The notes under the pieces were generated by a model that ran no database searches, had not been told where the DNA came from, and saw only the letters and a program-made list of their open reading frames with translations. Below are positions 1-64,000 of a DNA stretch of 64,000 nucleotides, piece by piece (positions within the stretch are counted from its first letter, which is position 1; the number at the start of each line of letters is the position of its first letter). The DNA is from Chloranthus sessilifolius (Eukaryota; Streptophyta; Magnoliopsida; Chloranthales; Chloranthaceae), in NCBI GenBank assembly GCA_021018995.1, contig CM037587.1:72559604-72623603 (forward strand), read 5' to 3'. A program made the position numbers and the translations under genes.

Positions 1-692
1 GGGAAAATGGGGTGTGGAGATTTTGGAGGGTTTGTTGGGGATTTGAGGATATTTGGGGTCGAATAGGGTGGCTATGAGAAGCCTTCCATGCCATATAAGT
101 GCTCATCATTTCTTCCATGATGGCCATGGGATATAAGGGTGGATGTAGATTGCTCCTCCGATGGGGGAGATGTATGGGGTGGAGACTATGCTTGGGTTGA
201 TGTGAGGGGAAAATAGGGCATGACTTGGGTTGATGTAGGGGGCATGACTTGATTTGATTATGTGGGAAAATTAAGGATGCTTTGAGTGGAGGGAAAATGA
301 GGCGTATGTTGGCATGATGGAAAAATTGGTGCATTTTGGGTTTAGGGAAAAGAGGGTGTATTTTGGGTGAATGTGGAAGGGAAAGTGGGTGGACTTTGAC
401 TTGATGTGGAAGGAAAAATGGGTTCACCGAACGGTCCTGTGATGCTAAATGGGGGTTGGGTTGAGGGATTGGAGATGGGAATCTCCTCCATTTTGGGGTT
501 TGGGTTGAGGGATCGGAGATGGGAATCTCCTCCATTTTGGGATATGGTGGGGACATTTCGGCGGATGTTACCACCGATCACACCATGGTTTGATAACGGG
601 TGGGGTATGAGTTTTTTAGGTAAGACCCAAAGACCTTTTTCCTTCCTCTTCCCCCACGAGATGATGGCGGATTCTGTGATGCCATGTTTACG
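1..692 (-). pseudogene. Broken Ser/Pro-rich ORF with FPST-type repeats (inside element X)
   Basis: On the minus strand a possible start at 685 opens a short Gly/Arg/Lys-rich N-terminus. A change of frame then leads to a long Pro/Ser/Thr-rich stretch in which Phe-Pro-Ser-Thr recurs about every 9-11 residues, roughly between 420 and 180. At least two in-frame stops break it. I do not recognise the product. Compositional bias and frame changes suggest a dead ORF in the body of element X, whose LTR lies further right. A host gene fragment is possible but less likely. Confidence 0.3.
457..544. repeat. 44-bp tandem duplication
   Basis: Two near-identical copies, each with GAGATGGGAATCTCCTCC, start at about 457 and 501. 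The offset between matching bases is 44. It lies in the Pro-rich broken ORF and would duplicate about 15 residues with a frame change. Confidence 0.7.
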
Positions 693-1147
693 ACACCACA
701 AGATCTCTTTGGTTCTTTTTTATTTTTCTTGATTTGATTTTTTTTGTTTTTGGATTTTGTAGTGATTGACTTTGATGATGATTTGTTTGGAAAGCTCTTT
801 CTCTTTCTTTCCTCATGGTTCTTCCTCTATGGTGCTCTTTCAGGGCCTTAGATGTGACAACCCGACTTTTCCAATCACTTAGGTATAGAAACGGTCGGTT
901 TTCCAACCTATCAGTTAAATGATAAGCCGGAAAAATAGAGCACACATCAGAGTAAAGCGTAAATAATATCTTATATTAAAATAAATGCGGAAGCGAAAGG
1001 TAAATACAAGAACCATCGATGATGGCCGACCATTACCGAAATATGATTTAAACAGTAATCAAAAGTCAAGTATGAAACTATAAAATCAAACTAAAAGGCC
1101 CACAACTCAAAGTACACTCTGACCAAAAGTAAATAATAAACTAGATC

Positions 1148-1260
1148 CTAAGCCGGAAAATACTCCTCAGGAGGAACCTCTGACTCTTCCTCGAGTACGT
1201 AATCGATCGATCACCTCGTAGTCTCAATGCATGTCGTTTGACACTCGTGACGTATAGTCG
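1148..1260 (-). pseudogene. Acidic LTR small ORF, frameshifted copy in A 3' LTR
   Basis: This matches the 39-codon frame at 11681-11797 in the partner LTR but is 113 nt, so a non-triplet change breaks it. The C-terminal part (Asp-Tyr, a run of Glu, Pro-Pro-Glu-Glu, Tyr-Phe, stop) is still readable. A conserved hairpin sits upstream at 1265-1283. Confidence 0.5.
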
Positions 1261-3273
1261 GAGTGAGCTAACCAACAAAGCTCAATAGAAAAATATCATC
1301 AATGATATTGTATTTTAACTAACATGGGTTTCAAAACAAGTATCAAAATATTATATGTCAAAATCAGAAATACAGGTAAAAATAGAATTTAAGTGCAGAA
1401 ATTATATGCAAGATTAGTTTCTAAATATGTGAAAATAGATTCAAGAACAATGCAGAATTTCAGTGTCTTAGTGCCTCTAATTTCTATATATAAAGTTCAG
1501 TAATTCATGACTTAATTCTCAACTTAAAATACCTCCCGAGTAAACTATATCTCGAGAGCAGGAAATAGCCGATGGAAACCCCTACCTACCATCGTCGTTC
1601 ATGAACCTTTTTTCAGGATGCAACAAGCCCCTACACTCAGAAGGGAAACTTGTGCCAGGAAGATGTTCAAGAATTTTTGAGGGGTTGTTTATGTCAATCA
1701 TAAAATAGATGCAGATACTAATATAAATCAGATGCAAGTTTCTTATATAGAGTTCAGATTCTTGATTTCAGATTTTCAGCTTTTCAGAGCTTCAGCAGAT
1801 TCAAGTTTCAGGATTCAGGTAGATTCTAATTTTTTAGTTTTTTATCTCAAATTTTAGAACACAGAAGTGATTTCAAAGGCATATGCAAGTTCAAAGATTC
1901 TAATTCAAAATATCCATGCGCGTTAAAATAAAATACTGTAAAGATGATATTCTCCTACCAAAACTTGGAGTTGCGCGAAGTCAAGCAAAATCCTATTGAT
2001 GGCATCTCGCCCTTATTCTATATAAAAAATATATGAAGATGCATCAAGGTTATCTCTAATCACTAATAATTTAGACCTATTTAAGGGTTCCCTCAAAATC
2101 GAGTCGAAACGGGCAAGTTTGTTCCAATTTAGAATTTGACGTAACTTTCCCCTAATTTTTTATCCTTCAAAACGATTGATTCATGAGTTGGTAAAAACCC
2201 AAAAGTTGTAGAGTTTGTTGTTCTATTTCCAACGCAAAATGGATTATGTCAATCGGAGTTCAGAGTAAAAAGTTATGGCTAAAATACCAAGATAGTATCG
2301 GAAAGAAAATGAAAATAAAGATAATTTGACGTAACCTTTCCCTAATTTTTTGACCTTCAAAATGATTGATTCACGAGTTAGTGAAAACACAAAAGTTGTA
2401 TATGTTGATGTTATCTTTCCAACACAAAAAGAATCATGTTAATCGAATTTCAGAGTAAAATATTACGAATAAAATATCAAGACAATATCGGAAAGAAAAC
2501 GAAAACAAAGACAAAAACCAAGTTCTGTCCTTGCTCGAGCGATGTGATTTTTCACCTCGTTTTCACCATAATCGAATCCCACACATTCCCAAAATAGAAC
2601 CCAAGTTTAATCTATTGATTCTAAACCTTAAACTCAATAAAAATCATACCTTTAATCAAGGATTTCACGCTTTGAAACGAGTCACGCAAACGGAGTTTCG
2701 GAACGAAATCGACGGATTTCCTCGACAATTCACGTCGCAATCGCTCCTACGAGTTCACTAGGATCACTTCTATTTGTTCCTAATGATCTCACCCTCTTCC
2801 AATCGTTGAAAATAAATCCAAGGGTTGATTCAATCTTGCCCTAGGTTTATGGATCTCAAACGAAATAAGTTTTAGAGAAAAGGTTTCACAAAATAGATCT
2901 CACAATCGATGGCACGATAAGGGCAAACTTTTGTAATAATAAAATGACTAAAAACACAGCTAGGTTTTTCGACGTATAGCTCTTATCTCCTCTTTCTCTC
3001 TAAGCAAATAAATTTTAGAAGGCCTTAACCTAAAGCATACGGGAATACCATTCCTCTTATAAAAGGATATGTTAAGCACACACACACCTTAGTGTGTTAA
3101 ACTTCTAATTCCAACAACTTAGGTCCAGTGTTGAGCGGCCACACCGAGGTCGGTACAGGACTTTTGCACGAGGGTCCAAATGGCTCAAAATCAGAATCTG
3201 TTCGCACAATCACATCTATATAAAAATCCAAACAAATGGCAACGTCGGTTGCCGAGCCGAATACGTACACAGG

Positions 3274-3426
3274 CACTACAAAAAATAAGACTATTAGCAA
3301 CAATTTTTTTAATAAAAAACTGCCGCTATTAGTCCTGTCGCTACAAAAAACTACCGCTATTAGTCTTGCCACTACCAAAAATTGCCTTAACAGTAAGTTT
3401 CGCTAAAACACCTTATTTTTGTAGTG
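3274..3426. mobile_element. 153-bp MITE with CACTA-type ends
   Basis: It starts CACTACAAAAAATAAG and ends CTTATTTTTGTAGTG, which are inverted repeats of each other with slight mismatch. The 3-bp repeat AGG flanks it at 3271-3273 and 3427-3429. The matching place in the other LTR (near 13799) and in the solo LTR (near 7842) lacks it, so the empty site is visible and the insertion is later than element A. CACTA ends with a 3-bp TSD are typical of En/Spm-type non-autonomous elements. Confidence 0.93.
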
Positions 3427-3467
3427 AGGGTCGGTCTGATTTGAGTCCAAAAATATGAGTCTTTACA

Positions 3468-3481
3468 TTCTACCCTCCTTA
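3468..3481 (-). promoter_or_regulatory. Polypurine tract of element A
   Basis: Read on the minus strand this is AAGGAGGGTAGAA directly before the 3' LTR. That is the position and composition of a plus-strand primer. Confidence 0.8.
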
Positions 3482-4267
3482 GGAAATTTCGTCCTCGAAA
3501 ATGTAATGGGTAGCTTAAGTAAGTCTACGATACGCCCTTATTCCTACACAAGTTCTTATCAAGACATAATCGAAACAGTTCAATGTCTAATGAGAATGGG
3601 TCGCGATGTGATAGGCTTCACTACGCACGCTTTTTAAGGGTCAGGATCCATAGTAATCTGGATGTAGTGCGTGTGGCATCTCATACTGTTATAGATGATT
3701 GCATTTGTACATGGATGCATACCTTCCCAAGTGTCACGTGCCTGGAAACATACTTCATCGTCACTCAACCTAGCACACACACCTACCTCATCCCTTTTCT
3801 CACTAAACCACATACACTATGACGGTGATTTCTCGAGTAGAAATTTCAGATGTCAGAATCGAATACTTGTTCAGAAGCGTAACCACATGCCTTGTATACA
3901 TGTTCTAATTGATGACACAGGTTCTAACTGATACATGGTTCTAGCCGAGAACGAATAAATATGATATTTAAGATTTTATTGTGTGATCGTTATAGAAATA
4001 TGTAATGTTTGTTTGAAAAAGGAGTTTTAAATGTCAAAAGTACTTATATTTTTCTTACATCTATATAGTTTATGATTACCTTCATTCGAAAAGTTATAGA
4101 AATTACTCGCGGATTTCTCCTTTATGCTCCCAAGTGGCTTCCTTTGAAGAAGAATGGTTCCGTTACTTCACGAGTACTAAGAGAATGCTCTTGGTTCTTA
4201 AGATCTGCTCTTTACGATCAAAGATCTGGTTCCTCAACCAAGGATAAATCTTCCTGGAACTCAATAG
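3482..4267 (-). other. 3' untranslated part of element A
   Basis: About 790 bp between the decayed chromodomain and the PPT. I see no domain on either strand. Short open frames here are chance frames. No additional ORF like that of element B is present. Confidence 0.5.
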
Positions 4268-4640
4268 GCTGGTAGTCCAATACGTGAGTCGGATCCTTCA
4301 CGTACTTCCGCAACATGGACACGTAAAACACATTGTGCATGCCCGATAGCTATGGTGGCAAGGCTACACAATAAGCGACCTTGCCGACTCAGCCCAATAC
4401 CTCAAAAGGTTCAACATAGCGCGGACTCAGCTTCCCACGCTTTCCAAAATACATCACGCCTTTTGTAGGAGAGATTTTGACAAAAATGTTATCTCCCACC
4501 TGAAATGCAGGTATTAGTGATAAAACACAAATCACAACAATATCGAGGTGACCAATGCTACAAAGCTCACCTGAAACTCAATATGGTTCCTTTTAAGATC
4601 AGCGTAGCTCTTCTGACGACTTTGAGCAATGCATAACCTC
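4268..4640 (-). pseudogene. Integrase C-terminus and decayed chromodomain of element A
   Basis: Read on the minus strand, segments match the tail of element B: a KGVMxFGKRGKLSPRY-like stretch, then a VFxVSMLRKYVKDP-like stretch. Frame changes and stops separate them. The aromatic-rich chromodomain end is no longer readable. Confidence 0.6.
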
Positions 4641-5638
4641 TCACGTTAATTGAACTATTTCGGTCATACTCTCCACGATCTCGGGGCCTAAAATGAGTTT
4701 CTTACTCACTTCTTCCCAATTAAGCGGAGACTTGTACCGCCGTCCATATAAGGCTTCGTAGGGTGCCATGCCAATGCTAGCCTGGTAACTATTATTATAG
4801 GCAAACTCAATCAAGGGTAAATGTTGGTCCCATGACCCCTGAAAATTCAGCATGCGAGCATGTAGCATATCCTCTATAATCTGATTCACCCTCTTAATTT
4901 GCCCATCGATCTGAGGATGGAATGTCGTGTTGTAATCGAGCTTGAAACCCAACCCTTCCTGAAATCGTTACCAAAACTGAGATGTGTACATCGGGTCTCT
5001 GTCAGATATGATACTGATCGATATACCATGCAGCCTAACTATCTCCTTGATGTATAACTCTGTGAGCTTGTTGGTGGTATACGACGTATTATCAGGCAGG
5101 AAGTGTGCAGACTTAGTCAATCGATCCACAATGACCCAGATGGCATTGTGTTTTCTCAATGTCCTTGGCAACCCCAAAATAAAGTTCATAGAAATGGCCT
5201 TCCATTTCCACTCGATTATCGGTAGTGGTTGCAACAGTCCTGTCGGATTTTGGTGATCCATCTTTACTTGCTGGCACACAAGACATCTCGAGACATACTT
5301 AGCAACATCTTTCTTTAAACCTCTCCACCAGAAACTTTTCTTTAAGTCTTGGTACATTTTGGTACTGCCAGGGTGAATAGCGTACATAGACTTATGAGCC
5401 TCTTTCAAAATGGTGTCCTGAAGCTCAGTACTAGTTGGTACGCATATCTGGTCTCTAAACAACAACGTGTCATTGTCCTTGATAGAAAAATATATTTTAC
5501 TTTCCCCAATCACATCACGTCTGATAGCCATAAGCTCATCATCCGTCATCTGAAGTCTGCGAATGTTCTCATACAGAGTAGAATGTATCACTAGCGTAGC
5601 CATTAACGCACCTGAACCTTTTACATCAAATCTCATGC
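4641..5638 (-). pseudogene. pol: Integrase of element A (broken)
   Basis: Read on the minus strand from 5636, a zinc-binding HHCC domain comes first (HxxxxxIHPG, then CLVCQQVK near residue 115). The catalytic core follows with the second Asp in ISDRDP and the Glu in VNQIIEDML. The first catalytic Asp of the usual SMDF motif is Asn here. A stop near 4968 and a frame change split the core. The GMAPYEALYGRR stretch near 4750 is typical of chromoviral integrase. The N-terminal end is cut by the solo LTR at 5644-7882. Confidence 0.88.
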
Positions 5639-5643
5639 TACTT

Positions 5644-7882
5644 TGTGACGACCCGACTTTTCCAATCCCTCAGGTATAGGAAAGGCCGGTTCGCCAACCT
5701 ATCGAATAAACGATAAGCCGGACAAACAGGGCACATATCAGAGTAAAGCGTAATAAATATCCATAGCTAAAATAAATGCGGAAGCAATTAAAAGTAAAGA
5801 ACCACCGATGATGGCCGACCATCATCGAAACATGGCTCATAACAGAAATCAACGTCAAATATAAAACTATGGTATCCAACTAAAATGGGCCCACAAATTC
5901 AAGTCTAACTCTCACCACAAATAAGAAAATCAGTAAGTTCTATACTGGGAAAAACTCCTCAGGAGGAACCTCAAGCTCTTCCTCAGGCACGTAGTCAGGA
6001 TCAGTCTCACAGCCCTGAATAGCCACGTCAGTACCTGAACCTGTGACGTATAGTCGGAGTGAGCTAACCAACAAAGCTCAGTAGAAGAAAGACATCTACG
6101 GCATTTTACTTTAACTAACATGGTTTCAAAACAAATATCGGAATATAGCTTGTCAAACATATAAGCAGATAATAAACTGAATTTAGGTGCGGAAATCATA
6201 TGTAAGATTTATTTCTAAATGTGTGAAAATAGTTTCAAGAACAGATGCAGTGTTTCAGTGTCTTAGTTTCTCTAACTTCTATATGCAAAGTTCAGTAATT
6301 CATGACTTAATCCTCAACTTAAAATACCTCCCGAGTAAACTATATCTCGAGAGCAGGAATATAGCCGATGGGAACCCCTACCTACCATCGGCGTTCATGA
6401 ACCATTTTTCCGGGTGCAACAAGCCCCCGCGTAATGGGCGAAACTTGTGCCAGGAAGTTATTCTGGAATTTTTGGGGGGTCGTTGAGGTCAATCATAAAA
6501 CAAATGCGGATACTAATATAATCGGATGGAAGTCTCTTATACATAGTTCGAGTTCTTGATTTGAGATCTTGAGCTTAAGCGATTGAGTTTGAGATTCGTA
6601 GATTTAGATTTTTAGTCATTCATATCAATTTCAATTTACAGATGTGATTTCAATGGCATATGCAAGTTCAAAGATTTTAATTCAAAATATCCATGCGAAT
6701 TAAAATAAAATACTGTAAAGATGAGATTCTCCTACCTAAAACTCGGAGTTATGCGAAGTCAAGCAAGGTCCTATTGATGGCCTCTCGCCCTCAATCTACA
6801 TCACAATATACGTTCATGCATTAAGATAAACTCTAATTACTAATAATATAGACCTATTTAAGCGTTTCCTCAAAAACAAGTCAAAACAAGCAAGTTGCGC
6901 CAATCCTAGAATTTGACGTAACATTCTCATATTTGTTTGACTATCAAAACGATTGATTCATGTGTTGGTCAAAACATGAAAGTTGTAGATTTTTATATTA
7001 GCTTTCCAACTCAAAACGAATCGTCTCAATCAGAGTTCGCGATAAAAAGTTATGACTAAAATACTAAGGCAATGCCGGAGTTCGGTGATACCTCGCTCGA
7101 GCGATGATAATAGCTCGCTAGAGCGATTTGATATAATATTCTCATATTTTTTTGACCATCAAGATGATTGATTCATGAGTTGGTCAAAACATGAAAGTTG
7201 TAGATTTTTCTATTAGCTTTCCAATGCAAAAAGAATCGTCTTAATCGGAGTTCGAAATAAAAAGTTATGACTAAAATACTAAGGCAATGTCTGAGTTCGG
7301 TGATACCTTACTCGAGCGATGATAAAAACCGACGGGTTTTCTCAACGATTCGCGCCGCGATCGATCCCACGAGTTCACAGAGACAACTCCAACACGCCCC
7401 CAATGATCTCAACCTCTCCCAATAGCCAACTACGAATCCAAGGTTGATTCAAGTTCTTTCTAAGGTTTAAGTGTTTTCAACAAAGAGGGTTCTAGAGAAG
7501 GAGGTTTTCTAAACCGATCTCCTACGATGATTGAAGAAGAGAGAAGGAGTTTCACACGGTTGGGTAACTATCCTCTCTTAACAAAACCTAGTATAATACG
7601 GGAATACAATTCCTTCTTATAATAGGATTGCTCACAAAGTAAAACACACACACACATCTTATGTATTATACACTTCTAATTTTAAAACTCAAGTCCGGTG
7701 TTGAGCGGCTACACCGAGGTTGGTGCACAACTTTCGCACGAGGGTTCAAATGGGCTCTAAATTAAAATCTGTCCGCACAATCACATCTAGATAAAAATCC
7801 AAAACAAATGGTGACGTCGATTGCCGAGCCGAATACACACACAGGGTCAGTCTAACTCGGGTTCAAAATACGGGTCTTTACA
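5644..7882 (-). mobile_element. Solo LTR of an A-related family nested in element A
   Basis: 2239 bp, similar to the LTRs of element A but more diverged, in the same orientation. The repeat TACTT flanks it exactly at 5639-5643 and 7883-7887. Pol sequence continues on both sides, RNase H at 7944 onward and integrase up to 5638. No internal sequence remains, so it formed by LTR-LTR recombination after an independent insertion. Confidence 0.95.
5940..6056 (-). CDS. Conserved acidic small ORF in the solo LTR
   Basis: 39 codons including the stop, with no internal stop. It starts at the conserved Arg-Leu-Tyr-Val-Thr-Gly and ends with Asp-Tyr-Val-Pro, Glu residues, Pro-Pro-Glu-Glu-Phe-Phe-Pro and a stop. 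It has exactly the length of the frame at 11681-11797. No start Met is evident, so it may be a 3' exon. The conserved hairpin lies just before it at 6061-6079. Function is unknown. Confidence 0.45.
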   Translation of the reverse strand, partial: RLYVTGSGTDVAIQGCETDPDYVPEEELEVPPEEFFPV

Positions 7883-7887
7883 TACTT

Positions 7888-9464
7888 AGAGCCATATCTT
7901 CCAATAGATGCTATCGTCGCACCCTTACGGTGAGATGTAATAACTAAGCAGAGAACTTTCGACTTAACGCATCTGCCACTACGCTTACTTTTCCGAGGTG
8001 GTACTGGATGGTATAATCATAATCTTTCAAGAATTCCATCCATTGGCGTTGTCTCATATTCAACTCCTTTTGTGAGAAGAGATACTTAAGGCTCTTATAA
8101 TAAGTGAATATATCAAAGGTCTCCCCATAAAGGTAATGCCTCCAGATCTTCAAGGTAAAGATCACTGCAGCCAACTCAAGTTCATGTGTCGAATAATTCT
8201 TCTCATGGTCTTTTAGCTATCTAGACCCATAAGAAATTATTCTCTCATTCTGGTTAAGCATACAGCCTAAACCTCCATACAATGCATCACTGTACACTGC
8301 AAAGCCTCCCTTGCTTGACGATATAGTAAGTACTGGCGCAGTAGTCAATCATTTCTTGAGTTCCTGAAAACTCTGCTCACACTGTTCTATCCAATCAAAC
8401 TTAGTATTCTTCTTTGTAAGTTGTGTAAGCGGACCTGATATCTTGGAGAAGCCCTCCACAAACCTTCAGTAGTAGCTTGCCAAACCGAGGAAACTACGAA
8501 CCTCTGTAACCATCTTCGACTGATCCCAATTCATCACCAACTCAATCTTTGTTGGGTCAATTGTAATACCGGTCTCAGAGACAACATGGCCTAAGAAACT
8601 GACTTGCTCAAGCCAAAACTCACACTTGCTAAGTTTTGCATATAACTGATGTTCTCTGAGGGTTTATAAAGCTACTCACAAGTGTTGCTCATGTTCTTCT
8701 CGCATCTTTGAATAGATAAGGATGTCGTCTATAAAAACTACTACAGACTTATCCAAATGTAATTTGAATATCCGGTTCATCAAGTCCATAATTGATGTGG
8801 GTGCGTTTGTCAACCCAAATGGCATGACCAAGAAGTCGTAGTGTCCATATCGGGTTCTGAATATTGTCTTTTGAATGTCTTCAGATTTGACTTTCAACTG
8901 ATGGTAGCCTGGCCTCAAGTCAATATTCGAGAAGAACCTTACTCCTTGTAACTAATCGAACAGATCATCAATTCTCGAAAGCGGATAGCGGTTCTTAATT
9001 ATCAACTTATTTAGCTGGCGGTAATCAATGCAAAGCCGCATTGAACCATCTTTCTTCTTTACAAACAAAATCGGTGCTCCTTAGGGTGACACACTCGGTC
9101 GGATAAAACCTTTATCTAGCAGTTCTTGAAGTAGCTCTTTCAACTCTTTCAATTCTGCAGGCGCCATTCGATACAGAGCTTTCAATACAGGTTCGGTACC
9201 CGACGCTAACTCAATCGCAAACTCAATCTCCCTGTCAGGTGGTAATCCAGGATGATCTTCAAGAAAAATATCTGGATACTCGCAAGTAATCATAATATCT
9301 ATAATATTTTTCTTCTCCTCCTTATGATCTTGCAAGTATGCCAGATAACCACAACACCCATTCCTCATCATACGGTCTGCTCGAATGGCAGAGATAAACG
9401 GTACCACGCAGGATTTGACTCCACAAAATTGAAAAGATTTTCTCTTCAGCGGGTGGAATGTCAC
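7888..9464 (-). pseudogene. pol: Reverse transcriptase and RNase H of element A
   Basis: Read on the minus strand from 9464, the pre-RT segment ends with [22 protein letters not shown] follows with [29 protein letters not shown] and the catalytic FIDDILIYS near 8700-8740. RNase H runs to [16 protein letters not shown] near 7950. Stops occur near 9080, 8675 and elsewhere. The frame is cut at 7883 by the solo LTR insertion. Domain order and motifs are those of Ty3/gypsy. Confidence 0.9.
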
Positions 9465-9793
9465 AATTTTCTAAAGATAATCCACGCTCGCGTGATAAGC
9501 AGGTAACCAATTCATCCCTAGTATCACGTCAAACCCTTCCATGCTCAAAATAATCAAATCAACTATAGTCTCATGGTCTTCAATCATCACACTCACAGAT
9601 TGACACACAGTATCGGTGCTCACTGAGTTACCTGTAGGAACTGACACTGCCTAGATGAAATCAAGGGCCTTGGGAATGATGCCCAGCTTCTCTGTGAACA
9701 ACAGAGTGACAAAAGAATGGGTAGACCCGAGGTCTATCAACACTCGCGCTTCAATTTTGCTTACGTCACCCTCACGACGCATAAAAAGGGTAC
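9465..9793 (-). pseudogene. pol: Protease of element A
   Basis: Read from 9793 on the minus strand, Gly-Thr-Leu follows the splice junction. The aspartic protease motif VLIDLGSTHSFV comes next, with Asp in the usual D-x-G-S/T setting, and then GFDVILGMNWL. A stop lies in the middle part. It is in frame with gag only if the intron at 9794-9920 is removed. Confidence 0.85.
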
Positions 9794-9920
9794 CTTAGTT
9801 TAGACAAGTGTTTCAATTAAAATTTTCTAAGGATGTGTGTTCATCCATAATTTATTAAATACCAAGCAATTATCTATATAACAAAATAAAATAAGAAGAC
9901 ATCTCAACATTTAATAATAC
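9794..9920 (-). other. Short GT-AG intron between gag and protease, element A
   Basis: 127 nt on the minus strand, donor CCAAG|GTATTATT and acceptor AACTAAG|GTACCC. Reading through gives a stop within a few codons. Removing it gives Asn-Asp-Val-Ile-Gln-Gly-Thr-Leu in one frame, which matches element B at the same codon. The sequence is AT-rich. Confidence 0.65.
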
Positions 9921-11212
9921 CTTGGATCACATCGTTTGACATTCTGGCTTGCTGAGCTGTCACGGCATAGGCTCGACCTTGAATAGTAGGTCGGGTCGAT
10001 CTCTGAGTAGATGTCGAACTAGTTCTTCCCTTATCCTCTTAAGGACAGTCCTTAACCATGTGTCCGATTGTGCCACACCGAAAACACACTCCAGTGCTCC
10101 TCCTGCAATCCTCAGTCCTGTGTAGTTTCCCACACGTTAGGCACGTAGTGATCGAAATAAAAGATGGCGCCTGAGAGGATCCCTGTGCCACTGAAGCTCC
10201 ACTAGCCATAGAACCCGCTGGTCGTACAGATTGCACAGGTGATGATGCTGCCGATCTCTGATAAGGGGTCAGTCCAGAAGAAAATGTTGGTCTAGAAAAT
10301 ATAGGTTGAATAAGGTTCACTGGCGGCTTCGTAAACTTGGCTCTCTTATTCTCATAAGCACCTGACTGCCCTTCCACAACCCTGTCCTTGTTCGGTTGAC
10401 TCCTTCTCACGAATCGCTTCTGAATTTCTTCCTCAGCTATGAGGGCCTTTGACAGTACTCCTCCATATGTTTCTATTTCCCACAACCACGCTTTCCTGTA
10501 TACTCAGCCTAAGACCCAGCTGAAATTTTCTGGCCTTCATCATTTTAGTGGCTACATGATGAGGTGTAAACCTCGAAAGTCGTGTGAACTCATTTCCATA
10601 CTCATGCACTAACATTGTCCCCTACTTCAGCTCGATGAATTGGACTTCCATCTGATGTCTGACGATCTTGGGAAAGTACTGATCGTTGAATACCTCGATA
10701 AACTCAGGCCATGTCCAAGGAGTATTGGGAAACTCCTGCTCCCTGTGTCTAGCCACGGACTTCCACCATGGTCCAGCCTGTCCGTCCAGTTTGAAGGTTT
10801 CCCAACGAACCTACTCGACATCGGTGCACTAAAGTACTTCAAATATATTTTCCATCTCATCCAACCAACCTTCGGCCTCCATTGGATCGGTCTGTCCAGA
10901 AAAATTTGGCGGTCTCATACACCTGAATTCGGCAAATCCGGAGGATTGTTGTTGCTGTCCTGCGACAATCAGCTCTGCTTGGTGGGCAATGGTAGTAGTC
11001 TGCTGAGCCATAGATGCGGTCTGCTGAGCTATATTGGTGGCCAGATTTTCCAACACTTGCTCCATTCTTCCATCTTTACCTCTTCCAACTCCAACCGGAA
11101 CTGTGTTGGAGCCGGTTGAGAAAGCGACTCCCGTAGAGACATCGACGCCTTCAGGGATGTCCTCTAACGGAACTGTACTACCTCTGACACTGCCTTTAGG
11201 TCATGGGGCCAT
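9921..11212 (-). pseudogene. gag: Gag of element A
   Basis: The frame opens at 11212 and meets a TGA at the fourth codon. A Gln-rich coiled stretch, then FRxMRPPNFSGQTDPMEAEGW, and later GPWWKS-type sequence mark a Ty3/gypsy capsid. A frameshift near 10830 and a stop near 10615 break it. The nucleocapsid part near 10039-10150 has two CCHC knuckles, CxxCxxxHxxxxC with CLTCGKLH and CFRCGTIGHMVKDC. The following sequence leads to the intron donor. Confidence 0.88.
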
Positions 11213-11368
11213 GCTGATCTGTCATTGTGAAAACAACATCGGTCAGTATTCAGATTGTGACCATAATCATGCACACAATCATAGTGGGCTCAGGACCTAA
11301 CAACATAACTCTGATGCATACCGGGTCACGGTTGGGTTCTCATGGGTCCTTAGAGAATCTAAAGCCAC
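11213..11368 (-). other. Leader between PBS and gag of element A
   Basis: About 155 bp with no domain visible on either strand. Confidence 0.4.
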
Positions 11369-11381
11369 GGCTATGATACCA
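11369..11381 (-). promoter_or_regulatory. Primer binding site of element A
   Basis: TGGTATCATAGCC on the minus strand, two bases after the 5' LTR. It matches the initiator tRNA-Met 3' end with one mismatch from the usual TGGTATCAGAGCC. Confidence 0.88.
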
Positions 11382-11383
11382 AT

Positions 11384-13838
11384 TGTGACGACCTGACTTT
11401 TCCAATCACTCAGGTATAGGAACGGTCGGTTTTCCAACCTATCAGTTGAATGATAAGCCTGACAAACAGAGAACACATCAGAGTAAAGCGTAAATAATAT
11501 CTTATATTAAAATAAATGCGGAAGCGAAAGGTAAATAAAAGAACCATTGATGATGGCCGACCATCACCGAAATATGATTCAAACAGTAATCAAAAGTCAA
11601 GTATGAAACTATAAAATCAAACTAAAAGGCCCACAACTCAAAGTACAAACTCTGACCAAAAGTAAATAATAAACTAGATCCTAAGCCAGAAAATACTCCT
11701 CAGGAGGAACCTCTGGCTCTTCCTCGAGTACGTAATCAGGATTAGTCTCACAGTCTCGAACAGCCACGTCAGTGCCTGGACCTGTGACGTATAGTCGAAG
11801 TGAGCTAACCAACAAAGCTCAATAGAAAAATATCATCAATGACATTGTATTTTAATTAACATGGGTTTCAAAACCAGTATCGGAATATTATATGTCAAAA
11901 TCAGAAGTACAGGTAAAAATAGAATTTAAGTGCAGAAATTATATGCATGATTAGTTTCTAAATATGTGAAAATAGATTCAAGAAAAATGCAGAATTTCAG
12001 TGTCTTAGTGCCTCTAATTTCTATATGTAAAGTTCAGTAATGCATGACTTAATCGTCAACTTAAAATACCTCCCGAGTAAACTATATCTCGAGATTAGGA
12101 ATATAGCCGATGGAAACCCCCCCTACCTACCATCGTCATTCATGAACCCTTTTTCAGGATACAACAAGCCCCTACACTCAGGAGGGAAACTTGTGCCAGG
12201 AAGATGTTCAGGAATTCTTGAGGGGTCGTTAAAGTCAATCATAAAACAGATGCAGATACTAATAAAAATCATATGTAAGTTTCTGATATATAGTTCAGAT
12301 TCTTGATTTTAGATTTTTAGCTTTTTAGAGCTTCAACAGATTCAGGGTTCAAGTAGATTCAGATTTTTTAATTTTTTATCTCAAATTTTAGTTTACAAAT
12401 GTGATTTCAATGGCATATGCAAGTTCAAAGATTCTAATTCAAAATATTCATGCGAGTTAAAATAAAATATTGTAAAGATGAGATTCTCCTACCAAAACTT
12501 GGAGTTGCGCGAAGTCATGCAAAATCCTATTGATGGCCTCTCACCCTTAATCTATATCACAAATATATGACGATGCATTAAGGTTACCTCTAATCACTTA
12601 TAATTTAGACCTATTTAAGTGTTTCCTCAAAATCGTAAGTTTGTGCCAATCTTAAAATTTGACATAACCTTTCCCTAATTGTTTGACCTTCAAAACGATT
12701 GATTCACAAGTTGGTCAAAACACAAACGCTGTAGAGTTTGCTATTCTCTTTCTATTGCAAAAAGAATTATATTAATTAGAGTTTGGAGGAAAAATTTATG
12801 GCTAAAATACCAAGATAGTATCGGAAAGAAAATGAAAATAGACAATTTGACGTAACCTTCCCCTAAATTTTTAACCTTCCAAACGATTAATTTACGAGTT
12901 TGTCAAAATAGGAAAGTTGTAGATCTTGATGTTATATTTCCAACACAAAAGGAATCATTTTAATCAGATTTCAGAGTAGTACGTTACGGATAAAATACCA
13001 AGATAGTATCCGAAAGAAAATGAAAACGAAGACAAAAATCAAGTTTTGTTCTCGCTTGAGCGATGCGATTTTTCACCTCGTTTTCACCTGAATTGAATCC
13101 CACACATTCCCAAAATAAAACCCAAGTTTAATCTATTGATTCTAAACCTTAAACTCAATAAAAATCATACCTTTACTCAAGGATTTCACACTTTGAAACG
13201 AGTCACGCAAACGGAGTTTCAGAATGAAATCTACGGATTTCCTCGACAATTCGCGCCGCGATCGCTCATACAAGTTCACTAGGATCACTTCTATTCGTTT
13301 CCAATGATCTCACCCTCTTCTAATCGTCGAAAATGAATCTAAGGGTTGATTCAATCTTGCCCTAGGTTTATGGATCTCAAATGAAAAATGTTTTAGAGAA
13401 AGGTTCACAAAACAGATCTCACAATCGGTGGCCAGATAAAGGCAAAGTTTTGTAATGATCAAACGACTCAAAACGCAGCTAGGTTCTTCGGCATATGGCT
13501 CTCGTCTCCTCTTTCTCTCTAAGCAAATAAATTTTAGAAGGCTTTAACCTAAAGCATACGGGAATACCATTCCCCTTATAAAAGGGTTGCTCAATATGTT
13601 AAGCACACACACACCTTAGTGTGTTAAACTTCTAATTCCAACAAATTAGGTCCGGTGTTGAGCGGCCACACCGAGGTCGGTGCACAACTTTCGCACGAGG
13701 GTCCAAACGGCTCAAAATCAAAATCTGCCTGTAAAATCACATCTATATAAAAATCCAAACAAATGGCAACGTCGGTTGCCGAGCCGAATACGTACACAAG
13801 GTCGGTCTGAATCGAGTCCAAAAATATGGGTCTTTACA
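11384..13838 (-). repeat. 5' LTR of element A
   Basis: 2455 bp, flanked inside by the PBS and outside by the TSD TTAGA at 13839-13843. It carries the conserved hairpin (11802-11820), the acidic small ORF (11681-11797) and near-palindromic GAGCGA sites near 13045-13065. Confidence 0.93.
11681..11797 (-). CDS. Conserved acidic small ORF in A 5' LTR
   Basis: 39 codons including the stop on the minus strand. It begins RLYVTGPGTDV and ends with Asn-Pro-Asp-Tyr-Val, four Glu, Val-Pro-Pro-Glu-Glu-Tyr-Phe-Leu-Ala and a stop. It aligns with frames in LTR families B, C, E, F and I with codon-sized gaps only. A start codon is not evident; an upstream AG could be a splice acceptor. Confidence 0.45.
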   Translation of the reverse strand, partial: RLYVTGPGTDVAVRDCETNPDYVLEEEPEVPPEEYFLA

Positions 13839-13843
13839 TTAGA

Positions 13844-14106
13844 ACTCCCTTTTTGAATGGTGTTAACACCCCCAAAAACTTTCTATGGCAGGATGCAGAT
13901 GCCCTTTTAAGAAGTAAAGAGAAAATTTCTTCTTTAAGGGCACAGATTTCAATGCGGTATCTCGAGCTCTCGAAAGAGCCAATAAGAGGGTGGCCTCTCT
14001 CGACCAGCGAGAGCGTTTGGGTACCTTAGAATTTAAGAAGTGTCAAGAATCTTAAAACCAATGAGCGAGGGGTTCAAGAAACTGTGAAAAAGGCTCCAAA
14101 TGAGGA
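13844..14106 (+). pseudogene. Coiled-coil-like coding remnant in element X
   Basis: Plus-strand frames joined by a frameshift read DADALLRSKEKISSLRAQ, then AVSRALERANKRVASLDQRE. That is a charged heptad-like stretch. Stops follow. It would be antisense to element X, as known for additional ORFs of Tat-lineage elements. Identity is unknown. Confidence 0.35.
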
Positions 14107-14124
14107 TTGCACAACAAAATAAGT

Positions 14125-14200
14125 TGTGTGCATAATATGCACGCATGTACAAAAATCTGCTTTTTTTGGCTATCGTTCATAATATGCACGCAAAGCTTAT
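14125..14200. repeat. GTGCATAATATGCAC-type palindromic sites
   Basis: Two copies of CATAATATGCACGCA lie about 55 bp apart in otherwise T-rich DNA. The same motif type recurs in the LTR of X at 39134-39300. Confidence 0.6.
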
Positions 14201-14760
14201 ATATATTTTTTCTTCCAGCTGTAGATCCGAGTTGGGCTTTTTACTTGGCTTTTGGGGGCAATGCCACCCAAGACTTTTTCTTTGCTTTGTAGGGTCCCTC
14301 CTTTCCATGTCTAAAGGGATACAAGGTCGATTCGATGCACTAATGCGCTCCCCAAGGTTTTAGGCTTTCACAACAAGTTCGGTCACCTACCCGATATACC
14401 TCCGGTGTGAGGGCCTTCTCAGATATTGGATGGGCTGGTTCCTTTCAAGATCATCACCACTATGACTACCGCTCTACTTGGAATCGGGTTGAGTGTATCA
14501 TTGCTTAATTTTCCTCATTTTTTGAAAAAGCTACCCGCGAGAACGAATTTATTAACTCTCTCTTAGTTCATTTTAAAAGTCACTTAAGGGAAGTTATAAT
14601 TAAGTCCACAATGGGGCTTCGCCACCGTCCAAATCAAGCTATGAGAGTCATGTGCCACCACTATGGGCTGACGTTCACTGGTGGAATATTACAAGCAGTA
14701 AGAAAAATGATGGGGCTAGTCAAGCGACTAGGTGGGAAAATGTAAAGAAACGAAAATGAC
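14201..14760. other. Unassigned internal sequence of element X
   Basis: Plus-strand segments look coding in short runs, for example FINSLLVHFKSHLREVIIK and MRVMCHHYGLTFTGG near 14550-14680, but stops and frame changes separate them. I recognise no domain. Confidence 0.3.
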
Positions 14761-14762
14761 TG

Positions 14763-14960
14763 AAATTTAAACTAAGCTTTCAAGTAGGCCAGCTAAACGG
14801 CTAAGGCAGTAAATGACAGGAATTTAAACTAAATTATCAAGTAAGCCCGCCAAACAGCTAAGCTGGTAAATGACACAAGTAGGCCCACCAAACGGCTTAG
14901 GTGTGTAAAACAGAATCGTAGGGGTAAGTAAAAAAAAATGTGGAATCGTAGGGGTAAGTA
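14763..14960. repeat. Degenerate tandem repeats
   Basis: About three copies of a 56-58 bp unit containing CAAGTAGGCCxxCxAAACGG are followed by two copies of GAATCGTAGGGGTAAGTA at about 14913 and 14943. Confidence 0.65.
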
Positions 14961-15038
14961 GCAAGAAAGCAAAAAGCGAGTAAAAGAAACAAAGCACATG
15001 CAACGGTGCTAACATCAAGTAGAAGCTCTAAAACAAAA

Positions 15039-15056
15039 TCCCCAGCAGAGTCGCCA
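15039..15056 (-). promoter_or_regulatory. Primer-binding-site-like sequence of element X
   Basis: Read on the minus strand, TGGCGACTCTGCTGGGGA lies four bases after the LTR end. This sequence following an LTR is, from memory, common in plant Tat/Ogre-type elements. It sets the orientation of X as minus. Confidence 0.55.
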
Positions 15057-15060
15057 TCTA

Positions 15061-15139
15061 TGCAATCGTGGATCTCATCGATCCGTCAAGATGATGCACT
15101 CAAAAATGGAGTCACCACTAGGAGCTTTTAGTGTCTCAA
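15061..15139 (-). repeat. LTR of element X, part 1 (split by element B)
   Basis: On the minus strand the LTR ends CACGATTGCA here. It continues at 38237-39639 on the far side of element B; the CTCAA at the junction is the target duplication of B. Confidence 0.6.
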
Positions 15140-15741
15140 TGTAACATCCCTAAAATCTTGGGCTTAGAATAGTATCCTCGGGATACGTGCACGTCTAGTC
15201 ACTTGTGTGATCAAGCGAAAGTCAACTTGATGACTTAGGTAAAATTAGGTTTGAGGTGAAAACGCACCTAGGTGTGTGGTGTGGATCTTGTTATAAGGCC
15301 ATATACGCCTGTTATGGGTGTATGTGCTTTGCACCAAAGGAGTGAATTGGGTTAAATATGCTAAAGACTAAGAGAAGTTATTTCTCTAGAGGTTGGTTGG
15401 TGCTTAGGAAATTTATGAGGAGAGAGAGATTAAAGAGAAATGGGGAGTAAATGCTTGGGAGTTAATGCGAAGGAGCTTACGGGAAGGCCTAGCGAAGACA
15501 TTAAATTGCGATGATAAGTGGTCTGGTTCGTTGGAGACGAAGCTAAGAACCCTAGCTTTTGATCCAAGCCATTGAATCAAACACACGACCCGATTCGAGG
15601 TAAGGCTTTTCAAATTTATGATGTGTGTGAAGTTTGAGCTTTAATTTAAGGTATAAATGTTGGATTAAAAGAGGGGAGAAAAGAAAGATTGAGAAAAAGG
15701 TGAAAGCAAGATGTGCGGCCAAAGAATGGCTATTTTCTATC

Positions 15742-15972
15742 AAAATCGATTAATCGATTTTTGTCAGAAGGAAAATCTAGAGACTGCAACACGAAACTGA
15801 TTAATTGAATTTAATTCGATTAATCAATTTTTGGTTTTTGATTAATCAATTTGGAATTGATTAATCGACTGGGTACTTCTAGTGGATGAAAAATGTGGAG
15901 TTTGGAAAATCGATTAATCAATTTTGAAATTTTGATTAATCGATATTGGGATTGATTAATCGATTTTGACAG
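15742..15972. repeat. Array of TCGATTAATCGA palindromes, B 5' LTR
   Basis: About nine exact or near matches of TCGATTAATCGA in 230 bp with irregular spacing, often followed by TTTT or TTTGG. It lies at about +600 to +830 of the LTR. Irregular spacing argues against a simple satellite. Confidence 0.85.
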
Positions 15973-16990
15973 TTTTTCTTGTGGGTTCTGTTTTGGACCA
16001 TAGAGTTATGGGAGGGCCTTGTACCCTTCCTTTTTGCATCGTTCTTGATGCTTTGTGTGTGACATTGCGTAATTAGGTTTGAACACATGGATTTGAGCAT
16101 GAGGAGCTACTTTGGACCTTGATGCTTGGGGTTGAAGCACGTGAGGTAGGGAATACTTTGAACATGTACTTTGATTACGATAGCATGTATGTAGTGATAT
16201 GAAAATGTGTAGGTAAGTGTTGAGAGCATAGAGATGTGCTCATGTTTCTTTGAAAAGTCGTTGAGCATGTGGAATTGAAGTGTGTGTGTGTGTGTGTGTG
16301 TGAACACTAAGTAAGAAGTATGCTTGTGAGAATGTGACATCCCGGGGGGGTGTGAATGTGATGCGGGCATCTAAGCGATGCATATGAGTAGGTAGCATCC
16401 CAAGGATGTATGGGAGACGTGAACATCCGAGTGATGTGAAATTATTTGAATGAGATTTAAACAAACCTTAAATACTATATTTAGCACAATTACACGGTGA
16501 AAACTATAAGTATTTTTGCACAATTGATTTAAGGTTCATAGAATACCCCATCGACGCGGCGGTATACCTGCGGCTGACTCACCAGGATATCCGTGACCAA
16601 TACAGCGAGGTATTCGTACGCCAGTATGACATCGCAGGGATGTATGTGAGGTTGGTGCCCCGTCGCCTATGAGAAAGGGACTTGGGTCTTATTACATAAA
16701 GAAAAATAGTCTGATTGGACGACGATGGTGGGTATTTCATTGAGGCTCGATGCTATATTGCTCGGGGATTATTTAAGTTATTTGATTTAAGTTTTGAGAC
16801 CGATCTTTTACCTTGTATGAACAAGTTGAAAACAAGATAACAAGTATAGAGTAATAGATGCATTCAGTTCTTGCTTTTAGTAAATTAAACTATTTTCCAG
16901 CTGTCTTTCATTGATAAATTAGTTTTTATTAAGTCATGGAATATATGTGAGTAAGATAGATTTACATGTTCATTCAGTTATTTCCCTATT

Positions 16991-17031
16991 GAGCTATGAT
17001 GTAGCTCACTCTTTCGACTATACGTCACAGG
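16991..17031 (+). promoter_or_regulatory. Conserved LTR hairpin plus TACGTCAC box
   Basis: GAGCTATGATGTAGCTC forms a perfect 6-bp stem with a 5-nt loop and is followed by CTATACGTCACAGG. The same pair occurs in all A, B, C and E LTRs and, varied, in F and I. TGACG/ACGT cores are known bZIP sites, but whether this acts as DNA or RNA is not known. Confidence 0.6.
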
Positions 17032-17134
17032 TCCGGTGTTAGCTGCTGTTGTTGCTTCAGGAGACGTAGACCCGGAGGACCCTGAGTACTTGCCTTCGGA
17101 GGAGTCGGTGCCCCCTCCTAAGGAGTTCTTTTAG
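17015..17134 (+). CDS. Conserved acidic small ORF in B 5' LTR
   Basis: 40 codons with the stop, reading RLYVTGPVLAAVVASG, then a Glu/Asp/Pro-rich part, and ending Pro-Pro-Pro-Lys-Glu-Phe-Phe and TAG. It aligns without gaps to the frames in C (19352-19471) and E (63429-63545). A TGA interrupts the frame in the hairpin just upstream, so a start by splicing is more likely than from an upstream Met. Copy-to-copy differences look largely third-position. Confidence 0.45.
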   Translation, partial: RLYVTGPVLAAVVASGDVDPEDPEYLPSEESVPPPKEFF

Positions 17135-17518
17135 AAGACCCTCTACGTACTTTGATTATTTTGTGAAAGAGATTATACGGCTTGGTATGTTCAGCATTAT
17201 TTTGAGATAATATAATTATGGTGAGACATTCTTTTGGTGAACCATTCGAGGTGACTGCTATTCCCTCACTGATGGTTCGGATTGGTTGTTTTGCTCATGC
17301 AGTGGCATGAGATTAGAACTATCTTTTGGGCTAGATGTTTTTTTTTTGGCTTTATCTTATAGAAATGGAGATTTAATTTAGTATTAGTTTTTAAGTATAT
17401 ATTTTGCTTTCTAGTTGTGTGGATATACCAAATGTTCCGTGCAGGTATATAGGGCACGGCCTCGAGGGTCGTGCCGATGACACGGGTTTCAGGGTATCAA
17501 AATTTGGGCTGTCATAAT

Positions 17519-17530
17519 TGGTATTAAAGC
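17519..17530 (+). promoter_or_regulatory. Primer binding site of element B
   Basis: TGGTATTAAAGC, two bases after the LTR end, a decayed form of the tRNA-Met-type TGGTATCAxAGC. Confidence 0.85.
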
Positions 17531-18182
17531 ACTTTCTTTTTAAATTTTTGACAAGTCTTGATTTCGTCAGAGTATAGGACCTTCTGCTAATGAAATTGTA
17601 GTTTCATGTGCAAAGTGTTATGCCTTCTAGAGGGAGGGGCCGACCGAGAGGCTGTCACAACCCAGATTTTTGAGATCTGTGCACGGCACATACTTACACA
17701 TAGGTGTATGTGTTTCACAAGGAGACCAAAAACGACCCACATACGTTAAGTGTGTACGTGGGAAACACACTAGTATTATCCCAAAAATTTTAGATATAAA
17801 AGTGAAAGAGATAGAGAAGAACCTTTACGTAACTCTATTCTAACCTAAATAGAGAGAAGGAGAATAAAGAGAGAAAGAAGAAAAGAGCCTAGTGGAGAAC
17901 TAGGGTTCATTGAGACTTAGGTCGAAAGAAGGGATCAGAGGAAATGACGGGAGAAAGAACCAGGGAGGTCGGATAGCCGAGTAGATATTCAAATCATAAA
18001 TCGGACACATCGTTGCGTGATTCATACGTCAGTCGTTAAAAAAAAACATGATAGATGCCTAGGAATGTTTTTATATAGTAGGAAGGATGTTGGCTGTAAG
18101 TTTACTTTATATAAGATTAAGGTTAAATGAAGGATGGAAGCATGATCTCGATCTGATCGGGGGACAAAATCATTGTTCCTGG

Positions 18183-18415
18183 CTCGAGCGGCCTTAAGAG
18201 GCTCGCCCGGGGGAGGATGAACAGAGAAAAGCACGACTCTGGGCTCGCCCGAGCGGTCCCTTAAACTAAAGGAAGCTCGCTCGGCGAGGTCCTGATAAAA
18301 TTCGAGCTCGGCGATCTCGATTTGACCGCTCGAGCGAGGTCAAGAGCTCGGCGAGGTCAAGGACCGCTCGGCGAGGGCTAATGACCGCTGGCGAGGTCCG
18401 TGATCACTCAAATAT
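18183..18415. repeat. Array of GCTCGAGCGAG/GCTCGGCGAGG motifs, LTR C
   Basis: About ten copies of GCTCG(A/G)GCGAGG-like and GACCGCTCGGCGAGG sequence in 230 bp at about +530 to +760 of the LTR. It is GC-rich in an AT-rich LTR and partly self-complementary. The place matches that of the TCGATTAATCGA array in LTR B. Confidence 0.8.
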
Positions 18416-19351
18416 TGATTTTTTCTAATATAAGAAACTCGGGTGTCTTACACCCCAAAGACCTTAGATCATCCTAAAGTAAAATTCTTTTAAATGTAGG
18501 TTGATGCATTATAACCCTCTAAGGACAAGCGTGCTTTGAGATTCGTCGAGGTAGGGAATTCTCTCGAACATGTGCATTATTCTGTGAACTCATATGTGTA
18601 GTATAGTCCATTTAAATAGTGTATATTTCATAAATCCTCATGATAAGGGTGTGTGTGCGTGTTCCAATGTGGAAAATCCTGAGGTCCCCAGGGGACGAAA
18701 GATAATGTGGTTAAATCAAAGAAAGGTGAAATAGAAGCATGGGGCATCCCAGGGATGCGTAAGAAAACAAACAGAGAAACAAAGATAACGTGATAAGGCC
18801 TAATGTAATATATTTAGCACAATCACGGTGAATAACTATATGTAAAGCACATTGATACTTTTGTTATTTAAGGTTGATTAGAATACCCCACCGACGTGGC
18901 GGGATACCCACGACTGACTCGGCAGGATATCCGTGACCGGTACGGCGGCCAATCCGTACATTTATAACATCCCAGGGATGTAGATTGAGAATAGACCCCG
19001 CCGCCTATGAGGAAGGGGCTCGGGCAATATTCCCAGGGAATATACTTAACAACTGTCTAGTTAGACGACGATGGCGGGTATTCCATCGGGGCTCGATGCT
19101 ATATTGCTCGAGGATTAATTAAGTTAAGATTTAAGTGATTAGGCCAAGTTCACAAACAAACTTATAAAGAGATTAAACAAAGCCATGATAAGTAGTGATT
19201 GGAACCATTGAGTTATTCCTGTTATCCAAATTGTTGTACATAAATGTTTTTCTTGAAAATTTATATTTTATTAAGTTACTGACATATGTGTGAAGGATGA
19301 TCTATATGTTCTTTTGTTTTCCCTACGGAGCTAGGATGTAGCTCACCCCTT

Positions 19352-19471
19352 AGACTATACGTCACAGGTCAAGGACTAGCGGCGGCAGGGACTTCAGGTG
19401 AAGTTAATCCAAGGGCATCGGAGTCCGTACCCACTGAAGAGACAGAACCTCCTCCTGAGGAATTCTTCTAG
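19352..19471 (+). CDS. Conserved acidic small ORF in solo LTR C
   Basis: 40 codons with the stop. It starts RLYVTG and ends Thr-Glu-Pro-Pro-Pro-Glu-Glu-Phe-Phe and TAG. It aligns without gaps to the B and E frames. Here the frame is also open upstream through the hairpin (ELGCSSP), as in family F. Confidence 0.5.
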   Translation, partial: RLYVTGQGLAAAGTSGEVNPRASESVPTEETEPPPEEFF

Positions 19472-21178
19472 GAAACCCGCTGCATACCCTAAGAGTGAGT
19501 TAAGAGAGTACTGTGTATGACATGATATATCGAACCTCATTATTTGGAAGGTTCAAATACTGTCTCTTGGTAAACTATTTAAGAAGAATAATTGTCATTA
19601 AACTTTTGGGTATGTCCTTATGTCCATGAATTGGCATGGAACAGGGACAGCCTTGTAGGATCAACTATTCTATAACTTCTTATTTTTATTTAGAGTGTTT
19701 GCATGTGCTGAAATTACAGTTTGGCTGTATATATATCGGCGAGTTATGATATGAATTTAAGGCACGACCTTGAAGGTCGTGCAGATGGCACGGATTTTGG
19801 GATGCCGAAATTCGGGCTGTCACAGAGGCGGTCATGGTAGAAACTTGCGGAGCGGAGATGGTTTCTTCTCGGCTTCAAATAAAGTGCCATTAGGGAACAA
19901 CGATGACCCAGGAGGTAGTAGTAAGGAGAATAGAGACCGAGAGGGAAATCAGGATGGAGATCAAAGAGAATAAGAAAGGGTTAGAGAAAGAAATGAAGAA
20001 ATAGAAGAACATCAGAGGATGATGCATACCATGAAAACCATGGAAAACGCCATGACTCAGCAAGCGGCGTCCTTGGAAACTAATAATGTCAATGACCAGC
20101 ATCAGCCACCACCTATGCCTCTAGTGGATACTACACAACCATTGCCCTCAGTGTTCACAGAGTTTAGGAGGATGCGCCCTCTGAGTTTTTCAGGGCAAGC
20201 AGAGCCAATGGACGCAGAGAATTGGCTAAGTGAGATGGAGAAGGTATTCAATGTGCTTACGTGCACTAAGGATGAAAGTGTCCATTGGGCAACATATATG
20301 TTGGATGGGAAAGCAGGCCCATGGTGGAAGTCCATGTCGAGGACTAGAGCTCAAGAAACCCCAGGATTATCATGGACTTAGGATGAATTTGTGACCGAAT
20401 TCAACAAACATTATTTCCCTGAAGTCGTGCGTAACCAGATGGAAGTAAAATTTCTTCAACTTGAACAAGGAGAGATGTCATTAAGGGAATATGGAGTAGA
20501 GTTCATGAGGCTTGCTCTCTTTACCCCTGAGTACGTGGTTACCGACTTGATGAAAGCCAAGAGGCTTCAAAGCGAGTTGAGCCCGGATATCAGGGGAAAG
20601 GTGGCTGCCTTTGAGTTGAAGACGTACAAAGAGGTTATGAGCAAGGCTCTAGTAATAGAAGAAGATAATGAGGATCAATATCGAAGGAGAGACCAATAGG
20701 GAAGAGGAAGGATGGATCACAGTAAAGTGGGAAACTACGAGCTAGTGAACAAAAAGCTGCGATTCGTAGCACCCTTTCAGAGGCAGCAGTTTCAAATCGG
20801 ATATACCAGACCGGCACAGTATACAAATTATTCGAGATTACCTTGCGTCTGGGAGACCAATCAAATATGAGAACCCTACTACCACCACCAGAGTATCAAT
20901 TACTCGGGGTTTCTCATGAGCAGCTTCTTCTACACCAAATGAGACTTGTACCAAGTGTGCCAAGTCTCACAAAATGGTAGATTGTAGACGGGATACTCGG
21001 GGTAGTTACAAGTGTGGGAAGATAGGCCACATGATCCAAGATTGTCCTGAGATGAACAAGGAGAGAGCGACTTTTGCTTCCACGCCGAGACCAATACAAG
21101 TAAAGAAGCTGGTCATGTAAGGTAGAGCCTTTGCGGTTACTACCTAGGAAGCACAGAATGTCAATGACATTATTCAAG

Positions 21179-21322
21179 GTGAGATTTTTCTTTTAAATTA
21201 AGAATTTTATTTACTCAAAGTTTTAGATAGAGAAGGTGCATCCATGTAGGAAGTAGTGTAGACTCATTCCTGTATATCGATCTTTGATATGTAAGTATGT
21301 GGTATATATATGTATGTTATAG
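21179..21322 (+). other. Short GT-AG intron between gag and protease, element B copy 1
   Basis: 144 nt, donor CAAG|GTGAGA and acceptor ATGTTATAG|GTAC, AT-rich with several stops. Removal joins Asn-Asp-Ile-Ile-Gln-Gly to Thr-Leu in frame, the same junction as in element A. In copy 2 only 23 nt remain (29524-29546). Confidence 0.7.
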
Positions 21323-21870
21323 GTACATTATAATTGTATGAAAAGGGAAGTGACGTAGCATATGAAGCTAGAGTATTGATAGACCCAGGGTCTACCCATT
21401 CATTCATTACTCCTCGATTTGCAAAGAAGATGAAGGTTAGCGCAGAGACATTAGATTTTATCTTATTTGTATCTATTTTGACTGGGGAATCGATCGATAC
21501 GGACTTGGTTTATAAGTCGGTGGTAGTGGCTATCAGAGATGGGGACATCTATGAACTTGCAACGAATTTAGTTTTATGGAATATGCAAGGATTCGATGTG
21601 ATCCTTGACATAGATTGGTTGTTAGCTCATTATGCAACGGTCGATTGTAAGAACAAAATCGTTATCTTCAGATCGAATGCTAGGAAATCATTCTAATTTT
21701 GGGGAATGAGACCGACGTTTGTGCCACTTGGGTCCGCAATAAGAGCTGAGCGCTTGATCAGGAAGGGATGCAGTGGTTACTTGTCATTTTTAAAGGAAGA
21801 CAAGGAAGGGAAGAACATCATTTCAAAGATCGTGGTTGCGTGGGAGTTATAGGATGTCTTTTCGAAGGAA
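21323..21870 (+). pseudogene. pol: Protease and linker of element B copy 1
   Basis: After the intron the frame reads to the protease motif VLIDPGSTHSFI near 21377-21410 and on to GFDVILDIDWL. A TAA replaces a Gln codon early (copy 2 has CAA), and stops occur at 21694 and 21850. Confidence 0.85.
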
Positions 21871-23180
21871 TTGTCAGGGTTACATTCTGATAGAGAGGTG
21901 GAATTCACTATCGACTTAGCACCTAAAATGGAGCCTATTTCCAAAGCACCATACCGAATGGCTCCGGCTGAGTTGAAGGAGTTGAAAGGGCAGTTACAAG
22001 AGCTCTTAGATAAGGGGTTTGTGAGACCTAGTGTGTCTCCTTGGGGAGCACCGGTCTTATTTGTAAAGAAGAAGGATGGGTCGATGAGGCTATGCATCGA
22101 CTACCATAAGCTAAATAAACTGACCATAAAGAATCGATATCCTTGCCTCGGATTGATGATTTATTTAATTAGCTGCAAGGCGTGAGATACTTTTCTAAGA
22201 TCAATTTGAGATCTGGATATCATCAACTGAGAGTAAAGGCAGAGGACATTCAGAAGACAGTGTTCAGGACGCGGTACAGACACTACAAGTTTTTAGTGAT
22301 GCCGTTTGGTTTGATGAATTCAACGGTGTCGTTTATGTACTTGATGAATCAGATGTTTAAACTACACCAAGACACTTGCATTGTAGTATTCATCGACGAT
22401 ATTCTGATATATTCAAAATCGAAGAAAGAGCATGGAGAACATTTAAGAATCGCTCTACAAACTCTACGTGAACACCAACTGTATGCCAAGCTCAGTAAGT
22501 ACATGTTTTGGTTGGAGAAAGTTAGCTTTTTGGGACACGTCGTCTCAAAGGAGGGTGTCACAGTGGATCCGGCTAAGATCGAAGCAGTGGTACAATGGAA
22601 ACAATCAAAGACGGTGACAGATATCCGTAGTTTCCTCGGTCTAGTTGGATACTATCGACATTTTATGGAGGGATTTTTAAAAATATCGGGACCACTTACG
22701 AGACTCACAAGGAAAGATGTGAGATTTGAGTGGACTGAAGTGTGTGAAAAGAGTTTTTATGAACTCAAGAAAAGACTCACTTCAGTTCCAGTGCTAGCGA
22801 TTCCTTCAAGCAGTGAAGGGTTTGTAGTGTACAACGATGCTTCACATAGTGGTTTAGGCTGCGTGCTCAACCAAAACAAGAAAGTGATTACTTATGAGTC
22901 GAGACAGCTAAAAGATCATGAGAAGAACTACCTGATACATGACTTGAAACTAGCAACAGTATATTTGTATTGAAAATTGGGAGACATTATTTATACGATG
23001 AGACCTTTGAGATCTTCACCAACCATAAGAGCCTCAGGTACTTATTCACACAAAAAGAATTAAATATGAGGTAGTGAAGGTGGATGGAGTTCCTCAAAGA
23101 CTATAATTTCTCCATACAATATCACCCAGGCGAGGCGAATGTCATAGCAGATGCCTTGAGTCGTAAGGGTTCGGCTCAAT
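21871..23180 (+). pseudogene. pol: Reverse transcriptase and RNase H of element B copy 1
   Basis: RT motifs in order are [53 protein letters not shown] and FIDDILIYS (about 22390-22415), then [11 protein letters not shown]. RNase H follows with [12 protein letters not shown] and ends [16 protein letters not shown] near 23165. A frame change near 22150, a TAG (CAG in copy 2) near 22170 and a frame change near 22970 break it. The catalytic DD pair is intact. Confidence 0.92.
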
Positions 23181-24735
23181 TAGCTAATCTTATCATGGGA
23201 ATGCAAAGATGGAAGTTGTCTGAAGATCTTTCTTTGTATGACACAAAGCTCGAGGTGTAAGCTTCAGGGGATTTCTTGGGCAACATCAAAGTGAGGCCAA
23301 CAATCTTTGAGCATATTTACGAGCTACAGATGAAAGACTCAAAGTTAACCAAAATTCGATAAGATGTGAGTGAGGGCACAAAACCGAAGTTCTTAGTGAA
23401 GGAAGATGGTTCTTTCCTATTCAGGGGACGCCTTTGCATTCCCGTTGATGTCGATCTGCAACAAACTATTTTAGATGAGGCTCACAAATCGAGATGTGAA
23501 ATCCACCCCAGTAGCACCAAAATGTATCACTACCTGAGGAAGAGTTACTGGTGGAGAGGACTAAAATAGGATATAGCCGAGTACTTGTCAAGGTATTTAA
23601 CATGTCAGCAGGTGAAAGTAGACCATAGATATCCTGCAGGTTTACTGCAACCTCTGCCCATACCAGAGTGGAAATGGGAATCAATCTCCATGGATTTCAT
23701 CATGGGATTGCCGCGCACAGTTAAAAGGTATAATGCAATTTAGGTGGTCATTGATCGACTAACCAAGTCAGCCCACTTTTTCCCTATAACACAATATATA
23801 CAGTATGAAGACTCACAAATTTGTATATGAAGGAGATCATACGTTTGCACGGGATTCCTAGAAGTATCGTCTCTGATCATGACCCGTTGTATACTTAAAA
23901 ATTTTGGAAGAAGTTTTAAGAAGGCATGGGTACTCGATTGGACTTTAGTTCGGCATTCCATCCACAGGCCGATGGGCAAATAGAGTGGATAAATCAGGTA
24001 ATAGAAGATATGCTCAGAGCATGTACGCTTGAATTGCAAGGATCATGGGATCAACATCTACCATTGATCGAATTTGCACACAACAATAGTTTTCAGGCGA
24101 GCATTGGAATGGCACCTTACGAAGCTCTCTATGGAAGGCGATGTAGATTGTCAATCAATTGGGAAGAGACCAGCGAAAAGTTTGTATTGGGGCCGGAGTT
24201 ACTCGAAGATAATGCCATCATTGTTCGTATGATAAGAGAGAGACTTAAATCGGCTCAGAGCAGGCAGAAGAGTTACACTGATATCAAAAGAATGTGCGTG
24301 GACTTTTCCATTGGCGATCATGTGTTCGTAAAGGTATTGCCCATGAAAGGCGTTATGAGATTTGGGAAGAGGGGAAAGCTAAGTCCCTATTACCTTGGGC
24401 CTTTTGAGGTTTTGGGTCGAGTCGGTGAGGTAGCGTATCGCATTGGATTACCTCCGTTGTTTGATCGGGTACATAACGTGTTTCATGTATCAATGCTTCG
24501 AAAGTATATAAATGACCCTACACATATCTTGAGAGATTAGCCGATCGAGATGCATGAAGACATGACCATGATAAAAGAGGCAGCTCAAATTTTGGATAGA
24601 AAAGAACAAGTTCTACGCATGAAAGTTATCCCTTTAGTGCTTGTCAGGTGGGGGAATCATCCGGCTGAAGAAGCTACTTGGGAACGCGAGGCGGACGTGA
24701 GGGAATAGTATCCGAACTTGTTTGAGGAGAGCTGA
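23181..24735 (+). pseudogene. pol: Integrase with chromodomain, element B copy 1
   Basis: The HHCC zinc domain lies at about 23480-23615, with CysCys in LTCQQVK. The core has [10 protein letters not shown] (first Asp), a decayed second motif near 23880 and NQVIEDML (Glu) near 24000. The GPY-type module (KLSPYYLGPFEVLGRVGEVAYRI) is at about 24370-24445. The tail ILDRKEQVLR to EEATWERE near 24590-24690 is a chromodomain of the Tekay/Del type, known to target insertion to heterochromatin. Stops include TAG at 24538 and 24706, and a frameshift lies near 23830-23925. Confidence 0.92.
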
Positions 24736-25072
24736 GAGCATGCTTGTAGTATTGCATTTATTTTGTAAAATTAACATGCGTATGTAAGCGAAAGGCCGCA
24801 AGTATATGTCAACATCATTAAGGAAATGAAAAGAAAAATTTTGCTTCTAAATTGGTCTTTTGTGAAATCTAGCACGTTTATCATGAACGTGTATGTATCA
24901 TGAAATTAATGGATGCCAAGTCTTGATTATAGATTTATAGGTGTAGCAATAGGCAGTGCCAAGCTAAAAGGAAAGTCAGTAAGTGACTAGCTTAAAAGCT
25001 ATAGGGAACTTGAAAAAAAAAGGAGGAAAGTAATGAAGAAAAATAAAAAATAAAACTTTTTACAGTTTTTGT
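24736..25072 (+). other. Spacer after pol, element B copy 1
   Basis: About 340 bp with no domain on either strand. The copy-2 equivalent is 32795-33139. Confidence 0.4.
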
Positions 25073-25325
25073 CAAAATCAATTAATCGATTTTGATTTTC
25101 GATTAATCAAAAATTTTTTGATTAAACGACTGGCTCACATCAGTGAGCTGAGGGACCTGGAAAAAATTTTAGAAGTCAAATTTGACTAATCAAATTAAAT
25201 TCGATTAATCGATTTTGAAAATCGACTAATCGATTTTTGAAACCGATTAATCAATTTTGGGCAGCTGGGTTTGAATATTAAAAACCGATTAATCGATTTT
25301 AAAATTTATTAATCAAATTTTCAGA
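25073..25325. repeat. TCGATTAATCGA array upstream of the additional ORF, copy 1
   Basis: About eight copies of TCGATTAATCGA-like sequence in 250 bp, the same motif as in the B LTRs. It ends about 265 bp before the start codon of the additional ORF. There is no other dense cluster within the internal region. Confidence 0.82.
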
Positions 25326-25508
25326 ACAAATAATAGTTTTGGGGAATTTTTTCCCCATTCGAATTTGCATCTGTCTTTTATTTATTTATTTATTTTTACT
25401 TTTTGGACGCCTTTCTTCTCCCTTTGGTTGGCGACAACAGTGAAGGTTTGAAGGATTTGGGGATCAAGATCGAACCAAAACCCTATACATTTGGATCGAT
25501 TGCGCACG

Positions 25509-25576
25509 GTAAGCCCTAAATCTAGAAATTTTTATTGCATTTTGAGTATTTTAAAGCCCTAGGTTTCAATTTTTAG
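25509..25576 (+). other. Possible 5' UTR intron of the additional ORF
   Basis: Donor GCACG|GTAAGCCC and acceptor CAATTTTTAG, 68 nt, T-rich before the AG. It ends 14 nt before the ATG. The same sequence is in copy 2 at about 33559-33626. It suggests that the additional ORF has its own transcript. Confidence 0.4.
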
Positions 25577-25590
25577 TTAAAAACCCTAGA

Positions 25591-26645
25591 ATGCCGCCTA
25601 AAACCCGGCAAGCTTCGAAGCTCGCGGCTTCTAAACTACCCGTACGGCATGCGAGACAATCGGAAGCACCGCCATCACCTTCACCTTCACATTCATCTTC
25701 ATCATCATATTTGACGAAGGCGTCATCACTCCAATCGTCACCACCACCACCTCAACCCGGCCATTTGGCCCAACCAAATGAGTGGTGGGCCGCGAAGGAT
25801 TTTGAGGATGAATACACCATAAACGAAGCTCTTTTTGAGGATCCAGAGGTTGAGGGCGAGACAAAATGGGCCCGAAAATACCTCATTGATGCGAGCCTCG
25901 GTAACCTCTTGAAGCCTTTACATGAATATTATTACCCTAGGCAAGTTAGATTGTTTTACCAAAATCAGAAAGCAGGTAGGGAGGCCGACACAGTTGTGAC
26001 TGAAATTGATGGTCGTAAATATTTTTTTAACCTACGCCACATTCATGAATCCTTAGAGTGTTATAATGTATACGTACCCGAGACCAACCTTTTACCCCTG
26101 TTTGCTCAGCCCGTAGATTTCTATGAAATCAAAACCGAAATGACTCAGGGAAGTAAAGGACATGGAAAATCCATTAGGAGGGTTGATTTACCTCCTCATT
26201 GGTTGATGCTTGATACCATCATTAAGTGTAACCTCTACCCCATGCGCCATGATACCAAGAGGGTGGGGGTGGTGCAACAAGCATTGTATGCGACATATAG
26301 AGGTTGTTGGTTCGACGCTACTAGGTTAGTGTTGGAGGGCATGATTTACATCAAGGGAAAAATAATGAAAGGACCATTAAGACCTAAGGAGCATATGCCA
26401 TATGCTCGTCTCATTTCTTGCATGATCGAGTGCTACTCCATTGCAGTAGAGTATGTTATTGCTGTGACTAAGCCGAGGGCTCCTGACCATGCCAAACTTT
26501 ACTCCTAGAAGCGAACCTATAATCTTTTGAAGAGAGTACTACCATCGAAGGGACCAGCACCTACCCCAGCTTTTGATGCACCACCACAGCAGGACCAACT
26601 AGTAACAGAGGAGCAGCCTCCTAACCCTGTACAGCCTGCAGAGTA
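25591..26645 (+). pseudogene. Additional ORF (aORF) of element B copy 1
   Basis: The frame opens MPPKTRQASKLAASK with a basic, Ser/Pro-rich N-terminus and a poly-Ser run. A globular part of about 200 residues follows, with WWAAKDFEDEY, KYFFNLRHIHESLE, DLPPHWLMLDTIIKCNLYP and ARLISCMIECY. A stop at 26506-26508 precedes a Pro/Gln-rich C-terminal part readable to 26645 and, through more TAG codons, to about 26900. From memory the globular part resembles the 'putative plant transposon protein' domain of retrotransposon additional ORFs. It is not gag, pol or a known envelope. Sense orientation, between pol and the 3' LTR. Confidence 0.75.
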
Positions 26646-27139
26646 GCCTCTTGTACCACCACCTGCTCCTATGTAGTCTGCCCCTGCTACTCCTATGCCA
26701 CATCACCGCCGGCGAGCGCCTCGGACCACAGCTACCATAGACGATGTTTTGCCCATGATGGAGGCAAATAATCAATAGATGAACCACCGACTTGATTTCT
26801 AGGAGTCCACAATGTACTAGCCGCGGACGTGGACTCCTAGCGCATCTGGTTCTAGTACACAAGAGCATGACGGGGACGATCATCGAAGGGATGGGACTGC
26901 CTAATTTTTTGCTTATTGCGTTTGTTTTGTTTTGATCATCTTGTGCATTTTGGGGACATTTTGGGCACATGTAAAACAGTTATGGAACTATGAAGGTGTT
27001 TCTTTTTGGGGACTGTAAATGTGGTGTTAAACAATAGTTGGAAATCTGATGCATTGAACTATATGACATGGTTGCCATTTATTTCTTTTGATCAAATGGA
27101 ATAGCAATTAACGTTACTTTATCATGTTCTCTACAATTA
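26646..27139 (+). other. Decayed aORF C-terminus and 3' region, copy 1
   Basis: Up to about 26900 the sequence still reads as the aORF tail interrupted by TAG codons where Gln is expected. Beyond that it is AT-rich without a frame. Confidence 0.5.
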
Positions 27140-27330
27140 GAATGTTTTGAATTCCTTTTTATGCAGGATGTGTTGTGATTGCTTAGGAAAATGCAAATGG
27201 TTCGAATTTCTTTTATGCAGGATGTGTTGTGAATGCTTAGAAATATGCAAATGGTTCGAGTTTCTTTTATGCAGGGTGGGTAGTGATTGCTTAGAACTAT
27301 ACAAATAGCCTGAGTATATATGCAGAATGC
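27140..27330. repeat. Imperfect tandem repeat before the PPT, copy 1
   Basis: About three to four copies of a roughly 55-bp unit containing TTTATGCAGGATGTGTTGTGA and ATGCAAATGGTTCGA. The same block is present in copy 2 at 35200-35400. Confidence 0.75.
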
Positions 27331-27397
27331 ACTGTGATTGAGTGCATGCTGGATAGAGGGGAAGCCCTTGGGTGCATTTTCGAGGATAAAAATTCCC

Positions 27398-27410
27398 AAG
27401 GTGGAGAGAA
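27398..27410 (+). promoter_or_regulatory. Polypurine tract, element B copy 1
   Basis: AAGGTGGAGAGAA directly before TGTAACATCC of the middle LTR. The identical tract lies before the third LTR. Confidence 0.85.
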
Positions 27411-28203
27411 TGTAACATCCCTAACATCTTGGGCTTAGAATATTATCCTTGAGATACGTGCCGATTTGGTCACTTGTGTGATCAAGTGAAAGTCAACTTG
27501 ATGACTTAAGTTAAATTTGGTTTGAGGTGAAAACGCACCTAGGTGTGTGATATGGATCTTGTTATAAGGCCATATACACCTGTTATGGGTGTATGTGCTT
27601 TGCACCAAAGGAGTGAATTGGTTAAATATGTTAAAGACTAAGAGAAGTTATTTCTCTTTGAGGTTGGTTAGTGCTTAGGAAATTTATGAGGAGCTTACGG
27701 GAAGGCCTGGCGAAGACATTAAATTGCGATGATAAGTGGTCTGGTTTGTTGGAGTTGAAGTTAAGAACCCTAGCTTCTAATCCAAACCATTGAATCAAGC
27801 ACACGACCCGATTCGAGGTAAGGCTTTTCAAATTTATGATGTGTGTGAAGTTTGAGCTTTAATTTAAGGTATAAATGTTGGATTAAAAGAGGGGAGAAAA
27901 GAATGATTGAGAAAAAGGTGAAAGCAAGATGTGCAGCCAAAGAAGGGTTGTTTTCTGTCAAAATCGATTAATCGATTTTTGTTAGTAAGGTAAATCTGGA
28001 GACTGCAACACGAAACTGATTAATCGAATTTAATTCGATTAATCGATTTTTGGTTTTCGATTAATCGATCTGGAATTGATTAATTGACTGGGTACTTCCA
28101 GTGGATGGAAAATGTGGAGTTTGGAAAATCGATTAATCGATTTTGAAATTTTGATTAATTGATATTGGGATCGATTAATCAATTTTGACAGTTTTTCTTG
28201 TGG
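27411..28203 (+). repeat. Middle LTR of element B, truncated
   Basis: 793 bp that match the first third of the other B LTRs, with its TCGATTAATCGA array at 27957-28195. After CTTGTGG it passes straight into gag AGATG. The corresponding bases in the parents are CTTGTGGG and GAGCGGAGATG, so the join shares two or three bases, as in end-joining deletion. Confidence 0.92.
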
Positions 28204-29523
28204 AGATGTTTTCATCTCGTCTTCAAATAAAGTGCCGTTGGGGAACAGCGATGTCCCAAGAGGCAGTAGTCAAGGGAATAGAGACCGAGAGGGAAATCAA
28301 GATGGAGATCGAAGAGAATAAGAAGGGGTGAGAGAAAGAAATGAAGAAAGAGAAGAACATCAGAGGATGATGCATACCATGAAAACCATGGAAAATGCCA
28401 TGACTCAGCAAGCGGCGTCCTTGGCAACTCATAATGTCAATGACCAGCATCAGCCACCACCTATGCCTCTAGTGGATACTACACAGCCATTGCCCTCAGT
28501 GTTCACAGAGTTTAGGAGGATGCGCCCTCTGAGTTTTTCAGGGCAAGCAGAGCCAATGGACGCAGAGAATTGGCTAAGTGAGATGGAGAAGGTATTCAAT
28601 GTGCTTACTTGCACTAAGGATGAAAGTGTCCATTGGGCAACATATATGTTGGATGGGAAAGCAGGCCCATGGTGGAAGTCCATGTCAAGGACTAGAGCTC
28701 AAGAAACCCCAGGATTATCATGGACTTAGGATGAATTTGTGACCGAATTCAACAAACATTATTTCCCTGAAGTCGTGCATAACCAGATGGAAGTAAAATT
28801 TCTTCAACTTGAACAGGGAGAGATGTCGGTAAGGGAATGTGAAGTGGAGTTCATGAGGCTCGTTCTCTTTACCCCTGAGTACGTGGTTACCGACTTGATG
28901 AAAGCCAAGAGGCTTCAAAGCGACTTGAGGTTGGATATTAGGGGAAAGGTGGCTGCCTTTGAGTTGCAGACGTATGGAGAGGTTATGAGCAAGGCTCTAG
29001 TAATAGAAGAAGATAATGAGGATCGATACCAAAGGAGAGACCAACAGGGAAGAGGAAGGATGGATCACAGTAAAGTGGGAAACTACGACCCAGTGAACAA
29101 AAAGTTGCGATTCGTAGCACCCTTTCAGAGGCAGCAGTTTCAAACCGGTTATACCTGACCGGCGTAGCAGACAAATTATCCGAGATTACCTTGCGTCTGG
29201 GAGACCAATCAAATATGAGAACCCTACTACCACCGGAGTATCAGTTACTCGGGGTTTCTCACGAGCAGCTTCTTCTACACCAAATGTGACTTGTGCTAAG
29301 TGTGGCAAGTCTCACAAAATGGCAGATTGTAGACGGGGTACTTAGGGTAGTTACAAGTGTGGGAAGATAGGCCACATGATCCGAGATTGTCCTGAGATGA
29401 ACAAGGAGAGAGCGGCTTCTGCTTCCATGCCGAGACCAATATAAGCAAAGAAGTCGGTCATGTAAGGAAGAGCCTATGCCGTTACTACCCAGGAAGCACA
29501 GAATGTCAATGACATTATTCAAG
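28204..29523 (+). pseudogene. gag: Gag of element B copy 2 (start deleted)
   Basis: It begins inside gag at the equivalent of 19856. Capsid-type motifs and both CCHC knuckles (about 29290-29390) are present. It shares the stop after SWT (28727) with copy 1, but keeps CAG where copy 1 has TAG near 29043. It has its own stops after GRG-region sequence near 29157 and at 29343. Confidence 0.88.
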
Positions 29524-29546
29524 GTGAATAATGTCATATGTTATAG
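29524..29546 (+). other. Remnant of the gag-protease intron, copy 2
   Basis: Only 23 nt remain between CAAG and GTACC, keeping the GT and the TATAG ends. It is too short for splicing and adds 23 nt, so gag and protease are out of frame in this copy. Confidence 0.75.
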
Positions 29547-30000
29547 GTACCTTACAATTGTATGAAAAGGGAAGTGACGTAGCATATGAAGCTAGAGTAT
29601 TGATAGACCCAGAGTCTACCCATTCATTTATTACTCCCCGATTTCCAAAGAAGATGAAGGTTATCCCAGAGACATTAGATTTTATCTTAGTTGTATCTAT
29701 TCTTACTGGGGAATCGATCGATACGGACTTGGTTTATAAGTCGGTGGTAGTGGCTATCAGAGATGGGGATATCTATGAACTGGCAACGAATTTAGTTTTA
29801 CTGAATATGCAAGGATTCGACATGATCCTTGGCATAGATTGGTTGTTAGCTCATTATGCAACGTCGATTGTAAGAACAAAATCTTTATCTTCAAATCGAA
29901 TACAAGGAGATCGTTCTAATTTTGGGGAATGAGATCGATGTTTGTGCCACTTGTGTTCGCAATAAGAGCTGAGCGCTTGATCAGGAGCCTGAAATGGAGC
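29547..30000 (+). pseudogene. pol: Protease of element B copy 2
   Basis: VLIDPESTHSFI stands where copy 1 has VLIDPGSTHSFI, so the active-site Gly is Glu here. A one-base change near 29865 shifts the frame. About 155-160 bp present in copy 1 (about 21765-21922) are missing at about 29985. Confidence 0.85.
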
Positions 30001-31220
30001 TTGTTTCCAAAGCACCATACCGAATGGCTCCGGCCGAATTGAAGGAGTTGAAAGGACAGTTACAAGAGCTCTTAGATAAGGGGTTTGTGAAACCTAGTGT
30101 GTCTCCTTAGGGAGCACTGATCTTATTTGTAAAGAAGAAGGATGGGTTGATGAGGCTATGCATCGACTACCATCAGCTAAACAAACTGATCATAAAGAAT
30201 CGATATCCTTGCCTCGGATTGACGATTTATTTAATCAGCTGCAAGGCGCAAGATACTTTTCCAAGATCGATCTGAGATCTGGATATCATCAGCTGAGAGT
30301 AAAGGTACAGGACATCCAGAAGACAGTGTTCAGGACGCGGTACAGAGACTACCAATTTTTAGTGATGCCGTTTGGTTTGATGAATGCACCGACGTTGTTT
30401 ATGTACTTGATGAATCAGATGTTTAAACTACACCTGGACACTTGTATCATAGTATTCGTCGACGATATTCTGATATATTCAAAATCAAAGAAAGAGCATG
30501 AAGAACATTTGAGAATCGCTCTACGAACTCTACGTGAACACCAACTGTATGCCAAGCTCAGTAAGTGCATATTTTGGTTGGAGAAAATTAGCTTTTTGGG
30601 ACACGTCGTCTCAAAGGAGGGTGTCACAGTGGATCCGACTAAGATCGAAGCAGTGGTAGAATGGGAACAACCAAAGACGGTGATAGATATCCGTAGTTTC
30701 CTTGGTCTAGCTGGATACTATCGACGTTTTATGGAGAGATTTTTAAAAATATCGGGACCACTTACGAGACTCACAAGGAAAGATGTGAGTGGACTGAAGC
30801 ATGTGAAAAGAGTTTTTAAGAACTCAAGAAAAGACTCACATCAGCTCTAGCGCTAGCGATTCCTTCAGGTAGTAGAGGGTTTTTAGTGTACAGCGATGCG
30901 TCACATAGTGGTTTAGGCTACGTGCTCAACCAAAACAAGAAAGTGATTGCTTATGAGTCGAGACAGCTGAAAGATCATGAGAAGAACTATCCGACACATG
31001 ACTTGAAACTAGCAACAGTATATTTGTATTGAAATTTTGGAGACATTATTTATACGGTGAGACCTTTGAGATCTTCACCAACCATAAGAGCCTCAAGTAC
31101 TTATTCACACAAAAAGAATTAAATATAAGGCAGTGAAGGTGGATGGAGTTCCTTAAGGACTATGATTGCTCCATACAATATCACCCAGGCAAGGCTAATG
31201 TCTTAATAGATGCCTTCAGT
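30001..31220 (+). pseudogene. pol: Reverse transcriptase and RNase H of element B copy 2
   Basis: RT is nearly complete with [26 protein letters not shown] and the catalytic FVDDILIYS near 30456-30482. A small deletion between two GAG trinucleotides near 30787 shifts the frame before RNase H. RNase H continues with [15 protein letters not shown] sequence near 30890 and ends near 31220 without the usual ADALSRK (DAFSRMG here). Confidence 0.9.
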
Positions 31221-32794
31221 CGTATGGGTTCGGCTCAGTTAGCTAATCTTATCATGGGAATGCATAGATGGAAGTTGTCTGAAGATCTTTCCTTGTATGA
31301 TGCAAAGATCGAGGTGCAAGCTTCAAGGGATTTCCTGGCCAACATCATAGTGAGGCCAATAATCTTTGATCATATTTACGAGCTATAGATGAAAGACTCA
31401 GAGTTAACCAAAATTCGATAAGATGTGAGTGAGGGCACAAAACCGAAATTCTCAGTGAAGGAAGATGGTTCTTTCCTATTCAGGGGACGCCTTTACATTC
31501 CCATTGATGTCGATCTGTAAAAAACTATTTAGATGAGGCTCACAAATCGAGATGTGCAATCCACCCCGGTATCACCAAAATGTATCAAGACCTGAGGAAG
31601 AGTTACTGGTGGAGAGGACTGAAACAGGATGTAGCCGAGTATGTGTCAAGGTGTTTAACATGTCAACAGGTGAAAGTAGACCATAGATATCCCGTGGGAT
31701 TACTGTAGCCTCTACCCATACTAGAGTGGAAATGGGAATCAATCTCCATGGATTTCATCATGGGATTGCCGTGCACAGCAAAAAGGTATAATGCAATTTA
31801 GGTGGTCGTTGATCGACTAACCAAGTCAGCTCACTTTTTTCCCTATAACACAATATATACAGCATGAAGACTCATAGATTTGTATATGAAGGAGATCGTA
31901 CATTTGCACGGGATTCCCAGAAGTATCGTCTTTGATAGGGACCCGTTGTATACTTTAAAATTTTGAAAGAAGTTTTAAGAAGGCATGGGTACTCGATTGG
32001 ACTTTAGTTCGACGTTCCATCTGCAGATTGATGGGTAAACAGAGTGGATAAATCAGGTAATAGAAGATATGCTCAGAGCATGTACGCTTGAATTGCAAGG
32101 ATCATGTGATCAACATCTACCATTGATCGAATTTGCATACAACAATAGTTTTTAGGTGAGCATTGGAATGGCGCCTTACAAAGCTCTCTATGGAAGGCGA
32201 TGTAGATTGCTTATCAATTGGGAAGAGACGGGCGAAAAGTTTGTATTGGGGCCGGAGTTACTCGAATATAATGCTATCATTGCTCGTATGATAAGAGAGA
32301 AACTTAAATCGGCTCAGAGCAGGCATAAGAGTTACGCCGATATCAAAAGAACGAGCGTGGACTTTGCCATTGGCGATCATGTGTTCGTAAAGGTATTGCC
32401 CATGAAAGGCGTTATGAGATTTGGGAAGAGGGAAAAGCTAAGTCCCTATTACCTTGGGCCTTTTGAGGTTTTGGGTCGAGTCGGTGAGGTAGCTTATCAC
32501 ATTGGATTACCTCCGTTGTTTGATCGGGTACATAACGTGTTTCATGTGTCCATGCTTCGAAAGTATATAAATGACCCTACACATATCTTAAGAGATCAGC
32601 CGATCGAGATGCATGAAGACATGACCATGATAGAAGAGGCAGCTCAAATTTTGGATAGAAAAGAACAAGTTTTACGCACGAAAGTTATCCCTTTAGTGCT
32701 TGTCAGGTGGGGGAATCATCCGACCGAAGAAGCTACTTGGGAACGCGAGGCGAACGTGAGGGAATAGTATCCAAACTTGTTTGAGGAGAGCTGA
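31221..32794 (+). pseudogene. pol: Integrase with chromodomain, element B copy 2
   Basis: The HHCC domain lies at about 31535-31670. The core retains SMDFIMGLP, but the second motif is decayed. The open stretch 32156-32767 holds the GPY-type module and the chromodomain tail (ILDRKEQVLR, EEATWERE). Stops shared with copy 1 include TAA near 31419 and TAG at 32765. Unique stops include TAG for CAG near 31706 and 32153. Confidence 0.9.
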
Positions 32795-33139
32795 GACCAT
32801 GCTTGTAGTATTGCATTTATTTTGTAAAGTTAACATGCGTATGTAAGCTAAAGGCTACAAGTATATGTCAACATCATTAAGGAAATGAAAAGAAAAATTT
32901 TGCTTCTAAATTGGTCTTTTGTGAAATCTAGCATGTTTATCATGAATGTGTATGTATCATGAAATCAATGGATGCCAAGTCTTGATTATAGATTTATAGG
33001 TGTAGCAATAGGTAGTGTCAAAATAAAAAACCAAAAGGAAAGTCAGTAAGTGACTAGCTTAAAAGCTATAGGGAACTTGACAAAAAAAGGAGGAAAAGTA
33101 ATGAAGAAAAATAAAAAATAAAACTTTTTGCAGTTTCTG

Positions 33140-33385
33140 TCAAAATCAATTAATCGATTTTGATTTTCGATTAATCAAAAAATTTTGATTGAACGACTGG
33201 CTCACATCAGTGAGCTGAGGGACCTAGAAAAAATTTTAGAAGTCAAATTCGACTAATCGAATTAAATTTGATTAATCGATTTTAAAAATCGATTCAAAAC
33301 CGATTAATCAATTTCGGGTAGATGGGTTTGAATATTAAAAACCGATTAATCGATTTTAAAATTGATTAATCAATTTTTCAGTACA
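33140..33385. repeat. TCGATTAATCGA array upstream of the additional ORF, copy 2
   Basis: The same position and motif as 25073-25325, with a short deletion that removes part of one unit near 33290. Confidence 0.82.
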
Positions 33386-33640
33386 AATAACAGTTTTGGG
33401 AATTTTTTCCCCATTCGAATTTGCATCTATTTTTTTTTTTTTTTTTTAAATTTTGGACGCCTTTCTTCTCCCCTTGGTTGGCGACAACAGTGAAGGTTTG
33501 AAGGATTTGGGGATCAAGATCGAACCAAAACCCTATACATTCGGATCGATTGCGCACGGTAAGCCCTAAATCTAGAAATTTTTATTGCATTTTGAGTATT
33601 TTAAAGCCCTAGGTTTCAATTTTTAGTTAAAAACCCTAGA

Positions 33641-34705
33641 ATGCCGCCTAAAACACGGCAAGCTTTGAAGCTCGCGGCTTCTAAACTACCCGTACGGCAT
33701 GTGAGACAATCGCAAGCACTGCAATCACCTTCACCTTCACATTCATCTTCATCATCATTTTCGACGAAGGCGTCGTCACTCCAATCGTCACCACCACCAC
33801 CTCAACCCGGCCATTTGGCCCAACCAAATGAGTGGTGGGCTGCGAAGGATTTTGAGGATGAATACACCATAAACGAAGCTCTTTTTGAGGATCCAGAGGT
33901 TGAGGGCGAGACAAAATGGGCCCGAAAATACCTCATTGATGCGGGCCTCGGTAACCTCTTGAAGCCTTTACATGAATATTTTTACCCTAGGCTAGTTAGA
34001 TTGTTTTACCAAAATTAGAAAGCGGGTAGGGAGGCCGGCACCGTTGTGACTGAAATTGATGGTCGTAAATATTTTTTTAACCTACGCCACATTCATGAAT
34101 CCTTGGAGTGTTATAATGTATACGTACCCGAGACCAACCTTTTACCCCCGTTTGCTCAGCCCGTAGATTTTGATGAAATCAAAACCGAAATGACTCAGGG
34201 AAGTAAAGGATCTAGAAAATCCATTAGGAGGGTTGATTTACCTCCTCATTGGTGGATGCTCGATACCATCATTAAGTGTAACCTCTACCCCATGCGCCAT
34301 GATACCGAGAGGGTGGGGGTGGTGCAACAAGCATTGTACGCGGCATATAGAGGTTGTTGGTTCGGCACTACTAGGTTTGTGTTGGAGGGCATGATTTACA
34401 TCAAGGGAAAAATGATGAAAGGACCGTTAAGACCTAAGGAGCATATGCCATATGCTCGTCTCATTTCTTGCATGATCGAGTGCTACTCTGCTGCAGTAGA
34501 GTATGTTATTCCTGTGACTAAGCCGAGGGCTAGTGACCATGCCAAACTTTACTCTATCGCTTCCTGGAAGCGAACCTATAATCTTTTAAAGAGAGTACTA
34601 CCACCGGAGGGACCAGCACCTGCCCCAGCTTTTGATGCACCACCACAGCAGGACCAACCAGCAGCAGAGGAGCAGCCTCCTGACCCTGTACAGCCTGCAG
34701 AGTAG
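33641..34705 (+). pseudogene. Additional ORF (aORF) of element B copy 2
   Basis: It starts MPPKTRQALKLAASK as in copy 1. A TAG at 34016 replaces a CAG of copy 1. After that stop the frame is open from 34046 to 34705 and runs past the place where copy 1 stops, since SIASWKRTYNLLKR is intact here. The C-terminal part is Pro/Gln/Ala-rich (PAPAFDAPPQQDQ). Apart from one stop this is the better preserved copy. Confidence 0.75.
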
Positions 34706-35457
34706 CCTCTTGTACCACCCACCTACTCCTATGTAGTCTGCCCCTGCTACTCCTATGCCACCTCACCACCGGCGTGCGCGTCGGACCACAGCTACCATAG
34801 ACGATGTTCTAGCCATGATGGTGGCAAACAATCAACAGATGAACCACCGGCTTGACTTCTAGGAGTCCACGATGTTCTAGTCGAGAACGTGGACTCCTGG
34901 CGCATCTGGTTCTAGTACACAGGAGCATGACGGGGAGGATGAGACAGGGGATGGGACTGCCTGGTTTTTTGCTTATTGCGTTTGTTTTGTTTTGATCATC
35001 TTGTGCATTTTGGGGACATTTTGGGCACATGTAAAACAGTTATGGAACTATGAAGGTGTTTCTTTTTGGGGAATGTAAATGTGGTGTTAAACAATAGTTG
35101 GAAATCTGATGCACTGAACTATATGGCATGGTTGCAATTTATTTTTTTTGATAAAATGGAATAGCAATTGACGTTACTTTATCATGTTCTCTACAATTAG
35201 AATGGTTTGAATTCCTTTTTATGCAGGATGTGGTGTGATTGCTCAGGAATATGCAAATGGTTCGAATTTCTTTTATGCAGGATGTGTTGTGAATGCTTAG
35301 AAATATGCAAATGGTTCGAGTTTCTTTTATGCAGGGTGGGTAGTGATTGCTTAGAACTGTACAAATAGCTTGAGTATATATGCAGAATGTATTGTGATTA
35401 AGTGCATGCTGGATAGAGGGGAAGCCCTTGGGTGCATTTTTTAGGATAAAAATTCCC
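34706..35457 (+). repeat. 3' region of copy 2 with imperfect tandem repeats
   Basis: Decayed aORF tail with TAG codons to about 34960, then AT-rich sequence, then the 55-bp-type repeat at 35200-35400. Confidence 0.6.
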
Positions 35458-35470
35458 AAGGTGGAGAGAA
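35458..35470 (+). promoter_or_regulatory. Polypurine tract, element B copy 2
   Basis: AAGGTGGAGAGAA directly before the 3' LTR. Confidence 0.85.
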
Positions 35471-35841
35471 TGTAACATCCCTAAAATCTTAGGCTTAGAA
35501 TAGTATTCTCAGGATACGTGTCGATCTGGTCACTTGTGTGATCAAGTGAAAGTCAACTTGATGACTTAGGTTAAATTAGGTTTGAGGTGAAAATGCACCT
35601 AGGTGTGTGATGTGGATCTTGTTATAAGGCCATATAAACCTGTTATGGGTGTATGTGCTTTGTACCAAAGGAGTGAATTGGTTAAATATGTTAAAGACTA
35701 AGAGAAGTTATTTCTCTTTGAGGTTGGTTGGTGCTTAGGAAATTTATGAGGAGAGAGAGATTAGAGAGAAAGGGGGAGTAAATGCTTGGGAGTTAATGCG
35801 AAGGAGCTTACGGGAATGCCTGGCGAAGACATTAAATTGCG

Positions 35842-36216
35842 TGATGAAGGTGAAAGCAAGATGTGCAGCCAAAGAAGGGTTGTTTACTGTCAAAATTGAT
35901 TAAGGTAAATCTGGAGACTGCAATACGAAACTGATTAATCGAATTTAATTCGATTAATCGATTTTTGGTTTTCAATTAATTGATTTGGAATTGATTAATC
36001 GACTGGGTACTTCCAGTGGATGGAAAATGTGGAGTTTGGAAAATCGATTAATCGATTTTGAAATTTTGATTAATTGATATTGGGATCGATTAATCAATTT
36101 TGACAGTTTTTCTTGTGGGTTCTATTTTGGACCATAGAGTTTTGGGAGGGCCTTGTACCCTTCCTTTTTACATCGTTCTTGATGCTTTGTGTGACATTGT
36201 GTGTAAATTAGGTTCT
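35842..36216. repeat. About 375-bp duplicated LTR segment
   Basis: A partial copy of the part running from GTGAAAGCAAGATGTGCAGCC to the TTGTACCCTTCC region lies ahead of its own parent at 36389-36760. The first copy has lost part of its motif array. The join after ATTAAATTGCG lies where the 5' LTR has a continuous sequence. Confidence 0.8.
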
Positions 36217-36982
36217 GGTTCGTTGGAGTCAATGTTAAGAACCCTAGCTTCTAATCCAAACCATTGAATCAAGCACACGACCTGATTCGAGGTAAGGCTT
36301 TTCAAATTTATGATGTGTGTGAAGTTTGAGCTTTAATACAAGGTATAAATGTTGGATTAAAAGAGGGGAGAAAAGAAAGATTGAGAAAAAGGTGAAAGCA
36401 AGATGTGCAGCCAAAGAAGGGTTGTTTTCTGTCAAAATCGATTAATCGATTTTTGTCAATAAGGTAAATCTGGAGACTGCAATACGAAACTGATTAATCG
36501 AATTTAATTCGATTAATCGATTATTGGTTTTCGATTAATCAATTTGGAATTAATTAATCGACTGGGTACTTCCAGTGGATGGAAAATGTGGAGTTTGGAA
36601 AATCGATTAATCGATTTTGAAATTTTGATTAATTGATATTTGGATCGATTAATCAATTTTGACAGTTTTTCTTGTGGGTTCTATTTTGGACCATAGAGTT
36701 CTGGGAGGGCCTTGTACCCTTCCTTTTTACATCGTTCTTGATGCTTTGTGTGTGACATTGTGCACTTAGGTTTGAACACATGGATTTGAGCATAAGGAGC
36801 TACTTTGGACCTTGATGCTTGGGGTTGAAGCACGTGAGGTAGGGAATACTTTAAATATATACTTTGATTACGATAGCATATATGTAGTAATATGAAAATG
36901 TGTAGGTATGTGTTGAGAGCAGAGAGATGTGCTCGTGTTTCTTTGAAAAGTAGTTGAGCATGTGGAATTGAAGTGTGTGTGT

Positions 36983-37019
<37 letters not shown>

Positions 37020-37734
37020 CACTAAGTAAGAAAACAAGTATGCTTGTGAGTATGTGACATCCCGGGGGGGTGTGAATGTGATGCGGGCATCTAAGCGATG
37101 CATATGGACAGGTGACATCCCAGGGATGTATGGAAAATGTGAACATCTGAGTGATGTGAAGTTATTTGAATAAGATTTAAACAAACCTTAAACACTATAT
37201 TTAGCATTATTACACGATGAAAACTATAAGTATTTTTACACAATTGATTTATGGTTCGTAGAATACCCCACCGACATAGTGGTATACCCGTGACTGTCTC
37301 GGCAGGATATTCGTGATCGGTACGGCAGGATATCCGTACGCCAGTATGACATCACAGGGATATATGTGAGGTTGGTGCCCTGTCACCTATGAGAAAGGGA
37401 CTTGGGTCTTATTACATGAAGAAAAATAATCTGATTGGATGACGATGATGGGTATTCCATCGGGGCTCGATGCTATATTGCTCGGGAATTATTTAAGTTA
37501 TTTGATTTAAGTTTTGAGACCAATCTTTTACCTTGTGCGAACAAGTTGAAAACAAGATAACAAGTATAGAGTAATAGATGCATTCAGTTCATGCTTTCAG
37601 TAAATTAAATTGTTTTCCAGCTGTCTTTCATTGATAAATCGGGTTTTTTTATGTCAGGGAATATATGTGAGTAAGATAGATTTACATGTTCATTCAATTA
37701 TTTCCCTATTGAGCTATGATGTAGCTCACTCTTT

Positions 37735-37854
37735 CGACTATACGTCACAGGTCTGGTGTTAGCTATTGTTGTTGCTTCGGGAGATGTTGACCCGGAGGAC
37801 CCAGAATACTTGCCTGGGGAGAGAGTCAGATCCCCCTCCTGGGGAGTTCTTTTA
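37735..37854 (+). pseudogene. Acidic LTR small ORF, frameshifted copy in B 3' LTR
   Basis: It starts RLYVTGLVLAIVVASGDVDP like the 5' LTR copy, then one extra base in a GAGAGAG run shifts the frame before the Pro-Pro-Glu-Glu end. The DNA still matches the normal end. Confidence 0.5.
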
Positions 37855-38236
37855 GAAGACCCTCTGTGTATTTTGATTATTTTTTGAAAGAGATTATACG
37901 GCTTGGTATGTCCAGCCTTATTTTCAGATAATGTAATTATGGTGAGACATTCTTTTGGTGAACCATCCGGGGTGACTGTTGTTTCATCACCGATGGTTCG
38001 GGTTGGTTCTTTTACTTATGCAGTGGCATGAGATTATAACTATCTTTTGGGCTAGATATTTTTTTTTGGCTTTATCTTATAGAAATAGAGATTTAATTCA
38101 GTATTAGTTCTTAAGTATATGTTTTACTTTCTAGTTGTGTGGATATATCAAATGTTCTGTGCAGGTATATGGGGCATGACCTTGAGGGTCGTGCCGATGG
38201 CACGGGTTTTGGGGTGCCGAAATTTGGACTGTCACA

Positions 38237-39639
38237 CTCAAGATTCCCAAATTAATATCGTAGGGACTGAAGTGCTAGATTTGACTATGATCCAGTCTAT
38301 GCCAAAGACCCTAGGTAAAGACTTTGATTATCAATCGGGAAGGTGTTAGACACCCGATTGACCCACTCTTAAGCGATCTCTATTATGACCAAATATATAA
38401 AAAAAAGGGTAGCACTTTCCCTTGCCCAAAGGCACTCCGATCATATTTGAGCCCCCCGTAATCACTGAAATTTTGACTGCGTAACGGCTCAAATTTTAGG
38501 ATAGAAGAAAAGTAAAAGAAGGTAGAGGAATAGAGGGGAGAGCTAGAGCTCTTGAGCCCTTGTAGCACCGCCGCCGGATCTTCGTGTTGGTGCCGACTTC
38601 GATGAATTTCCGATAGCACAATGAGATAGGGGAAGCTTCTAACTATCTAAGGGTTGGGAAGAAGATGGTTGGAAATGACGGAATGGGAGATAAGCTAAGG
38701 CTTTGTTCTTATTAAAGATATGGTTGATTTATGATGGAGTATGTAATAGTGCAAGGGGGCTTGAGAGGTTAGGAATTATGGAAGTCTGGAGTTAATTTGG
38801 TAGAGTTTTTCCTATTGGATTTCAAAAGTGATTAACAAGGGGTGGTGGCTCTTTATTTTTAGAGTTGGATGGGATTAGTGAATGATTAGGGTTCAAATTG
38901 GTTTAGAAATTAGGTAATGGCCCATCTAAGGTTTTCTAGGTTTTTGAGAGCTTAGAGAAATGTGAATTGGGATTAATGGTAGATGATAGGGCAATGGGTT
39001 GGATGGAAAGAGGGTGAAATTGAAAGTTGGGAGGCGTACTAAGGTCTTAAAGAAATACACTCTGAGCTCCGGGATGGTCCACAAATCAAATTAGAAATCT
39101 GAAATCTGCCATTTTTGAGAAAAATAAAATTTTAAGGCATACATGCATATTATGGACACATGCCTTAGGAACAATGGCCTGATTAAGAAGCGGAATGTTC
39201 AGAACCCAAAAAGTCAAATTCGGCTAAGCGTGCACATTATGGACGCATAGCCAATTTTTGTCAGAAATTGCCTTTGCATGCATACTATGCACGCATGTGT
39301 AAATTCTTGTAATTTGCTACATTTTTTAAATCGCCATAACTTTTGATGTATAAATCGGAATTAGGGGATTCTTGGCTCGTTGAAAAGCTGAGAACCTATT
39401 CTTTCCAATAGTATAGGTCTAAGCTCTTGAAGATGTCTATTTAAACTTTGGAACTCCTCTTTCCATCTGTTGTTCTGGTTGGCTTGAAACGACTCGTGGA
39501 AGGGTCCTAAGGGTTCAGGATGGGCTCTAAAGGTTTGGGTTAAGTTCTAAAGGTTCGAAATGTTCTTTTGAAAGCTCGAGAGTACGCCACTCTTGAAGAA
39601 TGGGTCGGTCAAGCCTTGGGCCAATTTTGGGTGTTTACA
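38237..39639 (-). repeat. LTR of element X, part 2
   Basis: On the minus strand it starts TGTAAACACCC at 39639. With part 1 the LTR is about 1.48 kb. It carries self-complementary GCATGCATA-type sites at 39134-39300. No coding sequence is seen. Confidence 0.6.
39134..39300. repeat. Palindromic GCATxCATAxTATGCACGC sites, LTR X
   Basis: Three imperfect copies. Two are flanked by longer stems: AAGGCAT with ATGCCTT, and GGCTA with TAGCC. The core matches the two sites at 14125-14200 in the body of X. Confidence 0.6.
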
Positions 39640-41460
39640 AAGCCGATACATGGCTTCCATTCCTCGCTGGTATTTGTTGTTACTTCTTAGTGTGCTTGAT
39701 TTATGTGTGTTTTGAAAACAGATTTATAGCTGCTAAATTACAGTGGCTCTAGACTATATAAAAAAAATAAAGAAATATCAGCACAGTTAGAAGAGAATTA
39801 GCCTGCAAGATCAGGGCCAATTGTAGCAAGTTTTAAAAGTAAGTGAGTGAAAGATCGTCTACAGAGAATTTGTCTAAAATGTAAGATAAACCTCCAGATC
39901 TAAGCTACCAGATCTGGCTTCTTATCCTATCTAGAAAACTGATAAGATGAGAGGTTTGAATTTGTCACGTTTAACTAACTAAAAACAAAGAAAAATTTAA
40001 ACTAAATGATCCAGATCCGAGTTGGGGGAATGATTGAAACAAAGATGGAGAAGTAATATCTAAATCTGATTTGGTCTTTGAAATCTAATGAGAATAATCG
40101 CAGCTCAATGTAGGTGATTCAATCTTCATCCGGCTACAAGCACGGATGTAAGAGAGATAAATCTAATTCAAGGATTAGGCTTACACTTATGGCTATGGTC
40201 CATCCACTTTAATGGCCACAAACCATCCAATAGTCTTTAATCCAAATCCTCAATTCGAACAAGAAACATCACTACAAATGTCGTAAGAGACTAGGTTACA
40301 AACACTAATTCTCACGGATTAATGAATCAAGGAAATTGCATGCAAAACAATGAATCTAAAGGAGTCTAATGTCGAGGAGATGAGGAACCCTTGACATGAG
40401 TCCAATGGAGAATGCATAGTTTATAGCAACCTTTAAAATTCATCCTTACATAATTTGAGCACGGCTTATCAGCCTCGGATTTGCGCCTTGATGCAAACTC
40501 ACCTTTGAGTTACAAAGCAGATCTCATGACTCTCAAATACAAGTACAAAGTAGGCTATTACAAGGATTGCGACATAAGTCGTCTGGCCGGGAAATGGGGA
40601 TTAGAAATGAAACTCAAAATCTGGATGCCCCAATTGGGCAAATGCTTTCCTATTTATAGCTTTCCTGTGTCCACTCGATGTGTATCAACCAATCGAGGTT
40701 CTCGATCCAGATTGACCAATGGTAGTCGAGCACGAGGATCCGATCTGCTCGCCAATCGTAATTCCTCGATCCGGTTCACCAATCAGTGAAAAGGCATCAA
40801 TTCTGCATTTTGAAAGTTTGTTAGAGTTTCTAGAAGTTCCCGCCAAGTTATTCCTCTCTAGGTGCTCACGTGGGGTGGAATATTCCTTCGCTTCATGCTT
40901 AGAACCCTCCGAATGTCCCTAGGTTTTAAAATGCATTGGGACATCGAATTGCCCTTGTTAAAGCCGTGAATCTCGAATGCCTCTTCGCATACTTAGGGCC
41001 TTTTCGTAAAGTGTTGTGACTCAAGCTCTTTTCGCAATGTTCGGTTCTATTCAATTGTGTTTTCTTCTTTCGCAAAGTTCAATCCTCTTCAAGATTCAGA
41101 TGCTCTTCGAATGCTACGCCTGGAGTTTTATTCCTTTTCGCAGAGTTTCAGGTTCTTTGCGAAAAGGACTCTTTGCGAAAAGGACTCTGTAGTGCATTTT
41201 TCTGTTCGAATTGTTCCATACTTCTCTTCCAGGTCTTTGCTTCTTCTATTCAGACCTTTCAACAGCTGATGAGGTTGTTTCTTCACTTTCTTCCTTTGGA
41301 TTGACATGGATTGTCATCTTATTGGCACTTTGCTTTTATGGTTAAGCCTGTCTTTATTGTTAGCTGCAACATAAGCACTTAAAACACTTATTTAGTTCTC
41401 TCAAAGGTCTATCAAGACTCAAGTTCAGGGGTGAAAAATGGTATTTTTCACTTGTCAACA
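39640..41460 (-). repeat. Athila-like LTR (element Y, 3' LTR), minus strand
   Basis: Read on the minus strand it starts TGTTGACAAGTG directly after GCTTAGGTCTGAGGGTA (41461-41477), which resembles the PPT of plant Athila-type elements. It contains CTTTGCGAAAAG/CTTTCGCAAAG sites at 40980-41190 and a roughly 50-bp repeat with CTCGATCC at 40695-40790. The left end is placed only by contact with X and is uncertain. Confidence 0.5.
40980..41190. repeat. CTTTTCGCAAAG-type sites, LTR Y
   Basis: About six forward or inverted copies of TTTCGCAAAG/CTTTGCGAAA in 210 bp, including two adjacent CTTTGCGAAAAGGACTC units. Confidence 0.65.
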
Positions 41461-43201
41461 TACCCTCAGACCTAAGCTTTGCTAGTCCCTGAGCAAAGAC
41501 AAAATAAAAAAAAACAAAGTAAAGAGTCACTTTTGTAGGGGGCACAGTTGCATTTAGCATATGCAACAAGCCTTTTAAACCCCTAGCTGATCCCTAATGG
41601 AGGAGTGAAGTCTCCTGAGGGTTTTCAGTGAAGGTACCCACAAACTTCTTCAATAAGTTAGTTAAGATCGCAATTACATTACCCACTTTCCTCAATTGAT
41701 TATTCACATCAGTTATTTTGTAAGAAGGTTTTTCAAGAAAGATATCAGTTTAAAACTAAAATTCTGCAGTAATTCTTGTTACTACTCAGTCGATTTATGT
41801 CAGAGGCCATTTACAAGGAAAATTAACGAACAGCTAGCCTTTGATTTAGGAATCCAGCTTCGATGTTGCCCTAATCAGTTGATTTTAAACCCAATTCTCA
41901 CCAGGATTTTCACTCAATAAGCAAATGAGAGGGTTGTACTATTTCACACAGCTCAAGAAGCGATTCTGATCCTCAAATAGGACTGTAAGCAGGAGCATAG
42001 GCATTGCTTTTAGTTATAAATTCACTGCTCCTTTCACCATAGATTACACAAATTCTTATCTCCATGTGATAGCTCAATCCATCATTGATCAGTAAGGACT
42101 TTTACTTGGGTTTTATTGTGGCTTATGGGTGAAATTTCTCAAAAGGGTTGGAATGGTGTTCATATTTGAGAAGTCAGTCAAGGTCAGGAGGTTATATACA
42201 AACCCACTCTTCTTCAGCATAGTTTCATCTTCTTCTTTTGAATTTCCAGAGCCAAAGTGGCCATCTTTTTCTCTTTATTTTTCAAACTTCCAATGAAAAT
42301 GCCTTCTTTCTTTTGTTTTGATCAAATATTTTTCTTTTCTTTTTCGAATTAGTACTGACTGCATGCCACATTCCCTCTGTTGTTTCATCATTGCCTTCAA
42401 CTTTTACCCTTCTTTTGCTATTAAATTGTTACTCAATTCTCCTTCCTCAGCTTCCTTCCCTTTATCTTCTGCCTTCTCGGGGTAGGGTTAGGCTAAATGA
42501 GGTTGATGAGGTTTATTGGGAGAGATTTCAAAGGAATCATAGATTTATTTAGCTCAAATGGTGTGTATCAAGGGCAGTTTCAAAAGGTGGGGCTTTGTAA
42601 GGTTCAAACTGTCCAAAAGGAGGCCTTACATCATGTCTTTAATATCATGAGTGCTATCAAATTATTTCGATTTGGATATGTGTAACTTCTAGTGTAAGTA
42701 AGCAGATTCACATAGTCCCAAAAGCAGAAAAGATTGCCAAAGCATACCTCCAAAGAATACATTTCAGGCCCAAACCTCACTAGGTGTGGTTTTATATCAA
42801 CTTCTTGAGGTATATCTTCACTGTTTTCCTTCATTTTAGGTTTACTAAAACATCAATTTTCTTTTGGAAATTTCCTGACATTTACTTCATGAAAGTCTTT
42901 TAGAATTACACAGGAAAGTAATTTTAAAGAGTTTTTTTTTTTTAAACTTCTTAATATATTTCAAAACAACAGGTGTGAAAAATATATAAAAAAAAAATTG
43001 CTGATCCAAAACTGTACTGATGTTAACTCCTTTATTGATTATTGCTATTTCTGTCACACCCCCAAACTAAAGGGTAGCAAGGTCCACACTGGTCCAAAAC
43101 AAAGGAAAAATATATGCAAGATAGAAAAACATCAAAAGTAATGATGGCAAGAAGACGTAAATGCAATGAGTATACACAAAATGTAATTTTCTATTACAAC
43201 T
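41461..43201 (-). other. Non-coding 3' internal sequence, Athila-like
   Basis: About 1.7 kb with no readable domain on either strand. Read on the minus strand, GTTTGGGGGTGTGACA near 43050 looks like a second PPT/LTR-start junction, so two related elements may meet here. Confidence 0.35.
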
Positions 43202-44761
43202 TTATAACACAAAAGTACAATGAGAGCTAATAACCGGGGTCAAAATCATATCATAGGTTGGTTCAAGTGGTCTAATCGGAGTCACCGCAATCGAGCTAGA
43301 GTCGGTGTTGGAGTCCGAACTTGATTGAGCTTTCTGGAATGGTGTTTTGTAGCTCAAGATACTCCTCGAGTTTGATCTTTTGGTGAGGCCAAGGTATTTG
43401 CTAAGGCTAGTGGTCTTCAATTTTTCTTGGTCAAGTTGGGCTTGCAACATGGACACCTTGTGTTGCTCCCTCACCAAATTGAAATGTTTGACCCAAAGAG
43501 GTCCTTCATTTTCTCTCTTTCAAATTTCATAAAGATCTCCAACTTTGAACTGGTTTTCATAAAGTGCGGATGTAAGCTTGTAAATCAGCTAGCCCCTTTG
43601 AACATCTCTGTGGATATAGGGATTATCTTCCATGGCTTTGATGAGGTGGCGTCGATCGGGGAGGAATGGAATGGTAGGGGACCAAAGGTGTCCCAGCTGT
43701 GGGAGGGGGGGAAGAAGGGTCTAGAAGGTTGACAGCAGGGTCTGTCTGAGTGGCTTGGTCAGAGAAAATGGGGAGTGGTGGAGGGGATGCAACCAAGGGA
43801 CTTGAGTTCTTTGTGTTGCATGGGCGATGAGAGTGGTGGGGTGGTCCGATCAACCAATAATATCTCTCGGGCTTTGGGTGGGGAATCAACAATAGTGTGG
43901 GTAATGGTGGTTGTTTGGGATGTGGAAGCTAAGGTTTGGAGTAGTTCATTGGTTACAGACTGGTTGTCTGTGTTGATTTGGAGTTAGGCTTGGATGGATT
44001 AGAGGTAGGTAAGAATTTGGGAAATGGATGCAGGTGTGGGAGAGGTGGGCATGGCATGGACTGGGACAACTGATGTGGAGGGTGGAGGTGCAATGGTCAG
44101 AAGGAGAGGTAGGGAAGTGAGTGAAGTGATGAGGAGCAGGTATAGGGGTAGGCTCAAGTTCCATGGATTCAAAAATAGAACCCATTAAGGAAGAGTAGGC
44201 CTCTGTAGTGAAGGGCGCAGGTTCAGGTGTATGGGAGACCTCAGGTGTGTGGGCTGAATGAGCAGGGGAAGGTGAGGGGCTTTGTAGCAGAGGAGTGCAG
44301 GGAGATGGGGCAATAAAATCTACAGCTAACTCCTCTAAAACCTAGGCATTGGAGGGCGAAATTGGTGGTGTGAGAATGGTTGGAGTGGTTGGTGTAGAGG
44401 GGGAATCCACAATTGGAATGATGGAGGGTGTGGGAGATGGGACAGCTGGGATAGGTGAAATGTCAGGGGCTGGAGTAGGGGAGTAGGGTGTAAGGCCAAC
44501 GTCCTCCAGAGTAGGTACAGCTGAAGAGCTGGTAACCAAAGGAAGGAGATTTTTATCAACAATGGGTGCAGCTAAGGAGCTGGTCACCAAAGGAAGGGGA
44601 TTTTTATCAACAATGGGTGCAGCTAAGGAGCTGGTCACCACAGGGACAGGCAGAGTTGGTTCAAGAAGTGGTGCAGCTAAAGAGCTGGTCACCACAGGAG
44701 TTGGCAAAACTGGATATGGCAAAGTTGATTCTGACAAAATTGGATCTGGCAAAATTGAAGG
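43202..44761 (-). pseudogene. Broken Pro/Ser/Thr-rich ORF with coiled-coil end
   Basis: Read on the minus strand, the N-terminal half (44752-44342) contains four copies of a PLVTSSLAAP-type unit followed by Pro/Thr-rich sequence. More Pro/His/Ser-rich pieces follow in other frames. The end at 43477-43202 is charged and helical (KVSMLQAQLDQEKLKTTSLS). Several frameshifts and stops separate the parts. The right end is cut by LTR F. It resembles additional ORFs of plant retrotransposons in general build only. Confidence 0.45.
44566..44700. repeat. Tandem coding repeat, about 57 bp
   Basis: Units with GCTAAGGAGCTGGTCACCA recur near 44512, 44569, 44623 and 44671. They encode the VTSSLAAP repeat on the minus strand. 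Confidence 0.7.
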
Positions 44762-45173
44762 GGCAGCCCGGACTTCTGTGCTCAGAAATCCGTGCCATCA
44801 GGATCATGCTCTGGATGATCCCCAGGACAAATCACACAATATCTGTATATAAAGCGGAAATATACAGATAAAATCCCACAGCGGTAAGTAGAGTCATCTA
44901 ATGAATCAATCTAAAAGTAAGAACAATAAAGAAACCTTCATTTATAAATGTAAAAAGTATACATCCTCAAAAAGGAACCAAAAAGAACCATCGGTGACAG
45001 ACATCCATCACCAAAACATTGGTTCCCAATGATGGTTCCGATAGAATGTATAATAACACTATAAAAGAAATAAAATATCTACAAAAGTTAATACAAAAGT
45101 GGCCACCAGGCACACATAATCCAAAGTCTCCAAACAAACCTAAAACCCCAAAACTGTCTAAGCTATACCCAGT

Positions 45174-45425
45174 CTATGGGTAAAAGTCGTCAGCTGGGAC
45201 GTCCGTCTCCTCGTCCTCAACTTCAGCCTCAGGATCAGGCTGATAGTCTGGGTCGCTCTCAGTACCTGGAGTCACCGCCTCAGAACCTAAATGTTTACAA
45301 AAACAGGGTGAGCTACATCCTAGCTCAATAGAAGAATTCCAAATAAATTTGCATTCTAATTGCATAACATGGTCATCAAAGAACAAAACTGAAATTATGC
45401 AACAGATGTATAAAACATGAGACAT
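45174..45425 (-). CDS. Acidic small ORF in LTR F (83 codons from a Met)
   Basis: Here the conserved frame is open from a Met at 45425 through the hairpin (ELGCSSP) to an end of Asp-Pro-Asp-Tyr, many Glu/Asp, Asp-Asp-Phe-Tyr-Pro and a stop. The conserved part after the AG at about 45290 is the acidic tail. The upstream part differs from other families and may be intron or chance frame; TTTTGTAAACATTTAG before the tail looks like a 3' splice site. Confidence 0.45.
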   Translation of the reverse strand: MSHVLYICCIISVLFFDDHVMQLECKFIWNSSIELGCSSPCFCKHLGSEAVTPGTESDPDYQPDPEAEVEDEETDVPADDFYP

Positions 45426-46052
45426 TTATCCAAAACAGTACAGAATTGATGAATACAACATATAATGACTTAGTGTAGTATACTTAAGTAACTCCCGTGA
45501 GTATAGCACGTGGTAGCGACGGTCCGATGGATAATCCCAACCATCGTCGTTCACATGAACAATTTCGGAATTGCAACAATGCCCCACACATGGAGTGCAA
45601 TTGTGCCGAGGATTACAAAGCAAATGCACAAGTGTGCCTGAAACGGATATACCGCCGAGTCGGTGGGATTTTCTCGAATATCAAACCTCAAATCACATGC
45701 ATACTTATCATACTTAACAGAATTCAGATTTCGGATACGGATATCAAATGTCGGATCAAGTACATAATAGAATACTCATACATATGCTAAACATGCTTTT
45801 AAAAACAGAATTAAACTATGCTGAGATATGTATGACAGATGTAATCCATGAGATCAAAAATAAATGCAATTTCGGTTGAATTCCCCTACCTCGGATCAAG
45901 TTCCTTCTAAGCAAATCCAAAGCTTTTTCAAGGCATCTTAGTCTGATCCTAGACCATAAACATGTTACTCTAGGTGTTAGAGTGACAGATTGTGAACTGG
46001 CACAATGTCCAGTGGTTCTTACCTATAAATTTTCTAACTGTTTGGAAACAGG

Positions 46053-46450
46053 GTTTATTGATCGATCAATACCTTGTTGATCGATCAATGAACTCTTTAT
46101 TGATCGATCAACACCCTTGTTGATCGATCACCAAAGCACAAACTGTTTGTATATATATAGACAATTGATCGATCACCATGTTGGTTGATCGACCAATGGG
46201 CTCTGTGTTGATCAATCACCACCACTGTTGATCGATCAATACCCAGTCAATTGATCGATCAATACCTTGTTGATCGATCACCAATATTAACCCAAAATTC
46301 CCCAACTCTCTCCGCCAAAGAATGTTTCTATACTATATATAAATTGATCGATCACCAGTTGATCGATCAATTTTGATTGCTGATCGATCAACACCTTGTT
46401 GATCGATCAATTCTTTCGTGATCGATCAACACCTTGTTGATCGAACAATG
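46053..46450. repeat. Array of TTGATCGATCAA palindromes, LTR F
   Basis: About 20 copies of TTGATCGATCAA or TGATCGATCA in 400 bp at about +760 to +1155 of the LTR. Spacing is irregular, about 18-25 bp in dense parts. This is a different palindrome from B and E at the same relative place. Confidence 0.88.
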
Positions 46451-47208
46451 ATGACGAATTTTGAGTCATTAATGGAGTTCACCAAACAAATTTGTCTAAC
46501 TTATTTTACCTTCCAAAAATCCATTAAAATCTTAAATATTCAGAATCCTATATTTAGGGCATCCAACCGCCCATTTTAAACAAGAGAGCTCACCTCTATG
46601 TGGGCCCTTTCGGTTTCGCAAACACTCCGGATGAGGGTTTGGATCAAGCTCTGAGTTTATCACCGATCCGAAGTTCGACGAGTAACCTTATAGCTCGGTT
46701 CAAAGCATGTAGAGACTTCACACACACAACCCATACCTAAGCTTTATCCATTGGTCTCTACATACCCTAGCTTAGGAAACTCACCTTTCAATCTTGCTAA
46801 CCTTTTTATACAAAACCTCTTGAAAACCCACCTAGCTCTGAGACTCCTTAGTTGTTAGAGTAACTAGAGCAAGGGGAAGAAGAAGAAGAAGAAGAAGAAG
46901 AACTTCCTCTACCTCTCCCTTCCTTCTCTTATAAGCTACCAACTGAAATATCTTAGATATTTCAGTTGCTTCTCTAATTTTGATTTCGGTGTGAAACACC
47001 AACATGTCGATACGGCGTAGTGTACCGTCTCGACATCGTACTCAACTCGGATCGAAACGGGTTTTCATACGTGAACTAACCTACTTATAGGCTAATATTA
47101 TTTCTATTAATATTATTTTCAAAGTTTTAAATTTTCTGTCTCGATTTCCGTGCCGGGCACGTACATCGATGCGGTTAGTTTCTGGTTCAAATTTTCTGGG
47201 TCATTACA

Positions 47209-47885
47209 GTACTTCTCCCCAATAACCACGGGATAGGATGATCACCACTCTAAGACAGACTCCCGTATACAACTGACCCAATCAAAATGACCTCCCCTAG
47301 TTCGATGACGGTACTGATGAACTTTCCTTCAAAATTAACTCACCAAATACCTATAACTGCTTATAGACCCAAAGTGCCCATCTCAAACCTCGAAAAGCTC
47401 CATTGCATCTACACACTGGGGCATTTTTTTTATCAGAGGAGAATCACATTATAAGTACTGACTCATCCACAAAGAAGATAAGGAATAACAAAGTTACCAT
47501 CCGAAGAGTGCTACAAAGATACTATACTGCCAATCCTACCACGCTCCTACACTGGGGCATTTTTTATTTTTTATTTTTATTATTTCTATCTTAGCTGTTT
47601 ACTTTCCTTATTGCATTATTTTTATTTCTCAAAAAATAAATAAATAAATAAATAAACAAAAAAAAGGGGGAGAAAGCACATATCCACCTTTATTACCAGG
47701 CCCCGGTATGAGACGCACACCCCCCTTAACAACTAGCAAGGGGGAGAACAAAATTATTAATATCCTTGCCTTCACATGTGCAGATACAAAGCAACCTTCA
47801 GCCACCACCAGGCCAGCTTAGAAGGCATCCAAGTCCCGATGATGGTTGACGACGTTAAAAAAAAAGAAGCAAAAGGTGGATGCAT
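47209..47885 (-). other. 3' internal end of element F and unassigned sequence
   Basis: The PPT lies at 47209-47222. Two copies of CACTGGGGCATTTTTT occur near 47416 and 47551. No domain is seen. Confidence 0.4.
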
Positions 47886-48538
47886 CTAAACCAAAAATCT
47901 CTCTATATATATATCAAAATTTTCTTTTTCTTTACATCTATCACCAGGGGCATCCCCCCTGTATATGCAATGCTCACACAATGGATAAAAAAATACACTC
48001 CCTACACTGCCGCTAGGATGGTCGATTACTGCTGTCCCCAGTATCATCAGCTCGGAGGTCTGTAGATTGGTCCTCTGAAATACAATCCCGACACTCGGAT
48101 TTCGCGAAACCTCTAGACGACGTAGCCCCACTATAGAACCCCCCTCGCTCGGCTAACTAATAGACCGCCTCGATTGAGAGCAAGGAGGATACCCCGTAAG
48201 AATCTCACGAATGACAGAATCCTCACGAGCATCATCCCTGACACGATCACGTGGCGTGTGACGAGATTGCCCGACCAAGGAACCCATAGCCCTCGACTCT
48301 GATCCATCAAGCTGACCAAACACCCCGACGCTCCTCACCCTGATGCTCCTCAGCCCCATCCTTGACTCTCTCAGCCTCAGCCTCAGCTTTAACTCTCTCA
48401 CCCTCAACCCTCTCGCCCTCCTCCTCAGCTACACCTTGCTCAATCTTCAGTACCTCCTCCCTGACCTCCACCTGGTCACCCTCAGGCACCTCCCATCTAA
48501 CTACCTCCCTGACATCCTCCTCCATGACAATAGCACCA
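47886..48538 (-). pseudogene. Antisense ORF module 1, C-terminal part
   Basis: Read on the minus strand, a Glu/Val/Arg-rich helical stretch (EGERVEGERVKAEAEAERVK) is followed by a frameshifted part and ends near a GC-rich hairpin (GGGGGGATGCCCCTGG, about 47950). The upstream part continues at 50908-51003 beyond element G, opening MESRDSDRFYSSVSEMERML. I do not recognise the product. It is likely an additional ORF of the Tat-like element H, on the strand opposite to H. Confidence 0.45.
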
Positions 48539-49600
48539 TGTGACAGGGTCAACACTCGAGCTTGCAGCATGGTGCCTGGGGCACGCTATGTGGTGCCAAG
48601 AAGGGCACGCAACACCTTGGTATCAGGATGGCACGGCATGTGGTGCCAGGAGGGCACGCGACATGGAGTCAAGATGGCCTGGTGACGTGGTCGCGCTGCG
48701 AGGATGCGACACGGTCACATGGGGGGTAAGATGCAGGAGTGATACGATCACGACACGGACGCGATACGGTCACATGGGGGGTAAGATGCGGGAGCGATAT
48801 GGTCACGACATAGCCAAGTTGGGCTAGCGATGCGAAGGCATTGTGGTATGTCAAACCAAGGGGTTTGAGGTTCTCCTGCTATTCTGGCCGAATGATTATT
48901 TTACCCTTCTATGTGGGAGAGGAGTTGGAGAGTTGCTTTCCACCCACACGGGGCCTTGTGTTGTCAGAGGGGGTGCAATGTCTCCTAGGCCTGAAAGGGT
49001 AGGCCTAGGACGTCGACGCAGCGATGCCGTGTGGCACCCAAGGTGAGGTTAAAGTTTGGACCCGGACTATGCATCGCTGTGCATACGGCTGGCAACCTCG
49101 CAAGAACACAAGCGCTGCGTGAGACTCCGTAGAGCACGCTAGCACGAGGGCTGCGTGGGACTCTGTTGAGCACGACAACATGAGCAGGCACAAGACTATG
49201 GGCTTCGTTCAGTATGTGAGCAAGACATGATGGCATGGGGAGCTGCATGCCAAGACTGTTGCAAAACAAGGTACTAGTGCAGTACATAGGGTGAAGCTTG
49301 AGTAGGCCAAGCTTAGCACAGTGGTGCAAATGACCGTGTCGTAAGGGGCACTATATGTTGGGTGGTAGGCCATGAAACAGAGGTAACCACATTGGGGGAG
49401 TTCCCGTCCTCTAGGCGGGTGGTATCAGAGCTGATGAGAAGATTGGTTGGCTTTGTTGCATGCAGTAGCGAAGCACCGTGCAGGTTTGTTAGGCATCGAA
49501 GAACGCCCTGCGATAGTTGGTATCAGAAGTAGGCTAACTTAGCGCATTGGGCGTTAGGTGCCGCACGAGACTGAGGTTGCTGAAGAGCGATCCCGTGACA
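48539..49600 (+). repeat. 5' LTR of element G
   Basis: It is GC-richer than its surroundings. The first 125 bp hold repeated GGGCACGC and GTGGTGCC half-sites that can pair. Near its end are two extra primer-like sites, TGGTATCAGAGC (about 49427) and TGGTATCAGAAG (about 49519). Confidence 0.8.
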
Positions 49601-49602
49601 TT

Positions 49603-49614
49603 TGGTATTAAAGC
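49603..49614 (+). promoter_or_regulatory. Primer binding site of element G
   Basis: TGGTATTAAAGC, two bases after the LTR, the same sequence and spacing as in element B. Confidence 0.7.
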
Positions 49615-49898
49615 TAAGTTCGATCAAGAAGTGATGATGTTATTAAGCTAATTGGTTCCAGCAGAGGCACACGATGTGGTGCTAAGAGGGCACGCGGCAT
49701 CTCTGAGCTAGTTAACAAGTGAGGGCCTTGTGACTACAGAACCAGGTTGACCCGACAGGGGTGACGTTGGAGAGCTAGTGGAAAGGCGTGGACCTAAGAA
49801 CTAGATATGGGATGCTAACAGGCTAGGAGGAGTTGGTGGGGTCAGTTCACTGTGACAATGTGTCAACGAGGACGTTGACATTATGGAGTGGTGGAGGA

Positions 49899-50907
49899 TG
49901 TGACGGGGTCAACACTCGGGCTTGCAGCATGGTGCCTGGGGCACGCGATGTGGTGCCAATAAGGGCACGCGATATCTTGGTGTCAGGACGGCACGACACG
50001 ACATGTGGTGCCAGTAGGGCACGCGACATGGGGCCAAGATGGCCTAGTGAGGACGCGACACGGTCACATGGGGGTAAGATACAAGAGTGATGCGGTTCGC
50101 GACACAGACGCGATATAGCCAAGCTGGGCTAGTGATGCAAAGGCATTGTGGTATGTCAAACCAAGGGGTTTGAGGTTCTCCTGCCTTTCTGGCCGAATGA
50201 CTGGTTTACCTTTCTATGTAGGAGAGGAGATGGAGAGTTGCTTTCCACCCGTACGGGGCCTTGCATTGCTAGAGGGGGCACAAGTGTCTCCTAAGCTTGA
50301 AATGGTGGGCCTAGGACGTCGATGCAGTGATGCTGTGTGGCACCCAAGGTGAGGTTGAAGTATGGTCCCGGACTATGCGTCGTGGTGCATACGGCTGGGC
50401 AACCTCGCGAGAACACGAGTGTTGCGTGGGACTCTATAGAGCATGCTAGCACGAGGGCTGTGTGGGACTTCGTTGATCATGGCAGCATGAGAAGGCACAA
50501 GACTGTGGGCTTGGTTCGGTATGTGAGCAAGACATGATGGCATGGGGAGCTATATGCCAAGACTATTGCGAAACGAGGTACTAGTGCAGTACATAGGGTG
50601 AAGCTTGAGCAGGCGAAGTTTAGTACAGTGGTGCAAATGAGGGTGTCAAAAGGGGGGCGATATGTTGGGTGGTAGGCCATGAAACAGAGGTAACCACGTT
50701 GGGAGAGTTCTCGTCCTCTAGGCGGGTGGTATCAGAGCTAATGAGAAGATTGGTTGGCTTCGTTGCATGCGGTAGCGAAGCACCGCACGGGTTGTTAGCG
50801 CGTCGAAGGATGCCCTGCGACAGTTGGTATCAGAAGTAGACTAACTTAGTGCATCAGGCGTTAGGTGTCTCACGGGACTGAGGTTACTGAAGAGCAACCC
50901 CTTTACA
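49899..50907 (+). repeat. 3' LTR of element G
   Basis: It matches the 5' LTR over its length, with scattered substitutions and small deletions, and is preceded by the purine tract. Confidence 0.8.
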
Positions 50908-51184
50908 ACTAGTCCGAGCTTCGAAAGACTCACCGATCTCTGCCGCTAACATCCGCTCCATCTCTGATACAGATGAATAGAACCGATCACTATCTCTAGA
51001 CTCCATCCTAGAAGAAAGAACTCAAAAAACTAAAGAAAATGAAAGAAACAATGCCTAAAACGGATGATCGGATCATGAGATATCAAGAAAATATGAAAAA
51101 TAGGACACAAGGAAATAAAGAATCGAAGACCAAAATGGATAACGCGAGAAAAATAAAGAATTCTAAACTATATATAGAGCACGG

Positions 51185-51570
51185 CCAAATCGCACACGTA
51201 AACCAATGCACTCAACCAAATCACGCACCACACTCCCCGCACTTAATTCAGATCACCCGCCCGGTCTTGAGCGCATAAACAGATCATCGCCCGCTCAAAC
51301 TAACCAGATGAGCTGGTTGCGCGCTATCTTCTTGACGCATAATCATCTTAAGCGCCTAAACTGCAATGCATGAATGCCAAAAGTCACATGTACAGTAACC
51401 AGGCACCGCCCAGATCCCGCGCGTCTTGAAACGAGTTTAATTAGGTTAAATGACTGATCACAGACCCGCAATGACCCTCCGACTCCTTGAAACGCGCGCG
51501 TCCATTTCGACACGCAATTTGTTTATGCGCCCGAAGTGAAGTGCGCAATTTCCCAAGAAAACACAAAAAC
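51185..51570. repeat. Cluster of ATxGCGC/GCGCAAT motifs upstream of module 1
   Basis: Many near-copies of ATCACGCAC, GAGCGCATAA, GTGCGCAATT and CGCGCG in AT-rich surroundings. The cluster lies upstream, on the minus strand, of the module 1 start at about 51003. The same motif type occurs at 53640-54130 and in LTR H at 56745-57030. Confidence 0.5.
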
Positions 51571-51924
51571 ATATGCCCAGAACAGCAGGCCCAAAGGCTA
51601 AAATTAAGAGAATTCTCACATTAATTACTAACCCAAACTACGCCATTGCTAAATCAGATCAAAAACACTCCTAACCTAGAAAATATACACCCCAAAAACT
51701 AGAAAAAATGTCCCCCCATCACTTACGCACTAAACTTAGACTAAACCAAAATATAAAAAAATGTCTCCAACACACCCCAAAACCAAATAATAAATAAATT
51801 GAATCAAACCAAACTCAAATAAATAAATATTACAATCAAAACAACTAACGTAAGTTACAAAGTAAACCAAACCAACAATTTACTAAGTATAAATAACCAC
51901 AATCACTTCATAAATAGATGAAAT

Positions 51925-53106
51925 CATTATACAATACACCGAGGGCATACCCTCTGAATATACAACTTAAAATAAGAAATCTCAAAGAAGCTTGGAGGAG
52001 GAACGCACCCTGAACGAACTCTAACAATGACAACCTTTCCCCACCCCGAGCCGGCAGAAAAGAAAGAGTGGCTCACGAAAAGCCACCCAGGATCTGTGGG
52101 ATCCACCTTTGGGAGCTCACCTTGGAAAGCATAACAAGGAGGAGCAACTAACACTGAATTCGCAGAGCCTACCGAGGAAAAATAGGCATCAGTCACCAGA
52201 ACTCTGACCATGCCTTATCCTTGGGTTTCCTTTCTACCACCTTTTTCTCCTCCACCTCCTCCCTTAGCATGGTAGCAATTCAATCACTACCTTGCATTCC
52301 TAATCCCGTCCATTCTTAACAATCCACTTAATAATCACAACTCTTCGGGTTCAATACCCGGGATACAAAATAGAAAAGAAGAAAAGACATTAATGAATAA
52401 AAAATGCCCTAGATCACAAACAAAACACTGCCCCAAAACTTTTAATCCTAAGCTTGAAATGAAAAAAATATATATATATAAGATTCAAAACAAAAAACCT
52501 AAAGTCTTTAGCTCACACTTATATAAACTATACCTTCCTAAACCATAGAGTGACAAGTGTCACATTCTAACCCTTCCAATCTAATTAAATCCAAACCCAA
52601 ACACATATCCCCCTGAAAGACCATAATTCGTGACTAGCCTAGATTAATAAATAATCACACAACACTTACCCCTAGAAAGACCACAATCCATGATAAACCT
52701 AGATAAACCAACAGGATTAAAACACCCAACAACCACCTAGAACTTTTGAAAACTCACACCTTTTAATAAGTACCATCTCAGATCAAATAAAAGACTAAAA
52801 TGAAATCCTAAACTTTAAACAAAAGAAAACTCTCTAAAAATAAGACCCTAACTTGTTTGGGACCACAAAAGAAAATGCGCCCAACAAATCCAATAGAACC
52901 AAGTAAACCCTCTAAACAAAACTAAATAAAGCAAATTAATTTCGGGATAAACCCCGAACAAATTCAGAACAAATCCTAAAGCTCCAAGTTAAATCCTAAA
53001 TAAATCAAACAAGCCAAATATGCATTGACTAACCCTATTAGTAAGTTTAAACAAATAAATAAGCACCACAATAAAAAAAACACCTGTTTATTTTTAACTT
53101 AAAAAT
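51925..53106 (-). pseudogene. Antisense ORF module 2 (diverged copy)
   Basis: It ends on the minus strand with the same GC hairpin as modules 1 and 3 (GAGGGTATGCCCTC, near 51938). The readable part at 52211-51927 is hydrophobic with Ser/Gly runs. The rest (52220-53100) is AT-rich and has no frame. Similarity to modules 1 and 3 lies mainly in the hairpin and the flanking order. Confidence 0.35.
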
Positions 53107-53635
53107 TTTACAAGTATCACCGGAGGCATACCTCCTGAACTTATAACCTAAAACAAAGACCTAGAACCTAACTTACAGCCCAAAATGAAAACTAGAGACC
53201 CGAAACGAACACTAAGCGAAAAGCAGAGCGTCTAATCGGAGGCGTCAGAAACAGTAGTGCCCGACTTGGAGTATCCAATCGGAGGCTTTCGGGAGGATTG
53301 GTTAGGAAACACATCCCTTCACTTGTAACCCCTTCTCTTCCTCCATCTTCACCTCCTCCACTGCCGCCTCCTCTACGCTGCCTTCACTGCTCCCTAAAAG
53401 GGACCGGTGTGAAGGCCTACGCATTCCCAATACCGCCTATTCGTAGAATAATGTTGTCCTCGAGTATCACCTCAGGACAAAGATCCCACGAAATTATGAA
53501 CATAGGAAGAAACGACATCCCAATCGGACGGTTAGATCACCCGATATCGCCAAAACACGAATTTTACTACATAAGAGACTTAGGAAAAGTAAAACTTTAG
53601 ACTAAATCGATAGATTAAAAGTAAATGAGGACTTT
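53107..53635 (-). pseudogene. Antisense ORF module 3 (diverged copy)
   Basis: The third copy of the ending hairpin GGAGGCATACCTCC lies near 53117. Upstream there is a Glu/Gly-rich stretch on the minus strand at about 53330-53390. No domain is recognised. Confidence 0.35.
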
Positions 53636-53639
53636 CTCG

Positions 53640-54130
53640 CTTATATAGAGTACAGACTTAATCACGCACCATCACACGTGCGCTTAAATCGATCACGCGC
53701 CGATCATACAGTGCTCAATCCAACACACGCGCTCCGACCCGAGCGCACAATGAAACCATCGCCCGTGCGACGCTTCGGTCACGCGCTAACTATAGACCGT
53801 GCAATCATATCAAACGACCCACTTACGCCACACGATACGAAAGGTCGCCCTCACAGTGACCTGGTGACGCCTTAATCACACGCTCACTATTGACCATGCA
53901 ACCCTATTAAACGACTCACTCCAGTTGCGTAATACGAAAGGTCACCCATATAGTGACTTGGTGACGCCCCAATCACGTACTATGGTCAGAGCGCGTAGTC
54001 CAATCACACGCACATGTCCACACGCACATGTCCAATCACACGCACATGTCCACACACCCTAAAATAGGCACGCAATCATATTGAGTGACCTAAAATAGGC
54101 GCACAATACCTGACTTTGGACAGAATCTAC
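53640..54130. repeat. GCGC-motif cluster upstream of module 3
   Basis: Repeated ATCACGCGC, GTGCGCTTAA and GAGCGCACAAT sites, and a short tandem of CACACGCACATGTCC near 54005-54050. It lies upstream of module 3 on its strand. Confidence 0.5.
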
Positions 54131-55460
54131 ACTCTCACACATTTTTATCTCGTCTTGATCAAAATGCTCCTGTCCTAACTCATAGCCTCACAAGCTGTCC
54201 GAAGAGCAAGAGGGAGAGCTGCTCACCCTTCTCTCATCACAGAGCCCTACAGGAAACATTGACCATGCCCCTGCTCCCATTGCGACAAGACATACCCCTC
54301 TTATTGTGGCACCATCACCTTCCCTCGTGCCACCACGATTCCACCAGAGAGGGAGAACCCCATTTCATGACCTTGTCATGCATGTCCCCTCGCGACGAGA
54401 CGCACACATGCGACACTACCTCAATATCCAAACTCATTGACCTAAATCAGCCGTCTCACCGTGCATCCCCTCGTGAGAAGCCAAAGATGAAACTAATCAT
54501 GGCGCAACCATAACATGATCTCTTATAACCCAAGATTTGCCAAAGAAAGAAACATGACACATCTATCGTGCAAATATCCCATCAACGTCCCATCGCAAAC
54601 ATCACCACCCGAGACATCCTAGCACAACTCATTCTCACCACGAACATGCCCAACTCGACACAGCAACTTCATCTCATCTTACATCAATTATACCCCTCGA
54701 AATCCTCATCACAAAAACCCTGCATAGAGTCAAACCCTCTAAAAATTCCATCGCTAACTATGCTCCACCTGTATCCCATCACAGGAAAAGAGGGACTCCT
54801 CCTAAGTCCCATCATGTCTTAAAAATAAAAAAACCTACTAGGATCCCAGTAATGACCGCCAGGCACTGCCACAATGAAAATGAAGAAAAGAGAAGAAATC
54901 TCCAAAGCCCCATCGCAGTATCACTGTGGTAACCCGTCGCAAGCTACGCACAATTCAGGTAAGTATCACCCTCACGTAAGTATCACCCTCTCCTCTTTAC
55001 TCGATATTGCTTCTGATAAATATAGTTAGCTATGATTAAGTCAAAATATTTTCAAAACTCATCTCTCTCGACTCGCGAATCACTGTAGTCCTCCCATAAG
55101 AGATAATCATCAGTATTCGTCGAGAAGGTTAGACAGAGTATCCGACATGCCAAGTGTCGTCTTGACAACCACATAAATAGCCGGGTCCACAAATCCCACA
55201 CTGGTGGATCTGCTTAGCGATGTCTCGGAAGTCACGTTTCCTGTCGTTTTTACCACAGAATTGATCTTAAGTTAAATTCCCCAAAATTTCAAAAATCTTT
55301 TACTTCTAAAGCCAAAAATCTCTTACTTCCAAAAAAACAAAATAAAATAAGAAAATCAATTAAAAACGAACAAAGAGACTTTACCCACCAAAAATTCACC
55401 TCAATTACCAACCCAAATCAGCCATTTCCCTGGGAAACCAAGCAACGAGTATATTTAATC
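54131..55460. other. Unassigned 3' internal sequence of element H
   Basis: At 54260-54960 short CCATCGCxA/CCTCGCGACGAGAC phrases recur at irregular spacing. Plus-strand open frames here have low-complexity His/Pro/Ser composition and no domain. From 54970 to 55460 I see nothing. Confidence 0.3.
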
Positions 55461-55649
55461 TAAGAACTTATAAATATCTATTGGAAAAGAGAAGCCTGGC
55501 GTGCATTGGTGTGAGCAATGACGCACCTAGTCTGACATGACTTGCGAAAGCTTTTGATATTATATTATATTTTATTATTAATCCCTGGGCCTTACTTATG
55601 GATATTTGTATGACGCCCCCCGGTACCTCAACTGCATCATATCCCTCTG

Positions 55650-55900
55650 TTTGACTGCCCCTTGCAGCAGGTCGTGACATGCGGCAGGATGCACCTTACA
55701 CCCACAAATTAGGATATGGTGATTCTCCTTTTCGTTTGACTGTCACTCGTAGCAGGTCGCGCTACACGATGGGATGCCCCTTGCACTCACAGAATAGGAT
55801 ATGCTGACTTCCCCCGTCGACTGTCTATGATAGCGGTTCGCGATAAGCAACAAGATCGTCCTTCGGCATCCACGGCATGGAATACGCCATTTGACAGCTA
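55650..55900. repeat. Three tandem copies of an 83-84 bp unit
   Basis: Units start with GTTTGACTG or GTCGACTG at about 55650, 55734 and 55817 and contain GCAGGTCGxG and AGGATATG. The third copy is more diverged. Confidence 0.75.
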
Positions 55901-56070
55901 CCACTAGGCCCCCGAATGCTCTATTTTAACTTGTATTGATAGATAAGAAAGTCAAGCATGTCATGTTAGCATCCTTGATTCACATTTGTGATTTCCCAAG
56001 AGAAACAAGAAGATACCTCAAATGAGGGGTGTCTACTTCTTCGACGCATTCTTACTTCGCAAAAGCGCGC

Positions 56071-56084
56071 CAAAGAGGGGCATC
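56071..56084 (+). promoter_or_regulatory. Polypurine tract of element H
   Basis: CAAAGAGGGGCATC directly before TATAGACACCCC. A similar purine tract followed by TGTAGACACC is, from memory, common at 3' LTR starts of plant Tat/Ogre elements. Confidence 0.6.
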
Positions 56085-56206
56085 TATAGACACCCCCATT
56101 TTGCCCTCTCAAAATATATAAATATATTTGGTCAACCTTTGACCTCGCCCGTGACTTTTCAGAAGGGACTTACCTTCTATGGAAGTTTAACATCTCGACA
56201 TAGGGG

Positions 56207-56595
56207 CCATATACTGAAATAATAGTATATGGTTGAACACAGGCTGAAATAATAGCACTGTAATTCAGATCGCTTTACACTAACGTGGGATTATATGCTG
56301 AAACAATAGAGTATGGCTGGACACATGCTGAAATAATAGCTTTGTGGCTCAGATCCCAACGTAGGGAGACTATATACTAAAATAATAGTATATAGTCGAA
56401 ATGTAGATTAAAATAATAGTCTGACATTTCAGACCCCTTAACCCTAATGTGGGACCATACACTGAAACAATAGTGTATGGTTGAACACAGGCTGAAATAA
56501 TAGCTCTGTGGCTCAAATCCCAATGTAGGGAGACTATATACTGAAATAATAGTATATAGTTGAAATGCAAACTAAAATAATAGTCTGACATTTCA
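56207..56595 (+). repeat. Array of ten hairpins with a common loop
   Basis: Ten stem-loops at 56207-56232, 56239-56261, 56293-56315, 56322-56347, 56368-56397, 56398-56430, 56455-56480, 56486-56510, 56533-56560 and 56562-56595. Loops are GAAATAAT, GAAACAAT or AAAATAAT, nearly always closed by a T-A pair. Stems differ: CCATATACT, ACAGGCT, GACTATATACT and GAAATGT types follow in the order a-b, a-b-c-d, a-b-c-d, giving a higher unit of about 165-172 bp. CCATATACT/AGTATATGG in hairpin 1 is CCATACACT/AGTGTATGG in hairpin 7, a compensatory change. Confidence 0.85.
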
Positions 56596-56744
56596 GACCC
56601 AACCTGACTCGGACAGTCCCGAATTATGGGCCTAAAACCACATGCATAATTCAATTGCACGCAAAACCATAAACATGAGATCAGTCCCCCTTCAGACCAG
56701 ATTTCCTTTCCCATACCACCTTGAGACTCAATTACATGCCTCAC

Positions 56745-57030
56745 ATGAGACGCGCGATCGGATTGAGCGCCCCACCACCAGTGCGCAATTGGCCTACGCC
56801 CGACCTAGCCTCACTATCCTTGACCCCCAAGATTCCATGATTAAGCGCTTAGAACTAAGTATTTAATCAGATTGCGCACCCCACACCTGGCAAGCAATTA
56901 GCCCTAACAATGTTAAGACTAAGAAACTCGGCTGGCTGGCTCAGCCGGTCGCTCACTGAGTCGGTGACTGACTCAAAGCGATTAAGCACCGAGCAATCGA
57001 CGTACAATTCGGTTAAACACCTGAAATAGG
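56745..57030. repeat. GCGCAAT/ATTGCGC motif cluster in LTR H
   Basis: ATTGAGCGC followed by GTGCGCAAT, then AAGCGCTTA, ATTGCGCACC, AAGCGATTAAG and related sites. The motif type matches 51185-51570 and 53640-54130. Confidence 0.45.
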
Positions 57031-57835
57031 GTGTTTAATTAGAAAAAAAACTAAAAAAGATTTTTTTTAATTTCGACCCAAGACAACACAAAGAGAGGCT
57101 GAAAAATTACACAGAGAGAATGAAAAATATAGAGAATTTCGAGAACGAACGCATAGAGAAACAGAGCCATGATTTCGAGATTCAAGTTTTGAATTTTTGA
57201 GATTCCTCTCCATAGCCTCAGCCGTAGGTACTAGTCTTTAGTTCCCAACCTTATTTTTTTTTTTTTTTTTTAGTTCTTAGATTTAGGTTTTCTTAATTAT
57301 TAATATTAAATTTTCAGTTTCTTAGACCGTATCACCCCTTTTTAGACCATAATTTTTAATATCTGGTTCTAGTTCTCAGTTCTAGAACCAGTCCTTAATC
57401 TGACGGCCTAATTCACTGACCCTTAGACTTTAATTCTATTCTGAAATCTTAATCTCCAGTCCTATCATTAATCTATGGTTCTAGTTGATAGTTTCTAGAA
57501 CCAGTCATTAATTATACGGTCTAATTTTCTAATTTCGGACCCGAATTCAGTCCTTTGATTTTAAATTCTAGTTTTAATTCCTTAATTCAATATTTCTAAA
57601 ATCTCAGTTTATAATTTAGTTCTCTAAATTTCTAGTTTCCTAATTTAATCCATAATTATAGTCCAAATTACCAACACCAAAAATCAAAAAAATATATAAT
57701 ATTAATATCCAAAAAAATCTAATTTATTTTTAATCTCAGTCACCCGATTTGCCCAAGCGAGCTTACGGATGATACTCAGGAACGAGGTCAATCCTCCTTA
57801 GCATAGCGGGACCAAAACCCCTTTTTTTAGATTTT

Positions 57836-58460
57836 TAGTAAAAGTTAATCAATTGCTTTAATTAGATTTTAGTATAATTAATTAATCGCATTAATTAAAT
57901 TTTAGTAGAGTTAATTAATTGCTCTAATTAGATTTTTAGTCTAATTAGTTCATTGCTTTAATTAGAATTCTAATAAAATTAGTTTGTTTGCTTTAATTAG
58001 AGTTTTAGTAAAACCAGTCTTCTATTTCAATTAGAATTTCAGTAGAACTAGTATCATTGCCTTAATTATAATTTCAAATACAATTAGTATACTTGCTTTA
58101 ATTAGAATTGTAGTAGAATTAGTCCATTTACTTTAATTAGAATTCCAGTACAATTAGCATATTTGATTTAATTAGAGTTTCATTAGAATTAGTACATTTG
58201 CATTCCTAGTACGATTAGGAGACCAATATTAATTAGACTCCTAGTAGGATTTGAAAACTTAATTAATTAGACTTCCAATAAAATTAGAACATTAAATCAA
58301 TTAGACTCCTAGTAGGATTAAGAGACTTAATTAATTAGACGTTCAATAGGATTAAAAATAGTAAAACTAAATAGACTCCTAATAAGATTAGAATATTAGA
58401 TTAGGCCACTATAATAAATTCCCACACCACTAGACTCACAATATAACTAGAAAATTTAAA
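57836..58460. repeat. AT-rich minisatellite, unit about 47 bp
   Basis: About a dozen degenerate copies of TTTAATTAGAATTTTAGTA followed by AATTAGTxxxTTTGC. In the last third the unit changes to TTAATTAGACTCCTAGTAGG. Confidence 0.8.
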
Positions 58461-60438
58461 CCAATTAGAATAACAACAATAACAGGAAAGAAAAGAAAAA
58501 CTAAACTATCTAAACTATAAAGAAGAGCCAATGCTGCTGACGTTCGCAGGCGGACGATTCAGTAAAGAAGTATCCCACACCAGCTCTAAAGTGTGATCAC
58601 TGACGTGTTGCATTGTTGTTAAATATCTGCAGCTGGCGATCGCAACAAACTAGGAACCTTCCTAGAAATCCCCCATTTTTATTTATTTATTTTCAACATT
58701 TCAAACACCGCATTACCAGAGTCCACTTGGACAGAATTGGGCCATTGATTCAATGGAAACCAAGAGGAACCCAGAAAAAGCGCGCACCAACACAAGTATC
58801 TCCTTCTTTATATAGACTCCTACAACAGTCGTCTCTCTAATAACCTAGCAGCCCCTTCTTTATACAGATTCTCACAATAGACGTCTCTCTTTCACCAGAA
58901 ATCTCTCTATCATCTTTGTCTATCTCTCTTATTTGGATCCACGATGATAAATGATCAAACGCACTTGGTTTGTATTTTGAATTCAAAAAGTAAATCACCC
59001 AATATTTCCTCATATTAATTTCTCGATCAATATACAAATCTCTCTCTTTATGATATATCTCTTGTTCGTGTATTAGAGAAGAAGAAATCGGACGCATAAT
59101 TCGTGAAATCTTAGAACGACTCACATTGCTACAATCGTCGATCAATCACACATATTTGGCTCAATTCTACTTGCGACGTTAGGAAACGAGGTAGGGGAAT
59201 TTCAATGCACAATTATATTTTAGACATTAAATTATAGGCTTTAATGATGTATTTGAACCAGATTTATGATTTTTAGAATTGAATTTGAACTGTTTGAATC
59301 TTATTATATCTGAACCTTTGAATTAGTGAATATCGATTTACATTGAATTATTAAATTTTTGAACATTTTATCCTTTGAATTGTAACTGAATAATTGGAAT
59401 CCTTTTTGTATGATAACTTGCATTGAATTATTGAACTTTGAATTAATAAACCTTTGAACATCAAACCCTTTGAATTTGAATTTGGATTAGAATGAGAATT
59501 ATTTTATAAACCATTGTACTTAAATATTAGAACTTTACATGTGATTTAAAGAGATTTATTTGAACCGAATCCTGTGCTTCGACACTTTTAAACCGTTTCG
59601 ACGGCCCATTGAATCGCACAAGTATCCCTCACAACGCAGGGGCTTAAGTACTTAGAAAAAATTTTATTGAACGACGATGGTTAGGAGGGAATTCCCATCG
59701 ATAATTGAAGACTCTAGTGCTATATTTGCGCTAGTGATAATTAAGTTATATTTTTAAGTCATCATAAATTAAGAAGACTGCATCTAAAATTTGATAATGA
59801 AACGATTTAATGAATACTCACGTGAAACCTAAGAAACGATGCTATCGAATCTCATATGGAACTAGAACTCAGAATATGTGCTTTTGAACCCATGATATTT
59901 TTCGAATTTTATTTTTTTCATTTAATTGCATTTGAATTTGTCATCGAACTATGCATTGATCGGATAAGATGTAATTTAGCCTTGAACTTTTTCTACTGAG
60001 ATTAAACTGTAGCTCACCCCGACACTATGTGCCATAGGTACAGAAGTAGTTCTAAATCCCGAATTAAAAGATCTCAACTTGGTACCAGAAGACGAAGCAG
60101 ATCTTCCACCTGAGGAGTTTTATCCTTAGATTCTATTTTAGACTTAGACTTGGTATAGATTAGATGAACTTTTAGAGATAATTAAGATTATTTTTGGATA
60201 TTGTGTGCCACTATTTTTGTGACGAACGATCGTCACCGGTGGTTTTACTTTTAATTTTTACACTTTCATTATGGACATTAATGCAAATTGATTTAGTAAT
60301 GGATATTTTTACATTCAATTTATTTATGATAGCTTGCTCACTAATCGATGACAAAGAATTTCTGTAATTAGATTATGAATTATGATCTAGCGATCCAAAA
60401 TTTTTACATTTTCGGGGTAAAAATTTCGGGTCGTTACA
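58461..60438 (+). repeat. LTR I, gypsy-type (left end uncertain)
   Basis: It ends GGGTCGTTACA at 60438. Inside are GAGGTAGGGGAAT (about 59189), the ACGACGATGG/CCATCG hairpin (about 59672-59700), TGTAGCTCACCCC (60008), the acidic ORF and a GGTGG-type hairpin near 60225. A possible TATA box (TTTATATAG, 58807-58815) is followed by CTCTCT-rich sequence. The 3' flank is GAAGA; I found no matching left flank with a TG start. Confidence 0.6.
60022..60129 (+). CDS. Conserved acidic small ORF in LTR I
   Basis: 36 codons with the stop. TLCAIG stands in place of RLYVTG, and the end is Val-Pro-Glu-Asp-Glu, Leu-Pro-Pro-Glu-Glu-Phe-Tyr-Pro and TAG. It is four codons shorter than B and C, and the indel is a codon multiple. 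DNA similarity is low outside short blocks, so peptide-level conservation is plausible. Confidence 0.45.
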   Translation, partial: TLCAIGTEVVLNPELKDLNLVPEDEADLPPEEFYP

Positions 60439-60445
60439 GAAGAAG

Positions 60446-61228
60446 TATCTAACTGAAAATGCATGTACAAAGACTTTTCAAATCCTTAAGTATTTTAATT
60501 TTAAAATGGATGGGGATAAATCGATTCTTGAACAAATTTATGAATTTCAGTTTATCGTCACTGAGATGGAAGTCCTATGTATTTAATGAAGTATACTAGA
60601 CCTGATATAACATTTATAGTAGGGGTATTGAGTAGATTTACTTACAACCCAGGGTCAGAACATTGGGAAGTTATTCGTAGGGTATTGAAATACTTAAAAG
60701 AAACTATACATTATAGTTTACAATATAGTAGTAAACATGAACTCTTACGGAATTTACTAATGCTACTTGGATTTATGACTTATTTGATTCAAAATTCACA
60801 AGCGAATGAATTTTATTTTAGCAGAAGGAGCAATATCGTGAGGGTCTAAAAAACAAACTTATCTTTTTAATTCAAATATGAAATCATAGTATATAGCATA
60901 AGATGTGGGAGCAAAAGAGGCAGAGTGGATTCAAAGCTTCACAAGGTAAATTCCTTTGATTCAACATATATATGCAATTAATTTTATTGTGATAATAAAG
61001 CTATTATGCAGATTTCAGGTAATAAGAAATATAAAGGGAAATCAAGGCATATAAGCCTTAGATATCACATCATTCGACAGAAGTTAAGTGACGGAGTGAT
61101 CGTATTAAACTACATATCAACGACTGAGATGCTTGCGGATCCGCTTACAAAAGCACTGCTCAGAGATATAGTATTGAGAACATCGAGGGGGATGAGCCTA
61201 AGACTGATATCTTTAAAGGCACAGTAGT
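60446..61228 (+). pseudogene. Ty1/copia RT end and RNase H remnant
   Basis: 60577-60849 reads YTRPDITFIVGVLSRFTYNP, then RVLKYLKETIHYSL, the C-terminal RT/RNase H part of Ty1/copia pol. 61006-61227 reads GKSRHISLRYHIIRQKLSDG, then TEMLADPLTKAL, the conserved copia RNase H end. The catalytic RNase H middle is frameshifted. It is the only copia sequence in the window. LTR I abuts its left side and LTR E lies about 100 bp to its right. Confidence 0.88.
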
Positions 61229-61326
61229 TGAACCTCAAGTTAGTAAGAGTTAGAGATTACAAATCCTAAGTTCAACGAAATAAGAAACTACTTCGTGACC
61301 CTTGAAAGTGCACAAAGGTATGTTAC
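61229..61326 (+). other. Short spacer before LTR E
   Basis: About 100 bp, probably the 3' end of the copia element. GTTAC at 61322-61326 would be the left target duplication of element E, but the right one is outside the window. Confidence 0.4.
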
Positions 61327-61902
61327 TGTAATATCCTAAAAAATTAAGCGTTTAACTTTGACCTCGAGATCCGTGTCCGATTGATCGTAGGTTTGACCAA
61401 GTAATGGTCAAACATTGAATACATGGAGTGATGAATTAACATAGTACGAATGTCACCGAAGTATGGTGTTTAGTGTGAGTTAGTGGTCACATACACCTAT
61501 CTCTGGTGTATGTGTTTAACACACAAGCAGTAGAGAGGATATAAGGGTTTAATAACCCTATTCTCCTTTTGTTTGGTTATTGAAGAGTTAAGAAGAGAGA
61601 GAGAACGCGAGAGAAGGTAACTAATTCCAAAGGAGTTATTGTGGTTGGATTGAGGGAAAGTGGAGCATTTATTATCGGATTCAAGGCGATTTGGGATCGT
61701 TGAAGCAAATGATGGAACCCTAGTCATCAATGCAACAAATCAACCCTTTGAAGAATTTATTAAGGTAAGTGTGATTTGATTTCAATACATAGAGAATGGA
61801 TGAATGAAATTCTGTCTAGCATGTGTAAAAGGATAGATTAAAGGCTTAGAAAAGAAAAGAAATGAGATTTGGAAGAACAGCCAGAAAGGGGGCTGAATCA
61901 GA

Positions 61903-62385
61903 CCAAATCGATTAATCAACATTGAGATTCGATTAATCGATTTTGGTCTGGAAGTTGAAAAGTCAAGTAAGCCCGATTTCGATTAATCGAATTGGATTTC
62001 GATTAATCGATTTGGATGTTCGATTAATTGATTTGGTAATCGACTAATTGACTGGGTACCTCCAGTGGCTGAAGAAACATGACCTGGGAAAATTGACTAA
62101 TCGAGTTGAGAAATCGATTAATCGACTTTGGGTTTCGATTAATCGATTTGGGATCGACTGGTCGATTTTGGATTTTCGACCACTCGATTTGAGAATCGAC
62201 CTTATTATGTTAGAGACTTCGATTAATCGATTTGGGATCGATTAATTGAATTTGAATCTCGATTAATCAATTTTGGGAATCGATTAATCGATTTGGGTTT
62301 CGATTAATCGATTTTGGGAATCGATTAATCGAATTGTGTTTCAATTAATCGATTTTGGGAATCGATTAATCGACTTAGGCAATTT
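61903..62385. repeat. Long TCGATTAATCGA array, LTR E
   Basis: About 20 copies of TCGATTAATCGA or close variants (TCGACTGGTCGA, TCGACCACTCGA) in 480 bp at about +575 to +1060. Variant units keep pairing between half-sites in part. Confidence 0.88.
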
Positions 62386-63428
62386 TACCTAACTTTATAG
62401 TTTTACTTTGAGATTCATGGAGGGTCTAAGACCTTTTTCATTATGTCTGTAGTGATGTATTGCATGTGTTATAATGTACCTTAGGTGGTACGTGTAAAAG
62501 CGAGCACAAGGAGCCACGTGGGACCTTGATGCTTGGACCTTCAGAGAATTGAGGTAGAGAACACCCTGAGCATGTACTTTAATTGCAAGAGCATGTATGT
62601 AGTGATATGTTTATCATAAATTGAAAATGTTTTAACTATGAAAAGCTTTGCGAAAATGGGTGTGTGTGTGACACCAAGAATGTGATAAAGACATCTGTGT
62701 GATGCGAGTAACTAAGATCAAGAAATCTAATGAGAAGGAGACATCTCCAGGGGATGAGAAAGTAATAAATGGCATCTGTGTGATGCGAGTAAGTTATACA
62801 TCCCAGGGATGTATATCTGATTGAATAATTACTGTTGAGGCCTAATTGATATAAGATAGCACTTTACACGGTGAACAACTATATGTAAAGCACATGCTAT
62901 TTTTGTTATTTGAGGTTTGTTTAGGATACCCCACCGACGTGACGGGATACCCATGACTGACGCGACAGGATATCCGTGACCGGTATGGCGGCCAATCCGT
63001 ACACCAGTGCGGAGGTCTATCCGTACACAATAAGCACATCCCAGGGATGTTGAGATGAGTTTTAACCCCACTACCTATTGAGAAAGGGGCTTGAGTCGTA
63101 TTCTCAGGGAATACATTTTAACAACTATCTATTTAGACGACGATGAAGGGTATCTCATCGGGGTTCGATGCTATATTGCTCGGGGATTACTTAAGTTGAA
63201 GATTTAAGTTTTGCTTTAGGCCTGTTCAGTGTCATTCATGATAAATCAACAGTAAAGTAAGACATGCTAATTACCAGTGAACTTGAATGTAAATCATCAG
63301 TTTTAAACTGTTTTTCTAGCAAATGCATAGACTCATCATGCTTAGAATATCATGGAATATATGTGAGTTTTAATTTATATGTTCATTGTGTTGTTCCCTA
63401 TTGAGCTAGGATGTAGCTCACCCCCTTT

Positions 63429-63545
63429 AGACTATACGTCGCAGGTCCTTTGTTAGCTATAGCGGAGGCTTCGGGAGACGTAGATCCGGGTGATTCGGAT
63501 TACGTACCTAGAGATGAGTTGGAGCCTCCTCTCGAGGATTTCTTC
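63429..63545 (+). CDS. Conserved acidic small ORF in LTR E (stop lost)
   Basis: 39 codons align without gaps to B and C: RLYVAGPLLAIAEASGDVDP, then Asp-Tyr-Val-Pro, Glu-Pro-Pro, Glu-Asp-Phe-Phe. The usual stop codon is TAT, so the frame runs 15 codons further to a TGA. One extra base in the hairpin region shifts the frame upstream. Confidence 0.45.
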
Positions 63546-63915
63546 TATGAGACTCTGCTGTGTACTTTGACAGAGAGTAGTTTTTGAGAGCTAATTGTAC
63601 GGCTTGGTATGTCAAGCCTTTATTTTTATCAAACAATGTAATTAGATAGACATTATTCTTTTTGACGAACCATCTGGGGTGATCTGTTTATCACCGATGG
63701 TTCAGATCGGTTCTCTGTTCATGCAGTGGCATGAAAGTAGAACTGTCTTTTGTTATGCCAGATGAGCATGTTACTTTTCCGCTTTATGAAATTAATTGCT
63801 TATTTATTTATTTGTGCTTGTTATACCAATGTTCCGTGCATGGCTTTGGGGCACAGTCTGGAGGATCGTACTGATGGCACGGGTTTTGAGGTGTCGAAAT
63901 CTGGGCTATCATAGT

Positions 63916-63927
63916 TGGTATCAAAGC
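63916..63927 (+). promoter_or_regulatory. Primer binding site of element E
   Basis: TGGTATCAAAGC, tRNA-Met type. The body of element E begins here; the last 70 bp match the leader of element B (TTCTGCTAATGAAA) in part. Confidence 0.85.
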
Positions 63928-64000
63928 ATTTTCTTTTAGAAATTCTGACAATCATTCTTTTGTCAGAACATAGGGATTTCTGCTAATGAAAACTTTGTTT

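Follow-up and report, generated by a model that had tools for sequence, protein, structure and literature searches.

Palindrome arrays common to the LTRs and to the region ahead of an additional gene in plant retrotransposons: a candidate self-addressed regulatory module

Arrays of a short palindrome, TCGATTAATCGA, are found in every LTR of a Ty3/gypsy retrotransposon (element B) and, within its internal region, only ahead of a sense additional open reading frame (aORF), which is under purifying selection in the host genome. The arrangement recurs, with a different palindrome, at related ORFs of a Ty1/copia-type family, and may reflect an element-encoded protein that reads the palindrome of its own family.

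Element B and the arrays of the window

The window, i.e. the whole stretch of 64,000 nucleotides of Chloranthus sessilifolius DNA that was analysed, is dense in LTR retrotransposons. Element B, a candidate chromovirus, presumably of the Tekay/Del type, is a single tandem structure, the TSD CTCAA being present on both outer flanks (15135-15139 and 38237-38241). A Pfam scan identified RVT_1 (3.8e-24), RNase H (1.2e-19) and the integrase end, and the reverse transcriptase (RT) matches plant proteins, with 7,975 matches among proteins predicted from public genomes. The features needed in the following are listed here; LTRs of element B come from self-comparison of the window, and TCGATTAATCGA sites are counted at up to two mismatches.

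15140..38236, + strand: element B, Ty3/gypsy, tandem LTR-internal-LTR-internal-LTR (window self-comparison, ends read by eye)
15140..17516, + strand: LTR1 of element B, with the PBS-like TTGGTATTAAAGC directly after it
15746..15963, + strand: TCGATTAATCGA array in LTR1, 7 sites
24547..24705, + strand: chromodomain-like integrase C terminus (Chromo E 3.9e-5, 23.9 bits, below the cut-off of 25.1)
25078..25296, + strand: array before aORF copy 1, 7 sites, gaps of 21, 19, 83, 21, 21 and 42
25128..25145, + strand: spacer dyad GACTGG...CAGTG in that array
25352..25363, + strand: TCCCCATTCGAA, a word between the array and the ATG
25591..26508, + strand: aORF copy 1, 305 codons open, sense, 3' of the pol domains
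27411..28203, + strand: LTR2, truncated where the two internal copies join
27964-28182, + strand: array in LTR2, 8 sites
33146..33373, + strand: array before aORF copy 2, 7 sites
33641..34705, + strand: aORF copy 2, sense, with one internal stop, in the second internal copy
35471..38236, + strand: LTR3, with a 559-bp internal duplication
35931-36097 and 36438-36656, + strand: arrays in LTR3
44765..47208, - strand: LTR of family D, apparently solo, left end approximate
46058-46448, - strand: TTGATCGATCAA array in the D LTR, 15 sites at up to one mismatch, most gaps 19-23 bp
61327..63913, + strand: 5' LTR of element C, resembling B at 68-78% where pieces align, with the PBS next to it
61908-62373, + strand: TCGATTAATCGA array in the C LTR, 17 sites

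In the window the palindrome TCGATTAATCGA is found 21 times without mismatch (0.00 expected) and 45 times at up to one (0.20 expected). At up to two mismatches there are 63 sites, 61 of which lie in the three B LTRs (7, 8 and 15), the C LTR (17) and the two arrays ahead of the aORF copies (7 each), the other two being found elsewhere in the window. The rest of the internal region of element B contains no site in either internal copy. Thus, the sequence-only reading was right that the cluster ahead of the aORF is the only internal one and that the same sites form an array in every B LTR; its distance of about 265 bp needs correction, since site starts before copy 1 span -513 to -306 relative to the ATG and the array therefore ends nearer 295 bp before it. 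A scan of the window for 12-bp palindromes, blind to the motif, gave its top ranks to the arrays of D, C and LTR1 and to both of those ahead of the aORF; LTR2 and LTR3 are weaker, the observed count being reached in 7 and 3 of 200 shuffles, respectively. Among the mismatched bases of the window sites, 45 of 60 are C>T or G>A changes at CpG positions of the motif, as is usual in copies that have been methylated and silenced.

The dyad GACTGG...CAGTG found between sites recurs at 28086, 33195, 36001, 36560 and 62050 (+ strand) and at 46223 (- strand), making 7 occurrences where 0.41 are expected in the window, each of them within the B, C, D or pre-aORF arrays; a looser form lies upstream of the aORF in 11 of 30 loci of the host genome. 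Being common to arrays built on different palindromes, it hints that the arrays arose once, and it is possibly a separate binding site. When the motif sites are masked, no alignment remains between the pre-aORF and the LTR arrays.

The aORF and its array across the host genome

The host assembly, of 2.17 Gb, holds 241,617 copies of TCGATTAATCGA as compared with 55 of the reversed word. A genome-wide search with the aORF protein gave 129 scored places from 47,693 first-look candidates, the best 30 of which form the sample used here; they are 71-100% identical, belong to one family, are not independent and include the two window copies. Far from being absent from most copies, an array of at least five TCGATTAATCGA sites (up to two mismatches) is found in the 600 bp upstream at 28 of these 30 best loci, and is lacking from that stretch at the other 2. 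The match starts at the ATG in 26 of the 30, and the arrays start at -596 to -417 and end at -313 to -243. The motif also proved to be confined as the sequence-only reading had it: the 30 loci carry 205 sites upstream and none within the 915-bp ORF bodies, with 2 in the 900 bp further upstream and 33 downstream, while eight scrambled palindromes combined gave 11 upstream sites. The core of the word between array and ATG, CCCATTCGA, is present exactly in only 9 of the 30 loci.

The word TCCCCATTCGAA gives access to a second sample. It occurs 1,786 times in the genome (132 for the reversed word), so that about 1.5 false places are expected in 20 from this chance share. In 20 consecutive places (2-21 of the list), for which 481-bp stretches were taken, 18 carry 11-15 TCGATTAATCGA sites at near-fixed distances (-47, -68, -109, -130, -151, -170, -233 and so on), with 234 sites in all and none for eight control palindromes. 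The four commonest gaps, of 19-22 bp, account for 156 of 216; the best period of a gap scan, 29.9, is read as an artefact of the many gaps of about 20, and the gap counts are therefore relied on.

In an alignment of 28 aORF loci, from which the two array-less loci were left out (a choice that is somewhat in favour of the array region), column identity stands at 0.807 ahead of the array, 0.892 within it, 0.825 from the array to the ATG and 0.884 in the aORF. The array is, therefore, as conserved as coding DNA, unlike its flanks. Within it, the ATTAAT core reaches 0.963 as compared with 0.888 for the spacers (0 of 10,000 permutations); all motif columns together, at 0.909, exceed the spacers only slightly (1,160 of 10,000 permutations) because motif positions 2 and 11, the outer bases of the CpGs, stand at 0.74. 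A 5' UTR intron just before the ATG, which had been proposed as a sign of a separate transcript, is doubtful: of 28 copies aligned, 24 retain the donor GT, and 6 have the acceptor AG at the corresponding place.

The aORF itself is under purifying selection, with a median dN/dS of 0.20 (5-95% range 0.11-0.41, 378 non-independent pairs). Changes between the B and C aORFs are distributed as 86/72/170 over the three codon positions; those between the two window copies, 27/24/24, have no bias, as expected of decaying copies.

Of 12 stretches around listed TCGATTAATCGA places, two gave aORF matches. One (L011) is an element of family C with an LTR array, integrase, a 17-site array (up to one mismatch) followed by a TATA-like TATATATAAAT box, and the aORF, which has a frame break and is 57% identical to the B aORF over 260 residues; its 3' LTR resembles, by eye, the C LTR of the window, and the B RT piece has no match there. 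At the other (L009), no array stands before the aORF match, and the region between integrase and aORF has probably been deleted, since the integrase match ends some 140 bp short of the aORF match.

As for the protein, window copy 1 gave no Pfam match of note, PF20167 (Transposase_32) included. Four of five relatives have PF20167 matches of 27.8-32 bits, short of the cut-off of 45, over model positions 4 to 134-170 of 177, the fifth having no such match at E up to 0.01; in a scan of nine aORF pieces at E up to 10, PF20167 was found in six (best 1.5e-7), the window copy not being one of these, and neither DUF1985 nor DUF287 in any. The Pfam scans found no recognised DNA-binding domain in the aORF, and no homologues were found among proteins predicted from public genomes. 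A PDB sequence search gave at best E 0.049 over a 20-residue stretch, with no match for a larger profile, and the structure model (pLDDT 34) is useless for inference.

Related ORFs in a Ty1/copia-type family, and other families of the window

A search of the genome with PF20167 yielded 150 scored places, all above cut-off, from 13,855 candidates, and 12 of these, chosen for spread, were analysed with 1.2 kb upstream of each. In 7 of the 12 a palindrome family exceeds all 100 shuffles upstream of the ORF: a ACGGACGTCCGT-type palindrome at five (L083, L084, L086, L087 and L088; 4-9 copies each), often in pairs 20-22 bp apart, ACCTCGCGAGGC at L089 (3 copies) and GTGGTTAACCAC at L093 (C2:145362470-145363670; 4 copies). 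The last array is probably in an LTR, since it lies ahead of a PBS-like sequence, with the PF20167 match further on, and at L093 the LTR itself possibly drives an aORF on the 5' side. In the remaining 5 of 12 (L082, L085, L090, L091 and L092) no palindrome family is significant; L082 is joined to a copia RT piece, the stretch at L085 is mostly ORF, and at L091 7 of 100 shuffles reach the observed count.

The ACGGACGTCCGT family is Ty1/copia-type, as RVT_2 is above cut-off in the 3.4-kb stretch before L088 (L098), and gag_pre-integrs and rve domains of copia type are found in that before L084 (L099); from the PPT and the layout we assume it to be SIRE-like. Both of these 3,361-bp upstream stretches are free of ACGGACGTCCGT sites at up to two mismatches. 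The palindrome returns downstream of the ORF in all four loci checked, with 9 sites (up to two mismatches, 3 exact), as compared with 2 sites for the best of 89 scrambled palindromes downstream of the same ORFs. A PPT-like word precedes these downstream sites in 3 of the 4 loci, which, together with their position, suggests that they lie in the LTR. Comparison of families, called for in the sequence-only reading, thus associates TCGATTAATCGA with the B/C aORF and ACGGACGTCCGT with the copia-type PF20167 ORF, and a palindrome that differs between families with related ORFs is the co-variation predicted by a VANC-like self-specific regulator.

The array of family D was absent from the earlier reading and was ranked high by the motif-blind scan. 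Its palindrome, TTGATCGATCAA, occurs 65,226 times in the genome (317 reversed); all four arrays examined lie within D-type LTRs, one of them a solo LTR, and helical phasing in the D array is weak (R 0.43). An aORF for family D was sought in the flanks of the four loci, with one weak match only, beside a D-type LTR (L061, C1:11359200-11360200; tblastn E 0.009, 27% over 81 residues), which may be due to chance.

Other families of the window gave less. Nested in it is a further LTR:

17653..19824, + strand: nested solo LTR, TSD read by eye as GAGGC; GC-rich repeats similar to CTCGGCGAG at 18150-18400

These repeats, about 20 bp apart by eye, occupy a position in the LTR similar to that of the B, C and D arrays; as a further palindrome array they were rejected, the excess being non-significant (63 of 200 shuffles). 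Family A has LTR-like repeats on the minus strand (853-3273, 5643-7883 and 11383-13839) with tandem repeats of about 190-215 bp, and its first copy contains no dense palindrome array (22 against 14.62 expected, 13 of 200 shuffles). In element H, for which a layout similar to that of element B had been suggested, GCGC words are indeed concentrated in 51185-51570, 53640-54130 and 56740-57030, regions chosen for that content, in the LTR and ahead of antisense ORF modules; the composition is clear, with no clearly defined motif. The excess of even palindromes is absent from all three regions (the observed count is attained in 73, 49 and 179 of 200 shuffles, respectively), and an excess of odd-centre palindromes is limited to the LTR cluster (1 of 200 shuffles). 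Element H was, therefore, rejected as a second case of the B architecture, being GCGC-rich without a palindrome excess of the same kind.

A proposed self-addressed loop, its rivals and known systems

That the aORF protein is a family-specific binder of the palindrome, raising or protecting the transcription of its own family, is a proposal to which we give an even chance. The aORF would encode a protein that binds DNA sequence-specifically, most likely as a dimer on the short palindrome; the perfect dyads, and their spacing of two helical turns, suggest dimers lined up along one face of the DNA. It would bind the arrays of its own family both in the LTR, from which genomic RNA is transcribed, and upstream of the aORF, in what would be the promoter of the gene, so that a self-addressed loop would raise the transcription of that family only, or shield it from silencing. 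A protein reading the palindrome is the simplest single cause: in element B a gene under selection follows an array found otherwise, within the element, only in the LTR, and in a second superfamily a gene of related domain follows another palindrome that recurs on the LTR side. Palindrome and protein would be expected to co-evolve. Activation or removal of silencing seems likelier than repression, given the enormous spread of the families.

It is possible, if not quite probable, that this extends further, and that PF20167-type proteins form a general class of sequence-specific retrotransposon regulators, found in Ty3/gypsy and Ty1/copia elements alike, each acting on private palindromes about two helical turns apart, placed in the LTR and before the gene and co-diverging with the protein, and that this has aided spread to tens to hundreds of thousands of sites.

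The main alternative, a serious one although rather unlikely, is that the arrays are enhancers for host factors, a different host transcription factor driving LTR and aORF in each family and the aORF protein doing something else. Plant LTRs with repeated host-factor boxes exist, Tnt1 and Tto1 being examples, and ATTAAT is presumably homeodomain-like and GACGTC bZIP-like; TATA-like sequences after the final site, seen in L011 and in 5 of 9 stretches of the copia type, and the want of a recognised DNA-binding domain in the aORF are also as a host factor would have it. However, different palindromes accompany PF20167-type ORFs at a similar spacing of 19-22 bp, any such factor would be heavily titrated by 241,617 sites in a single genome, and the difference in motif between families with related aORFs is left without a reason.

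The aORF protein might also be an autorepressor, i.e. a copy-number brake that closes transcription from the LTR and of the aORF once it has accumulated. Repressors are commonly laid out as dimeric, autoregulated binders of a palindrome, and the arrays are placed close upstream of the aORF and, in 3 of 4 copia-type cases, of an LTR-side TATA-like box. We consider such a brake improbable, as hundreds of thousands of genomic sites suggest that the families are unrestrained, and as silencing is countered by VANC, the nearest case studied in plants (PMC5735166), although both arguments are indirect. That the pre-aORF array is a relic, namely an LTR piece copied, kept by chance and expanded by slippage without function, is very improbable in spite of the spacer dyad that hints at a common origin with the LTR arrays, since the array is conserved like coding DNA with less conserved flanks (28 loci), its site positions are near-fixed over 18 loci, and the layout recurs with a different palindrome in the copia-type family.

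If the preferred reading, a protein binding and favouring its own family, is true, self-addressed control or anti-silencing would extend beyond the Arabidopsis VANDALs to very abundant plant elements, PF20167 would gain a first role, and a natural set of palindrome-reading proteins, with specificity differing by family, would be at hand; cis-sites, gene and geometry coincide in these elements.

Extra genes of plant LTR retrotransposons are familiar, and their role is given as unknown or undetermined in the accessible portions of two reports (PMC7264820, PMC11963269). Grande gene23, with its own promoter and a nuclear product, also lies between pol and the 3' LTR; unlike the aORF of element B it is antisense, and a motif array shared by LTR and gene is not described in the excerpts available (PMC7264820). 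The antisense ORFs of Retand, with a predicted DNA-binding TRP28 domain (PF04195, again unlike the aORF), lie in a tandem-repeat region and have been proposed to be regulatory, and the available text does not state that the repeats are palindromes common to the LTR (PMC11963269). The 3' aORF of sunflower Athila, predicted to be nuclear, carries the Transposase_32 domain (PF20167) of the aORF relatives, with neither a cis array nor a tested function described in the sections accessible (PMC11728184). Titles and abstract openings, mostly of papers free of subscription and preprints apart, contained no report of a palindrome array common to LTR and aORF; among them, those naming PF20167 include one on plant aORFs, and the only match for the TCGATTAATCGA motif itself concerns Vibrio.

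The closest comparison is with the VANDAL/VANC system of Arabidopsis, in which, according to the parts of the two reports available, VANC proteins bind to short, tandemly arrayed motifs outside the coding regions of VANDALs, leading to loss of methylation, and related families differ in motif (PMC5735166, PMC10398659). The sequence-only reading had proposed a module of this kind: the layout stands in B, C and the copia-type family, as does the co-variation, whereas identity with VANC does not, because VANC has DUF1985/DUF287 and the element B aORF is PF20167-like, without either. VANDALs are Mutator-like DNA transposons, unlike element B, a retrotransposon with LTRs, RT, RNase H and an integrase end, and motif binding and demethylation are established for VANC, the element B aORF protein being a putative binder. 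Element B is further set apart by perfect palindromes, a spacing of about 21 bp and arrays in two places, the LTR and the region ahead of an internal gene. The two systems nevertheless have in common, as far as the VANDAL reports go in their available parts, an accessory gene encoded by the element, family-specific arrays of short motifs in its non-coding regions, and related families with different motifs, here TCGATTAATCGA in B and C, TTGATCGATCAA in D and ACGGACGTCCGT in the copia-type family.
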